64,000 bases of DNA, taken from assembly GCF_040802235.1 (NCBI RefSeq), contig NC_133162.1, positions 575,501 to 639,500 of the forward strand, in the 5' to 3' direction. The notes under the pieces were generated by a model that saw only the letters and a program-made list of their open reading frames with translations, was not told where the DNA came from and did not search any database. The stretch's first letter is position 1; every line of letters starts with the position of its first letter. Made by a program: the position numbers and the translations under genes. Shown one piece after another: positions 1-64,000 of the stretch. Source of the stretch: Manis javanica (lineage: Eukaryota; Chordata; Mammalia; Pholidota; Manidae).

Positions 1-1230
1 CCAAGTCCAAAAACCTCGAACTGGCCCTTGGTGGCTACACCGTCCCCACCCCCCATCCTCCAGCATGAATGGGGGCCACGGCATCTGCCCTGCTGGCTTC
101 CTTCCCAGCAGTTCCAGGGAACCTCTCTCCCTGCTCTCCCAGCTGTTCTGAGGCAGCCCATCACAAACGCTTCTGGACACCTGGCTGGATCCTCAGTCCT
201 GCACCTTCTCTTTCCTCCCAAGCACCCATCACCCGGGCACATTGCATGTCCGAACTCCTGGCTCCCCTTTCTGTGAGCTGGCTCTCCACTGCGGCACCCT
301 GGGCCTTCACACCCCCACCCTGGCACTTGGGCACACACCCACTTAGTGCAGACAGGCTCAGTGAGTCATGCACAAAGGCGCACTCACTTTAAGTCTGGTG
401 CATGTCAGCACCCCTCCAGAAAACCCTCCAGGTGTGCCAGGGCCGGCTTTGACTCGGGAGGGGTCAGTTCCTTCCTGCTCCTGGGCAGGTGCACTATGCC
501 CAAGAAGCCTGCCTTTGCCAGACACACCTCCTGCTGGGGGATGGCTCAGGGGTACTAACCCAGCAGGGCTGCGCCCTGGAGCCAGATCAGGAAAGGCTTG
601 GATGCTGGCTCCCCAGTCTTCCTCACCAATGCGAGGAGCCCAGTGCTGGCCGGCACATGCCCAGGAAGGCATGGCAGAGGCGCCACTGCCACGGGGTTTC
701 AATGTTTCTGTGGGCAAAGCAGCCACCTGTTTCTTTTTGGCTTCCAGCACTGGGGCTACTGCTACTGTGGAAGTCAGATCCCAAGGAGACAAAGACAAGC
801 AGCTTCACGTGCTGACCTGTCCGTCCGCACGTGCAGAGGTCACATACACAGCACAGGAAAGCACCCAGCTTTATCTTCTCCAACTGGGAAACCAGGTCTT
901 CCAACAGCTTATATGGAATAAATTACGCTTTTACTGCCCTGAAAGCCCCACACATAACAAGCCCACTTCTGGCTGCTGTTTGCTGACTGCTGTTTAGTTC
1001 CTAAACTAACCCGTTAGCAGTTTTCAGTGAAGGAATAGCTTTAAAATGTCTTCTAACAACTAAACCCTGCAGGCAGGTCAGGGCTTCAGGCCCCACCTGT
1101 GGGTCAGCACAAGGCCCACACCAGGGTGTCACTGTGGCAAGAACACAGATGGCAAATGCCCCTCCAGGGAGACTGAGGGACAGGATGGTGTCTGACACCC
1201 CAGCTGCAGGCTTCTGGCTGCCATGCTTCC
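1..1230. other. Intergenic sequence downstream of VENTX
   Basis: No exon of a recognised gene was found on either strand. The open frames here overlap one another on both strands and show no domain or splice structure. In human the next gene beyond VENTX is ADAM8, but none of its exons was recognised here. Confidence 0.5.
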
Positions 1231-1607
1231 TCAGAAGACATCCCCAGTCTCTGGCTGGGCACACAGGCCCCAGGATCCCCTGGACAAGGCTGGGCCCAGC
1301 AAGTGCATCTGGTCCCCAGGGCCTGGGAGGCAGCAGGTCGGAGGCGGTTGCACGAGGCCCATGCTGAAGCCAGGGAGGCTTGTTCCAGTTGGCAGGGATC
1401 CCAGGAGCAGCCAGGGGGCTGTACCAAAGCCAGGGGCCCAGGGAGGGATGCCCAGGGGTACAGGAGCTGCAGGCAGCTGCCCAGGGCAGAGGGTGGTGGG
1501 CAGAAAGCCAGGGGTGTGTAAAGAGCTCCAGAGAAGGGGATGCTCAGCTGGGAGTCCTGCACTTGGCACTTGTGTTTCATCTGGCGATTCTGAAACCAGG
1601 TTTTTAT
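1231..1607 (-). pseudogene. VENTX: VENTX exon 3, recognition helix and broken C-terminus
   Basis: The acceptor is ttcccacag|ATAAAA. It opens with IKTWFQNRQMKHK: W48, F49, N51 and K55 are intact, but Arg53 is Gln. About 90 codons on, homology to the human C-terminus moves into another frame (LLGPALS, then GLCAQPETGDVF) and ends at TGA 1231-1233. In the unshifted frame translation runs to a stop at 1104-1106. The ancestral exon length of 377 nt is one short of a multiple of three. Confidence 0.85.
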
Positions 1608-1707
1608 CTGTGGGAAGAATAAGACCGGAGCAAAGGCCATAACAGGCTCTGCACCCAACTGCCCCCCTCCACCCCCTCGCCAGCCAAGCCCCCGCCCAGC
1701 ACCTCAC

Positions 1708-1868
1708 CTGCACCTCTGAGAGCCGCATCTCCCAGGCCAGCCTCCTGCACTCCAGGGGGCCCAGGTAGTGCTGGCGCTGGAAGGAGCTCTCCAGGGTGCT
1801 GACCTGCTCCGCTGTGAAGGCCGTGTGGAAGCGTGGAGCCCGCGTGGGGTCTGCGTCCTTGCTCAGCC
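1708..1868 (-). pseudogene. VENTX: VENTX exon 2, homeodomain helices 1-2
   Basis: Acceptor ttctcag|GG and donor GTGCAG|gtgagg give 161 nt, starting with two bases that complete a glycine codon. It encodes homeodomain residues 1-44. Core residues are kept (F8, L16, F20, Y25, L26, L34, L40). Arg5 of the minor-groove arm reads His and Arg31 reads Cys, counting homeodomain positions from the Trp48 landmark in exon 3. Confidence 0.9.
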
Positions 1869-3508
1869 CTGAGAAAGGGAAGGCAGGCATGCATTTGGCT
1901 AAAAATCCACACATGGGGCGTGCTCCCTGTGTCTGGAAGGCCCAAGCTCCATGGCTGCAGATGGCAGGCAGTGACAAGCATGGTGGAGGCCTTTTTATAG
2001 TGGCCCTCCACTGCTCTGCTGCCCCGCGCAGTCGATCAAGGCGACAGACCCTGTGAATGTGGGAAAGGCCTGGAGACTGGGCTCAGGACACTCTTGGGGA
2101 CATGGATATCGCAGCAACAGGACTGTGCAATGGACAGCAGCTCCCCTTCTCATGTCCCAGCACCCTGGGTCCCTTCCAGAGAGCAGTTCTTTGCATGGAA
2201 GGAACTCCAATTCACTAGGCGGACTGGGTGGATAGCAGTGAGGACCTGTGGAGTCCACTCTGTGCAAAGGCCTGAGGGCCGGGGAAGCTAAGGGCTCGCC
2301 CTTGGCACCACAACCCAGGCTCTGCCCCCAGTTGTGTGTCTAAATTTAGTAAGCCTGTTTTCTAATTTCCCAATTAGGAGATGGGGGTGGGACTAAGCAC
2401 CCCCGACCTCGGAGGTGAAGGAAGTCAGTGTGATCAAGACGGCCTGCGTGGTCACCACTTGAGTGTCTGGCCAAGGTGCCAATGATCTGTCTTTGGGGGG
2501 AAGCAGGTTTTACAAAATTAGTTTTAACACTTAGCTGGGAGCATACAGTAGGTAAAAGGCACAAAAGCTGTGGAGTGGGTGGAGAGGTGATGGGTGTATC
2601 ATCAGCAGGAAAGGTTTGATACAGGGGTCATTGGCTGGCATTTTTGGGTGGGTACTCTTTATGGACCACTTAAAATTTCTCCTCATTGAAGTATAAATTA
2701 TCCCATATGTATTAAACTTTTTAAAAAAATGAAAACTTATATGTAGTAGCTCCACTTTCAACCACGTGGGAATTTAAACCTAAAAGCAAGGATTATGTCA
2801 CAAAGACTATAAAAGGCAAACCGAGCAGGGTCTTGTCAGCAAACGACAAAGGTATGAGGTTCAGGAAGCCGGAGGCCTCCCGGGAGCTGCAGGGCACAGC
2901 CCTGGTCCCCGAGCCGAACCTGTAGGTTCTAGGGGGGCTCTGGGCAGGCTGGGGTCTAGACAGCAAGCTATGGTGTCTGGCCACAGGGACCCCTCTGAGC
3001 CGGAGAGGTGCTGTAACTTTAAGAAACACTTACCCACGACTCTGACTCTTCTAGAGATAGGTCCCAGAGACATCCTATGAACTTTAAAAGCACGTGCACG
3101 AAGGTGCTTCCGTTCTGACCCTGTGAGGACTTGCGGGGGAGGGACAGTGGTGACTCTCTGGGCAGTACAGGAGCAGCCAGCCTGGCCAGAGGGCAGGGGG
3201 CCAAACCCCCTAGAAGAGTGGGTTAGAGGAGCCCCAGGGGGCCTTGCTCGAAGGGGGGAAGCCCTGCAGCAGCTCCTGCTTCCAAGGGAAAGCGCTCACT
3301 TGCCAGAGGGGCCAGCTGAACCTCAAACCCTGGTCCTTGTGAGAACGACCCACCTGCTGCCCAAGCACACGAGGTGCACTCCCTCCAGCCCAACTCCCCC
3401 CTGCACCCTCCCACTCTGGGGAGACAACAGTCGCCCCCTCCCCATCCTGACCCCGGACCTACCCGCCGCCGCAAGGCAGCCTTGGTGCGGACGCTGCTGA
3501 GCGCTCAC
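1869..3508 (-). other. VENTX: VENTX intron 1
   Basis: The intron is 1.64 kb between donor gtgagc and acceptor ttctcag. It holds an AT-richer stretch at about 2500-2830. No recognised repeat family or other gene was seen in it. Confidence 0.6.
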
Positions 3509-3699
3509 CCTTCTCTCGGCTCATGGTCTGCGGGGGCTCCCCGCTGCCAGACACGCTGGCTGGGAGAGAGATCCCCCAGGAGACTTCAGCGGTCCGGAGG
3601 TGCGCAACGGCCCACGTGGCTGCTCTGGGAGGGACAGTCCATGGAGCTGAAGCTGGAGGGTGGCTTGTGGCCACTGGGGAGGGTGGGGGAGAGAAGCAT
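3509..3699 (-). pseudogene. VENTX: VENTX exon 1 (frameshifted)
   Basis: From ATG at 3697-3699 the first frame reads MLLSPTLPSG and then SSFSSMDCPSQSS, matching the human start (MRLSSS, then LSSFGSVDWLSQSS). It stops at 3586-3588. The next frame continues the human homology (AEVSWG, then GEPPQ) and runs into the donor AAGG|gtgagc with the phase needed by exon 2. The shift equals +1 (or -2) nt and falls within about 3586-3625, where no long homopolymer occurs. Confidence 0.8.
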
Positions 3700-3797
3700 G
3701 GCTGGGTGGGTGGGGGGGCCACGCTCAGGGCTCACCGACCAGCAGACCTCGGGGGGCCAGGAACGAGGGTCTCTGGAGATTGAGCAAGCCTGGCCTG

Positions 3798-3805
3798 CAT
3801 TTATG
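3798..3805 (-). promoter_or_regulatory. TATA-like box of VENTX
   Basis: On the minus strand the sequence reads CATAAATG, about 100 nt upstream of the ancestral VENTX ATG. This would place transcription start near 3770 with a 5' UTR of about 70 nt. It is a motif match only. Confidence 0.35.
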
Positions 3806-5406
3806 AGGCCTGTAGGAGGAGGGGTTGGGAGACAGATTTGTGTGGACGGCTCAAACCCCCACCCCAGAGAAGTAGCACCTAATCGCTTTCAATTCAAAGG
3901 CACAAAGGAGGCCATTCACGCCTCCCCTGGCTCCGAGATGTCTGGGGGAGGGGTGGGGCTGGGCCTGCCGTTCTGGGAGCTGTGTGGCTGGGGACTCACT
4001 ACGCCCTTTCATCTGCCCCCACCTCCACCCGGTCTGGCCCTCTGACCCTCTCTCTCCCTTTGCAGCACCCGTGGGAGGCTTGTCTGGTGGGGTGCTACAT
4101 GTCCCCCCTGCCCTGTGGCTCTGCAGGGCCAAAGGTGACAGGAGTGCCCACCTGAGGGAGGGGTGGCTTGAAGCTGGGGCGTCCCTGCTCCCAGGATGGG
4201 CCAGGCCCAGCGGTCAGTGTCTGCTGGAGTGTCCAGCCAGCACAGGTGGGAAGGGCCGTCCGGAGAGTCCGGGTCCGGGCCAGGCTTCCTTCGAATAGGA
4301 GTCACCCTCCCCCCTCTGCTGGTTTCACACTGGTGCCATGGGAGATGCTTCCAGATTCCAGGGACACGGAGGGGATCTGTGGGGCCAGGGCACGGGCACA
4401 GTCCTCCACAGCAGGTCTGTGATTCTCGGGCTGCCCTGTTGTGGCTGGGGGACGGTGGAGCTCCAGCCTGGGGAGGTGCCCTCGGGATGGTCACCCTGTC
4501 CCTCTCCTGAGCAGGCTGTGGCTGTGTCCTAGGAGCTGCCCTGGCCTGGGGAGCTGGAGAGGGGGCAGTATTTGGTGGGAGGTGGTGGCCGAGCTCTGGC
4601 CGGGGCTCGGCTCACCTGGCTCGATCTCTCCCCAAGCCTTGGCCTGAATGAGCATCCGGAGGGACGGTGGGGTGGTGCGCTGCAGACTCCCTCGCAGGCT
4701 TGGGCACCTTAGCGGCTGGTGTCCACTGTGGGTGCCGCTCGGGCCCTGAGCCCACTGCAGGGCTTTCAAACAGATGGGACCAGTCAGCAGTGTTGACTCC
4801 GGGGGTGTTGGCACCAGCCAGGGTGGGACACCGATGGCCAACCCCCAGCCCACCCTGCTGGGCTGAGATCAAAGGCCCTGCCAGCCTCGCCCAGGATCAA
4901 CACTCCCCAACCCTGCCCCCCAAGCCCCTCCGGTAGGGGAGGGGGCAGCATAGCAGGAGCCAGGCCTCCACAGACGGGCGCAGTGGGGAACCTCTGGAGC
5001 TGACTCCAGTGCCAGCCGAGGCTTGGGGATGGGCCACACCACCACTGACCAAGGTCTTTTATGGCCCCTGGGCCAGCCCTGTCTGGTTGCTGGACCCCTC
5101 AGGGTGATGCTCGGGTGTCTGGGCAGTGGGCAGTGAGGTCCCTTAGCCTGCACATGGCCCAGGGCTTGCTTCAGGGACACTGTGGGGCAGGCTTCCAGCA
5201 CCAGGTGCAGTGGCGCCCCCACTGCCAGCTCCTGGGGACAGAGGCGGGCAGCCCAGGGCTTCTTCAGGACAAATGGGGTGGAGAGAGGGGCCTAAGGACT
5301 GGCCCAGGGAAGGGATGCCCCCACATGAGTATCAGAAGTCCTCTTCAGATCTGGGGAGTCAGCACAGGTGTGTGTCCAGACGCACTGACTAGAGATGCTA
5401 GCTGCA
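3806..5406. other. Intergenic sequence upstream of VENTX
   Basis: GC-rich unique sequence. Overlapping open frames on both strands look like composition effects, and no domain, splice structure or repeat family was recognised. Confidence 0.45.
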
Positions 5407-6041
5407 GAAAAAAGACATATGCACCCCTATGTTTATTGCAGCACTATTTACAACAGCCAAGACATGGAAGCAACCTAAGTGTCCACCAGTAGATGAATGG
5501 ATAAAGAAGAGGTGGTACATATACACAATGAAATATTATTCAGCCATAATCAGTAAACAAATCCTAACATTTGCAACAACATGGATGGAGCTAGAGGGTG
5601 TTATGCTCAGTGAAATAAGTCAGGCAGAGAAAGACAAGTACCAAATGACTTTCCTCATTTGTGGAATATAACAACGAAGCAAAACAGATGGAACAAAATA
5701 GCAGCAGACTCCCAGACTCCAAGAAGGGACTAGTGGTTACCAAAGGGGAGGGGTGGGAGAGGGCAGGTGGGGAGGGAGGGAGAAGGGGATTGTGGGTATC
5801 ATGATTAGTGCACATGGTGTGTGTGTGGTCATGGGGAAGACAGTGTAGCACAGAGAAGACAAGTAGGGACTCTGTGGCATCTTACTACACTGATGGACAG
5901 TGATTGCAATGGGGTATGGGGAGGGACTCGATAATAAGGGTGATTCCAGTAACCACTTTGTTTTTCTTGTGAAACCTTCATAAGAGTGTGTGTCAATATC
6001 TTAATGAAAAACAAAACAAAAAACCCCATAAAAACAAAAAC
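5407..6041 (+). mobile_element. L1 LINE 3' end, 5'-truncated (copy 1)
   Basis: The translated stretch 5429-5671 carries the hallmark end of L1 ORF2 (the MFIAALF, EYYSAI-like and MLSEISQAEKDKY motifs). A 3' UTR with GGGAGGG-rich tracts and an A-rich tail near 6005-6041 follow. The element begins abruptly at the ACATATGCACCCC site, so only the last part of ORF2 is present. Confidence 0.9.
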
Positions 6042-6641
6042 ACATATGCACCCCTATGTTTATCGCAGTACTATTTACAATAGTGAAGGTATGGAAGCAA
6101 CCTAAGTGTCCATCAGTAGATGAATGGATAAAGAAGATGTGGTGCATATACACGATGGAATATTATTCAGCCATAATCAGTAAACAAATCCTACCATTTG
6201 CAACAACATGGACAGAGCTAGAGGGTGTTATGCTCAGTGAAATAAGCCAGGCGGAGAAAGACAAGCACCAAATGATTTCCCTCCTCTGTGGAGCATAAGA
6301 ACAAAGAAAAAACTGAAGGAACAAAACAGCAGCAGAATCACAGAACCCAAGAATGGACTAACAGTTACCAAAGGGAAAGGGACTGGGGAGGGTGGGTGGG
6401 AAGGGAGGGATAAGGGTGGGGAAAAATAAAGGGGGCCTTATGATTAGCATGTATAATGTCGGGGGCACAGGGACGGCTGTGCAACACAGAGAAGACAAGT
6501 AGTGATTCTACAGCATCTTACTACGCTGATGGACAGTGACTGTAATGGGGTTTGTGGGGGGGACTTGGTGAAGCGGGGAGCCTAGTAAACATAATGTTCC
6601 TCATGTAATTGTAGATTAATGATACCAAAAAAAAAAAAAAA
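6042..6641 (+). mobile_element. L1 LINE 3' end, 5'-truncated (copy 2)
   Basis: A second L1 3' end lies head-to-tail with the previous one and is truncated at the same ORF2 position (CACATATGCACCCC). The ORF2 tail reads at 6056-6298. The 3' UTR is related, but its end differs from copy 1. It finishes in a clean run of 15 A at 6627-6641, the usual poly(A) tail of a retroposed L1. Confidence 0.9.
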
Positions 6642-6649
6642 TGATGCCA

Positions 6650-7460
6650 ACAGCAACCGCGCCTGCCCCATCCCAACTCAGCGCCAGCCCCCGCCTGATC
6701 CCCCTCATCAGCGTCCCCAGCCCTACTGGGGACTCCCCAGCAGTGGGGAGCCCTCCGACGGCCCTCCCCAGCGCTCCGGGCGCTTCCCCAGCTCCCGCGC
6801 CCACGGCTGCCCCAGCCCGAGGCCCTCGCGGGCGGGAAGGCGGCCCCACGGGCAGGCCGGATGGCCCCTCGCTCCTGAGCCCTCCCCCCGCGAGGGCACC
6901 GCCCCGGGCGCAGGCCTGCCGCCTCCCACCAGGGCTCCAGGCCACTGGGGTCCCCGCCACCCTGAGGTCTGGGTCCCTCGCCCTGTCCCACCAGGCTAGG
7001 CCTTGGCCGCCTCTCGGCTTCCAGCGGGACTGGGACTGCCCGGGCCGCCCCCTTTCCCCGGGCCCCCCGGCGGCCCGCCCCCCGAGCCGGGCGGGAGAGG
7101 AGAGCGTGGGGCGGGGGAGTCGGCTTCCCGGGGGTCGCGGGGAGGCCGAGCCCGCCACCCCTTCCCCCCTACCGGGAGGGCGCTGCCCCAGAGAACCGCT
7201 CTCTTCCGTCTGTCCGGGTGTCCCAGTGGGAACCGCTCCTTCTTCCTCCGCTGCCTCAGGCCGGTTCGGAACACCCCCCCCGCCCCCCCGCCCCCCCCGC
7301 CCGAGGCGCCGGGCGGTGGGGCGCGGGCGGAGGAGAGAGCAGGGAACTCGCGCCCCGGACCCGCCTGCTCCCTCCTGCCCCCACAGAGAAGGCGGGGCTC
7401 TGGAGGCCACACCTGAAAGGACCCCCGGGAGTGCCCAGGACCGGAGCGGGAAGCCTGGGC
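6650..7460. promoter_or_regulatory. CpG-rich island without a recognised gene
   Basis: This stretch of about 800 bp is dense in CpG and GC boxes, unlike the flanking L1 and intergenic DNA. Both strands give long Pro/Gly/Arg-rich open frames (6641-7600 plus, 6616-7605 minus), which is expected of such composition and is not evidence of a protein. A minus-strand G-run cluster lies at 7274-7302. It sits between VENTX and UTF1 and may be a promoter or enhancer of an untraced transcript. Confidence 0.6.
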
Positions 7461-8929
7461 AGGGAGGGCACCCTGGGGCATCTGGTTGGCAGCCCCCCAC
7501 CCCAGGTGTGCTGGTCAGGCCCTGGCCCTCGGTGCCAAGGAGTGGGTCTCCCGGGCCAGCTGTGGCTGCCTGGTCACCTGAGAGCACCCTGGTCTGCTGA
7601 GGCAAGGGGCACCAGGATGAGGACGATGCGCACGCATCTGCATTAAGGCCAAGCTGGTGGTCCGCAAAAGGCCAGGTCGGAGACCGAATACCGGGGTGTG
7701 GGGTTTGACGAAAGGCTGGGCAGAAAGGAGGGCAGAGACCAGGCCAGTATGGTGGTGGTGGGCAGTGGCCTCAGGCCCGGACAGGGCCCTCTGCTGATGC
7801 CGCCATGCCCAGGACCCTCGCGGGACACACGGGCCACTCTGCAGTGTGTCTGGGGCTGGGGGCACCTGTCCACGGGGGCCCCAGGCACCTCCCAGCCCCA
7901 GCCTTACCCACCACCTTCCTCGTGGCACCTGCTGAGTGAGGCTGACAGCAGACGGGTGGGAGCTGCAGGGGGGCCCCAGGGCAGGCCCTCTGCACACACC
8001 CTGTCCTGCACTCGCTGCCCGTGCACCTGCCCCTGTTGACCAGTGCTGTGGACTGCACTTTAACGCTTGTGGCCCCCAGAGGCTGTGCTGCTGTCAGGGT
8101 GACTGGCTGACGCCGTTGCCCACCCCTGCAGGTGCAGGGCCCCATATAGGCCAGTTATGGGTGAAAGCGACTGAAAGTCACTTGGCAGCCAGGCCCAGGA
8201 CCTCAAAGACACGGGGTTGGGGAGGGTCCGGGGGGTGACCTCCTGATGCATCAAACACACGTGTGAAGGCAAGATTCTGAAGCCAGGAGTCTGAGGCCAA
8301 GGGCGCACGGTGCTCTGAGTGGTTCCGTGTGGAGATGCCAGAACCCTGAGGCGTGACGGCCATGTGAGCTGACGCAGCCTAGCAGGCCCACGTTCATCGT
8401 CTCCCTGGCCACGCTCCGAAGGCTCGGTGGCCACCTGTGAATGTGGCTGTGGTGCTGGACAGAACAGCTCTAGAGCATTCTTATCCTAGAGAGTTCTGTT
8501 GGGTGTTACTGCCACAGGCATAGAGACATGCCATGTGAGTGCAGGAGTCAGAACAGGAGGTGTCCTCATAGATATGAGCACAGTGACCCCTTGCTCCTCA
8601 GCAAGGGGCAGGCTGGTCCCTGACGGAGCCCCAGGGTGTAGAAACGGATTCCATCTGGTACCAACCCCAAAGGGAGCAGCGGAAGGGTGGATGAGCTGCC
8701 CCCACGGCTGGGAGCAGAAGGCCCGCGGTCCCTGTTGGAGGCCCTTCATGCTGGTCAGGGACACAGGCGAGGTGCACACGTCGTGGCACTGAGCACACAG
8801 CAGAGAAGAATGAGCACATGGTTGGGCTCACCAGGTATTCAACACCAGAGAGCAGCCCCCTGGCAGAAACACTAGCTATGTGGTTCCACCAGGCAACGCA
8901 CATGAGTGTCAGCTTACTACCACTGCTGT
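7461..8929. other. Intergenic sequence
   Basis: Unique-looking, moderately GC-rich sequence between the CpG island and an old L1 fragment. No exon, RNA gene or clear repeat was recognised. Confidence 0.4.
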
Positions 8930-9552
8930 CACTCCGATGCTATAAGCGCCTCACACCCACTAGGATGGCTGCTATCAAAACTGGAAAATGACACATATGG
9001 GAGCAGAGGTGAAGAAAGCCGAGTCCTGTGCATGGCTGGCGGGATGTGAAAGTGCAGCCGCTGTGGTGGTTCCTAAAAACATTAGAAATTGAATTACCAT
9101 AGGGCCCAGCGGTTCTTCTGGGTGTGCATCCCGAAGAATCGAAAGCAGGGTCTCGAATAGATATCTGCACCCCGCTGTCCACAGCAGCAGGATTCACAGC
9201 AGCCAAGAGGTGGGAAGTAGCCTGGCTGTCCATCCACACAAAGGACTGTTATCCAGTCTTAACAAGGAACAGTCACACCGCAGGTATGAGGTGGTCATGG
9301 AGGACATTGTGCTGAAATAAGCCAGGCAGAAGGACAACTTCTGGGTGGTTCTGCGCCTAGGAGGTCCCTAGAGGAGCCGCAGCCAGAGACGGGATGTGGG
9401 GGGCAGTGGTGGAGGCTTTGTGTCGACGAGTTTTAGGTTGGGACAGGGGAGGTGGATGAGGGGTGGAGGGGACAGCTGCACATTGTGTGATGCACTTGAA
9501 CTGTGCTCATAAGTGGGCCAATTTTGTTATGTATATTCTACAATAAAAGAGT
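8930..9552 (+). mobile_element. Old L1 (L1M-type) 3' fragment
   Basis: Contains degenerate L1 ORF2 3' landmarks in order: the CACACCCACTAGGATGGCT motif, the TTCTTCTGGGTGTGCATCC-type segment, the CAGCAGCAGGATTCACAGCAGCC-type segment, and GAAATAAGCCAGGCAGA. It ends at TTATGTATATTCTACAATAAAAG. Frames are heavily interrupted, so the copy is ancient. Confidence 0.85.
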
Positions 9553-11299
9553 GAATCTGTGTGTCAAGGGGCCCCCCAGTGAGACGAAAGGGGTAATGAT
9601 TCCAGGAGTGTTTCTAGGAGAGCTGGAGACACATGACCCTGCCCTTGTGGCCAGGCCTGTGGCTGCACATGCCGAGGGCAGGGACACTGTTCCCACTAGG
9701 GGGTGTTCACCCCACATGCCTGCAGAGGACAGGGTCAGACCCAGTGGTGCAGAGGAAGTTTTGGGGAACTCCAGGGCCTCGGGCCGGCAGGGCTGAAGAT
9801 GAGAGACTGGCCAAGGGCGCGGGTGAGCCACGGGAACAGTTAACCACTATGCCTCCCTTGCCTGGTGGGCGCCCTGCAGATGCCCCGGGGAGTGTTCAGA
9901 TCCATCGCCAGAAGAAGCCGCGGGACGCCCCACGGGCAGTAGGGGCCAGCAAGGCAGACGGTGCTCCTCGGTGCTCCCAAGTATCCAAACTTGTGACTCA
10001 GCTTTCAGCCCAGAAACAGCCCTTCTCCAGGCAAAGGGTCTCCACCCTTGGCGGCCTGCGGCTTTCTTGGGGTGGGAGTTGGTTACTATGCGGCCTCGGA
10101 GCCCCCCAGCCTGTGGCTCTGACCTTCCAGGGGGTGGGAGTGTGCGGGTGTGTCTGCAAGCTCAGACTGCCCTGAGGGTTTTTGGCAGCTTACAGATTCT
10201 CGGGGACCACGGCCGGAACAGCATCACGCTGCAGAGGTCCCCGTGTGAGGCTCTGCTCCGTCCCCCGGGATTGGTCTCAGCGCCCCCAGGACTGGCAGTT
10301 TGTGGCTGACAACAAGGGTCAGCTGGGGTCGGGGAGACCACCCATGGCTGGCTTGGAGATCTCTGCAGGGCAAGGGTCTCCCTGGGAAAGGGCTGAGGGA
10401 GGGGCTGCAATCCCCGCCTCCCGCCCGGGAGCTCTCTGGGACCGCTGAACACCCAATCCCGTTAAGCTTTGGGGCCCAGCAGTCACTTTAGCCTCTGAAT
10501 GGGCCCCACCTTTCAGGCGCCTCCAGCTGCCTCCTTATCTCCACCTGGGCGGAGCACCTCCAGACCACCCAGACCCCTCCTGTCTGATCTGCCCGTCTAG
10601 GGTGGGGCCGTCAGTTACTATTTGGAAAATGCTCCCAGGGCAGTTTTGATAAAGTCCTCTCAGAGCTGCAGGGATCCTGGTCCCCAGCCAAGGTCCAAGG
10701 TTTCAGACCCCCAGGTTGCGCTGCCCTGGGCTGCCCAGACCAGTTACCTTCCGGGGACAAATGAGCCATTTCCTCCGCGTCACTGGCTCTTCTGCACCTG
10801 TGCTCCGGAACCTCTGAGGAGTCCAGATTCTTGGACCCAGTTCAGCCAAGAGGCTCGTTCCTGGCCAGGGCAAGGGTGGGACCCTGGAGAACGCCCCGCC
10901 TATGTAGCCCAGAGACTGCTCACAGCCCCTAAGGGCTTACTGCCCCAGGGCCAGCCTACGCCTGTCCAGCTCAGCAGGTATCCCAGGAAGTGGGGGAGGG
11001 CCCAGCACTGCTGTGCTGTGCCGGGAAAGCTCCCAGTGGGCAGGGTCTGGGGACACCTCAGGACAGTGTGGCGTTTCTGGACCTGACCTCAGGCTCCACT
11101 GCCTCCCGGGAAGGTCCTGGCCACCAGAGAGGCACCCAGCCCACCGCAGGGCCCCCGCAGTGCTGGCCTTCCCGCCCCTCCCGTCTCAGGAGGCGGCTTA
11201 ACCTCGCCGTGACCTCTGCGGGCCCCACCCACCCGGGCCAGTCCTACCTAGCACACGACCCGCAAACATTCACAGGACTAAATCTGAAAAAGCAACCTT
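9553..11299. other. Intergenic sequence downstream of UTF1
   Basis: No gene recognised. In mouse and human UTF1 is driven by an Oct4/Sox2 enhancer in its 3' flank, so this interval is where the equivalent would lie. I could not pick out a convincing composite octamer-Sox site by eye. Confidence 0.4.
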
Positions 11300-11305
11300 T
11301 TTATT
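11300..11305 (-). terminator. UTF1 polyadenylation signal AATAAA
   Basis: Plus-strand TTTATT reads AATAAA on the minus strand, about 70 nt past the UTF1 stop codon. This gives a short 3' UTR. Confidence 0.75.
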
Positions 11306-11374
11306 GAACGTACACCTGAGTTTGGAATGAGGGAGGGCCATAGGATGGGGTCGAGGCCGAGGGGGGTCAGGGAC

Positions 11375-11868
11375 CTACAGAGGGGCCGGGCGCGGGTCCG
11401 ACAGGACGCCCCGCTCGGCAGCGGCACTGCCCAGGATGAAGCCCACAGCCAGGGACACGGTCTGGTCGAATGAGCCGCGAAGCTGCTCCACGTGCTGGTT
11501 CAGGGTCAGCAGCTGGTCGCGCAGTGGGCCCAGGACGGCCACGATGTCACCCAGGTGGCCCAGGGTCTGCAGCAGGGCGGCATTCAGCGACGGGGGCGCG
11601 GACTGCGAGGGTGCCTGGTCCTCAGGGCGGCCGGGCACCGAGTCCGGGTCCTCGTGGGAGGGGTCGGGGGTCGGCGCCGGAGGGGAGCTGGGGACGCGGA
11701 TGGGCGCGTGCTCCTCCCGGCGGCCGGATGTGGGGGCGAAGGTGGAGAGCGCCGTCGGGGAGCCCGGGGTGCGGGGATCGTCGGCAGACTTGGGAGAGGA
11801 CCTGCCGAACCGGGGAGTCCAGGCGGGGTCCGCGTCGAGGTCTCGGCTGGCGGGCAGCAGCGGGGCGC
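11375..11868 (-). CDS. UTF1: UTF1 exon 2 (coding part)
   Basis: Starts with two bases completing a Gly codon and ends at a stop at 11375-11377. It encodes a Pro/Ser-rich linker followed by the conserved leucine-rich C-terminal domain, and ends SDPRPAPL. Confidence 0.95.
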
Positions 11869-12516
11869 CTGGAAGGCGGAGCGCGTGGTCGGGTCGGGTT
11901 CCCGGGCCCCGCCGCCCCTACCCACCCCACTCCGCCTACCTGGCTCGGCTGGCGCGTGCGGCGCGCGGCGGCCGCGCTGGGGGCGCCGGGGTCCGGGGGA
12001 GCGGCGGCCGCGCTGGGGGCGCCGGTGCCCGTCGTCGCCCAACAGCCCCATGAGCTCGCGGATCTGCGCGTCGAACGGCCCGGGCGGCTGGCCGTGGGCG
12101 TCGCGGAGCTTGTCCTTGAGAAACTTGTAGCGGCGGCGGCACTGGGCGGGCGTCCGCCGCACCTGCTGGCGGGCCAGCGCGGCGGACACGCGGCGGTAGG
12201 TGGGCAGCGCCTGGCGGCGGTCGAGCAGCAGCGCGCGCCACACGGGCGGCTGCAGCAGGGTCCCCAGCAGCAGCTCCGTCTCGCGGGCGCTCCAGGGCGT
12301 GCGCTGCGCCGAGCCCGGGGACACGGGCGACACGGGCGACCCGGGTGCCGCGGGCGGCCACGGGGACGCGGGCGCCGCCAGCGCGCCGGGCGACGGGGGC
12401 CGCTCGGGCGGGGTCCCCGGCGCGCCCTCGGCCGGCCTCGGCTCCGAGTCCGGGCTGGCGGGCGGCGGCGGCTCGCGGGGGGCGGGCGGCGGCGGCCTGC
12501 GGGGCCGGAGCAGCAT
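11375..12516 (-). CDS. UTF1: UTF1, undifferentiated embryonic cell transcription factor 1
   Basis: UTF1 is a chromatin-associated nuclear factor of pluripotent cells and the germ line. Two exons (11940-12516 and 11375-11868) join in phase 1 through CCAG|gtaggc and ttccag|GC, giving 356 residues (human about 341). The N-terminus starts [10 protein letters not shown] and is Pro-rich. A Myb/SANT-like domain lies at about residues 70-140 ([12 protein letters not shown], then [17 protein letters not shown]). An Arg-rich stretch at 165-187 holds two copies of RRPQRGRR. The conserved C-terminal leucine-rich domain lies at about 286-350 ([11 protein letters not shown], then [11 protein letters not shown]). 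The start was chosen by agreement with known orthologues. The frame is also open further 5', but that part is CpG-island sequence without homology. The gene appears intact. Confidence 0.95.
11940..12516 (-). CDS. UTF1: UTF1 exon 1 (coding part)
   Basis: Encodes residues 1-192 plus the first base of codon 193: Pro-rich N-terminus, the whole SANT-like domain, and the Arg-rich segment. ATG is at 12514-12516. Confidence 0.95.
11965..12025 (-). repeat. 36-bp duplication inside UTF1 exon 1
   Basis: A 25-bp GC-rich word at 11965-11989 recurs identically at 12001-12025, an offset of 36 bp (12 codons). It produces the repeated RRPQRGRR in the Arg-rich segment and keeps the frame. Confidence 0.85.
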
Positions 12517-12900
12517 CCTGGGGCGGCGCGCGCTCGGCGGGGGCCCTGGCGGGAGAGGCCGCCCACGCGCTCCGAGGACCCTGCGCGTCCGCCCTCCGCC
12601 GCGCCGAGCCGGGTCTACGCGGCCCCGCCCCCTCCGCCCAAGTTCAACGCGGCGGTGTTCCGGGCGCCGGAGGTCGCCGCTCACAGCGCGGCCCCGCCCG
12701 CCGGGGAGGGCCGGAGCGACGGAGGGGGTGGGCTTTGGCCTCCTGAACTCTCTGGACGGAGCGCCGGCGATTCTGGGAACGGGCGCTGGGGGCGAAGGGT
12801 TCAGCTCGTCCTTACGCAGGAGCCGTGCCCTTTCACCACCGCGCGGGTCAGGCCCCCGAACAGGCCAGCCCGGGAAGGTCCCCTGCGCCCCTGCTTTTTG

Positions 12901-13114
12901 CCTTTGTTGCGACCTAGTGCGTTGTTTGTAGCTATAACCATGTGCTGGCTCCGACCCTGCCTCTGGTGTGGGTTGAGTGTGTGCACGGGAGGTGGAGGTC
13001 ATCGCCACGTCATCAGAATTAGTATCGTAATTCACAGGCTTAACGGAAAGAAGCTTCTTTACTCTCGCGAAGAGTACCTACAGCTAGCATTATGGTTAGT
13101 ATGAAGTGTTGAGC
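12901..13114. other. Intergenic sequence upstream of UTF1
   Basis: GC content drops here as the CpG island ends. No feature recognised. Confidence 0.4.
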
Positions 13115-13380
13115 GTTACCTCCCTGAGATTAGGGGACAAGGATGCCCAAGGTCACCGATTCTGTTAAACATTATTCTAGGAATGCTGGCCAGAGCAGTA
13201 AGACAAGAAAAAGGAATAAGATGCATAAAGACTGAAAAGGAAGAAGTAATGATTTGTGGATGATGTCATTGTATGCAAGGAAAGTAAAATAAACTATAAG
13301 CACATTAGGACTAATAAATGAATTTAGCAAGGCCATTAAATAGAGCAATAAACAAAACCCAATTGTCTTTTTGTGTACCA
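13115..13380 (+). mobile_element. L1 ORF2 fragment (reverse transcriptase region)
   Basis: Contains the L1 ORF2 segment running from GACAAGGATGCCCA through the GCCAGAGCAGTAAGACAAG motif to the decayed catalytic FADDV-type region (TGTGGATGATGTCATT). It is interrupted and 3' truncated. Confidence 0.8.
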
Positions 13381-16333
13381 GCTACAGGAGTTTTATGAAG
13401 CTTTTTAGTTTGGGATAATTTAAGATTTACAGCCAGGTTTTGATGACAGCACAGCGCCCTCTTGCTTCCCTGGGCAAACATCTTGCCCAACCACGGCATG
13501 TCTGTCCAAGCTGAGGAATCAATATGACCGCGACACTATTGACTAACAAGCCCAGGCTGCACTGGGGTTTTACCAGGCTTTCCACCAAAGCCCCTTTTCT
13601 GTGCCCAGATCCCAGGCAGGGTGCTGTGCTCCGCCTCCTCAGCCTCCTCTCTGCACTGTGGCCGTTTCATGTCCTTTGATTTGGGATTATCTGGCATCTT
13701 CTGATTATCCTGGGGTTGTGGGTTTTTGGAATAAGACCACGGAGGGCACGTGTGTGACTTTGGTAGGGCTCACAGCGTGGTGCTCACCCTGATACCAGTC
13801 AAGGCAGTGCCTGCTGAGGCGGCCCGTCCCCAAGTCCACCCCACCTTGGGGGTAATAACCATGCTGCACCATGGAGGCACCTACACATGCTGTTTGGGAT
13901 TCTCCTGGATTCTCTTCATTTGTTCACCTGCTCAGCTGCCCATTTCTCCGTGTGGCCTCCCGGATGCTTGTTACGCCTGGGCCACAGTCTGACACTGCTG
14001 TGTCCGGGTGCTCAGATCACCCAGCCTGGCTCAGACCACTCAGAGCCCCTCACAGCTCTCTCCCTCTTTCCCAGCACCCCCACCCATCCCACTCCAAGCA
14101 CTTCTTGCTTTGTGGCACCACAAGGTGTTCCTGGCTCATCTACTTCCCCACCCAGCCCTACGATTAGCACTCAGACAGATTTTCCAGAGGTCTGTGGTCC
14201 TTTTTGGAGAATGGTGTCTGGGTATGGTACACCTGCTGCTACTGGGGTGTCACAGTTTCCAGCCAATGTTCCCAGGGGGATTTTGTCCCCCCCCAGGGAT
14301 ATTTGAAGGTGTCTTTGGTTGTCATAACTTGGAAGGGTGCCGCTGGCATCTAGAGGGTAGAGACTAGATGGCACAAAACCTCATGCAGTGTCCCAGAGGT
14401 CCCCAACAGAACTTCCGCCCAGGGTGTGTGCAGTGCTGTGACCTAGGACCCCTGTGCTGGCCCTACAGGGGCACGTGGGCAGGCACCTGTGTGCACTGAC
14501 CCAGATGCCCACACGCCTGGGTGTATTTCTGTACCTGGGCACCTTGCACCTGCAGGGCATGTTCATTCTTGCCTCCCCCTGGCTTTTCAGCAGCTTCTCT
14601 CTGATAGCAGGAGGCAGGGCTCTCTCATTCTGGGTACCTATTGTTCCAGCATCCTTCGCCCGGTCAGCACGGTCACTTCCTGTCCAAACACCATTTCCCC
14701 TTGTTACTTAGGGTAACAAGGCTGCTGAGAGGCTTCTGGGGAGCTGGGGGCGGTGGGAAGGTGGGCCGCGCAAGGCATGTACATCAGCAAGGATTCCCGC
14801 TTCCTCTGAGCAGGCTTCCAGTGTAGCAACAGTAATGGAAACAACACGAAAGCCCCCTGTCCCTGAGGGTGAACCCCAGGGGCAGCCGTGGAGTCCTGCC
14901 CAAGTCTCAGCGACGGGAACAGCCTCTTCAAGGAGTGTTTCTGTGTTTGGGGCCAGGATGAGGGCGAGGGTGGGCTCCACGGCATTCCCTGTGACTGGGG
15001 CAGCTGGGTGGCCTGTGCCCCACCAGCCTGGGCACTGATTCCCGACTGTGGCCTGGCAGGGGTCCCACGGGCCCTCTGCAGGGGCGTGTGCTGATGCCCC
15101 GGTGGCCGCTGGGCCGGGCTGACATCTCTGTCTCTCTGCAGCTTACCCAGGGTGACCTTGGGCTCGCCCCCAGCATGGCCTCGGGCCATCAGACCGCGGA
15201 TGCAGTGGGGGCTCCCCCAGAGCGTCGGTTCACTAGGCCAGACTCTGCTTAGCATAGGAGAGGAAGGTACAGGGTGGGAGCCTGGGGTCTGTGGCTCAAC
15301 AGGGCTGTCAGTTCTCTGAAAGAAAAACCCATTGCTTTGATTGGACCTGGTGCCCTAAAGGGGACCCCAGTCTTCACAGTGCTTCATTCATGTCTCAGGA
15401 GGGAAGACGTCCTGGGCTTTAGTGATTTTAAGGTGGGTGAGGACCCAGGCCACCCGTGACCTGGACACCACAGCTCCTGTCCATGTGACAGGCTTACAGA
15501 GTTTTACCTTCCTATGGGGCAGGGGACTTTATTGTTCATTTTAGGACTTCCCTGCTGACTCACAGAAAACATCAATGGTGTATACCCCAAAACTCTGTGA
15601 ACCCCTGGCCTTCCACCCCTCCTTTTCAGTGTCCCCCAGTCCTAAACCCTTCCCCCAGGACAGTCCCTGGTGACCATGCCCCACAGGAACACCCGCCATG
15701 GCCTGGGAGGGACAGCCGGCTGTGTGCCCACAGCTCTGGGGGAGGCTGGGTGGTGGGCGTGCGGTGCAGGGCTTGCCGGTGGGAATGGCTGGGGATGCGC
15801 AGGGTTTGTGGCAGGACAGCCTTGAGGTCCTGGCACTGAGGCCTGGTGGCAACTGGCCTGGGCGGTCTGTGGTGTCCTCTGGAGGCAGGCAGAGCGGGTG
15901 CTGGCTCACAGGCCCCAGAGCTGTGGGGCTGGGCCTGCACCAGGAGCAAGCCACCTTCTGGAGCACCCCTGAATCTGTCCTTGTCCGGCCATGAAGGGTT
16001 CCCCCAACCCCCAAGGCAGGAGTCATTTTGGAGACAGACAAAACGAGCCATATGAAAAGCTGTGTCGGCAGAAATTATTTTGTTTAGAAACCTGCATGTG
16101 GTGTCTGGGTGCCATGTGGACACTGCTCAAGTTGAAAGTTCCGTGGGTCCTTGTTCACAGGTCTTCACTGTTGGGGTGTTTGTGCTGGATGCTGGCTTCC
16201 ATTCAGGCTTTGTGACACTGTCTTCGTTAAATTCAAACTCTGAAAATGGTCGAGAGGATTGGTAGAACATAATTCTCATAAAAAAGCCGAAGAAAGTGCA
16301 CACATTTGCGTGGCCAAGGGGGCCAAGTCCCCT
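13381..16333. other. Intergenic sequence between UTF1 and KNDC1
   Basis: Apart from the MER5A-like piece, nothing was recognised. A second minus-strand AATAAA lies at 15528-15533 and could be a distal KNDC1 poly(A) signal. Confidence 0.4.
14268..14350 (+). mobile_element. MER5A-like hAT-Charlie DNA transposon fragment
   Basis: Matches the remembered MER5A core in order: GATTTTGTCCCCCCCCAGG, then TTTGGTTGTCATAACT, then TGGCATCTAGAGGGTAGAG. Only the middle of the element is left and no terminal repeat is visible. Confidence 0.7.
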
Positions 16334-16339
16334 TTTATT
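16334..16339 (-). terminator. Candidate KNDC1 polyadenylation signal AATAAA
   Basis: Plus-strand TTTATT gives AATAAA on the minus strand, 1.33 kb past the KNDC1 stop. This is the first such hexamer noticed downstream of the stop. Confidence 0.5.
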
Positions 16340-17670
16340 CATTTAAGCAGAACCAGTGTGTCTCAAATGAATTTATGTGGGAAAGCATGTCTTGACATTA
16401 AAAATTCAGTGTTTTTATCACAACTAACAGTTTTCCTAGAAGTACCACTAGCTGGTTGCTCTAAAGAATCATAATTCCCAAACTCTAGAGAATAATCTTG
16501 GGTTTTGCAGGGATTAGCAGTGCAAGCACGTCCTCCCTGTTGTGGGATGTGACCTCACTGTCCTGGCCCCATGCCCCTGGCTGAGGGCATCTGCCACCTG
16601 CTGAGCAAATGCTCAGCACTCACTGTTTGGAAGCAGAACCCTGGAAAGGAGCAAACTTTGTTTTCCCTTAGTTCTGGCAAAGTGCCAGTGAGGGCAGGTT
16701 CGGGAGCCTGGTGTGGCGCGTGCATCGCATGCAGCTGTTGAAGCGGAGAGGCTGCAGCCCCCAGACGGGGTGGAGGGAACCCCTGTTTCAGGGCTGCTGT
16801 GGTGTCCTGCGTGCCCTCCCGGGAAACAGAGCCTGGGCCCAGGCACGCCTGCCTCACCAGGAGCTGCTATCAGAGGCGGGACACTGGGCACGCTGAGGCC
16901 CTGGGGCTTGCAGAGGTGCCAGTTAGGAGCTGCAAGGCGTTTACCAGCGGCAGGATGCTGGCTGTGGGCGGAGGCAACACCAGGCCTGCTGGGGGAAGGA
17001 CGTGAGCCGAGCTGGACGGCAGGGGCCTGGCCAAGGAAGGTGTTGGCCTGGGGCACAGGTGCGGTTTTCTGGAAACCGCTTCCCCAGGTGGTCAGGGGAA
17101 GTTGGGGCTGCAGGTAGGAATGGAAGTAGGAGTGTGACCCCAAGTTGGGGCTTGACCAATGGGAAGCCTCAGGCTTCAGTGGAAGGTTCTGGAAACCCCG
17201 GGAACCTGTGGTTGGTATTGGGGTCAGAGGTCAGTCTAGGTCCTGGTTGCTGGACAGACCTAGGCCAGCCTTGTGAAAACCCTGCTCAGTGGGTGAGTTC
17301 ACACACAGTGAGTCAGGGCGGCTGGGCATGTGGCCGGGGTGGGCTGGGTCACAGGGAGGTCTGAGAGGTGTAGGGAGGTGTGAGGCCCCTGGGGCTCACT
17401 TCAGTTCTGTTTCTGCTTTTAGATTTAAGCCACAACGGTGCAGGAACCCCCAGCCTCCCCTCTATCTGTGTTTCCCCTCGGTGAGCTGCTCTGAGCCTGT
17501 CTCTGGTGCCCTGCTGGCATGTGCCCACTGCCAGGTTGAGCCTCGGCTCCCCCGGGGGCTGTGGGTCCCCACCAAGTGGCAGTGTCCTGGGGCTCTGGGC
17601 CGGGAGCAGGTCCCTTCCTACCCCAGGCCTGCCCTGCTTGGAATCCCATGCCCAGACCCGCTGTCCTGTG
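16340..17670 (-). other. Inferred KNDC1 3' untranslated region
   Basis: Non-coding stretch from the TAG stop at 17671-17673 to the candidate poly(A) signal. Its extent is an inference from the signal only. Confidence 0.5.
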
Positions 17671-17902
17671 CTACTGGAACGTGGCCTTCATCCTCCGCAA
17701 CTTGTCCTGAATCTTCCTCGAATGCTTGTCGCTGGCGATCTGGTGGGAGGTGGCCCTGTTGTCTGCTGCTAGAATGGAAATGTCCACTCCGCTGAAACGC
17801 GCGATCCTTTCCTTGAGGTAGGATTGAAGCTTGGGGTCGGGGGCGAGCGTGTAGGGGTTCTCTTGGAAGGCATGGACCTGGCTCACCACCTTGGCGATGT
17901 TT
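17671..17902 (-). CDS. KNDC1: KNDC1 exon 30: C-terminus
   Basis: 232 coding nt encoding [38 protein letters not shown] and the terminal [16 protein letters not shown], then TAG at 17671-17673. Confidence 0.97.
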
Positions 17903-20900
17903 CTGCGTTGGGGGGAGAAATGACACCTAAGTTTGCACAAGTCACAAAGGGCGGCATTCTGGGGGTCCCCAGGACACCCGAGGTTGTCATCTAAACCAAA
18001 CCTTCATAGCACAGGCTGGGGGTGAGTTTGCTGTGTTTATTCCCAAGGCCAAGGCTCATTTCATTACCCAGGCCTGTCTGTCCTCCTGCCCTGTCCCTCT
18101 GTCCATCCACTTCTCATCCCACACTATTCACTGGATGTCTGTGTTGGGCCCTGGTCAGCACTAAGGATCCCAGCATGGATCAGAGCAAGGGCAGCACCGA
18201 GGGCGCAGAGGCAGATGAGCATACGTGGGGTCACGTGGGGCACACGAGCGGTTGCTGGCTGCACGTCTGATGTCCCGGGGCAGCTCGAGAGCCACCGAGG
18301 GAGTGCTGGCAGCCTGATAACCGGCTAACGCTGGCAGACATTCCCCTCCTGCTGGGGCGCAAGCGCTCATGTTCCTGCTGGGTGAAGATGAGCCTGTGCA
18401 CGTGTGAGCCGGTCGGGGGGCTGGCTGCTGCTTCTGCGCTCCTGCAGTTTTCCATTTTGCTGATGTGGATTAGTGTATGTGTGGTGCCTCTTACATTGGT
18501 GACTAAACGGGGGCCTCTACAGAGCAGGTTGGAACCACCGGGCTCCAGTTACCTGGGCTATTCGCCCAGTGAGGCCGTCTGCCTGTGCCTCCGAGGCGCA
18601 TGTGGCTGGACGGTGGCCTGGCCAGGCTCTCTGCCGTGTGCATGATGGGGAGGAAGAGCAGAGGGGAATGGGGTGGGGCAGAAGGTCTGGGGGTGAGGAC
18701 CCCTGGAGACAGGCTGCTGGCCCTGCTCTGCGGTACAGCCCGAGGCCTCCAGGGCAGGCCTGGAGCCCCAGGGTGAGGCTGGGCTGGAGGCATGGCTCCT
18801 TAGGGCCTGCCTGCACCTGTCCTCTTTGGCTGGGGACTGGCTAGGGTTGTGGTGGATTCGCAGGCAGCCCCTGTCTGTGCTTCCCAGGGGGTCCCCAGGT
18901 GCGTGGGTCCCCGGGGGTACTGGTCGGGGGACAGTGGGATGGAAGGAGCAGGCTGAGACTGACCGGATCCTACGGGGATAGCTGTAGGGACAGGGGCCCA
19001 AGGGGATCATCAGAGGCCAGGAGAGAGGGAGGAGGGGACACCTGGGGGATCAGGCAGGGTGGCCACATGCCCACAGAAGTGGGGTTCAGGGTGGGCCCGG
19101 ATCTCTTAATGGGTTGGTCAGGTGACCTTGGAGCAGTGTTTTGGGACCATGGGTGCAGTGTGAGAAACCCACTGTTTTTGGAAAGAGGTGGTAAGCAATC
19201 ACCCAGAAGGCCCTGGGCTAGGGTGCGGGCTGAGTGAGGGGCGGGGAGGACAGGGAGACCCCCTGAGCTTGCTCTGCCCTGGGCCCTCTCACCTGAGCTT
19301 GCTCCACCTGTGGGCCCCATTGGTCATGGTGAAGCCCCCCGTCTCCAGCTGCTGGACGTGCATGGCCAGGAGGCGGGCTGAGGGCAGAGTGGGCTGGGCC
19401 CGGAAGCGCCGCCCTTCCATCAGGCACAGGCTGTCGCTCTTGAGGAAGACCTGGGACCCAGCCAGGGGCGCGGGCCGGAGAGACAGCCGAGAGCTCAGGG
19501 CCCAGTGTGCGGCCCAGACAGTCCCACTGACCCCTGTATTCCACTGCATGGGGGCTGCACAGCACCCCGACTTATATCCCATCCAAAATGCCCCTGGGTT
19601 TGCTGGATTAGGGATTGGAAGGCCAGCAGTTTTAAGCTCGCAGGCACACAATGTGCGCCGACACCCACCAGAGAGCTCTGAGCTTCCTGCTGCTGACACG
19701 GCAGATCCCTGACCTCCGGTCCGAGTGGCCCACCTGCCCGGATGAGACCCCCAGCCAGCTGCAGGGTCCCCTGTGTCTGGTGTCAGCTGCGGACGCACTG
19801 CCCTCCCACCCGCAGATGGCTGCCTGGGTGTCTGCCGCTGCCTGCCCCGGCTGCCTTGTTTGCGGCGCCCCCTCATTTACAGTCCCATGAGGCTGCCTCT
19901 GCCCATGGCGAGAAGACCAGAGGGTCAGCCCTGCTCAGGCTGGGCCCCTGGGCACCTGGATCTTGGGCCAGTGGCCCAGCGGGGGGCTCTTAGAGCTTCG
20001 TGGCCACCCTTGGCAGAGGCCCCTTGGGGAGAGGGTGAGGCCACGCTAGCCGGGCTGCTCCATGTGTGACACTGAGGGCGCTGTGACACAGCGTGTGCGG
20101 GTCTGTGGTCGGGGAGAAGCCCCGGTGCACGTGGGCAGCAGAAGCCCACATGGAGCGGCGTACCTCCACGGCCTTCAGCTCCTCCATGACCTCAGCTGTC
20201 TTTGCGGGTAAAATCCTCCAGGCCTGAAATGAAAGCGCTGGTGAAACCCCCGGCCTGGGTCCTGCCCAGCCCTCCCGCCCAGCCCGGCGACTCACAGGGG
20301 CCTGCCTCACGGCGAGGTGCTCCAGGGCCCCCAGGATCTGCATGGCCGTGGCAAAGTTCCTCTGCTCATAGCAAGATTTCGCTATCAGCAAAAACTTGGA
20401 CAGCAGGTCCACCTGCAGCTGAGAGCAGAGGGCGGGTGGGCGGGGAACATCCAGGACCTGTTAAATGACCCAGCACCAGGGCGCGCAGCGGCTCCCCTCC
20501 CTCTGTGGGGCAGGAGGTGGGCAGGGGAGCGCGGGTCTCGGATGGCCATGGGGGGCGCTGGGTGGCAGGCGGGCATTACCTGAAGAAACAAGCAGGCAGA
20601 TGCTCTGTGAGCACAAAGGTGTCGAAGAAGTCACCCTCATTTCTCTAAAACAAACTCACTCCCGGGCAGACCTCTGCACTAGGTGCAGGATGCTCTGGGG
20701 CTGGGGGCAGCTTCAGGACCAGAAGGGCATGTCAGCCAGAGACAGTGGGGCGGCCGGCTGGACACAGGGCCTGCCGCCGTATCTGCTGCAGGGTGAGGGG
20801 GCAGCGCCTGCCTGGGGGTCTGCTCCCACCAGGTCCTGCACATCCTCCATGGTTCGCTGGTCAGTTGGTGGAGCACAGACCATATCCAGTGGGATTCTCA

Positions 20901-23900
20901 CTCCCAAAGGGGCTGTGCGGCTTCAGAGCAGACCCGAGGGGCCCAGCTCATGAACCCACAGGTAGTGCTTGGGTTTCACACAATTCCAGAGACTTCTAGA
21001 AGATTCTGGAGCGCTCAGCCAACTCCTCATTTCAGAGTCGCCTACTCTTGGACTGTCACAATGGCCAGGCCACCCTTCAGGTGGGAAGTGCCGGTGGTTC
21101 CCAGCCAGGTGCCCTTCCACAGGGCCTGGCGCCGTTTGTGGTGATCCTGATGGGCTGGCAGCTTGCCAGTCAGGCCCCGAGGCTGTGCACGGTCACAGCC
21201 TCCCAGCGGGCTGGTGCAGGGGCTCGGGAAACAGGTGCCCACTTGGACGCTCATGTTGACGATTCAACTTTTCCTCCATGTGTTTGAATAGATGGAGACT
21301 ATGTAATTTCCAGCACTTTCACATAAAACTTCCTCACATTTTTGTTTTCTACAAAATGTTTGTGGTAAAAAAATGCATGATACAAAGTTTACCTTCCTCA
21401 CCATGTTCATACAGTTTGGTAGCGTTTGCTGTGCTCACCCCGTTGGGCCACAGACCCAGAGGCTTGTTTTGTCTGAAAAAACTGAACATCAAACGACCAC
21501 CGCCTCCCGCTGCCTGGCCCTGGCGCCCCCACCCCACCTCCCGCTCTCATCCGGCCACCTCAGAGGCCGTTGGGAGCCCTGGTATTTGTCTCTGGACCTG
21601 GCTTACTTCACTTGGCACGCCCCCAAGGTCCATCCATGTGCCCGTGCCAGGGTTTTGTTCCTTTTTGGGGCTGAGTAGTATTCCAGCGTGTGATGCGCCA
21701 CACCCAGCCATTCGCCCGTCAGTGGACTTGGGCTGTGTCTTCCTTTCAGCTGCTGTGTCCCATCACTTTTAAACCTATCTGATGAAACTGGGACCCTGTT
21801 TTGCTTTCAAACCCACCACTATTCATCTAAGAAAAGACAAGATTTCCTTTAAGGTGAGGAACTCCATGCTGCCTCACGCTCGCCTCGCATCCCTGCCCTG
21901 CCCCCAGGGAAGGTACTGTTGTCACTGAGCGCTTCTTTGGCCGCCCAAATATCTCTAATTCAAAGTGTGAATTTCAACAATTTCTGTGACCACAGTTCAC
22001 AAGCGTGGAAGCCAGCCTTCCGGGTCGGTCCGAGGTCACAGTAAGAGCAACATGCATTTCAGAACGGGGGAGCCCGCTGACAGAGGTGGGGCTTCCCCGC
22101 CGGTGGCTCGACTCACTTGTCTGGGCATCTCCGCCTCTCCTGGGCCTAGGGAGGCTGGGGCTGGGTGTGTGCCGGCAGGTGGCTCCCTCGTGCTGGCCTC
22201 CGGGGGTGCAGACTCGGGACGGGGAGCCCACCCCCTCCTGGGGGCTCAGGGCTGAGGGATGTGCCCAGGCAGCCAAGGGCCGTGAAGTGGCTGCCGACGT
22301 GCTTGCTCATGTCCCCTTAGAGGGTCCTTGTCATGCCCAGTCGCACAGGCCCGCCTGAAGACCCCAAATCGAGGACCCATATTTTGAGGTCACTTGATAA
22401 TGTTATGGGTTAGAACAAACAGGTAAGCCCAGGGTCCCTGCCCCACGTCCTGGCAGAAGAGGACGGGTCAGTTGGGCAGCGATTAAGCCACCACAGCTCA
22501 AACATTCTCCCCAAAGGGGGAAAGAGAAGAAAACTGCACCGCTGGTGGGCCTGGGGTTGCCCCTGGGGCAGGTAGTGCCCGGACGAGGCCGCTCGTGCTG
22601 GAATTGGGTACAGCCTGGCTTTGCCCTTGGGTCGCGGGGTGGCCTCTGAGGACTCCAGGCAGCTCCTGGGCAGTGCCCCGCACCCTGAGCCCCTCAGTAC
22701 GCTCAGCCTGCTCCAGGGCCGCAGCAGAGGGTTCATGCCCCGGAGCCTGATTGTTTGGGCTGCATTTGCTTTAAGGGAGCTGCTGCCCAGGAGGTGGTGA
22801 GCGTCCACCCACAGGATGCATCACACAGGCCTTGCCTTCGTTCCTCCACGTCCGTGGGGTCACCTCAAACCAGCAGGATGTGACAGCGCACCCTGAGGCT
22901 GGCCTAGGGTGTGAGGACAGGTGTTCACTGGGCGGAGGTGCAGACCCAGGGCCGGAGCCCTCCCTAGGGGCAGGAGCCCGTGGTGGGGGCACTGGTCTCG
23001 AGATGGGTGCTGGTCCCTCTTGGCCTGCCCAGCGCCCTGCCTGGAGCAGGTGTGTCAGCTCAGCCTGATATGCACAGTCCACATGCCTGGAAGGCTGGGC
23101 CTGGACCCGGGATGGCAGGAGCTTGACCTTGACCTGTTTACCCCACAAACTGGTGAGGGCAGCTGTGCAGGGGGGACAGTGAGATGCTCACACCCTTGGA
23201 GTTCAGGTTAATGGGACAACTGGCAGCCACAGTTCCCAGCTCCAGGTGTGTAAGTGTGGGACATGGAGGGTTACACAGTGTGTGATGTGTGTGTGTGACT
23301 GTGGGACACTGATACTGTGTGACACCTGTGTGACTGACATGGTATATATGACTGTGTGTGACGTGTGTGTGACAGTGGTACTGTGACACGTGAAGTGGTG
23401 TATATGGCTATGTATAATGTATGAATGACAGTGTGTGTGACTGTGACACTGACGTGCGACTGGTGGTGTGTATGTGACTGACACATGGTGTGTGTGACAT
23501 AGTGTGTTACTGTGTTAGAGGGACCCCTGGTGAGAAGGAGTGAGCATGTACACGTATGAGACAGGTGCACGTGTGTGAACGCTCCATGGATGAGATGACG
23601 GGTTTTCCATGGCCTGCTCTGTCCCCAGTAGAGTGCTGGGCCATCTGGGCTGGTGTGACAGGTGGGCATGTGGACAGCCAGATGTCACTGGCAGCAGGAG
23701 CTCCAGCCTTGCCCCCCGTGGCTGGGCGTGGGCTCCGTGCACCGTGCATGCAGGCCGCAGGAGTGTTGCCCCCCCACCCCCGTGCCCCAGGCCTGCGCTG
23801 GCTGGAGCTGTGAGGCACCGACCTTGGGGGTGTGGCTGGTCACGATCTCGGCAGCCACCCAGGTGCTGACGTCATCCGCACTCCTCAAAAGCTGTAACAG

Positions 23901-26900
23901 GTACTTGTCCTGCATGCAGCTGGGTGGAAATAAGCTGCAGGTTTTGGCTGACAGAGGCTCGGAGCTGCTGGCTCTGGGAGGGGCATAGGGGCATGTCACA
24001 GCCAGGACCTGCCCACTGCCCAGTCCCTGGGGCACAGAGGGCTCTGCAGAGCCAGGCGGCGGTGGGCGGGCTCTGCCCAGTGGGGAGGGTCTGGTTCCAA
24101 GGCTGTTCACACCAGCATCTCTGAGTGTGCACGCGGCACTTAGAGTGCCCCCACGCCCCTCCCACCCCGAGCTCCAGGCAACACCCTGCGGGTGCACACT
24201 CACCTGGGGACGGCCACGCTCTTGTCCACGACGCCCAGGGCCCGTGAATTTAGGAAGTGGACGGGATGGCACTTTTGAAACAATTCCTACCGGAGACAAG
24301 GACACAGAGGCTCAGCACCTTCCCTGAGGCCTTGTGTCCACCTCGGGGTGAATGGGGCCCCCCTGCGGTCACGGGGTCAGCATCTGCTGCCAGTGCTGCA
24401 GGGCTGAGCCCTGGGGGATTCTCCAGGCTTGCTCAGCCGGACGACAGTCAGGGGTCACTGCTCACCTGCCAAGGGACATGGGGACCCAGGCCAGCAGGGG
24501 GCTGGGGGCTGGGCTCTGGGTGGTGTACCGAGCTCCAGGAGAGAGGAGGCTGTGCCCCACAGCCATGCAGGGTGCCCCCCTGGTGCGTGTGAGGCGGGGG
24601 GTGTCAAGGTGGGGGAGGGGGTGGGGGCAGCCCTGTGTGCAGAGTGGGCCCAAAGCCCCCCCACCCCCTCGCCTCGCCACCAGCGCACATTGGGGAGCTG
24701 CAGCAGGCCCCTCCCCGTGACACTGCAGGGGAGCCATGTGCACCCCCCAACCCCCCGTCCTGGGGCTGCGGCTCCACCTGCTGCAGGAGCGTCAGCTGAC
24801 TGAAGAGCTGGTGGGTGCTGTACTCGGTCAGGAAGTAGGGCCCCTTCTCGCTGGCCCTGGCATAGGGGCCGTAGAAGTCCTCGAAGAGGCAGGGCTTGGG
24901 CAGGGCTGATGCGATGGTGTATTGGTGCCCCTTGTGGGGCAGGGCCGGCCCGCTGCCGCGGGACAGTCGCCAGGGGAAGCCCTGCGGGCAAGGTGCACAT
25001 CCTGCCAGCGGAGGCCTGGCCGTGGGCGTTTCGGCCCAGGACCCCTCAGATGGGCTCAGGTGGAGCTAAGAGCGAATCCTGCCTGGGCCATGGTGGCTCG
25101 GGGACACTTGGACCCCGCATTTCAGAGCCACTGAAGTCAGGATGTCGCGGTAAATTAGGGAGTGGCCCCTCAGCCCCATCCCCGCGGCTTCCTGACCAGC
25201 TGCTTCTTCCGCCGGGCCCCTGACCCCAGGGTCAGGGAGGTGGGTGGTCTCAGCGCCTGGTGGGTTCTCCCTGCGGTCCTTGACCCACATGGCTGGTGCC
25301 CAGGACTGACAACATGGGGAGCATGTGTACACACAGGGGCATGCATAGGTGTGTGTGCAGGCGAATGCTTGTGTATGTGCACACGTGAGCACATTACAAA
25401 TGTGTGCATGCCTGTGTGTGAGCATGTGCATGTGTGTCTCCTGGGCTGGGCCCAGGAAGCAACCCGCCTGCCCAGGAGGCCCTCTCCCAGAAAGGTCCCC
25501 ACCTTCCGGGAGATGCTGTCTTCTGAGAGCCTCTTACAGAGGGCATTGAGGGGCCTGGTGTCCTCCTCGGCCTCCTTGGGGTCGTCCGGGTCTGAGCTGC
25601 GTGGGGCACCCTCAAACCTGCAGTCGGTGCCTACCTCCAGGAGGCCCAGAAGGTGCTCAGCGGAGCCGTCCAGGGGCAGGATCTGGGCAGGAGCACAGAA
25701 CGGTCATGTGGCCCCTCCGGGGGCAGCTACTCCCACCCCAAGTGCCACTCATGGCTGCCACCGGCCCAGCACCTTGGAGGAGATGAAGTCCTGCAGCCTC
25801 CCCAGGAGCCCAGCATCCAGTGTGAAGTCCACAGCATAGCAGTCCTCCACCCAGGCCTGCAGGAGGCAGAGGCTCCTCCTGTAGATCTTGGTGAAGGTAG
25901 AGGTGGGGTCCTGGTGAGCCCTGGAGCAGACAGAGGAGGCCTGAGCCCCGGGGCCCTGCCAGCAGCCACCACGTGGACCGTGGCATCAGGCAAGCAGGTC
26001 TGTGCAGGGTCTGAATGAGGCTCCATCTTCCAGGGGTTACATCGGTCCTACCTTGTCCTCCTTGGGACCAGGCTCTGTATCTGGGGCAGAGCCCCTGACG
26101 TGTCTTCACCCACGCCTGGTACCCCATCTGGAGACCCGCCGGCCCCCCAAGAAACAGGGTGGGAGCCAGGCGGAGCGTGAGGTTGCTGGTGGCCTGCTGG
26201 GCTCCTAACCCGGGGATCTGGGGGTGGGCCTGGCGAGGGGACGCCTGGGGGTCTGGGAGTGGGCTGCTGGGGGGTCTCGGGTGGTGGCAGGCAAGCTGGA
26301 AGACAGGCCTGAGGCGTCCAGCACAGTCGCCCCTGTCCATGGGCTGATGCAGAGGGACGCTGTTGTTCTCTACCTTCCCACCTTCCCACCTTTGCACCTG
26401 CCCCACCACCAACATCAGTGGCCTCTCCTGGGCCACCACTCCCTCCTGCCACTGCCGTCTGCCTTCTGGGGCCCGGTGTCCCCTTGCTTCCTCCTCCAGA
26501 GGGTCCGTCTTGCCCCTCATGGCTGATAAGCAAGGCACCGGGGCTGTGCCTGGGCTGGGCTGCCCCATGGGGCAGCGTACCTGGACAGGGTGCCGTCGAC
26601 GCGGTCCAGGAGGAACCGCAGGAAGTCATGGGGTGTGCAGAAGTATCGGAAGGTGTACAGGAACTGCTGCACGTAGCCCTCCAGGAAGGCATCGCTGGGG
26701 AGGGACAGTCAGATGTCAGGCTGCACAGCTCTGCCTGCCTGGTGCCCAGGACTCACCTCTGGCTGTGCAGCATCTCCCAACCCTTCACAGATGCTGTGCA
26801 CACTCACACCATGCAGGACACAGCACATGACACCCCAACACACGCACACACATGCACAATTCTCACGCCCTCCACATGCACACGCTCTGCACTTCATGCA

Positions 26901-29900
26901 TGCATCTCCTGTAACACCACAGTGGGTGTGATGCACCCGTCTTGCAGAGGAGGCAGCAGCTGAGGTTGGCCCGGAGTCCCTGCCAGGGGAGGCCTGTCAC
27001 CACCAGCACAGCCCGCTCGGGAGGACGGGCCGGTGGGAAGAGGAAAGAGAGAGCTGCCCTGGGAGGGCCTCCCTGCTCTCTGCCGTTCCCCGGAGGACCT
27101 TGCACCCTAACAGCCTCCCTCGGTGACCATGCTGACACCTGGCCATCAGTTCTGGGGTCACCACAGCCTCCAACCCAAAGAAACCCCAAGGCCTCTGAAG
27201 TGGCATTGGGAGTCCCCAGAAGCCAAGAAGGGTGAGGCCTCCACTGTTGTCTGGGAAGGCAGTCTGTACCCCCAGACCTGCAGGGCCCCAGGCTGGGGGT
27301 GGCCAGGCCATTGGTCCAGGGAGCCTGCCAGGAGTCCCTGCCCCAAGGAGTGGGGTGAGGCTGAGGTCCGTGTGGGACACGGGGCCTTGTTGGCAGGCCT
27401 GGGGGTCTGGGATGCTGGGTGGGCTGATGTTGCTGTGGCCCTGCAGTGAGTGGACTGGCCCCTGCTGCAGGGCAGGCATGCACACCTGCACCCATCAGGG
27501 AGTCGGAGCTGCGGTGCCGTGCTGAGAGGTGGCACGGGGCTCAGCCACGCTGGGTCCTGGGGAGCCAGATGGCTAACTATGGCATGTTTTGATTTGGTGA
27601 TGCCTATGGTTCCAGGCCTTGAAAAGTATACCAGGGTGTTAATTAGGCCCACTGAGTTCTCTGGCCTCCTCCAAAGCCTTGAGGGCACACCTAAGACACA
27701 GACATGCAGGTGCTCAGTAAAGGAGGGGCTGACACAGGTAGGTGCTGATGCAGGGAGGTGCTAACACAGGGAGGTGCTGATGCACACGGGGAGGTGCTAA
27801 CAGGGAGGTGCTGACACAGGGAGGTGCTAACACAGGGAGGTGCTGATGCAGGGAGGTGCTAACACAGGGAGGTGCTGATGCACACGGGGAGGTGCTAACA
27901 GGGAGGTGCTGACACAGGGAGGTGCTAACACAGGGAGGTGCTGATGCACACGGGGAGATGCTAACACGGGGAGGTGCTGACACACGGGGAGGTGCTAACA
28001 CAGGGAGGTGCTGACGCACATGGGGAGGTGCTAACACAGGGAGATGCTGACACACATGGGGAGGTGCTAACACAGGGAGGTGCTGACGCAGGGCACCTTG
28101 AGGCTGATGGAAAAGCCTTTGTCAAGAGTGCAAACATTTCAGATGAGGGAAAGCAGGCACCTTTCCACCTCTTCTGCCCCCTTTCTCCTTCTGGCTTTTG
28201 TTCTCAAAAGGCCTGAGGGGACCCGGGAGCCCGCACCCCTTCCGCTTCCCCACACGGCACTGGAGGTGCACCTGGAGTAGAGGTATGCCATGAGCCCCAG
28301 GGGCGTGCCTGCCTGCAGGACGCGGGCCTTCCTCTGCCGGCCGCCGCGAGGGTGTTTGCTGACATTGTAGAAAATGAGGGATGAGGACTCGTCCAGGGGG
28401 CTGAAGTCCAGCGTGTCGCAGGGCGCTGCCGAGAGGTTCACAATCACGGGCAGGGTGCAAGGCTCCAGGCCCCACCGCTCAGCATACGTGACCTGGTGGG
28501 TGGGGGGCGTCACCGTCTGGGTGGCCGCTGATCCCAGGAGTGGACAGCTTGTGGCCCCTCAGAAATCAGGGCACATTTTTACAACTTAGCTTGGATGGAT
28601 GTCTGAGGTTGTAACCCAGGAACCCGTGGGGCCCTGGGGTGACGCCAGCCCAGAGACTCACCTGCAGGTACTTCTTGACCAGGCTGAGGAACTGGACCCT
28701 GGATTTCATCTCGTCCAGCTGCCCTTTCAGCTTGGACAGTATGGTCTTCACCTCGGAGCCTGGGGCAGGGAGAGTCAGTGCAGAGTGGCCGAGAGGCGCA
28801 TGGCCCGCCCACCCACCCGCCCGCCACTACCTTTATTCCGTTTCTCCTTCTGTAGGAGCTTCTGGTGGAACTTCACAGTCTTCCGGTAGTTTCTCTGCTC
28901 CATCATGAGCTGCTGCTCCAGCTCCTGGTGGGGACAGAGCCTGTGAGCCCGCAGGCACCCCTTGTCCCTTGTCTGGGAGCCCCCGGTCAGCAGGGCCCAC
29001 ACAAAGGGAGGTGCAGGGACGTGGGAAGGACCCGCACATGGGGACAGGGGTGTGCCCGCAGGGGGTCAGAAGCCCTGCTGTGGCTGAGCCGAGGAGTGAC
29101 GAGGAACGAGGTGCAGATGTGACCGTCCCAGGAAGGCGCATTTGGAAAGCAGATCCCATCAGATGCTTTAAAAAGATGAGGCCAAAGTGAGGCAACTGGT
29201 GGAAAATCACCCTCATCAACTGTTCCCCCAGGAAGCCAGGCCCTTGCCATCCCCTGCGGACGAGTGGGCAGAGGAGGGGGTACAGTGACCGTTGCTGGGT
29301 CCTGTCCCGGGGACCCGGGCCCACGCCTGACTGGTCCTTGGATCAGCCACGGGCAGGGGCCTGTGGGGCACGGTGGGGGTCCACTCAGCAAGCGGCACTT
29401 CCCCCGCCCAAGCACGTGAGGTGGTGAGACAGCCCCACGGCCCCCAGCTTCCCACGGTACCCCTGCCCAGGGCTGCATCCTGGGACAAGATGACGCCCCA
29501 GGCCCTGTGGGTGGCTGGCCCTTGGGTCCAGGGATGCACCCCCTCTTCACACCCTGGAGGCCACCATGCACGGGGTTTGCTCCAGCCCCTCAATCGCTGC
29601 TGTGGGGCTTCTATTCAGGCTGACACACGCAGGACCCAGGACCCCCAGGCTGCAGGGAGCCAAGCCCCCGCCCAGCAGAGCATTCAGCCACATGCTCCTT
29701 CAGGAAGAAGTTGCCATGAGCGTTCTGGCAGGGGCAGCCCCCAGCCCCCATCCTTGGTCCCCATTTGCCTGCACGGGGTGTGGGAGGGGCAGAAGGCCCT
29801 GGGACAGTGGATGTCAGAAGGGCTGGGTGCAGATGTGGGCCTCCCTCAGTAGGTGAGCACAGGGACAGCCTCGCCCAGCTGCCCGGCTGCTAGCCAGGCT

Positions 29901-32900
29901 GAGGCGGACATGGTCCTGGGCAGTGAGGGGTCTGGGAGCTTTGGGCTCCCTGCAGTGGGAGGGGTGCACCCCAGCAAGGTGTTGGGCTCCAGGCGGGGGG
30001 CCAGAGGGAGGACAGGTGGGCCTGGGGAGGTGGGCAGAGGCCCAGGGCCGCTCAGATCAGGAGAACATTCCTGCTAAGGGGGCGCTGTCACAGGACGGGA
30101 GCCCCTCCCTGGGCAGCAGCCCGCAGCACCCCCAGGAGGGCAGCCCCAGGCCCTGATCACCATGCCCGCAGAGGCGTTGATCTGAAGGCCAAGCTCACAG
30201 TGGCCGTTTGGGAAGTGAGTCAGCTGACATCCCACAGCAACATGCCTTGCTTTGTGATACATTTGTTTCTGAACATTTTTGTAAAATAATGCAGGTGGTA
30301 TTTTTATTTAAATATTTGAGTGCTGTCTATCTGGTGGTTTTACTGAAAACGTGGCTTATGTGTCTGTCTTTGTCTGTGTGCTGTTGTTCTAGCCACACGT
30401 GGCAGACAGCCCCACCCAATGTCGGAAGGTCCAGGCCCAGGGCGGCCGTGGGGCAGGGGGTGGCCAGGCGGAGGAGGAAGGGAGCTGACCGAGCACAAAA
30501 CCACGTCCCTCTGCCAAACCTCAGTTGCAAAACCAGGTCCCCCAAGATCTCTGGACCCCCTTCTAACTCGGTCATGTATAGGCTGCAGGGGGAGGATGTC
30601 ACACTGGGAACAGTGGGCAGTTGTCTCTGTGGAAGCGAGGGTGGGGAAAGTCGCCTGAGACCACCCCGAGGTTTCCATGTGGCAGATGCTTCTGGAGGAG
30701 GGTGTGGGCCCTGCCTTCACAGCCTGGTCCAAACCCGCCCCCCACATCTGCAGGGCCCCCAAGACTAGCCGCAAGGGTGGGGGATGAGCCCCTGGGCTGT
30801 GGGACAGAGCATGCACCCAGGGCAGGATGTGCAGGAGCCACCGCCACATGCGGCATCTCCAGTACTGAATGAAAGGACATGTCAGTCCCTCTCGTGGTTA
30901 CCCTGTGGGCTGAGCCGATCTGGAACATTCAGCACTGGGATGGCCTGTTGGATGGCGTGGGTGGTGAGACACAGCTGTCAAGGCAGGTGGCCCTGCAGGG
31001 CTGTGTTCACAGTGGGGCTCGGCCCCTGGCTGGACACGCAGCTGGAGAGAGGGCTGGGGTCTCTGCAGCCCCACCCACACTCCCCTGGGGTCCTGGCTTT
31101 CTGGGGATAGGGCAGTGACCCTGGCGGGCTTCCCAGGGCTTCCCGCGCAGCTCAGGACAGATGTGGGGACAACACCCTTGGAGGGCCATCCAGCGTCCCC
31201 CGTCCACGTGTCCTGGCCCCTGGACACCGTGTGCCCAGGCGCGCTCTGGGGGTCTGAGCAACCTCAGTTTATTAACTTAGGTACGAACTTTATACTGAAC
31301 TGCAGACCAGTTCCTGACAAAGACTGTTCTGAGGGTTTTAAAAGTAAATGTATGTGAACTTCAATTCCCACAACACGCGGGATGATGGGCAGGAGGTGAG
31401 CACAGGGCTCGGGCACAGGCCGGCCGGACAGCGGGGCTGAGGAGGGCACCTGGGCCGCGAGCTCCGGCATGCCCTTGGCCTGACCGCGCAGGGTGTTTCT
31501 GTGGGACGGAAGGAGCCCCAGCTTGTGGGAGAACTAAGTAGGAATGCCCCGAACACCGCTCGCAGTGGGAGTACATGTGCCTGAAGGCCGGTCAACACTG
31601 GAGGGCACGCCAGAGACGTGGGCAGAGTGAGAGAGCGCCCTTCACTGAGGTACCGAAGGCAAAGCCTGCTTAGCAGCAGGCGAGGCACAGACGCCGGCAG
31701 AGTGGCCCACTGTCTCCCTTGCTGTGTGCTGCTCACGCACACGCCCAGTGCCTGGCCTGTGCCCCTCGTGCCCTCCCTTTAGGTAGCAAGTGTGAAAGTG
31801 GGCTCACTAGGTTTATACCTGTCGCGTTTTTCTGAGGCTCCTATTTTGAAACAGACACATGGGTTCTCAGAGAAATGTGGACCCGCGGCCACAGGGGCCT
31901 CCCAGCGCACCCGATACAGAGGGCGTGGGGACTCACCTGCCGGCACTCTGGTTCCAGGAGGGACGCCTTCCACGGGGGGCAGAAGCAGGGGGAAGACAAG
32001 GTCACTGCTGGCCGCCCGCCCTGCTGCTCTCCCCCCTGACGCCTCCCTCCTCCGACTGCCGCCCACGCCCCCAGGGTGACCACGGACCAGGCGCCCAGGG
32101 AGGGCCTTTTAGGCCCAGGGAACCTTGTTCCAGCCACAGGATCACGTCCAAACAGGGGCAGGCGCTGGCCCGTAGCTTCGGGCTGAGCTGGTCCGAGCCC
32201 ACTTTCAAGGGCAATCTAAGTGTGGCGAACAGGTGACCTGGGGCTCCTCTTGGTGGGTCCCTGCACAGGCTGCCACCGTGAGGAGGATGCAGGGCAGAGG
32301 AGAGGGCCCTGTAAGCCCACACCCAACTCTGCACAGGGGACCGGCGAGGGGCCACAGCGAGCTGCCCCGTGGAGGTGCTGCCTGTCCACAAGGATGTGGC
32401 TGCAGTCAGTGAGGCCCACCCAAGACATCAGAGGATGTGACCTGTGACATCAGAAGGTGACCTATGATGTCAAAGGACATGACTTGTGATATCAAGGACA
32501 TGACCTGTAACACCAGAAGGTGGCCTGTGGCATCAGAGGGCATGATCTATGACATCAGAGGGTGACCTGTGACATCAGAGGGCGTGATCTATGACATCAG
32601 ATGGCGGCCTGTGACATCAGAGGGTGTGATCTATGATACCAGAGTGTGGCCTGTGGCATCAGAGGGCATGAGCTATGACATCAGAGGGTGGCCTGTGACA
32701 TCAGAGGGCATGTCTATGCTATCAGAGTGTGACCTGTGGCATCAGAGGGCATGATCTATGACATCAGAGGGTGATCCGTGACATTGGAGGACACACAGGA
32801 CTGGCACACGTGCTTTCCCCATGACTGTTTGGAGGAAGTGGTTGGGAAAATCCATGAGGGTGTGGTGAGATGCCTCTGGGTCCCTTTCCTCTTTACTGGG

Positions 32901-35900
32901 TACTGGGCACGGGCTCCACCCTGCACTGGCCCCGTGTCAGCAGGGCTCGCGTCTCATGGTCCAGCCCCCCACAACAGGGATGCCGGTGGGGTGGTGTGGA
33001 CAGCCGGGGAGGGCGAGGTGACCCCAGGATGCTGCCCGTAGGGTCTCTCCTGTCCACGTAGGCTCAGCCACCCTGACGTCTGGTCCGTGAGCCTCAGGTC
33101 CCCAGGCAGCGCTCATCTGTCCCCCTCTATGTTCTCAACTCATTTCTAAATTTTTGTTTGACTAAGTATACATAACAAAATCTACCATTTGAAGGATTTT
33201 CTATCCTGCAGCCACATGGCCCCAGGCGCACTCCCACTGAGCAGCCACCCCTGCTGCCCACCCCAGGGCCCTTCCTCTTGCAGCACCGAACTCTGTCCCG
33301 CGGACGCTGCCTGCCTCCCTGCCCCCTCGCTGTACGCTGTCCCCATGGACGTGGTGCTCCGGGGACGTCCCGTGAGTGAGTCACACAGCGTCTGTCCTGC
33401 GTCTGGCTTGCTGCCCTGAGCACAGTGTCCTCAGGCCCCTCCGTGTGGCCTGTGCAGCATGCCCACCGTTGTGATGGCTGAGGGTCACTCCGCCAGACGC
33501 ACACTCTGCTTTCCTTTACCCGGGCCTCCGTGGTGGACGCTGGGCTGCTGCTCCTCTCAGCCGTCCTGAGTCCTGCTGCTGTGAACCTGGGGTGCACATT
33601 TCCGCATCCCTGCTTTCCCTTCTCTGGTGCACACCTGGACGTGAACACTGCTGGGTCACGGTATTCTGTGTTTACTCTTTCGAGAAGCTGCCTCACTGTT
33701 TTCCACAGCCACCCTGTCTTATGGTCCTGCCAGCAGTGGCCAAGGGTTCTGATTTTTCCGCATGTGCGCCAGCACGCTGTCTGTGTCCCATCTTCACGGT
33801 AGCCCTCCAGTAGGTGTGAAGGGACGCAGCCCTGTGGTCCGAACCTGCTCTTCCCTCGTGACTCATGACCTTGAGTGTCTCTCCCAAGTGCTTGCTGGCC
33901 AGTGTATCCCTTTGGAGAAACATCTGTTACAGTTGCCTATTCTTGGTTGGGTGGAGGCTGGATTCTGAGTTCTTCACGTCCTCTGGCTACTAATCCCTTT
34001 GCAGATGAGCTGCGGACACTCGCCCACGTGCCGGGGGTGCCCTGCACTCTGTGGACACTGTCTTCTGAGGCACAGAGGCTCTGTCAGAGCAGCAGTCAGG
34101 CGGACACGAGCAGGACGGGAGAAAGGAGGGAGGCAGCCCCCCCAGTCCCCACCCAGAGGCCGCCCTGGGCCCCTTGGACCAGCCCCCTTTGAACCCCCTT
34201 GTAGTTCTGGAACATGCGTGCCTAAGGAGACTCGTCACTGTGGTGGCCCCGCTCACATCTGGGTTTTGGCCCCTCACAGGTCTTAGCTGCTCTTGGGAAG
34301 ATGACACCCGAACAGGCAGAGAGGTTGGAGAGGGGGAACCATGGCAGATCCTCAGGGTGGTGCGAGCGCGACCGGGCAGGAGGGGGACCTGCACAGACCC
34401 CGTGAGAGACGCCACGTGAAACCACGCGGGCGGCTGCCCGCCTCGGGGTCAGCCCCTCCTCCGTCTCCGGGGCTGCTTGCCTCTTGCTTTGCTAAACAAA
34501 CCCCCTGCAGATTCAACTCTCTACGTGTCTCCCCCAGACTCTGTCCTTGGGGAAGGCGGGAGTGGGGGGCTCCACATCACCGTGAGGAGCAGTTTTCATC
34601 GTAATTGAGTCCAGTCTGTCCATTTCGCCTTTGTTGCCTGTGCTTCTGGGGTCCCACCCGGGAAATCACGGCCACATCCCCGTTGGGGAGATTTCCCCGT
34701 GTTTTCTCCCAAGTCTGTATGGCTTGGGTGCTCTTGATTTTCTAGGTAATTTTTGGGAACGGCACAAGATACAGGCCCAGCCCCACTCCTCTGGGCGTGG
34801 CCTTCCAGCGTGTTTCACGCGGCCCTTCCCCGTCGGGCGGTCTTGGCGCCCTTGCCAAGAATCATCCCACCGCGTACATGCCTGGGCCCTGTGCTGCCCC
34901 GCCGGTCTCTGTCCGGCTGTGCCAGCGCCACCCTGTCCCAGGGATGGCTTTGTGGTCGGGTCCGAGATGAGGGCGCAGGACCTCCCCAGTCGCTCTTCTT
35001 TTTCACGGTGGTTTTGGCTGTTGGGCCCCTTGGAATTGGACTGTGGGCTGGGCTTTCTGTGTCTGCAAAGACATCGGGGGGCCTCCTCCCTTTTTAATTC
35101 GACCACCTGTATTTCCGTCCTGCTCTGGTCAGGATCCGGTTCTGTGCTCCTTTTGTGCTCAGCCTCCCGGCGCCTCCTGGGACCCTTGACAGGCCCCATC
35201 ACTGCGCTTCGCTCACTTCCTCACTTCCTGGCTCATCCTGTGCCTTTCTCGCCCCAGCCCCAGGTCAGCAGTGTCTCCAGGAGCCCTGGTCCTTCCCTGG
35301 ACCCGGGCCCTGGGCTTGCCTCTGGCGTGTCACTGCACCCGGGCCACTCAGCTGGCAGCTGGACTCTGGCGGGCGCGTCTGTGGGCGAACCGCAGTCTCC
35401 TCCCAGCGCCCCAGCCTCCTAGGGCCTTGCGGCCTCAGGGCAGCCCATGTGGGGAGGCTGGGGGGCCTGTGCTCATCCAGGAAGTGGGGCTGCCCATCCC
35501 CGCCTTCCCTTCCTGAGCCTCAGGTTCCTATCACAGGGGGATGAGGTGCGCTCCCTGCCTTTTTGACGTGCTTGGCTTTCTCCTCCTGGGCACTGGGCGC
35601 TGCTGGGATGAGACATTTAGCCATTGGAGCAGGCACCACTGTGCGTGAATGCATGCTAAGGAAGTGGGGTAAGGCCCCCAGGCCCCCAAAGGAAGGACAG
35701 AAGCCGGGGAGGTTTCAGGGTCTGAGTCCGGTTCTGGGAGCCTCCCTCTCTCTGGCCAGTGCTCCAGATTTGAGTGCAGTGACACGGAGCTTCCACGGGG
35801 CCTCATGCCCTAATGTGGGCCCCGGGTGTCTGAGGTGTGGGCCACACGCCTTGCCAGCTCTGCATGCAGCCCCTGGTGCATGATGAGGCCTGCGGTCACG

Positions 35901-38900
35901 TCACTGAGATGGCAGGAGCCGCTCCTAACTTGGGATGAACCACCAAGCCAGCTGAGCCAGTGTCAATTAAGTTGCCACCTTTTTGTGGAAGGTTTGGATG
36001 GGTGCTGAAATGGCTGGGGAGATGCAGCTTCCCTGGTGCTCATGGCTTAGAGGCCAGAGATGGTGAGTCAAACGTGGGCAGGTAGAGGTGCCAGAGCAGA
36101 ACACCTGACCACCAATGGGCTCCCTCCTGTCTGTGCCCTGGGGGTCCTAGGCCTTGTGTGTGACCCTCTGGGTCATGGGGGGCTGTAGCCCAGCTCCCAG
36201 GTCCTGGTCACTGAGGGTGCCAGCCATGGGTCCAGAGCTCTGGGGCTGCTCTGCACAGTGGCTGCCAGGCCTGGTTACTCTCAAGTCTGTGGCCTCCTCT
36301 CACCCCACTGGCCAGGGAGGAGCAGGGAGCCCCAACTCTGGGCATTTGTGCAGAGCTCGGGCAGCACCGACCCTGGGCTCTGGCCTGAGCGCAGGGCCAA
36401 GGGCGAGGTGCTGCTGGGTTCCCTGCATCTCAGAGTGACGCTGCTAAGAGACGGGATTGGGGGGGCTGATGGCAGCAGGGCTGTGCCTGCCTGGCCCTGC
36501 CTGACTGTGGTCGCCGGGACCTGGTGACCTCCGCCAGCTTCACCTGAGACCACGTGCCCAGCTAACAGAGAAAAGCCATCTGTTCCCCTCGGTGTGCAGG
36601 GTGTGGTGGATGTGTGGAGGGACGCATGGGGAGGGTGCCCAGCCCAGCTCAGGGTCCCTGGGCCCAGGGAGGACACCTGCGCTGTGTCCTCATCACCTGA
36701 GTGCGCCGGAGCTCCGTCTTGCACACAGGCCACGCAGGCCACAGCTGCCTCCCACACCAGCCCTGGGCAGAAGCCTGGGACTCACCAGGCTGCGGGCATT
36801 GGCATCGGGGGCCCCGCTGGCTTTCTGCCGGGCCAGCTCCTCCACGTAGCTGTGGACGTCAGTGCTGAAGCAGTCGGCCTCGTAGAAGGCGCTGGGCCAG
36901 CCGGGCCTGCAGCTCTGGAACTCAGCTGGGCTCGGGCTCACGGCCGGGCCGCCTCCCTCAGGCCTGGCCAGCTGGGCCCCTGCCCCCGAGTCTGAGGCCC
37001 CACCGACTGGCTCCGGGCCCCCACCCTGTTGCAGGGCCTGTCCTGACTCGGGCTGCTGCCCCCTCTCTGCTCTTACCGACTTCTGAGGCCGAAATCCCAC
37101 CTCGAAGTTACCCCGTGAGAGCTCGTCTGCGTCCACCTGGGGCAGTGATGGGGTCGGGCAGGGACCTCGGCTGGTGCGGGTTGCGGCCGGCTTCTCCTTC
37201 CCTGGAGTGGGCAGGAGGCTTACAGGCTTGGGCAAGAGGCTGGCAAAGCTTTCGCCCAGCGCTCATGCTGGGTCAGGGCTTGAGGCCCCTGGGAGCAGCC
37301 AGGGGCCCCTTCAGCTCTAGAGGTGTCCCAAAGGGTTGTCAGGGTCTGAGGCTGCCGTCCTGCTGCCCAGGCCCCCAGGCCCCCAGGCTCCTTGGATCCC
37401 TCCCAATCTGGCTGCCCTTTGGGGTGGAGTCCACTGCGGAGACCTTTGGATTCTGAAGATGGATGGGCAAGTGCCCGAGGTGCTGCCTGCAGTGGTCGGG
37501 AGGGTGGGCTGGGCACCTTCTTGGCCACCTGCTCTGATGGCCATCACACATGTGAGCATAGTCGCCTAGCCTGTTCCCTGCGGTTCTGTCCCACTGAGAC
37601 CAGATTTTGGGGAATTACAAAGATGTCAGTAACCTGGTGTTCCCGGCTAAGAGTCTAGAATAGGCCTCTGTGTTTAAGTGGCACCTTCCCAGGAAAGATG
37701 CAAGGGACCCCCTCACTCCCCCAACCTCTCACCCGACACCCCTGGTCACCGAGATGCTGGCTGGCCATCCAGGAGGCAGGAGGCGCCCCCAGCAGCCCCA
37801 GCCCCTCTGCTGGGCGGCCTGCTTGCTGCACCCCCAGCAGACCCCCTGGATAGAGGGTCTTTCTGTAATTGTCCGGCCGCACCCAGAGGGTTGCGGTGAA
37901 CCTGAGCCCCCGCCTCTCACCTGCTCCGCGCAGCGAGGGCCTTCTGCCTCCCGGTGAGCGGTCACTCGGAGCACAGGTCTTTTGGCCCATGGGTTGCGGC
38001 CCGGCCTCCTCCAGAGCTCTGCTGCCAGAACAGGGGATCTGCAGGCGCCCGGCGCCCGTGGCCCCACCCCTGGGCCACAGCGTCTCCCCACGCTGCTTTC
38101 CAGCTCGGACCTCAGGCCCAAAGCATTGGGAAGTGGACAGGAGCCCGGCGGCCCTCCTGGGACACCACTGGGCAGACTGCCACCTGCCCCTGCTCCCTGC
38201 TGTGGGACAGCCCTCCTTGGGGTAATTAAGGGCGCTTGGCAGAGCTTTCCGGTTCATTCCTGAGGCCCCCAGACACCCCTCTCGGTGCCACAAGATAGGA
38301 GGTGTGTACCTCACTGTGTATGGGTGTGTCTGGAGCCCCGGGTGTGTGGGGCCTGAGACGCGAGCAGAGAACCGTGTGGGACAGTGAACATCACAAGGTG
38401 CCCTCACTGCTCCTGCAGAAAACGCTCAGCCGCCCCCTGGCACCCACCTTCTGACACCAGAAGGGGAGCTGTCTCCCAGCGCCCGTCCGTGTGGCGGGCA
38501 TGGGGGCAGGCGCTGCACCCTGTGGGCATCCTCCCCCTGGGCTCCTGGCTACCATGCCTCCTTGAGCTGGGCCCTGGGTGGGAGCGGTGCCCACACCCCC
38601 GTGACCCCAGAGCCCGCACTTCTTGCCAGGAGGAGCCGGTGCTGGAGGAGAGCTCTGGAAGGAGGGTGGGCTTCAAGCCCAACAGGGGCCCCAGGGGAAC
38701 ACGGGCTGGACGCCCATGGCCAGGGGAACACAGCGGGCCTCTGGGTGGGACATGGCCATTGAGGGCCGGCCGGGGGGACGCTCACCTCTCAGAGGGTGAC
38801 ACCTTGCCGTTCACCACTTGGAAAAGATTCTGCAGCAGCTTCTCCCCCCAGTAGAGGTCACAGAACTTCTCTGATATGGCCCCACAGAAGGTGGCATAGG

Positions 38901-41900
38901 TTAGATCTCGCAAGGCATAAATATATTCCCCTGGTTTTGCAAAACAACAGGAGCAAGTCCCACATGTGCAGGTATTCACCCGGTTCCCTCATGCTTACTG
39001 GGGGCAGGGGGCTGGTCTCAGGAGCTGGGGTGTGGGGAGGCTGGGCCCTGAACCCAAGGCTTCACTGCCTGCTGACCCCGCTCTGCCCCTGCCCCTCCTT
39101 GTGGGGGCCCCGCGTCTCCTTCACACTGACCGGCCACCTCCCCTGATCCTGGCGCTCCCTGGGGCCCCCGCAGTACCCATGATCAGAGCCTCCAGCCCAT
39201 TGTCCAGGTAACCATCGAAGGCAAACTCCTCCTGGATGAGCCGTGTGGCCTCCTGCAGCGATGGGCAGGCCGACCTTGTCGACGGGGGCAAGGCGTCCGC
39301 ACTGGAGGGGCAGAGCTTGCCGTCCACTGGCTGGGGCTGCTCAGGGTGACTGTCGGGGGCCCGGTCATCCTGCCCCTGGACAGGGGCATCCCTGGGGCTG
39401 TCTGGACCAGCAGAGGCCAGGGAGGACCCTCGAGGGGCTGACAGGGCGCCCTCAGGCTCTTGGCCCTGGCCCTCGGGGGCTGTGCTCCTGGGTGGCTCGG
39501 CTGGGCGACTCAGGCCGTGGTGGGCTGCGCCGGGCCCTGGAGGGTGGGTTCCGGGGCCTCCTGCAGAGCCTCCAGGCGCGACCAGTGGGTCTGAGGCTTG
39601 CTCCGGGGCTGGCACCTCTGGAGGGCTGGCTGGGGCAAGGGGTGGCGGGGAGGGGCGCCCCTGGACTGAGTCTCTGGGCCCTGACTCTCTGAAGGGTTCT
39701 GGGCTGGGTGCCAACTGCTCAGGTGTCCTCAGGCTGCTGGCCCCTCCGTGGGCCTCAGGGGGCTGCTTCCTGCTGCCCTCCCCGAGCAGCTGGCCTCTCC
39801 TCTCCTGGAGACCTGAGGATAGGGCCAGCATGTCCCTGCCAGTGGGAGAGAAGGAGGGACCCTCAGGAGGGGCACTGGTCCCCACCAGCTCCCAGGGTGG
39901 CAGGTCCTCACCTGGGGACACCTGCATCTGGCATGAGGATGGTGGGCTTAAAGTGTGAGGCCTGGGAGGCGAGTGCTGCAGGCAGCAGCGCGGCCCCATT
40001 GTGGCAGGAGGTGGGTCCCCGGAGGGCGAGGAGCCTGGTGTTGCTGACCTGCACAATGCCTGGGGACAAATGTGGGGGAGTGCGGGTTGGGGGCCGGCAT
40101 GCACACTCTCCAGAGAGACTGCCCTGTAAGACCGCGGTGGCCCCCCAACCCAACACAGGTGCAGGCCCTCCCCCGTGTCTCCAAGGGGACTTCACGGGAG
40201 GCCTGGGGGCCGAGCTGGGAGGGTGGGTGCCTGGTGCTGGGGCAGCTGGAGAGATGGCAGAGGCCAGAAGCTGCCGACCCATGGAGGAGGGTCTTAGCGG
40301 CCCCGCAGGCTAGGTGGGTGCCTGCAACTTGACGTGGCGGCTCTGGAGGGGTGCGGGGTGGCAGAACATAGTGCGTGGAGGGCTGTGTGGGTGGAGATCG
40401 GGGTCAGATGGCAGAGAGGATCGGAGTGGAGGGTCCAGACAGGGGCAAGAGCTGAACATCAGGCCAGTCAGGTGCAGCTCAGGGGCCCATGGGCAGGGCT
40501 GGCCGGTCCCTGCAGCCCACCTGTGCCAGGCCAGCTATCGGGTGCCATGCTGGGGCTCAGGTCCGCAGAGAAAGCACTTTGCAGATGGACGGTCTCCTCC
40601 TCCTGGAGAATCTGTGGCAGGAGGACATGGCGGCCCCAATGGAGCCCCGGAGGTGAGGGGCAGGTGCTGTTAGCAGCCCCCTGGCCCCGGCAGCTGGGGC
40701 CACATGCTGGCTCATAGGCTCTGGAACGGGGGCGTTTGGGGGCCCTCTGCCTCCCAGCTCAACAGGTTTTGGCAGGTTTCCAGGGCATGGGAAGATTATG
40801 GCGCTGCTGAGACCCCAGTAGCCAGAACCCGACTCCTAAGCGCTGCTGGGGGGATGTGTCTGCATACGACCACTGGCCCTGGTGCGGCCAGGCCTGGTCA
40901 GCATGACCGGGAAGCTGACAGGCATGTTTATAAGCAATGCTGGCTACCTGAGTGTCACTCTGTGGGATCCCAGGAATGCCCCTCCCCTGTACTGTGTGAG
41001 AAGCACCCACACCCACCTGGCGGTTCACAGAGACCCACGGGGCTGCGGGAGGCAAAGCTAAGAAGAAGGTCATGTCGAAAGCTCTGTCTACCTGCTCCCC
41101 AAACTACATCCACAGTGAAACAAGGTCCTCGTCCCCAGGCTCCTGCTCGGAAGCCGCGGGCTCACCTTGCAGGTGGATGACCTCAGGTGAGCTAGAATCT
41201 CTCTGCTGTCCATGCCTCGCTGGAGGAGGTAAGTGCTGCATATCTGAAAGCAGGGACAGAGGCCACACGTCCTGACACAGAGGCACACGGCAGCTCGGCC
41301 ACCTCTCCAGCGCTGCAGAGGGGCACCATGCTGGACAGGGTCCGTCAGTGCGCGGCGGCAGGTAGGAGGGACTTGTCCAAGGGCACCCCTTCTTGGGCAC
41401 AGCTGCTGCCTTGGCATTCCATGCTTCTAGTGGCTGACCTCAGCTGGGAATAGAAACTAAAGAGAATGGCCGCAGCCTCTCCCCAGGCCCCTGCCTCGCT
41501 GACAGGCACCTGCATGGTGCTGGGCCACGTGACCTTTCCAGCCTGTCCCTTAAAAACTACAAGAGAGGTGTGTTATTGAACAGCAGCAGAATTAGGGTCA
41601 GAATCAGTCACATACACACACAGCATGGACCCAAGGCTGCACCCTAGAAAATGAGAAGACTTCTGTAAGTGATTACAGTTAACATGATTTGTCCCTGGCT
41701 GGCTGGAGCCCTTTATGGCCTGACAACCAGGCGGCGGCTGCCTGTAGGGTCAGGTCGGCTGTGGCTCTGCTGTGTGCCAGGGCCTTTGGCCAGACACCTG
41801 CGCCCCCATGCCCCTGCAGGGGACACGCTGGCACCCTCATCAGGACGGGCGCTCAGCGGCCCGAAACGCAGCCTCCCAGCACTGGTGCTCCGCAAGCTCA

Positions 41901-44900
41901 GCCTGATATTTGGGGACAAAAATGTCACTGATGACAATGTTCTATTTTTCATCTAGGCTTTTGGTCAGTATTGAACAGAGGACAAAGGTTCTTCTTTTAA
42001 AGACACCAAGTAAGGGGACTTAGATACCTACACCATCCGTACAGGCCCACAGCTGGCAAAAGCCATGGCTGAGCCCCTAGAAGACAATGGTGCCACCCCA
42101 GCCTGACCGGCCTAGCACAGCTGCTGGTGGCCAAAGTCCCGGGATGGGGAGTCCCTTGGGCCACCAGTCAGAAAAGCTCTGGGCCATCAACAGAATTTAC
42201 TGTGCATTCCACCCAACACCTGGCAGGTGTGCCGACCTCCCTGTCTTAGGGGTGTACTCAGGGCTCAGGCCTGCGTGTCCCTCTGCCCCTTTGAGATGTA
42301 CGTGTGTGTCTCCCACAGCCCAGGAATCGTCCAGGGGCCTGTCCTGTCCCTCTGAGGTGTGGCTATCAGGAGGGGGGTGCAGTGTCCCATGCCCAGGGCA
42401 CTGGTCAGCAGTGTGCCTACATTGACTGGCCCTCAAAGGCTTCCACTCACCGGGCCCTCCTCTAGCCTGCCTGTCACCTGAGGGCATCTGGGATGGACGG
42501 AGCCCTGTCCTCCGCAGCAGGGCCTGGGCGGGGTCTCACCATTGCAGCTCCTGTCCACCTGGTCCCAGCCTGGGGCACCTCGCTCGGTAGAGCAGGCCAG
42601 AGGCCCACAGATGCAGCGCTTGCCCAGGCCGCCCCAGGTCCCTGCCCCAAAGCTGTCCCTGCACCTGGCTGCATTTGTCCTCCCTGCTAGAAGGTCCCAT
42701 GGCCTCCCGACCACCGAAGCAGTGGCAAGCCACAGGGCAGGTCCCCCTGGGAGGGGACCAGGATGCGGCCCACTGGCCTCCCACCCTCTCCTACCCAGCC
42801 TGGAGGGAGCAGATGGGGACGGGAGCTGGGTGGACCCCACAGGAGGTGTGGGGATATGGGCCATGGGGGACGCTCTGCTCCCTTCTGGCAGGGCCTGAGG
42901 CAGGGGTCCGGGCTGGCCCCGGGACCCTTTCCTCCAGATGGGTGGGTGTGCTGGAGACGTGGGGGTGGCCGGGAGAGCAGACCTGAAGCCCATGCCTTCC
43001 CTGCCCAGCATGGCCCTGCCTAGCTGCCCACTTGCCACATGGTTACCTTGATGACCTCAGCTGCAGACGGCCGCTCCTGGGCACTGCATCTCGCCATGTC
43101 CAGCAGGAGGGCTTTGAGCCTGCGAGGCAGGACCAGTTTGCGGCCTCGGGGGACGGTGAACTTGGCTGCCATCCACAGGACTGCAGCCACACAGTACACG
43201 GAGGCCTGGGTGGAGGAGGAGATGCTGGCATACTCAGAGCTGCCCCCACTCCAGGCACCCCCAAGGGCACCTGGGGCGTGTGCCCACAGAACCACGGCTG
43301 TGGGAACCCTGCCGGGCACTTCCTCAGAGCCCGGAGGCCCCACCACAGACCCCACGTGTTGCGTCCCCACGGGCATGGCCAGGGGGTCTGCATGTCTACA
43401 AGTGTCCACAGGGCTCGAACACTCCAGAGTGAGCAGCTGGACCGTCCCACCTTGCAAACTTCTCAGGAATGTGGCGGCTGCAGTTCAGGGCAGTGGGAGG
43501 TCTGAGGCCAAGTCCCTCTGAGCTAGTGCTGTGCTGCTAAGTGGTAACGACAGGCTCTCTGAGCAAGAAAGCGTGCCTGTGCACACGCAGGTTTGCTGCG
43601 AATCTCATGGAGGTCAAGGAGGCAGAGCGCAGTTTAGGAGGAAGGACGGGATGGCGCTCTGTATTAAAGTTCCACACAGTCAACTGATTCTCACTGGACG
43701 CTCTCACTGGCCCGGACCCGTGGCTCTGACGTGCTTGTTTCTGTCTGGTATTTTTGTTCATGTCAGTAAGCAGGACGAAAGTGAAAGGGGAGATGCGCAC
43801 TGGGGCTTCGCTCGCTCCGGCGCGGCTCTGCTGAACCAGATCACAGCGGTAGGACACAGTGGCCCGCAGCCACGGCTGCACACACTGGTGGGTCAACTGC
43901 ATTTCTGACGTTTCCTCCATTAGGTGCAGACAATGGGCCAACATAAACCAAGCCCTGGGTTTAGCATTTGCTGACTCCACGGTGCGAACACTGCCACATG
44001 GCCGACGTCAGGCTGCAAGGAGGTGCAGCAGACCCGGCGGGGAGACAACTGTACTTACACACGCAGCCCTTAGACACACAGAGGCCCCATGTTCCTGCCC
44101 AGCTTCCCACAGCAGGAAGTCCTACAAGGCTGGGCCAGCGCCACGGCCAGGACATGCACACTGACGTGGTGGAGGTGCAGGTTCTGGCCCCAGCAAGCCT
44201 CCTGTTCCCTCGTAACCCTTCCACTGTAACCCCTGGCAACTCTAATCTGTTCTTCACTTCTGCAATTTTGTGGTTTCCTGTCCAGGGAATTGATCGGCTT
44301 TTTCCCTCAGCCTGACCGTCTGCAGGTCCATCCAGGGCGTCGCCTCATCAGCGCCCTGTTCCTCTTTCTGCTGAGCACCTGCGGTATGGGTGACCCCCAG
44401 CTTGTCTGGCCGCTGAAGATCACCTGGTTTGTTTCCGGCTTGGGGCTGTGATGAATGAAGCTGCTATAAACGTTCACGTGCAGGATTCTGAGTTTCATTT
44501 CTCTAGGATAAGTATTGGGACTGCAGTGTCTGGTTGTACGGTAGTTTTATAAGAAGCCACCAAACCGTATAACGAAGGCCGAGTCACTCCGCCCTCCCAC
44601 CGGCAGCGAGCCGAGCCCCTGGTGTCCTGCATCCTCACCAGCACTTGGTGCCAGGGTTCTGCATTTTAGCTGCTCTAATGAGTGTGCAGTGGGGTCTCCT
44701 GGCTTTAATTTGCATTTTCCAAATGCCACAGGAAGTCGATCATCTTCCGTAGCTCATAAGCCCATACGACACCTCCTGTGGGGGTGTCTGTTCAGATCTT
44801 CTGCCCACTGTTACCTGGGTTGATTGCTTTCTTACCTTAATATTGACTTTTAAGAGTTCTTTCTATACTTGAGATACAAGCCCTTTATCAGATGTGTGTT

Positions 44901-47900
44901 TTGAAGGTATTCAAATACCTATTTCATATTGGATGAGTTATGGTAGTTTGTTTTTTGAAGAATTGGTCCATTTCATCAAAGTTGTTGAGTTTGTGTGTGT
45001 AGATTGTAGAATTCCATTACTCCTTCGATGTCTGCAGAGTCTGGAGGGGTATTCTGCGTCATGCCTGATATTGGTAATTTGTGTCTTCTCTTTTTTGCTT
45101 TATCAGTTTTGTGAGAAGTTTGTTAATTTTATTGGTCTTTTCCAAGACCAAGAACCGGCTCTTCATTTCATTGGTTTTCTCTATTATTTCTATTTTCATT
45201 GACTTCTGCTCTCATCTTCACTATTTCCTTCCTTCTGCTTTGGATTTTTTTTTGCCCTTCTTTTTTTAGGTTCTTGAGGTAGAACTTAGATATTGAGTTG
45301 ATATGCTGCCTCTTTTCTAACATACACATTCAGTGCTATGAATTTTCCTCTTGGCCTCACATTGGCTGCGCCCCACAGTGTCAGTGCTGGCATCTACTGA
45401 TTCTCTTTTTTCATTTGGTTTGAGATCTTCCTGGTTCTTGATACGGCAAGTGATTTTTTGACTGAAACCTGGGCACTTTCATGTTATGAGACCTTCTGTT
45501 TCCTCCAGCTTTCTCTTGCACCATGCTGGCAAGAAGGAAGCATGTCATTATTGCCGGTGGGGCCCGAAGTCCAGGTTCCCCACTGGCCCCAGTGGACACT
45601 AAAGAGGGGGCTCCAACTCACTGCTGGGCAGGCGTGGGAGTTTCAGCTTCCTGCTGGACCTCCACTGACAGCCTCTCGCTGGTGGTGGGGGTGGAGGGGC
45701 ATAAGAATGCTCTTCACTGCCCCCTGCCTGCCTCCTCTGGCACCATGGTGGGGGCAGGGTGGGGCGCCTTGCTGCTGCTGGGGGATGGTAGGAGCCCCAG
45801 CTGTCCAGGAGGCTGCCTCTGACACTGCCCCAGCTGGGAGGGGCATTTGTTATTGGTGGGTGGGGTGGTGCCAGGCTTCCCACGTGTGCTTGCTGACCTC
45901 ATGGAAAGGGTCCTTGCTGTGGGCTGATGGGGATGCTCAGCCTTCTCTGACACCACCTGTGGGGTCTTTACAGGCCTTCTTTTAAGCTGGCTCGGGAGTG
46001 CAGGCTTTGGCTTCTGTCTGTGTCTACTGGCATTTCCCAGTTGCAGCTTCTTCAGTCTCCATGTATGGGGCAGAAAGAAAGTGTGTTCCCTGGGCCAAGG
46101 CCCCCGGTCAGGCTGCCCTCTGCCCTCTGCACAGAAGTCACCCCACACCTGTCTTGGGAATGGTGTGAGGGGTTTCTAGATGTCCTCAGAGGAGCAGAGA
46201 AGTTGCATTTCCCCCACCTTCTCAGAAGCACTTCTACCTTGGTTTTGAATATAATTTCCTTAATTGTAAGTTTGTACATTTTAATTTTTAGTAAGTGCCT
46301 TGTAAATATTCCTGGAAATTTAGCCATGGGCTCTCCTGAGCCAGGACGTGCTGCCTGGACCTGTCTACGCCGAAGTCCTCTTTGGATGACATCACCAGAG
46401 CCGACCTCATCACCCGTGAGGGGAGCACCTGCCAGGTGGGTGCAGCCCAGGCCAGCTGATCTGGGGCCCTGGGCACGGACGCTGCCTTCGGGGCCTTTCT
46501 GACTCCCCCTGAATCATGACGTCTGCTCATGCTTCTCCCCCACCCCTCGGGTGCTCTGGACAGAGGGGGTGGGCAGCACTGAGGGTGGGGGCAGGAGGCT
46601 GGGGAAGGGGTGAGGAAGGGTCTGGGAAGGGTCAGGGGCCCCAGTCACCTTTTCAGTGACCAGCCTTTGCTCTGCTGCCTCGGGAGCCAGGAAGAAGGAG
46701 TTGCAAGCGCCTAAGAGAGAAGAACCCGGCTGAGCTCTCCTTCCTGCCTCACTGTGGGCACTGGAGGCTGGCCCGGGTGACCCCGCATACACACCATTGG
46801 CTGGGGGCGGCCCGAAGATCACAGCCCCGTCCTCGGCCACCAGCACCGAGTCCAGACACAGGTAGGCTGCAGCGGAAGGGGGTCAGGGCACCACACTCGC
46901 TGTGTGGACGCTGCTCTAGGGCGGGCCACCCTGTGGCCCTGGGCCTCCAGGGGCCGCCCAGACAGCAGGCCCACTGGGCACAGCACACTGGCTCAGTCTC
47001 CACCCCTCCCCAGAGGCCCAGGCAGGCTGCCAGGTGGACAGGCATGGAGAGCAGCCCTGAGCCAGCCTCCCACCCCCTAGGGCTGCCACTACAGCCACAT
47101 CCAGCTGGAGAGGGACGGGAGGTGAGGGAAGGGGAGGGTGGGGAGCACCAGCCCACTGCCCAGCACTGCCCTGGGGGGGGTCCCAGAGGGGGCTGGGGGC
47201 CGTGGCCACGGATCACAGGCTCTGGGCAGCCAGGTGGCGCTCCTCCTCATTGGCCCCCTGTGGCGCCCTCCTCCTGGCACCCTCCCCGGGACACCCTACT
47301 GTTAGAGGGGCTGTAGACCTGTCACACTATCGGGCAGCATTGGGGTTTGCGGTCGACAACAGAGTAAATGTCCCAGATCCCTCAGCCAGTTGCCACCTCC
47401 TTGGGACAGTGCTGCCCTGTTGAGGACTGTGGGCCAGACACGCAGCCCCTGCCCTCCTTACAGCAGGGCCGCCTGCTCTAAAGCCTACATTTCAAGCACC
47501 TGGCCCCTGCTGCTCCCCAGGCCTCAAGTCCCTGGGACCGAAGCAGACACTCCCCGGGCCCCGGCTCAGCACGGCCACTTCCACCCAGCCCAGCACAGCC
47601 GGTGGAGGCCACGTGGCCCCTTGGCGCCGGCTCGGAAGGGTCACCTGGGTGCTGGCTGTGCTTGTGCAGATTGCTGAGGCAGGCATGGGACAGAGCCCAC
47701 AGCTCGTACTCCTTGAAGGGCCGGCCCAGCTTGGACAGGAGGTCCTGCAGGGAGATGCCCTGGGGAAGGAGCTGTGGGTCAGTCACAGGGGCAGGCGGGC
47801 TCCGCGCACATCTCAGGAGGGATTTACAGCGATGGCGACAGTGAGGACCCCTGTAGGCACCAGCACATTCCCGGCCAAGTGGCTGGGCAGCGTCACACAT

Positions 47901-50900
47901 CCAGCAGCAGGTGTGGGGCCTGTGAGGCTTGGGGACCCAGTGCATAGCCACTCGGATGTGACACGGTGCAGCTGTGGGAGTGGCACAGAGGCTCCTCAAA
48001 GAGTTTAACAGAATTACTGTGCAAGACAGCGATTCCACTCTGGGAGTGCAGCCAAAACACTAAAAGCAGGGGCTCAAGTTGGTATCTGCACACCCACACT
48101 TGCAACAGCATTATCCAAAAGGCTTGTGTGGGGATGACCCCAGTGTCCATTGGTGGGCCCTGGATAGACACGAGGTGGCCTGCCCACACGCTGCCACTCT
48201 GACGCCGGCTGAAGCGTGGACAAGCCCACATAGGTGGGCCACCGGTTCCCTGATGGCTTTGCCCTGAGGAGCTCACAGGGACAGAGGTTCAGGGAGTGAC
48301 TTGCTGGAGCCAAGTGGGACAGCAGGCTCACCAGTCTTGGCCCAGGACTGGCAGCTGCCATCTGCTCAGTGCTGGTGGTCATGCGGAACACACCCCAGAC
48401 CTCCCAGAGCACCGGTCCTAACAGAGTCCTCTGTCCCTTACAGCTGATGGGGGCACTGCACCGAGTCTGGGACACCCTGTCCTGGCAGCCGTATAAAATC
48501 CCAGCATCAATGAGGGCCCTTCCTGGGGCTTTCTCATCTGAAGGTTGACAGGTGATCCACTTCAGCCCAGCGTTAGCTTCTGTCTTTTAGAACAATCAGA
48601 AGAGGACGCTGCTGCAGCTGCCCAGCACCAGCACTGGGGAGGCAGAGCCCAGAACTGGCCTGCTGGGGCCACTGACCCCAAGGCACCATGTGCCTCGTTC
48701 AGTGGGTATGTGGGGCAGGGTGCTGGTGGGGCCTGGGTTGGGTGGGGGCTGGGGTTGGGGTGCTCTTTGAGACGATGGTCCACTTCCAGGGAGGCTGAGG
48801 GAAGGGGCTCTGACCCGGGCAGCTTGCTTAAAACTTGCAAATCATTAAGCAGGTGTGAAGGCTGAGGCTGCCTTCCTTGTAGTAAATGACCAGCATTGAA
48901 CAAGAATTTGAGCCTGCAGGCTCCCCACCCCCCTGAACGCACGGGCACTCACCTGCTCTGTGGCTGCGTTCTCCAGTTCCCCGGCTCCCTCTGGGATTCC
49001 CTTGTCAGCCCTGGGGGTCCTGGGGTCTGCGTCTTGAGGGGCTTCAGAAGGGAGCGGGGGGCTTTCCTTGGTGGGGCTCTGGCCCGACGCCCCCGCTCCC
49101 CGGTCCTCGCTGTGGCTCGCGCCTCTGGCCCTGGCCTGCTGAGGCTTAGGCTGCAGCTCCAGCCGCGGTCCGGCCTTGGGCTGTGCCTTGAAGCTGCAGA
49201 GGCCATCTGTCCCCTCCGGAAGTTCCTTCCTGGGGTCTGGAGGGGTGGGTTTGGGTGCAGGCTGCTGGCTTTTCGTGCTGGCCAGCGTGAGGCAGAGCGC
49301 TCTGGTCTCGGGGCTCTCAGGCGGGAGCCTGGGGAAGGTCTGCACTTTCCTCAGGCGGCCCCCCTCCAGGAAGCCTCTGTCCGGGTCGCCTGGGGGGTGC
49401 TGCGCGTCCAGGGTGCTCTCTCTGTTTTCCATGGGGGCTGACAGAAGAGGCTTGGTGGATGGAGCTGGGGAGTGCTCCAGGGTGGGCGGGAACTCTGGGC
49501 CAATGGCGTGGGCGCCCGGCTGCCTCTTGGGGCCCCCGCTTCTTGGAGCAAGGCTCCCCCTCCATGTGTTCTCGCTGACCTCTGGGTAAAAGAAGGCGTG
49601 GTTACTGAGGGCTGTGAGCCCAGGCAGGGGCTGTCTTGCCCGTGCCACCCCTGAACCCCACTTCTGCAGGGCCCCGGCCCTCCACCCACCAGCAAAGACC
49701 CTGAGCACAGGGCCTCCCAGGCGCCCAGCCCTCGGGACTGGCCCAGAAACCCCCCCTGCCTCCTCAGTGGCACGCTGCAGCCAGCCTCAGCTCCCCACGG
49801 GGGCTTCCTAAGCCCAGCCAATGTTCCCCACATGGTGCGCTGCTTTCTAGCACAGCGACAAAGAGCCGTTCTCCAGAGCAGATGGAGTCTGGCTGCAGCA
49901 CACCCCGTCCCGGCACAGTCTTCCACACACGTGTCCCTGTGTGAGTGGCTCTGGAGACCCAGGGCCCCTCCTGCGGTGGCCCGTGCTCCGCTTTAGCGCC
50001 TGCCTGTCAGCTGTTAGGGCCGCGGCGGTCGCCTGGTGCTGTGGCTCCACAAACATTGACTTGTGGGAAGTGGGGGCATGCTGGGTGGGAGGGCTTCTCT
50101 GCTGCCTCCTCTGGGGGCCTCTGGGGTCCTTGCTGCAGGCACAGCACAGAGCAGTTGCCAGAGTCCCACGTGAGCATGAAAACCCCAGACCGTCCCCAAT
50201 GGTGGGCATGGTGGGCCTACCAGACGCTGTGAGGTGATGGCAAATGAAAATGAAATGTGGGCAAGAGACTCAGAGACTAAGCAATGACTGTCCCCTTCAA
50301 CCACTTCCCAGCGTGACCTTGAGTGTCACCTCCAACTGTGCAAGCATCTGCCAGACTCACACTGTCCGTTTGTGTGCACGTCTGCATATGTGTTTGTGTG
50401 CATGTGGGACAGCGTGTCCATTGTGTGTGTGCATCTGTGTTTTTATGTGAGTGTGCACGTGTGTGTATAGTAGAAGTAGGTGTGTATGAGTCCACACATG
50501 CATGTTCATGTGTGTGACTGTGAAGGAGGACATGTGTGCATGTGGGGCACACACGTGATCACGTCTGTGTGCATGTGCATGTGGGCATTTGCATGCAGTG
50601 TGAATACACTGCCATGAGCATGTGTGTGTGATCTGTGTTAACGCTGTGTACAGTTATGTGTGCATGTGCGCATCCATATGCATATGCCTGTGCATGCAGG
50701 CCTGCACATACGTGTGCACATGCTTACCCTGAAGCGCTCCGAAGGACTCGATGGAGAGCACCCGCCTCCCGACGGCTGAGAGGCTCCGGCACAGATGGCA
50801 GGATGTGAGCCGTGTCTTCTCTTCGCACAGCGCGATGATGTTCTGCAGACGCACGTACGTGCAGCTCAGATGTGGGAGCTGTCCGTGGAGGCAGCCCTGC

Positions 50901-53900
50901 CCTGCGAGAGACCCCCACTCTCCCACTGTGTCTATTTTCTGGTGTAAAAAGTGGTGCATCCTGGGGTTACAGCAAACCAGGAGATTCTGTTTGCCCCATG
51001 AGTTACAAGCTAAACCTCTTCATAACAAAAACATATAATAAAAAAGTCAACTTCTTACTTAAACAAAATGCAATGTCACCAAATCACAGATGAGGAGCCA
51101 TGTGATGGAGACAGTGGTGGTGGGGCAGGAGGGCCCTGTGTGTGTGCTGGGTGTGTGCGTGTGCACGCAGGCATTGGGCTGAGGTGAGGGGTGAGTGTAC
51201 CTCGAGGTCGGGACGGTCCCCAGGGTCCTCTGCCTGCATCTGGCCCAGCAGCGCCTCCAGGTCTCTGCTCAGCCTGGGCTCCTGCTCTGGCTCAGCCACA
51301 TACTCGAGGGCAGCTTTCAGCGTGGCCCCCAGGGAGTAGATGTGAGCCTGCAGCACCAAACAGCCCATTAGTGCCGCAGAGCACGGCCTCGGATGGGATG
51401 CACCCATCCCCACAGTCACTGCTCCTCTGGCCAGGAACCTGCATTGTTAGGGACCACACCACACAAGAACATGAAGGTGGCACCTTCCCCACCACAGAGA
51501 GTCTCCCGGCACCAAGGCAGCTGCCCCACTCCCATCTGTGTCTGTGCTGGCCCTTGCAGCTCACTCGGCCCTGCGCCCAGGCATGCGGACACCCGGAGCC
51601 CCTCTCCCAAAGGCCGCCGCGCCTCCAAGGGCAGGGCCTTTTCTTCGGTGGTGTGCTCTTCTGCAACTGGATTTGAGCAGGAGGAAAGGCGTGTTTTCCA
51701 ATTTTCCAACCCACACACGTTGGGAGCGTGGGCTCCTCACATCGTGCATGCCGGGGTGGGCCATATCCGAGGCCGTGGTCCCTGCCTGGGGGCTGGCAAG
51801 GGCCACTGTCGCTCCCCGTGGCTGGGCGTCGGCTGACCTCACTGCCTTCTGCCTCATCTCACAACAGTGTTGCTGGGACCTTATCATCCCCACTTTACTG
51901 ACAGGGAGCTGAGCCGAGAGAGGCTCAGGACCCTGCCCAGGGCCACCCAGCCAGAGCCAGGCTGGGAGGAGACCCCCAAGAGGCAGGTCACACAGCTCCT
52001 GGCCCACCTTCCTGGCCCCGAGCACCTTCCCGGGTGAGTCCCCTGCTCCAGACCCTTGCTGCCCACTAGGTCTAGAGTCGAGTCAAGGTGGGCAGGAGTT
52101 GTTGGTCACCCGGCTGAAACGCCCTGCTCCCGACCTGCCAGGGTCTCAGGTGCTGGGCATGCAGCGGTCTGTCCCCTCCGTGCTTACCCTCACCACTCAG
52201 GGCGTTTCCCATGTTTCGTAACAGATGCTTCAGTGGACGTCCTTGAGCGGAGGCCATTATGCACCTGTGTAACGCTCATGAGGCCCAGTCCCAGCAAGTG
52301 GGGGTTCTGGGTTGCACCCACTTACAGTTTTGACAGCTGCTGACAGACTTCCCTCCCCCGTGACTGGAGAACTTAGGCCTGCCTGGCCGTGCGTGTGAGG
52401 CCACGTTGCCCCCACCCCCATGCCTGCCACCTCTGCAGCTTTACCAGCCTCTTAGGGGAAATGTGTCTCCTGGTAATTTGCATTTCTGTAATTATGAATG
52501 AGATGGAGCATCTGTTCATCTTCATCTGCTGTTTTAATTTTTCCTCTTTATGCCCATTCATGGACTTAGCTAATTTCTCCACAGAGCTGTCACCTGTTTG
52601 GGGTTCACTCTTGGTGCATCAGGGGGCTGACCCTGACCTGTGTGTCACACACATGTCCTCTCCGTCTATCACTTACTCTGTTAACTCTGTTCATGTGTCT
52701 TTTGACATTCAAAGAGTATGATTTTAATTTATGAAACTGGATCATTTTTTTCTTTAGCAGCTTCTTTGGAGGCCCTCCCTCCCCGAAGATGGATAAAAAC
52801 AGCCTTCTTTGTCCAATACCTTTGTAATTTTTAAATGCATAGCTTTGACCTGGCTGAAGTATGCCCGTGTGCCGACCCACTGTAGCCATCTGGGCTTGTC
52901 TCCTTCTGAGGAAGGCGGATGCCGGCAGCGCGGAAGAAGGTGCCACCCTCTGCTGGCTGAACTGCGCCTGCACTGCCCTGCCCTCCCTGGGGTCCAGGTG
53001 CTGGCCCCCCCTTCTCCGCTTGCGCTGCTCTGTGTGTCTTGCCGTCGGCCTGGATGATGCCGTTTTAGTTACAGTAGCTTCAGCGTGTATTTTCTCTCCC
53101 GAGAACAGGTTGCTCTTCATTTTTTTCCAAAAAGTCTGATTATTTACACATTTCTTAGGTTTTAAAAAGCAAACATAAGTTCCCCCATTCCCATTCAAAA
53201 AACAAGCCAAAAAGTGGTTAGGATTTTATTGCAGAATTTGGGAAGGACCAATGTCTTACAAAATAAAATACTTAGGATGTCAACAAGATGGCTGCATAAG
53301 AGGTCCTAGATTCTATCCTCCCTCAACAATTTGGCATCCATCCACGGACAAAAGCAGGGGCTGTAAAACCCAGCGCCTTGCAACAGGGGACTTTGCAGAA
53401 GTCTCCCCCCTCTGTGTGTCAGGTAGTGGGCAGACAGACCTCAGGCCTGGCTGTGGATCCTCTAGCTAAACTGACTAGGGAAAAAGAGAGGACTCGAATA
53501 AATGAAATCAGAAATAAAAGCAGGGATATTACAACTGATATCACAGAAATACAAAGGATCATAAGAGACTACAATGTGCAATTATATGCCAACAAATTGG
53601 ATAATCTAGAAAAAAAATGGATAAATTCCTAGAAATATACAACCTACCAAGACTGAATCATGAAGAAATAGACAATCTGAACATACTATTAGCAGTAAGG
53701 AGATTGAGTCAGTAATAATAAACCTTCCAAAAAATAAAAACTGAGGACTAGGTGGTTTACCTGGTGAATTCTACCAAATATTTAAGAATTAATACCAATC
53801 TTTCTCAAATTCTTCCAAAAAACTGAAGAGGAGGGAACAACTCCAAACTAATTTTACAAGGCCAACATTATCCCAATACCAAAGCCAGGTAAGGATACTA

Positions 53901-56900
53901 TAAGAAAAGAAAATTATAGAGCAGTATTCTTGATGAATAAAGATACAAAAATCTCAACAAAATATTAACAAACCAAATTCAAGAGTACATTAAAAGGACC
54001 ATATACTATGGTCAAATGCGATTTATCCCTAGGATGCAAGGATGGTTTAACACATCAATAAATGTGAGCCACCACATTAATACAATGAAAGATAAAAATT
54101 ACATGATCATCTCAATAGACACAGAAAAAGCACTTGATAAAATACATCTTTTCATGATAAAAACTCAACAAATTGGGTATAAAAGGAACATACCTCAACA
54201 TAATAAAGGCTGTATATGACAAGCCCATGGCTAACACTGTACTCAGTGGTGAAAGGTTCAAAGCTCTTCTTCTAAGATCAGGAACAAGACAAGACTGCCC
54301 ATTGTCACTGCTCCAACTAACACAGTACCGGAAGTGAGCCACAGCAATTAGGCAAGAAAAAGAAATAAAAGGCATCCAAACTGGAAGGGAAGAAGTAAAA
54401 TTGTTTCTATTTGCAGACGATGTGATCTTATTTATAGAAAATACTAGACTCCACCAAAAAATCTCTTAGAACTAATGAATTCAGTAAAATTTCAGGATAC
54501 AAAAATCAGCATACAGGAATCGGTTGCATTTCTATACATTAATAGTGAAATAGCTGAAAAAGAAATGAAAACAATCCCATTCATCATAATCGATAAAAAA
54601 CAATAAAATAATTAGGAATAAATTTAACCAAGAAAGGAGCTGAATGACCGATACACTGAAAAGTACAAGATTTTGATGAAAGAAATTGAAGACATAAATA
54701 AATGGAATGATATCCCATGTTCACAGTTCAGAATAATTAATATTGTTAAAAGTCCATATTACCCAAAGCCTTCTGTAGACTAAATACAATCTCTATCAAA
54801 ATTCCTGAGGCATTAGGCACAGAAGTGGGAAAAAACAACCCTAAAATTCATATGTAACCACCAAACATCCCAAATAGTCAAAGTAATCTTGAGAAAGAAG
54901 AATAAAGCTGGAGGCATCACACGTCCTGATTTCAAACTATACTACAAAGTTACAGTAATCAAAATAACATGGTACTGGCATAGAAACAGACACACGAGTC
55001 CATGGAAAGGCTAGAGCCCAGAAACTAGCCCCTGCATATACAGTCAACTAACATTTGACGAGGGAGCCAATAATACTCAATGGGAAGAGGGTAGTTTCCT
55101 TAATAAACGGTGCTGGGAAAACTGGATGGTCACATGCAGAAGAAAGAAACTGAACCCCTATCTTACACCACTCACAAAAATTAACTTGAAATGGAGTAAC
55201 AACTTAAGCATAAAACCCCAAACCATAAAAATCCTAGATGAAAACAAAAGGGAAAAGCCCTTTGACAGTGATCTAGGCAATGATGATTGGCTATGACACC
55301 AAAAGCATATGCAAAAGAAAAAACAAGTAAGTGGAACTACATCAAACTAAAAAGCTTCTGCTCAGTGACAGAAACAATTTAAAAAATGAAAAGACAACCT
55401 ACGGAATGGGAGAAATTATTTGCAAACTATCTATCTCATAAGGGGTTAATATCCAAAATATAAAAGGAACTCAATAGCCAAAAAACTAATCTGATTAAAA
55501 AATGGGCAGAGAAACTGAATAGACATTTTTTCAAAGAAGACATACATATAGATGATAAATAGTACATGAAAAGATGTTCAACACCATTGGGAGATGCAAT
55601 CAAAACCACAGTGCCATATACCTCACACCTGTCAAAACAGCTGTTCTAAAAAAGACAAGGGACAACAAGTGCTGGCAAAGATGTGGAGAAAAGGAACCTC
55701 ATGCACTGTTGGTGGGGGGTGTAAACTGGTACAGCCACTGTGAAGTGCAGTGTGGGGGTTCCTCAGAAAATTAAAAATGTTGACTACCATGTGATCAGGA
55801 ATCCCACGTCTGGGTATGAATCCGAAGGTGGCGAAATCAGGATCTCAGAGAGACACCTGCACCTCACTGCAGCCTGATTCACAGATGTCAAGACGTGGAA
55901 ACAACCAGGTGCTGTTGATGGATGAATGGATATGAAACATGGAATAGAGGTACATGGGAACACTGTTCAGCCACATGAAAGAAGGATGGTGCTGAAGGCA
56001 TTATGCTGAGTGGAATAAGCCAGAGAAAGACAAATACTGTGATGTCACTTATATGTGGACTCTACAAAAGCTGAACTCACAGAATCAGAGAGTAGAATGG
56101 AGGTCACCAGGGGCTGGGGTGAGGAAATGCGGAAACGTTGGTCAAAGGGCTTTTGGTTATAAGATGAATGAGTTCTTGACATCTAATACACAGCATGGTG
56201 ACTGCAGTTAACAATATTGTATTACGTACTTGAAGGCTGCTTCGGGAGTAGATCTTAAATGTTCTCGCAACCAAAAAGAAATGGTAATTATGTGAAGGAG
56301 GTGTTGACTAACCCTACTTGTAGTAGAAATCATTTTGCAAGATATAAGTTTATCAAATCATTTGATTGTATGCCTTAAACTTGCACAATAGTATATGTCT
56401 TAATAAAGCTGGAAAAATATACTTAGGTGTAGGGACAGGGTCTGTCCCTAATTTTCTCATGTCTTGTTTTCTCATCTTTAGAAAAATGGTTCACTGTGTT
56501 TCCAATCCCTCCTGCTGTATTTACCCCTAGAATTTCTGTAGCTGTTGTGCTATTATAAATAGAACATTTTCCATTTCCTCTCCAGCTGGCAGTTACTAAC
56601 ACAAAGGAAACCAATTTATTTTGGGAGATGTATTTGTTTTCTGCTGGCCTCTGAAGTTTTCTTATTCTGTCATTTCCACTGAAGCCTCTAGAGTTCAGGC
56701 CCACAGACTCGTCATCCACAGACAATGCCACCCCACGCCTGCTGCTCACACTGCCCCACGGCGCCCTCCTGTCTGCTCCAGCCCCCGGGGACACGGTGCA
56801 GCCACACTGACGGCCCCTGAATCTGCAGCCTCTGCTGCTGTCCCACCTTTCACAGAAGGCACTGCAACCCCCAACCCTGGTCCCCATGCAGAGGGCAGCC

Positions 56901-59900
56901 TGCTCCCCCTCACACACTGATCACCCCAGGTGCCCTTCCTGCATCCCCACATAGCCTACATCCAGCACTTCCTTAAGTCAAACACTTAGGACAGACACTT
57001 AAGTCAAACTGCTGCACAGACTCAGGGCAGAAGACTTGTTTTGGGGGCCCTGCTGCGTGCTGATGCTTGGGGTGGAGGAAAGGAAAGCTGTGAGACCCCA
57101 TCTGCAGGACCCAGCTAAGGCTCTGAGGCGTGAGTGCTGTAGTGAGGTCCCAAGAAAATCATGACTGTGAGAATAAAACCTGGTGGGGTGCCATACCAGC
57201 AAGGCAGGGTGTCTTCTCTCCACTCCGTTTCCCTCCAGACACACTGGCATCCATCTATCCAATCATCCATCCGTCCATCCCTCCACCCATCCACCATCCA
57301 TATGTCCGTTCATCCATCCTTCCATCCATCTGTCCATCTATCCATCCACCATGACATTCTTTGACCACAGCTTGATTCAGTTAAAAGTTAAAATGAAAAG
57401 TTTTGTGTATTTGGAAATGGACAAACATTGTGCAGGATGAATGTTCAGGGTACCGTGTGGCATAGATCCTGGCTTGCCCAGGGAGCTGGCCCCCCAAAGG
57501 GCGCCTCTCAGGCCAGGAGAGCCTGTAGCTGTATGTCTACAATGTCAGAAACATGGATAAAAATGGATACAATTTAGAAATATATAGTTTACCAAAAAAG
57601 CTGGCTCAAGGAGAAATACAAAACAGATTAATCCTTTAGCTACTAAAAATTGAGCTGCAATTACAATTGTTCCCTCAAAGGAAACAGATGGCTTCCTAAG
57701 TGAGTCTGGCCAGGCCGTCAAGGAACAGCACTGCCTGTGCTCACATGAGCGGAGCAGGGCACAGAGGGGAGGCGCCGACACAGGACTGGGACAAGCCCCA
57801 TGGCGGGCACCCGAAAGAACAAGGCTGCTGGAATCCACCAGGCTTTTGTGGGAAATACATGGAAGTGCGGACATGGTGGTGTATGAAGAGGGCAAGACAC
57901 TTGGCCGGCTTAGGTTTTTCTTAGTAAGAAAGGATGATTAAATATTAGAAAAAATCTATGTAAGGATTAACATTTTAATGGTCATTTCAAAGAATGCAGG
58001 AGCATTTCATAAAAAAACAACGTGCATTCACGATGGAATGCTCACTGGCACAGAGGGGACCTCATGCAGCTACAGCCAACGACGTCCCGGAGGGCAAAGG
58101 GCAGAGAATGCCCCTTTCAGGCTGGGGGAGCCATGGTGTCCCCTGGAGACAGGCCGGCCTGCATGCCACTCCAGCGGGCATCTCACTGCCCCTGGCTGAG
58201 GGAGGGCACTGCTGCCCTTCGCTGGTGATGTGATCAGTTAAACAGAAAGACTGAAAGAATCTATAAGCTACTAGAAATAATGAAAGAATTTAGTGAGATG
58301 GCTGGATATAAGATCGAGACAGTAAAGTGCATGGCACTTCTGTCGGCTGGGGACGAGCAGGGAAATGCAGTTCATCACCAGGACCATCGAGTCAGAGTAG
58401 ATGCAGAAAACACAGAATTCCAGAGACGAGCTAATGAAGGACATCCCAGAGTCCTACGGCAGAAATTCAAGTGTCACTGAGACATCAAATAAGACCCAGG
58501 TAAATGAAGAGTATAAAGAATTTATAGAGAAGACCATATATTACAAAGATGTGAACTCTCCCAAATTGATCTATAGATTTGGTGCCATTCCAGTCGAAAT
58601 GCCAACTGAGCATCCTGTGGAATTGATAAACTAATTCTGAAATTGATGTGGAAGAATAAAGGGCTGAGAGCAGTCAGAACTCTTCTGAAAAGGAGCAGAG
58701 CTGGCACTCTCCCTGACGAGGCGGGGGGCCTGTGCCCCATGCGGCTCAGCGCAGGGGTGGGCAGACCTCCTGGGCACTGGGTGGGCCAGGGAGCAGGCCT
58801 GTCTGCAGCTGTGGCATGTGGCACAAGGTCTGTGCACCTGGCTAGCTGGTAACAGAGCTGGAAAAAGTGGCTATTGGTGTGGAAAAGGTGAGATTGGATC
58901 CTCACCTCACACTGTAGTAAAGATGAAATGTGAAGAACAAAGCCTTCCAAGTTGTGGTAGAAGGTTCAGCTGAAGGGGGTCTCATAAGGCACAGAATCGC
59001 TAAGGGGAAGGCCAGCTCTGCACCCTGGGCCATGTTAGCTCCGGAAGACAGTCTCATCAGAGGATGGCCTCGCACAGCTTTTCTCGCAGTGTGGTCCCAG
59101 GGCGGGCACGATCCTCTCGGGGGCTCTGGGGTGTCCCTCCTGGCACAGCACTGGCAGGCACATGGGGCAGACCCCAGCAGCCTCATGTGACAGCTGAACA
59201 AAAGCTGCCCAGGAAGCCTGGCATCCCTGCGGAGCCACATGTTAGACTCACAAACATGTGGCACACTGCCATTACCGTTGCTTTTTGGGGAAAATACTAT
59301 ATTTCATGAAAATGTTGTGTGTGCTAACATGCAGTGGATTTATTGTTTTAGATGAACTGACAGGCAAATATCTTACACATGTCTTGTTTTCAATCTATGA
59401 ACAGCAGACACTGTAGATGTGACCTACGTGGACAGAACCTCAGCACTCATCACTTCTGGGAGTGTAGAGGGGTCTCAAGAACCAGAAAGTTTGAGAACCA
59501 CTGCCTTAAAGAAAGTGTGAACCCACCCAAGGCAGATGGACACGGGGTGTGCACTGGGGCATGCCCCCAGCCCCGCTCTCACTGGCAGGTGCTCAGGGAG
59601 CCCTGGGGCTGAGCAGGGGCCTCTCGGAGGCTGTGTGGCATCTGGGGAGAGCCGGCGTGCGGCCGTGCATGCTGGTGAATGATTCTTTCTGGAGCACAGC
59701 AGCCACCCATCTGCTGATCCCCTTGGAGAAACCACAGTTCCCTGCCAGCCAACACTAGTAACTTCAAGCACATTTAATGTGTTAAATATAGTAAATTCAC
59801 ACTGTGGAAAACATGTTCTACAACCGTAATGACAGGCGCCTCCGAACCCCAAGCTGGGGCTTGAGCCACCCCACGGGGACCCCGAGTTGGCCACAGGGGA

Positions 59901-60927
59901 CTGTGCCCTACAGACAGCCCCTGTGGGGGCGCCTTGTGCTGGGCGGTGGCTGCTCTGCCCCCAGTCTGTGACCTGCTTTGGGAGGCCCTCACTGCAGCAC
60001 CCTTTCCTGCGGGAATCCCACATGCTCACCACCCACCTGGTCAAGGTTGGGTCACCTGCTGCCACTTACCTCAAAGGTGTTCCCGGTCACGTCAAACTCT
60101 GGAGGGACAAAGGCACCCTCAGGGTCATCTGGGAGGGAACAGAGAAGGCGTCTGATCACACACCCCACATGAAGAGAAAACCCACAAACGAGGAGGCGGC
60201 CACCAGGGCCCTGTGGACATGCAGCCCACAGCCCGGCTCGGTCCTCCCAGCCCGCCCGCTGGTGCCCGAGTCCCTGAGGAAACAGCAGGTCAAAAAAGGG
60301 AAATGTGGGAAAGTGGGTCCCCAAAGGAGAGAGAGGGGTTTGTCTGCTTCCAGAGAAAGAGTGAGTGGCAGGTTAGGAAGGACACGCGCGCTGTCCCTGG
60401 CACAGGGGGGCTGCGGGAACCCGCAGTGGGCAGGACGGTGGTCTCCTGCTCGGGCCATGTCCCTCACCACAGGGCCAGCAGGACCCAGCCCGGGTAGCAG
60501 GCCACTGCGCCAGGATCCTCACTGAGCCATCGGGGCTGGTGGTCCCTGGCCTCTCTGGGGGCGGTGGGGCAGTGTGACGGCCCCACCAGCAGCTCCAGCC
60601 CTGAGGTTCCGCCCCTCATCCTCCCACTGGAGACCCCATCAGGACTTCCCATAAGCCCACGCTCTGTCTGACAGCCGGGTCCCTGGGGCCCGTCCACGAC
60701 CCTGTTTGCCCCGCCCGCCGCGCCTCACCGCTGAGCTGCTCCATGAAGCACACATTCCCGCTGGTGTTGAAGGCCAGGGTGTCGGGGGTGATGCACAGCG
60801 TCAGAAAGATGGCCGCGTGGGCGATGCTCCTCAGGGACAGGCTGCACTCCAGGCACACGGCCCAGGCCTCCTGCTCGCTGAGGCCACTGTCCCGCAGGGA
60901 GAGGATGTCGGCCAGGGACACGTTCTC
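17671..60927 (-). CDS. KNDC1: KNDC1 (very-KIND), Ras guanine-nucleotide exchange factor; 29 coding exons, 5' exon off-window
   Basis: KNDC1 is a brain RasGEF known to bind MAP2 through a KIND domain and to restrain dendrite growth. Coding exons, 5' to 3', are listed separately. All borders are GT-AG, all phases match, and the exons sum to 5061 nt: 1686 codons plus TAG with no stop. With the missing first coding exon the protein would be about 1720 residues (human about 1749, 30 exons, from memory). Counting from the first codon here: KIND1 about 1-175, variable linker to 383, KIND2 about 384-545, Pro-rich linker to 1065, charged coiled-coil-like segment 1066-1130, RasGEF-N about 1130-1300, RasGEF about 1400-1686, ending [10 protein letters not shown]. 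Introns total about 38 kb. The promoter is not in the window. Confidence 0.96.
17903..19292 (-). other. KNDC1 intron 29
   Basis: 1.39 kb. Contains a weak MIR/L2-like stretch near 18080-18200 (GGCCCTGGTCAGCACTAAGG style). No other feature recognised. Confidence 0.5.
19293..19450 (-). CDS. KNDC1: KNDC1 exon 29: RasGEF
   Basis: 158 nt encoding [35 protein letters not shown] and HRWSKL. The last codon (Arg) is split with exon 30. Confidence 0.96.
20164..20223 (-). CDS. KNDC1: KNDC1 exon 28: RasGEF
   Basis: 60 nt encoding [20 protein letters not shown], phase 0 at both ends. Acceptor tttcag, donor GAG|gtacgc. Confidence 0.95.
20296..20418 (-). CDS. KNDC1: KNDC1 exon 27: RasGEF catalytic domain
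   Basis: 123 nt encoding [20 protein letters not shown] and [19 protein letters not shown]. The NFATAMQIL segment is the conserved RasGEF NF-x-A core. An alternative acceptor six bases further in (20412) would drop Leu-Gln; the upstream one fits the recalled human protein better. Confidence 0.93.
21375..21775 (-). mobile_element. Old L1 (L1M-type) 3' fragment, reversed
   Basis: Shows the reverse complement of the L1 3' part: ACAAAGTTTACCTTCCTCAC, GGCTTACTTCACTTGGCA, GGTCCATCCATG, TGAGTAGTATTCCA, then GTCAGTGGACTTGGGCTG. Highly diverged. Confidence 0.8.
23255..23520. repeat. Degenerate TG-rich tandem repeat
   Basis: Imperfect GTGTGTGACTGTGACAC-like units mixing TG runs with GACTG/GACAC words. 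Lies in KNDC1 intron 26, 300 bp from exon 26. Confidence 0.85.
23823..23973 (-). CDS. KNDC1: KNDC1 exon 26: RasGEF catalytic domain
   Basis: 151 nt encoding [35 protein letters not shown] and [10 protein letters not shown]. Donor AAG|gtcggt is a weaker site than its neighbours. Confidence 0.94.
24204..24286 (-). CDS. KNDC1: KNDC1 exon 25: RasGEF catalytic domain
   Basis: 83 nt encoding [18 protein letters not shown] and VVDKSVAVP. Donor CCCCAG|gtgagt. Confidence 0.95.
24778..24981 (-). CDS. KNDC1: KNDC1 exon 24: approach to RasGEF
   Basis: 204 nt encoding [28 protein letters not shown] and [20 protein letters not shown], phase 0 at both ends. Confidence 0.95.
25315..25440. repeat. TG/CA-rich simple repeat
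   Basis: Interrupted TGTG and CACA stretches inside KNDC1 intron 23. Confidence 0.75.
25503..25682 (-). CDS. KNDC1: KNDC1 exon 23: end of RasGEF-N, linker
   Basis: 180 nt, phase 0 at both ends. Encodes [18 protein letters not shown], an acidic stretch, and [15 protein letters not shown]. Confidence 0.95.
25773..25920 (-). CDS. KNDC1: KNDC1 exon 22: RasGEF-N
   Basis: 148 nt encoding [20 protein letters not shown] and then [15 protein letters not shown]. Confidence 0.96.
26581..26694 (-). CDS. KNDC1: KNDC1 exon 21: RasGEF-N
   Basis: 114 nt encoding [19 protein letters not shown] and [18 protein letters not shown], the classic FLYTFRYF-type core of the Ras exchanger N-terminal motif. Confidence 0.96.
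26695..28271 (-). other. KNDC1 intron 20
   Basis: 1.58 kb. Contains a CA-rich tract at about 26790-26890 and the alternating minisatellite at 27727-28096. Confidence 0.7.
27727..28096. repeat. Alternating minisatellite, 21 units
   Basis: Tandem units of about 14-20 bp, each starting RGTGCTRA and ending GGGA. Units with CTGA and CTAA alternate without exception across 21 units, so the true period is a dimer of about 34 bp. Length variants (ACACAGGGA, TGCACACGGGGA, ACAGGGA) recur in blocks, suggesting later duplication of larger blocks. Sits 180 bp from KNDC1 exon 20. Confidence 0.9.
28272..28492 (-). CDS. KNDC1: KNDC1 exon 20: start of RasGEF-N region
   Basis: 221 nt encoding [37 protein letters not shown] and [18 protein letters not shown]. 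The array at 27727-28096 lies just 3' of it in the next intron. Confidence 0.95.
28662..28759 (-). CDS. KNDC1: KNDC1 exon 19: coiled-coil-like segment
   Basis: 98 nt encoding [17 protein letters not shown] and [13 protein letters not shown]. Continues the heptad-like charged helix. Confidence 0.95.
28831..28924 (-). CDS. KNDC1: KNDC1 exon 18: coiled-coil-like segment
   Basis: 94 nt encoding [19 protein letters not shown] and then [12 protein letters not shown], a highly charged helical segment ahead of RasGEF-N. Confidence 0.95.
32424..32800. repeat. Tandem array with repeated TGACATCA
   Basis: About 20 degenerate units of 17-20 bp built on TGACATCAGAGGG plus a spacer (CATGATCTA, TGACCTG and similar). 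The octamer TGACATCA, one base from the cAMP-response element TGACGTCA, occurs eight times exactly; other units read TGGCATCA or TGATATCA. Confidence 0.88.
33130..33965 (-). mobile_element. Old L1 fragment, reversed (part 1)
   Basis: Reverse-orientation L1 landmarks: ACATAACAAAATCTACCATTT, TGCTGCTGTGAACCTGGGG, TTTTCCACAGCCACCCTG, and GTAGCCCTCCAGTAGGTGTG. Strongly diverged and CpG-rich. Confidence 0.8.
34590..35130 (-). mobile_element. Old L1 fragment, reversed (part 2)
   Basis: Continues the L1 consensus 5'-ward in reverse orientation: TTTGTTGCCTGTGCTTCTGG, AAGTCTGTATGG, and a GGTTTTGGCTGTTGGG segment. Probably the same insertion as part 1, split by 33966-34589. Confidence 0.7.
36786..37201 (-). 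CDS. KNDC1: KNDC1 exon 17: linker
   Basis: 416 nt encoding [12 protein letters not shown], then [18 protein letters not shown], a variable Gly/Pro stretch, and [19 protein letters not shown] at the end. Phase 1 in, phase 0 out. Confidence 0.92.
37921..38021 (-). CDS. KNDC1: KNDC1 exon 16: linker
   Basis: 101 nt encoding [16 protein letters not shown] and RRPSLRGA. Found by phase: it is the only candidate seen that joins exon 15 (phase 2) to exon 17 (phase 1). Several cag acceptors lie close together here; cag|CAGAG is the one that fits. Confidence 0.82.
38786..38930 (-). CDS. KNDC1: KNDC1 exon 15: conserved block
   Basis: 145 nt encoding [18 protein letters not shown] through [19 protein letters not shown]. 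Strongly conserved, AT-richer than its neighbours, with donor GAGAG|gtgagc. Confidence 0.95.
39177..39835 (-). CDS. KNDC1: KNDC1 exon 14: large Pro-rich linker
   Basis: 659 nt, the longest exon. Low-complexity Pro/Glu/Ser-rich until a conserved end, [20 protein letters not shown]. Donor ATGG|gtactg. Confidence 0.93.
39912..40059 (-). CDS. KNDC1: KNDC1 exon 13: linker
   Basis: 148 nt encoding [14 protein letters not shown] through [19 protein letters not shown]. The donor CCCCAG|gtgagg was chosen because it restores the phase required by the next exon. Confidence 0.88.
40521..40611 (-). CDS. KNDC1: KNDC1 exon 12: linker
   Basis: 91 nt encoding [18 protein letters not shown] and MAPDSWPGT. 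The phase (0 to 1) fits both neighbours. It is weakly similar to human. Confidence 0.88.
41166..41243 (-). CDS. KNDC1: KNDC1 exon 11: end of KIND2
   Basis: 78 nt encoding [20 protein letters not shown] and then RSSTCK, phase 0 at both ends. Confidence 0.94.
41244..43046 (-). other. KNDC1 intron 10
   Basis: 1.8 kb, mostly GC-rich unique sequence. No repeat family or additional exon was recognised. Confidence 0.45.
43047..43205 (-). CDS. KNDC1: KNDC1 exon 10: KIND2
   Basis: 159 nt, phase 0 at both ends. Encodes [19 protein letters not shown] through [19 protein letters not shown], the pseudo-kinase-like C-lobe helices. Confidence 0.95.
43206..44199 (-). other. KNDC1 intron 9, exon-proximal part
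   Basis: Unique sequence with no recognised element before the reversed L1 begins. Confidence 0.4.
44200..45420 (-). mobile_element. L1 fragment, reversed
   Basis: Reverse L1 ORF2 and 3' landmarks: GATGAATGAAGCTGCTATAAACG, then ATACAAGCCCTTTATCAGATGTG, then TTGGTCTTTTCCAAGACCAAGAACC. Lies in KNDC1 intron 9 (43206-46648). Confidence 0.88.
45421..46050 (-). mobile_element. Probable L1-associated repeat with internal GC-rich subrepeats
   Basis: Contiguous with the reversed L1. It contains GATCTTCCTGGTTCTTGAT, then repeated AAGTCCAGGTTCCCCACTGG-like blocks, as in other old mammalian LINE copies. The family assignment is from memory and uncertain. Confidence 0.5.
46649..46710 (-). CDS. KNDC1: KNDC1 exon 9: KIND2
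   Basis: 62 nt encoding [20 protein letters not shown]. The acceptor is ctctcttag and the donor GAAAAG|gtgact. Confidence 0.93.
46795..46866 (-). CDS. KNDC1: KNDC1 exon 8: KIND2
   Basis: 72 nt encoding [17 protein letters not shown] and PPPANG. Donor AATG|gtgtgt. Confidence 0.94.
47645..47759 (-). CDS. KNDC1: KNDC1 exon 7: start of KIND2
   Basis: 115 nt starting [19 protein letters not shown] and including [13 protein letters not shown]2 is the module reported to bind MAP2. Confidence 0.95.
47990..48180 (+). mobile_element. Short old L1 3' fragment
   Basis: Degenerate L1 words in order: AGCGATTCCACTCTGGG, GTATCTGCACACCCACACTTGC, AACAGCATTATCC, and CAGTGTCCATTGGTGG. In KNDC1 intron 6. Confidence 0.75.
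48181..48952 (-). other. KNDC1 intron 6, remaining part
   Basis: Unique sequence between the L1 fragment and exon 6. A MIR-like GACAGAGGTTCAGGGAG word near 48280 is too weak to call. Confidence 0.4.
48953..49581 (-). CDS. KNDC1: KNDC1 exon 6: linker between KIND domains
   Basis: 629 nt encoding a Pro/Ser/Glu-rich, low-complexity linker (EVSENTWRG at the start, [11 protein letters not shown] in the middle, ELENAATEQ at the end). Conservation to the recalled human protein is clear only at those islands. Confidence 0.92.
49582..50359 (-). other. KNDC1 intron 5, non-repeat part
   Basis: GC-rich unique sequence with nothing recognised. The remainder of the intron is the TG-rich tract. Confidence 0.4.
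50360..50727. repeat. TG/CA-rich simple repeat next to KNDC1 exon 5
   Basis: Interrupted TGTGTG/GCATG tract running right up to the splice donor of exon 5 (gtaagcatgtgcac). Confidence 0.85.
50728..50842 (-). CDS. KNDC1: KNDC1 exon 5: end of KIND1
   Basis: 115 nt beginning [10 protein letters not shown] and including [16 protein letters not shown]. Donor CAGG|gtaagc opens directly into a TG/CA-rich simple-repeat tract. Confidence 0.93.
51201..51347 (-). CDS. KNDC1: KNDC1 exon 4: KIND1
   Basis: 147 nt, phase 0 at both ends. Encodes [17 protein letters not shown] through DPGDRPDLE, the region equivalent to the kinase C-lobe helices that define KIND domains. Confidence 0.95.
51855..52010 (+). 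mobile_element. MIR SINE
   Basis: Good match to the MIR core in order: TTATCATCCCCACTTTACTG, GAGAGGCTCAGGACCCTGCC, and GGCCACCCAGCCAGAGCCAGG. Confidence 0.8.
52440..52600 (-). mobile_element. Old L1 fragment, reversed
   Basis: Shows the reversed L1 3' landmark GGAGCATCTGTTCATCTTCA and flanking T-rich sequence. Short and diverged. Confidence 0.6.
53272..56425 (+). mobile_element. L1 LINE with large internal deletion, inactive
   Basis: Begins with a short 5'-UTR-like piece (GTCAACAAGATGGCTGCATAAG), then passes at about 53465 directly into mid-ORF2 (ACTAGGGAAAAAGAGAGGA). ORF1 and the endonuclease part of ORF2 are missing. The reverse-transcriptase FADDV motif is readable near 54410-54430, and the 3' part continues to AATAAAGCTGG at about 56402. 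Frames are broken by many stops and shifts (longest readable pieces 84 and 67 codons), so the copy cannot encode a working protein. Confidence 0.9.
56426..57249. other. Intronic sequence between L1 and microsatellite
   Basis: AT-rich near the L1, then unique sequence. No element confidently recognised. Confidence 0.4.
57250..57352. repeat. (CATC)n microsatellite
   Basis: Interrupted tetranucleotide array of CATC/TCCA units (CCATCCATC, CCGTCCATC and similar). Confidence 0.92.
57353..58229. other. Intronic sequence
   Basis: Mixed AT-rich and GC-rich sequence. The AT-rich parts at about 57540-57660 and 57920-58030 look LINE-like but could not be assigned. Confidence 0.35.
58230..58960 (+). mobile_element. 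Diverged L1 ORF2 fragment, interrupted
   Basis: L1 ORF2 words in order: the ATAAGCTACTAGAAATAATG type, GATGGCTGGATATAAGATC, AAATTGATCTATAGATTTG, and CTGAAATTGATGTGGAAGAA. GC-rich sequence at 58690-58840 looks inserted. Confidence 0.8.
59440..59508. mobile_element. Possible hAT (MER5/MER20-type) transposon end
   Basis: Ends with GTTTGAGAACCACTG, matching the terminal inverted repeat shared by mammalian hAT-Charlie elements. The partner end was not found. Confidence 0.5.
60070..60128 (-). CDS. KNDC1: KNDC1 exon 3: KIND1
   Basis: 59 nt encoding [20 protein letters not shown], joined to the previous exon through a split Asp codon. Donor GAG|gtaagt. Confidence 0.95.
60729..60927 (-). CDS. KNDC1: KNDC1 exon 2: start of KIND1
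   Basis: 199 nt, starting in phase 0 with [13 protein letters not shown] and including [15 protein letters not shown] and [13 protein letters not shown], the diagnostic opening of the first KIND domain. Donor AGCG|gtgagg. Exon 1 should join at its 5' edge but was not found before position 64000. Confidence 0.95.
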
Positions 60928-63900
60928 CTGCCAAGACAGGCCCGGCTGAGACAGGTGTGGGGTCAGGCCCTCTTTATAACCCCAGGAGTGCCTGGCACCA
61001 CGGAGGGCAGTCTGGGAACGCAGATGCCATGTGCAGTGTTTCAGTGACACCAGGAATGGGCTTGGAGGCAAGGTCTTTAAAAACCTGCAGAAAGTCCCAC
61101 TGTTCCCTGGATGTAGGAAGCTACTGAGCACCTGGTGGGCAGACCACACAGCTGGGGGCAAGTTCTTGTTCCGGAAGCTGTGCCTCCCTGGGACCTGCTG
61201 TGGCTCTGATCCCCTGGCCCCACAGGCTGGCCACACGAGCTTGCGGGCACTCGGTGGGCTGTCACACTTTCAGGTCGTGAGTGGCTGCGGGAGCCCATGG
61301 TAGTGAGCAGAGCCAGGGACGAGCCACACTAACACACCTATGACACGGTGGCTGCACAGCTGCCTGGATGCAGCTCCAGGCAGTTCACACGGGGGACCTG
61401 CTGGGATTGTCTTTGACACTCACTCACACAGGCACACACGTGTGCGCCAACACCCACAGAGCACCCTGATGCAGTCACACATGCACACACCCCCTCTGCA
61501 TGCCTGCAGGGACACACACGTGCACAGTTCCCACATTTACTAACATGAAGCACACACACATCACATCCATGTGCCCACATTTCACACAGAGCATACACGC
61601 AGCCGCGTAGAGTGCACACACCCTCGCCTACCCACGCACATACTAGTCTCATGCACGTGCACTTGCACACATATCTATACTTCCACCTGAACACTTGTGC
61701 AGTCACAAACCCACCATGCACACTCACCCACATACACGCAGAACACTACACACACCCACTCACACACACAGACACCTTAGACCTCAGGGTCCTTCTCTGG
61801 CCCGCTGCTCGATGCCCTGGTCATCTGTGTGTTTGTGCGCTCATGCACACTGGCCTACAGAGGGGCGAGAGGTGCCAAGGGAGCCAGGCTGGACCTGGGA
61901 GAGGCATGCATGTGGGTTCGGGAAAGGATCTGGGCATGGGGACTTGGAGGGCATGGAGGGGGACGACTGGGAGTTGATGCAGATAGAATGAGCCCCCGGG
62001 TCCAGCTTCTGTCTCCCACCAGCACACAGGGCTGTGCTTAAGGCACAGCTGAGCTGCAGGGTCCCACGAAGCCCTTCCCGACTCCTGTCCCAGAATCCCC
62101 CACCTGCACTTCAAGGCATTCCCACAGCCACTGGCAAAGGTGTGAAGGGCTGAAACTATGATAGGGAGAGAGTCAGGGCTCTTCCGTGTACACCTTGGCT
62201 AGGCCTCCGGGGTTCAGCAAGGCGGGGGGCACACAAGGGGCCGGTGCCTGGTCTGCCCTGCTCTAGGAGACCGGGCACATCCCACCGCTGGCTTCCTCCT
62301 CTGAGCTCAGCAAGGGAGCTCCAACCAGGCCAAGTGCTCCCAGGCCCTTCCGGCTCTTTTTGCAGAGGGGCAGGTAGATGGATGAGGGGAGGGCAGCTCA
62401 CTGGACGCCGGTTCAAATGCAGCTCCCAGAAGAGTGCTCCTGGCCAGAGCCCGGAAATGTGTGCATCCCCTGCAGGAGGGTGGACAGTCTTCAAAGGAGC
62501 ACCCAGAGTGCCAGGCAGAGCACACATCAGGTGGGTGGTGGGTGGCAGGGACCCCAATGCTGCAGCTTCCAGGTCTCCCTGCTGTTTCTGGAGGTTCAGC
62601 CCCAAAGATCCTGATTTGGCTCAATCCGGGGGCCTCTCTGCACTACCCCAGGACTCCCCAAGGCTCAGGGGAGCAGCGGTGCCTGCAGGGCCTGGGTAAA
62701 GAGGTGCCCTGTGAGCACATGCACATGCACAGAGCGCACACACACTACCACACACCTACAGTGCACACATGTGCGTGGGCACACACTAACAGATAGCCCA
62801 GAGACCCCGTGGCTCGTGTTATTCAGGAGAACGGAGCTGCCTACGACGCAGGCCTGAGCCAGTCCCGCTGTGGGGCCTTGCTGGCACCCGCTGGCTGCAG
62901 CCCACATTCCCAGCGAGCCTGCCTGATGGCGCACCTGTTGACTGGGTGAGCTGCCAGGAGGAGGGAGCTCAGGTCAGGCGTGCCCGCAGGGCATCTCACG
63001 ACCCAGCATGACCTCCTGTCAGGTCCAGGCTGCTCCCTGAGCCCCTGCCCAGTGGGGAGAGGCCTGTAAGCGGGGACGCCCCCAGCATGGGGTGAGAGCA
63101 CCCAGATGGGGGCACGCTTTGTGACTTTATGGGGTGCATTCCACGGTCCTGAGTCGTTGCTTGCTGTGTGTGGCTGAGGGCCCACTCACGGACAGGGTGA
63201 TCTCAGCCCCTCTGACACCTGCTGTTGCCACAGGAAGGCGGGATTCAGTGATGCACCATTCCAGACAGAGCTGGGGGATGTTGCTGGTTCTCCTGGCACA
63301 CCAAGGGGAGGGGGTCCTTCCGAGTGCCCACAGAGCCTGGACCCTGGGCACCAGCCCCTTGGGTATGCTGCTCTGGTCCAGGGGAGGAACCGCCCTCCCT
63401 TGCCTGAACCCACAGCCCAAGCAGGGCAGGTGGGTACCTTGGATGAGCCTTGGTTAACGGGCCAGGGATGGCGGGGAGAGATCTGGTGGCATGTGCCAGG
63501 CGCTCCAGCCCCCTCAGTCCCCAGCCCCCACCAGAACTCCAGTGATGCCCCCACGGCCACCCTAGTGGGTGGGAGGCATGCCAGAAGTCCCGCACGTCCA
63601 TGCCCGCCTCCAGAAGGGGCTGCCTGGGGACCCCATGGGCTCTGAGCCTCACTGCCAGCTCCTGTTCCACGGCCAAGAGACACCTCAGCAGGGTGTCCAA
63701 GGCTGGATCACAGGAGGCTGTGGCAGACAGCCAGAGGGAGTGGCGTGCTGTGGACAGTAAAGCTGCCGAGGCTCCCAAGAGGCCCTGTCATCGCTGACCA
63801 GCCTCTGGTGGGTCCATCTCCTGACCACAGAGCTAGCCCTTCAGGCAGGCCCAGAAGGCCCCTCAAGATCCAGCCTGGCCCATGGGGCCTCACACCCTGC

Positions 63901-64000
63901 CCCTCGCTGCTCCCCAGCACGGAGCTGCCTGGGGGGCTATGGAGTTGGTCTGAGGAAGGGGACGCTGAAGTCACGTTCCTCGCAGGGCGGGAAGGTGTTG
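60928..64000 (-). other. KNDC1 first-intron sequence (partial)
   Basis: Sequence upstream of the first recognised KNDC1 exon. Contains a CA-rich tract at about 61410-61790 and a shorter one near 62715-62790. No match to the acidic start of KNDC1 (exon 1) was seen, so that exon should lie beyond 64000. Confidence 0.6.
61410..61790. repeat. CA-rich simple repeat
   Basis: Long interrupted CACACA/CACATG tract with ACAC-rich spacers. Confidence 0.88.

What the first reader, a model, noticed from the sequence alone, without database searches (positions are those of the whole stretch)
1231..3699. VENTX appears to be decaying into a unitary pseudogene in this species
Exon order, splice sites and sequence match human VENTX, but the start-codon frame ends after 37 codons, the rest of exon 1 is in another frame, and the C-terminus is frameshifted again. 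Rodent loss of VENTX is known. An independent loss caught in progress would say something about how dispensable this Vent-class gene is.
Basis: partly seen in the sequence, partly recalled or inferred. Interest (0 to 1): 0.78.

Follow-up and report, generated by a model that had tools for sequence, protein, structure and literature searches.

The report
Frameshift-broken VENTX homeobox gene
In this mammal (probably a pangolin) the developmental control gene VENTX sits in its usual chromosomal place but is broken by two reading-frame shifts and by damage to its DNA-binding part, so it looks like a recently dying gene, another case of a loss already known in rodents and some other mammals.

Summary
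On the minus strand, three VENTX exons with GT-AG introns lie between UTF1/KNDC1 and mir-202, the order published for eutherians. The start-codon frame stops after 37 codons; the homeodomain frame is one register off the start codon; the ancestral C-terminus (16 of the last 22 residues as in human) is out of phase with the homeodomain. New evidence: the homeodomain has His at position 5 and Gln at 53. Of 57 other homeodomains fetched from this genome, 56 have Arg at 5 and 55 at 53; none has His at 5 or Gln at 53. Five of six arginines lost relative to human show codons expected from CpG decay. Genome searches found no second VENTX copy. UTF1, 8 kb away, has an open frame. The homeodomain frame has no stop, so the loss looks young. 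A 226-residue product from an internal ATG remains possible. VENTX loss is already reported for rodents and marmoset, and VENTX was not found in cow, pig and horse. So: a probable new instance of a known kind. Reads, relatives and transcripts were not available.

The parts
3509..3699 (-). VENTX exon 1 from ancestral ATG (3699-3697) to donor AAGG|GTGAGC
   Evidence: 191 nt, one register off from exon 2; protein match to human VENTX residues 1-28
3586..3588 (-). Premature TGA ending the start-codon frame after 37 codons
3594..3618 (-). Interval holding the exon-1 frameshift (net +1, equivalent to -2)
   Evidence: no homopolymer of 4 or more in 3586-3625
3522..3524 (-). Internal ATG in frame with the homeodomain (possible start of a 226-residue product)
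1708..1868 (-). VENTX exon 2 (homeodomain residues 1-44 at 1839-1708), acceptor TTTCTCAG|GG, donor CAG|GTGAGG
1825..1827 (-). Homeodomain position 5, CAC (His) in place of Arg
   Evidence: 56 of 57 fetched own-genome homeodomains have Arg, the other a stop codon
1231..1607 (-). VENTX exon 3 to the ancestral stop TGA (1233-1231); homeodomain residues 45-60 at 1607-1560
   Evidence: acceptor TTCTTCCCACAG|AT; only one match in the genome as DNA
1581..1583 (-). Homeodomain position 53, CAG (Gln) in place of Arg
   Evidence: 55 of 57 fetched own-genome homeodomains have Arg, two have Leu
1290..1345 (-). Interval holding the C-terminal frameshift (placed at about 1322; net -1, equivalent to +2)
   Evidence: longest homopolymer is CCCC at 1314
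1104..1106 (-). TGA that now ends the homeodomain frame, beyond the ancestral stop
11375..12516 (-). UTF1, open frame of 356 aa with one 71-nt intron (11939-11869): synteny marker and assembly-quality control
   Evidence: six GT-AG pairs keep the frame open; the CAG|GTAGGC ... CCTTCCAG|GCG pair was chosen; Myb/SANT-like domain 1.7e-07
19990..61269 (-). KNDC1 landmarks: RasGEF segment in ORF 19990-20460 and KIND segment in ORF 60616-61269
   Evidence: 2 of 9 ORFs scanned gave a match; the KIND match is below Pfam's cut-off (E 0.00012)

Best explanation
This is the orthologue of VENTX, inactivated in this species' lineage and in an early stage of neutral decay: a unitary pseudogene. Shown: exon order, splice sites, synteny, no second copy found, two frame breaks, and homeodomain residues at positions 5 and 53 that none of 57 other fetched homeodomains of this genome has. 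Inferred: a small insertion or deletion in exon 1 cut the protein to 37 residues. Once selection ended, a second one put the C-terminus out of frame, and methylated-CpG transitions turned arginine codons into His, Cys, Trp and Gln. Because 145 codons of the homeodomain frame still have no stop, and the out-of-frame C-terminus is as human-like (16 of 22) as the homeodomain (43 of 60), the loss is probably recent. The order of the events is not known.
For: Frame arithmetic and alignments. Synteny KNDC1-UTF1-VENTX-mir-202, the order given in PMC3706607 (passage). Only this locus matched VENTX in the genome by protein and by exon-3 DNA. Arg at position 5 in 56 of 57 and at position 53 in 55 of 57 fetched own-genome homeodomains; His at 5 or Gln at 53 in none. 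Position 58, basic in 47 of 49 whose match reaches it, is Cys here. Six of 9 human Arg positions lost against 11 of 51 other positions changed (Fisher P 0.012); five of the six carry codons (CAC, TGC, TGG, CAG, TGC) that one CpG transition in a CGN codon would give. Homeodomain identity to recalled human sequence 41 of 57, against 56-57 of 57 for MSX1, NKX2-1, NKX3-1 and GBX2 of this genome. Pfam homeodomain score 65.6 against 80.7 bits for human VENTX. UTF1 open in the same assembly.
Against: The homeodomain frame is open from inside exon 1 through the ancestral stop region, and an ATG in it could start a 226-residue protein. The 17 changes relative to human fall mostly at variable positions (mean entropy 2.05 against 1.51 bits, random P 0.01; 3 of 21 near-invariant positions hit, 6 expected, P 0.07), which records purifying selection over most of the divergence. 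Under a neutral simulation that starts from the present sequence, a stop-free 145-codon frame has probability 0.37 at 0.05, 0.14 at 0.1 and 0.04 at 0.2 substitutions per site, so a long neutral history is unlikely. The splice sites look intact. Two of the 57 homeodomains lack R53 and are presumably functional. The CpG argument assumes the ancestral codons, because no related nucleotide sequence was available.
Confidence: 0.85

Rival explanations
1. The gene still works as a shortened protein. Translation starts at the internal ATG (3524-3522), perhaps by reinitiation after the 37-codon frame, giving a 226-residue protein with the homeodomain and a new C-terminal tail.
For: Open homeodomain frame and intact-looking splice sites; ATG with A at -3; a C-terminal frameshift is known in a homeobox gene not regarded as lost, LEUTX of Macaca arctoides (PMC10246821, passage); two of 57 other homeodomains lack R53.
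Against: R5 and R53 are both lost; no other fetched homeodomain lacks both. HESX1 R160C is linked to septo-optic dysplasia (PMC7084737, passage); I place that residue at homeodomain position 53 from the primer printed in PMC5378840. The original N-terminus would be lost entirely and the conserved C-terminus is out of frame.
Confidence: 0.08
2. Both frame breaks are assembly or sequencing errors and the gene is intact.
For: No raw reads could be checked.
Against: The assembly has 63 contigs for 2.56 Gb; UTF1, more GC-rich and 8 kb away, shows no frame error over 356 codons; the break intervals hold no homopolymer longer than 4; indel errors would not explain the homeodomain substitutions.
Confidence: 0.04
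3. The breaks are a segregating null allele, with intact alleles still common in the species.
For: Only one haplotype is visible and the decay looks young.
Against: Damage at several conserved arginines implies relaxed constraint for longer than a single recent allele would need.
Confidence: 0.03

Closest known systems
Rodent VENTX loss (Zhong and Holland 2011, PMC3141429; passages read)
   Same: Same gene missing from its syntenic place; listed as present in human, chimpanzee, macaque, dog and chicken.
   Different: In mouse and rat no Ventx gene was found in the syntenic region; here all three exons remain readable.
VENTX absence in marmoset (PMC3706607; passages read), and in cow, pig and horse (PMC3141429 Table 2)
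   Same: Absence of VENTX in non-rodent lineages.
   Different: Those are absence calls from 2011-2013 searches; here the lesions themselves are seen.
VENTXP1-VENTXP7, human VENTX pseudogenes (PMC2211742; passages read)
   Same: Broken VENTX sequences.
   Different: The human ones are retrotransposed copies and the parent gene is functional; this one is the parent locus with introns, and no other copy was found.

Membership tests
VENTX orthologue | Synteny KNDC1-UTF1-VENTX-mir-202 | tested here: met
   order from PMC3706607
VENTX orthologue | Three exons, homeodomain split after residue 44, Thr at homeodomain position 47 (Vent/Bar mark named in PMC8911082) | tested here: met
   mark. The human exon structure is from recall.
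VENTX orthologue | Match to human VENTX along its length | tested here: met
   (human sequence recalled, not fetched); about 15 residues of human exon 1 have no counterpart
Unitary pseudogene | Disabling lesions in the coding frame | tested here: met
Unitary pseudogene | Orthologous locus, not a duplicate or retrocopy, with no other copy | tested here: met
   no other copy at these sensitivities; introns present
Unitary pseudogene | Lesions real and fixed in the species | not testable with these tools
   no reads or other individuals; the UTF1 control argues against assembly error
Unitary pseudogene | Neutral evolution (dN/dS about 1) | not testable with these tools
   no related coding DNA held; indirect and mixed signs
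Functional homeodomain protein | Arg at homeodomain positions 5 and 53 | tested here: not met
   H5 and Q53, against Arg in 56 of 57 and 55 of 57 fetched own-genome homeodomains; Leu at 53 in two shows that Arg there is not absolute

The most novel reading that the evidence does not exclude
The frame-broken locus still makes an N-terminally cut homeodomain protein (226 residues, new tail) whose altered DNA contacts give it a changed or antagonistic role, so a gene on its way out was partly reused.
Probability: 0.06. Interest if true: 0.6.

Novelty: new member of a known kind. Interest (0 to 1): 0.35.

Why it matters
VENTX is studied in human blood and pluripotent cells, and mouse lacks it. A further lineage losing it, while UTF1 next door keeps an open frame, adds weight to the view that mammals can do without VENTX. 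It would provide a loss that can be dated and compared with NANOG, the suggested functional stand-in (PMC3351468, PMC8911082; passages). The event is of a known kind, so the surprise is modest.

Tried and rejected
Retrocopy or duplicate: rejected; introns are present and no other copy was found. Chance alignment: rejected (the N-terminal margin is thin). A different exon-1 donor (GTAGGT, seen by eye at about 3462 in the sequence) was considered because human exon 1 is about 45 nt longer; by my own frame counting it does not put the start codon in phase with exon 2, but this was not run in a script. A bat was considered as the source from the L1 tails (memory only) and dropped: genome size and a broken ENAM gene point to an enamel-less mammal. 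ADAM8, expected left of VENTX from memory, was not seen in 30 kb by a crude motif scan; not pursued. ARAGORN found no tRNA gene and Rfam no family at its cut-off in the window; the three weak miRNA matches are far below their cut-offs. Literature: 10 paper searches ran. Pangolin with VENTX gave 0 papers and VENTX with bats gave one unrelated paper; most subscription journals are not held, so this does not show that the loss is unpublished. NANOG as a stand-in was not tested: the search did not complete. I left the odds as they were.

Full report
What is there. The window's first 3.7 kb hold, on the minus strand, three exons with GT-AG introns that match human VENTX in order (the human protein was recalled, not fetched). 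The order KNDC1 - UTF1 - VENTX - mir-202 is complete: KNDC1 domains at about 20 kb and 61 kb (2 of 9 ORFs scanned, the KIND match below Pfam's cut-off), UTF1 at 12516-11375, and mir-202 at L021:7167-7242, about 2.8 kb left of the window (82.5 bits, cut-off 51). PMC3706607 (passages) reports this order for eutherian genomes.

The reading frame. From the ancestral ATG (3699) the frame closes at 3588-3586 after 37 codons. Exon 1 has 191 nt where phase with exon 2 requires 3n+1. Exon 3 has 377 nt to the ancestral stop where the homeodomain frame requires 3n. A frameshift-aware alignment scores 508-536 with shifts at penalties of -26 to -14, and 101 without. At the lax penalty of -8 the aligner spreads five steps through exon 1, so the exact base is not fixed; the net registers are. 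The last 22 residues match human at 16 positions but lie in another frame than the homeodomain. The homeodomain frame is open from an internal ATG at 3524 to a TGA at 1106-1104, 226 residues.

Not an assembly slip, as far as can be told. The genome has 63 contigs for 2.56 Gb. UTF1, 8 kb away in sequence of up to 82% GC, has an open frame of 356 codons once a 71-nt intron is spliced. The one shift that the simpler aligner showed falls just after that intron, and PMC3706607 states that mouse UTF1 has an intron; six GT-AG pairs would keep the frame open and I took the one with the best-looking ends. The break intervals hold no homopolymer longer than 4. Raw reads were not available.

The homeodomain. 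It differs from recalled human VENTX at 17 of 60 positions. As a control I fetched 57 other homeodomains of the same genome: all 42 rows that cover the whole Pfam model, and the 15 further rows that I saw to span positions 5 to 53. Position 5 is Arg in 56 of 57; the exception, L080, has a stop codon there. Position 53 is Arg in 55 of 57; the exceptions, L068 and L069, have Leu. Position 58 is Lys or Arg in 47 of the 49 whose match reaches it, and position 31 is Arg in 39 of 57. This gene has His 5, Gln 53, Cys 58 and Cys 31 (one of the 57 also has Cys at 31). Against recalled human sequences, MSX1, NKX2-1 and GBX2 of this genome match at 57 of 57 and NKX3-1 at 56 of 57; VENTX matches at 41 of 57. 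Of the 7 recalled names tried, Antp, NKX2-5 and LBX1 seem to have no true counterpart among the first 40, and their scores (53, 53 and 42 of 57) say nothing. Six of 9 human arginine positions are changed against 11 of 51 others (P 0.012). Five of the six are now CAC, TGC, TGG, CAG and TGC, the products of one CpG transition in CGN codons; the sixth is AGC. Pfam scores the domain 65.6 bits against 80.7 for human VENTX, so the fold is still recognisable.

Evidence pointing the other way. The 17 changes fall more at variable than at conserved positions (P 0.01), and 3 of 21 near-invariant positions are hit where 6 would be expected at random (P 0.07; 20 recalled homeodomains). So most of the divergence accumulated under constraint. 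The homeodomain frame is stop-free; under a neutral simulation with my own rates, starting from the present sequence, that has probability 0.37, 0.14 and 0.04 at 0.05, 0.1 and 0.2 substitutions per site. Both fit a long-constrained gene lost recently. They also leave room for a shortened live protein, and the two Leu-53 homeodomains show that R53 is not absolute.

No back-up copy found. A protein search of the whole genome gave 31 matches: the three VENTX exons and 28 others at 31-46% identity, which look like other homeobox genes. Exon 3 as DNA found itself only. Human, by contrast, has seven VENTX pseudogenes recorded as retrotransposed (PMC2211742, passages).

Which species. Not named by the tools. 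An ENAM gene with stops in four of its seven matched pieces, a genome of 2.56 Gb, contigs of 65 to 242 Mb among the 16 whose lengths I saw, numbered up to C19, and no tRNA gene match in the window suggest a pangolin, perhaps Manis javanica (2n = 38 is recalled). This is an inference; only (taxonomy) touches the name.

Known or new. Passages of PMC3141429 give loss in mouse and rat and list VENTX as not present in cow, pig and horse by its criterion (homeodomain identity over 90%, or lower with the same synteny). PMC3706607 gives absence in marmoset and rodents. PMC3351468 says mammals have a single or no ventx orthologue and suggests partial redundancy with NANOG. So repeated dispensability of VENTX was already in print; a visibly decaying copy in this lineage was not found in the searches made.

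Verdict. A working short protein is the main alternative, 0.08.

Noticed in passing
own genome C5:117292290-117294982 (L064-L066): ENAM (enamelin) looks broken: four of seven matched pieces carry stops inside (for example 3 TGA and 6 TAA; 1 TGA and 2 TAG), three carry none; this marks a toothless or enamel-less mammal.
   Followed up: partly
L021:7167-7242 (+): mir-202 hairpin, full-length match at 82.5 bits, 2.8 kb beyond the window's left end although VENTX beside it is broken.
   Followed up: partly
L080 (own genome C16:56935283-56935453): Another homeodomain-like sequence with a TGA at homeodomain position 5: possibly a second broken homeobox gene; not identified.
   Followed up: no
27702-28069 and 32396-32795: Two minisatellite-like arrays (spacings of 16 and 42 nt) in the KNDC1 region.
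   Followed up: no
5409-6561: Two neighbouring copies of an L1-like 3' end, 90% alike over 276 nt, between VENTX and UTF1; the L1 naming is from memory.
   Followed up: no
own genome C12:67527664-67568377: Five near-regular copies (about 9.6 kb apart) of a unit with two homeodomain matches each, resembling a DUX-like tandem array (naming from memory).
   Followed up: no
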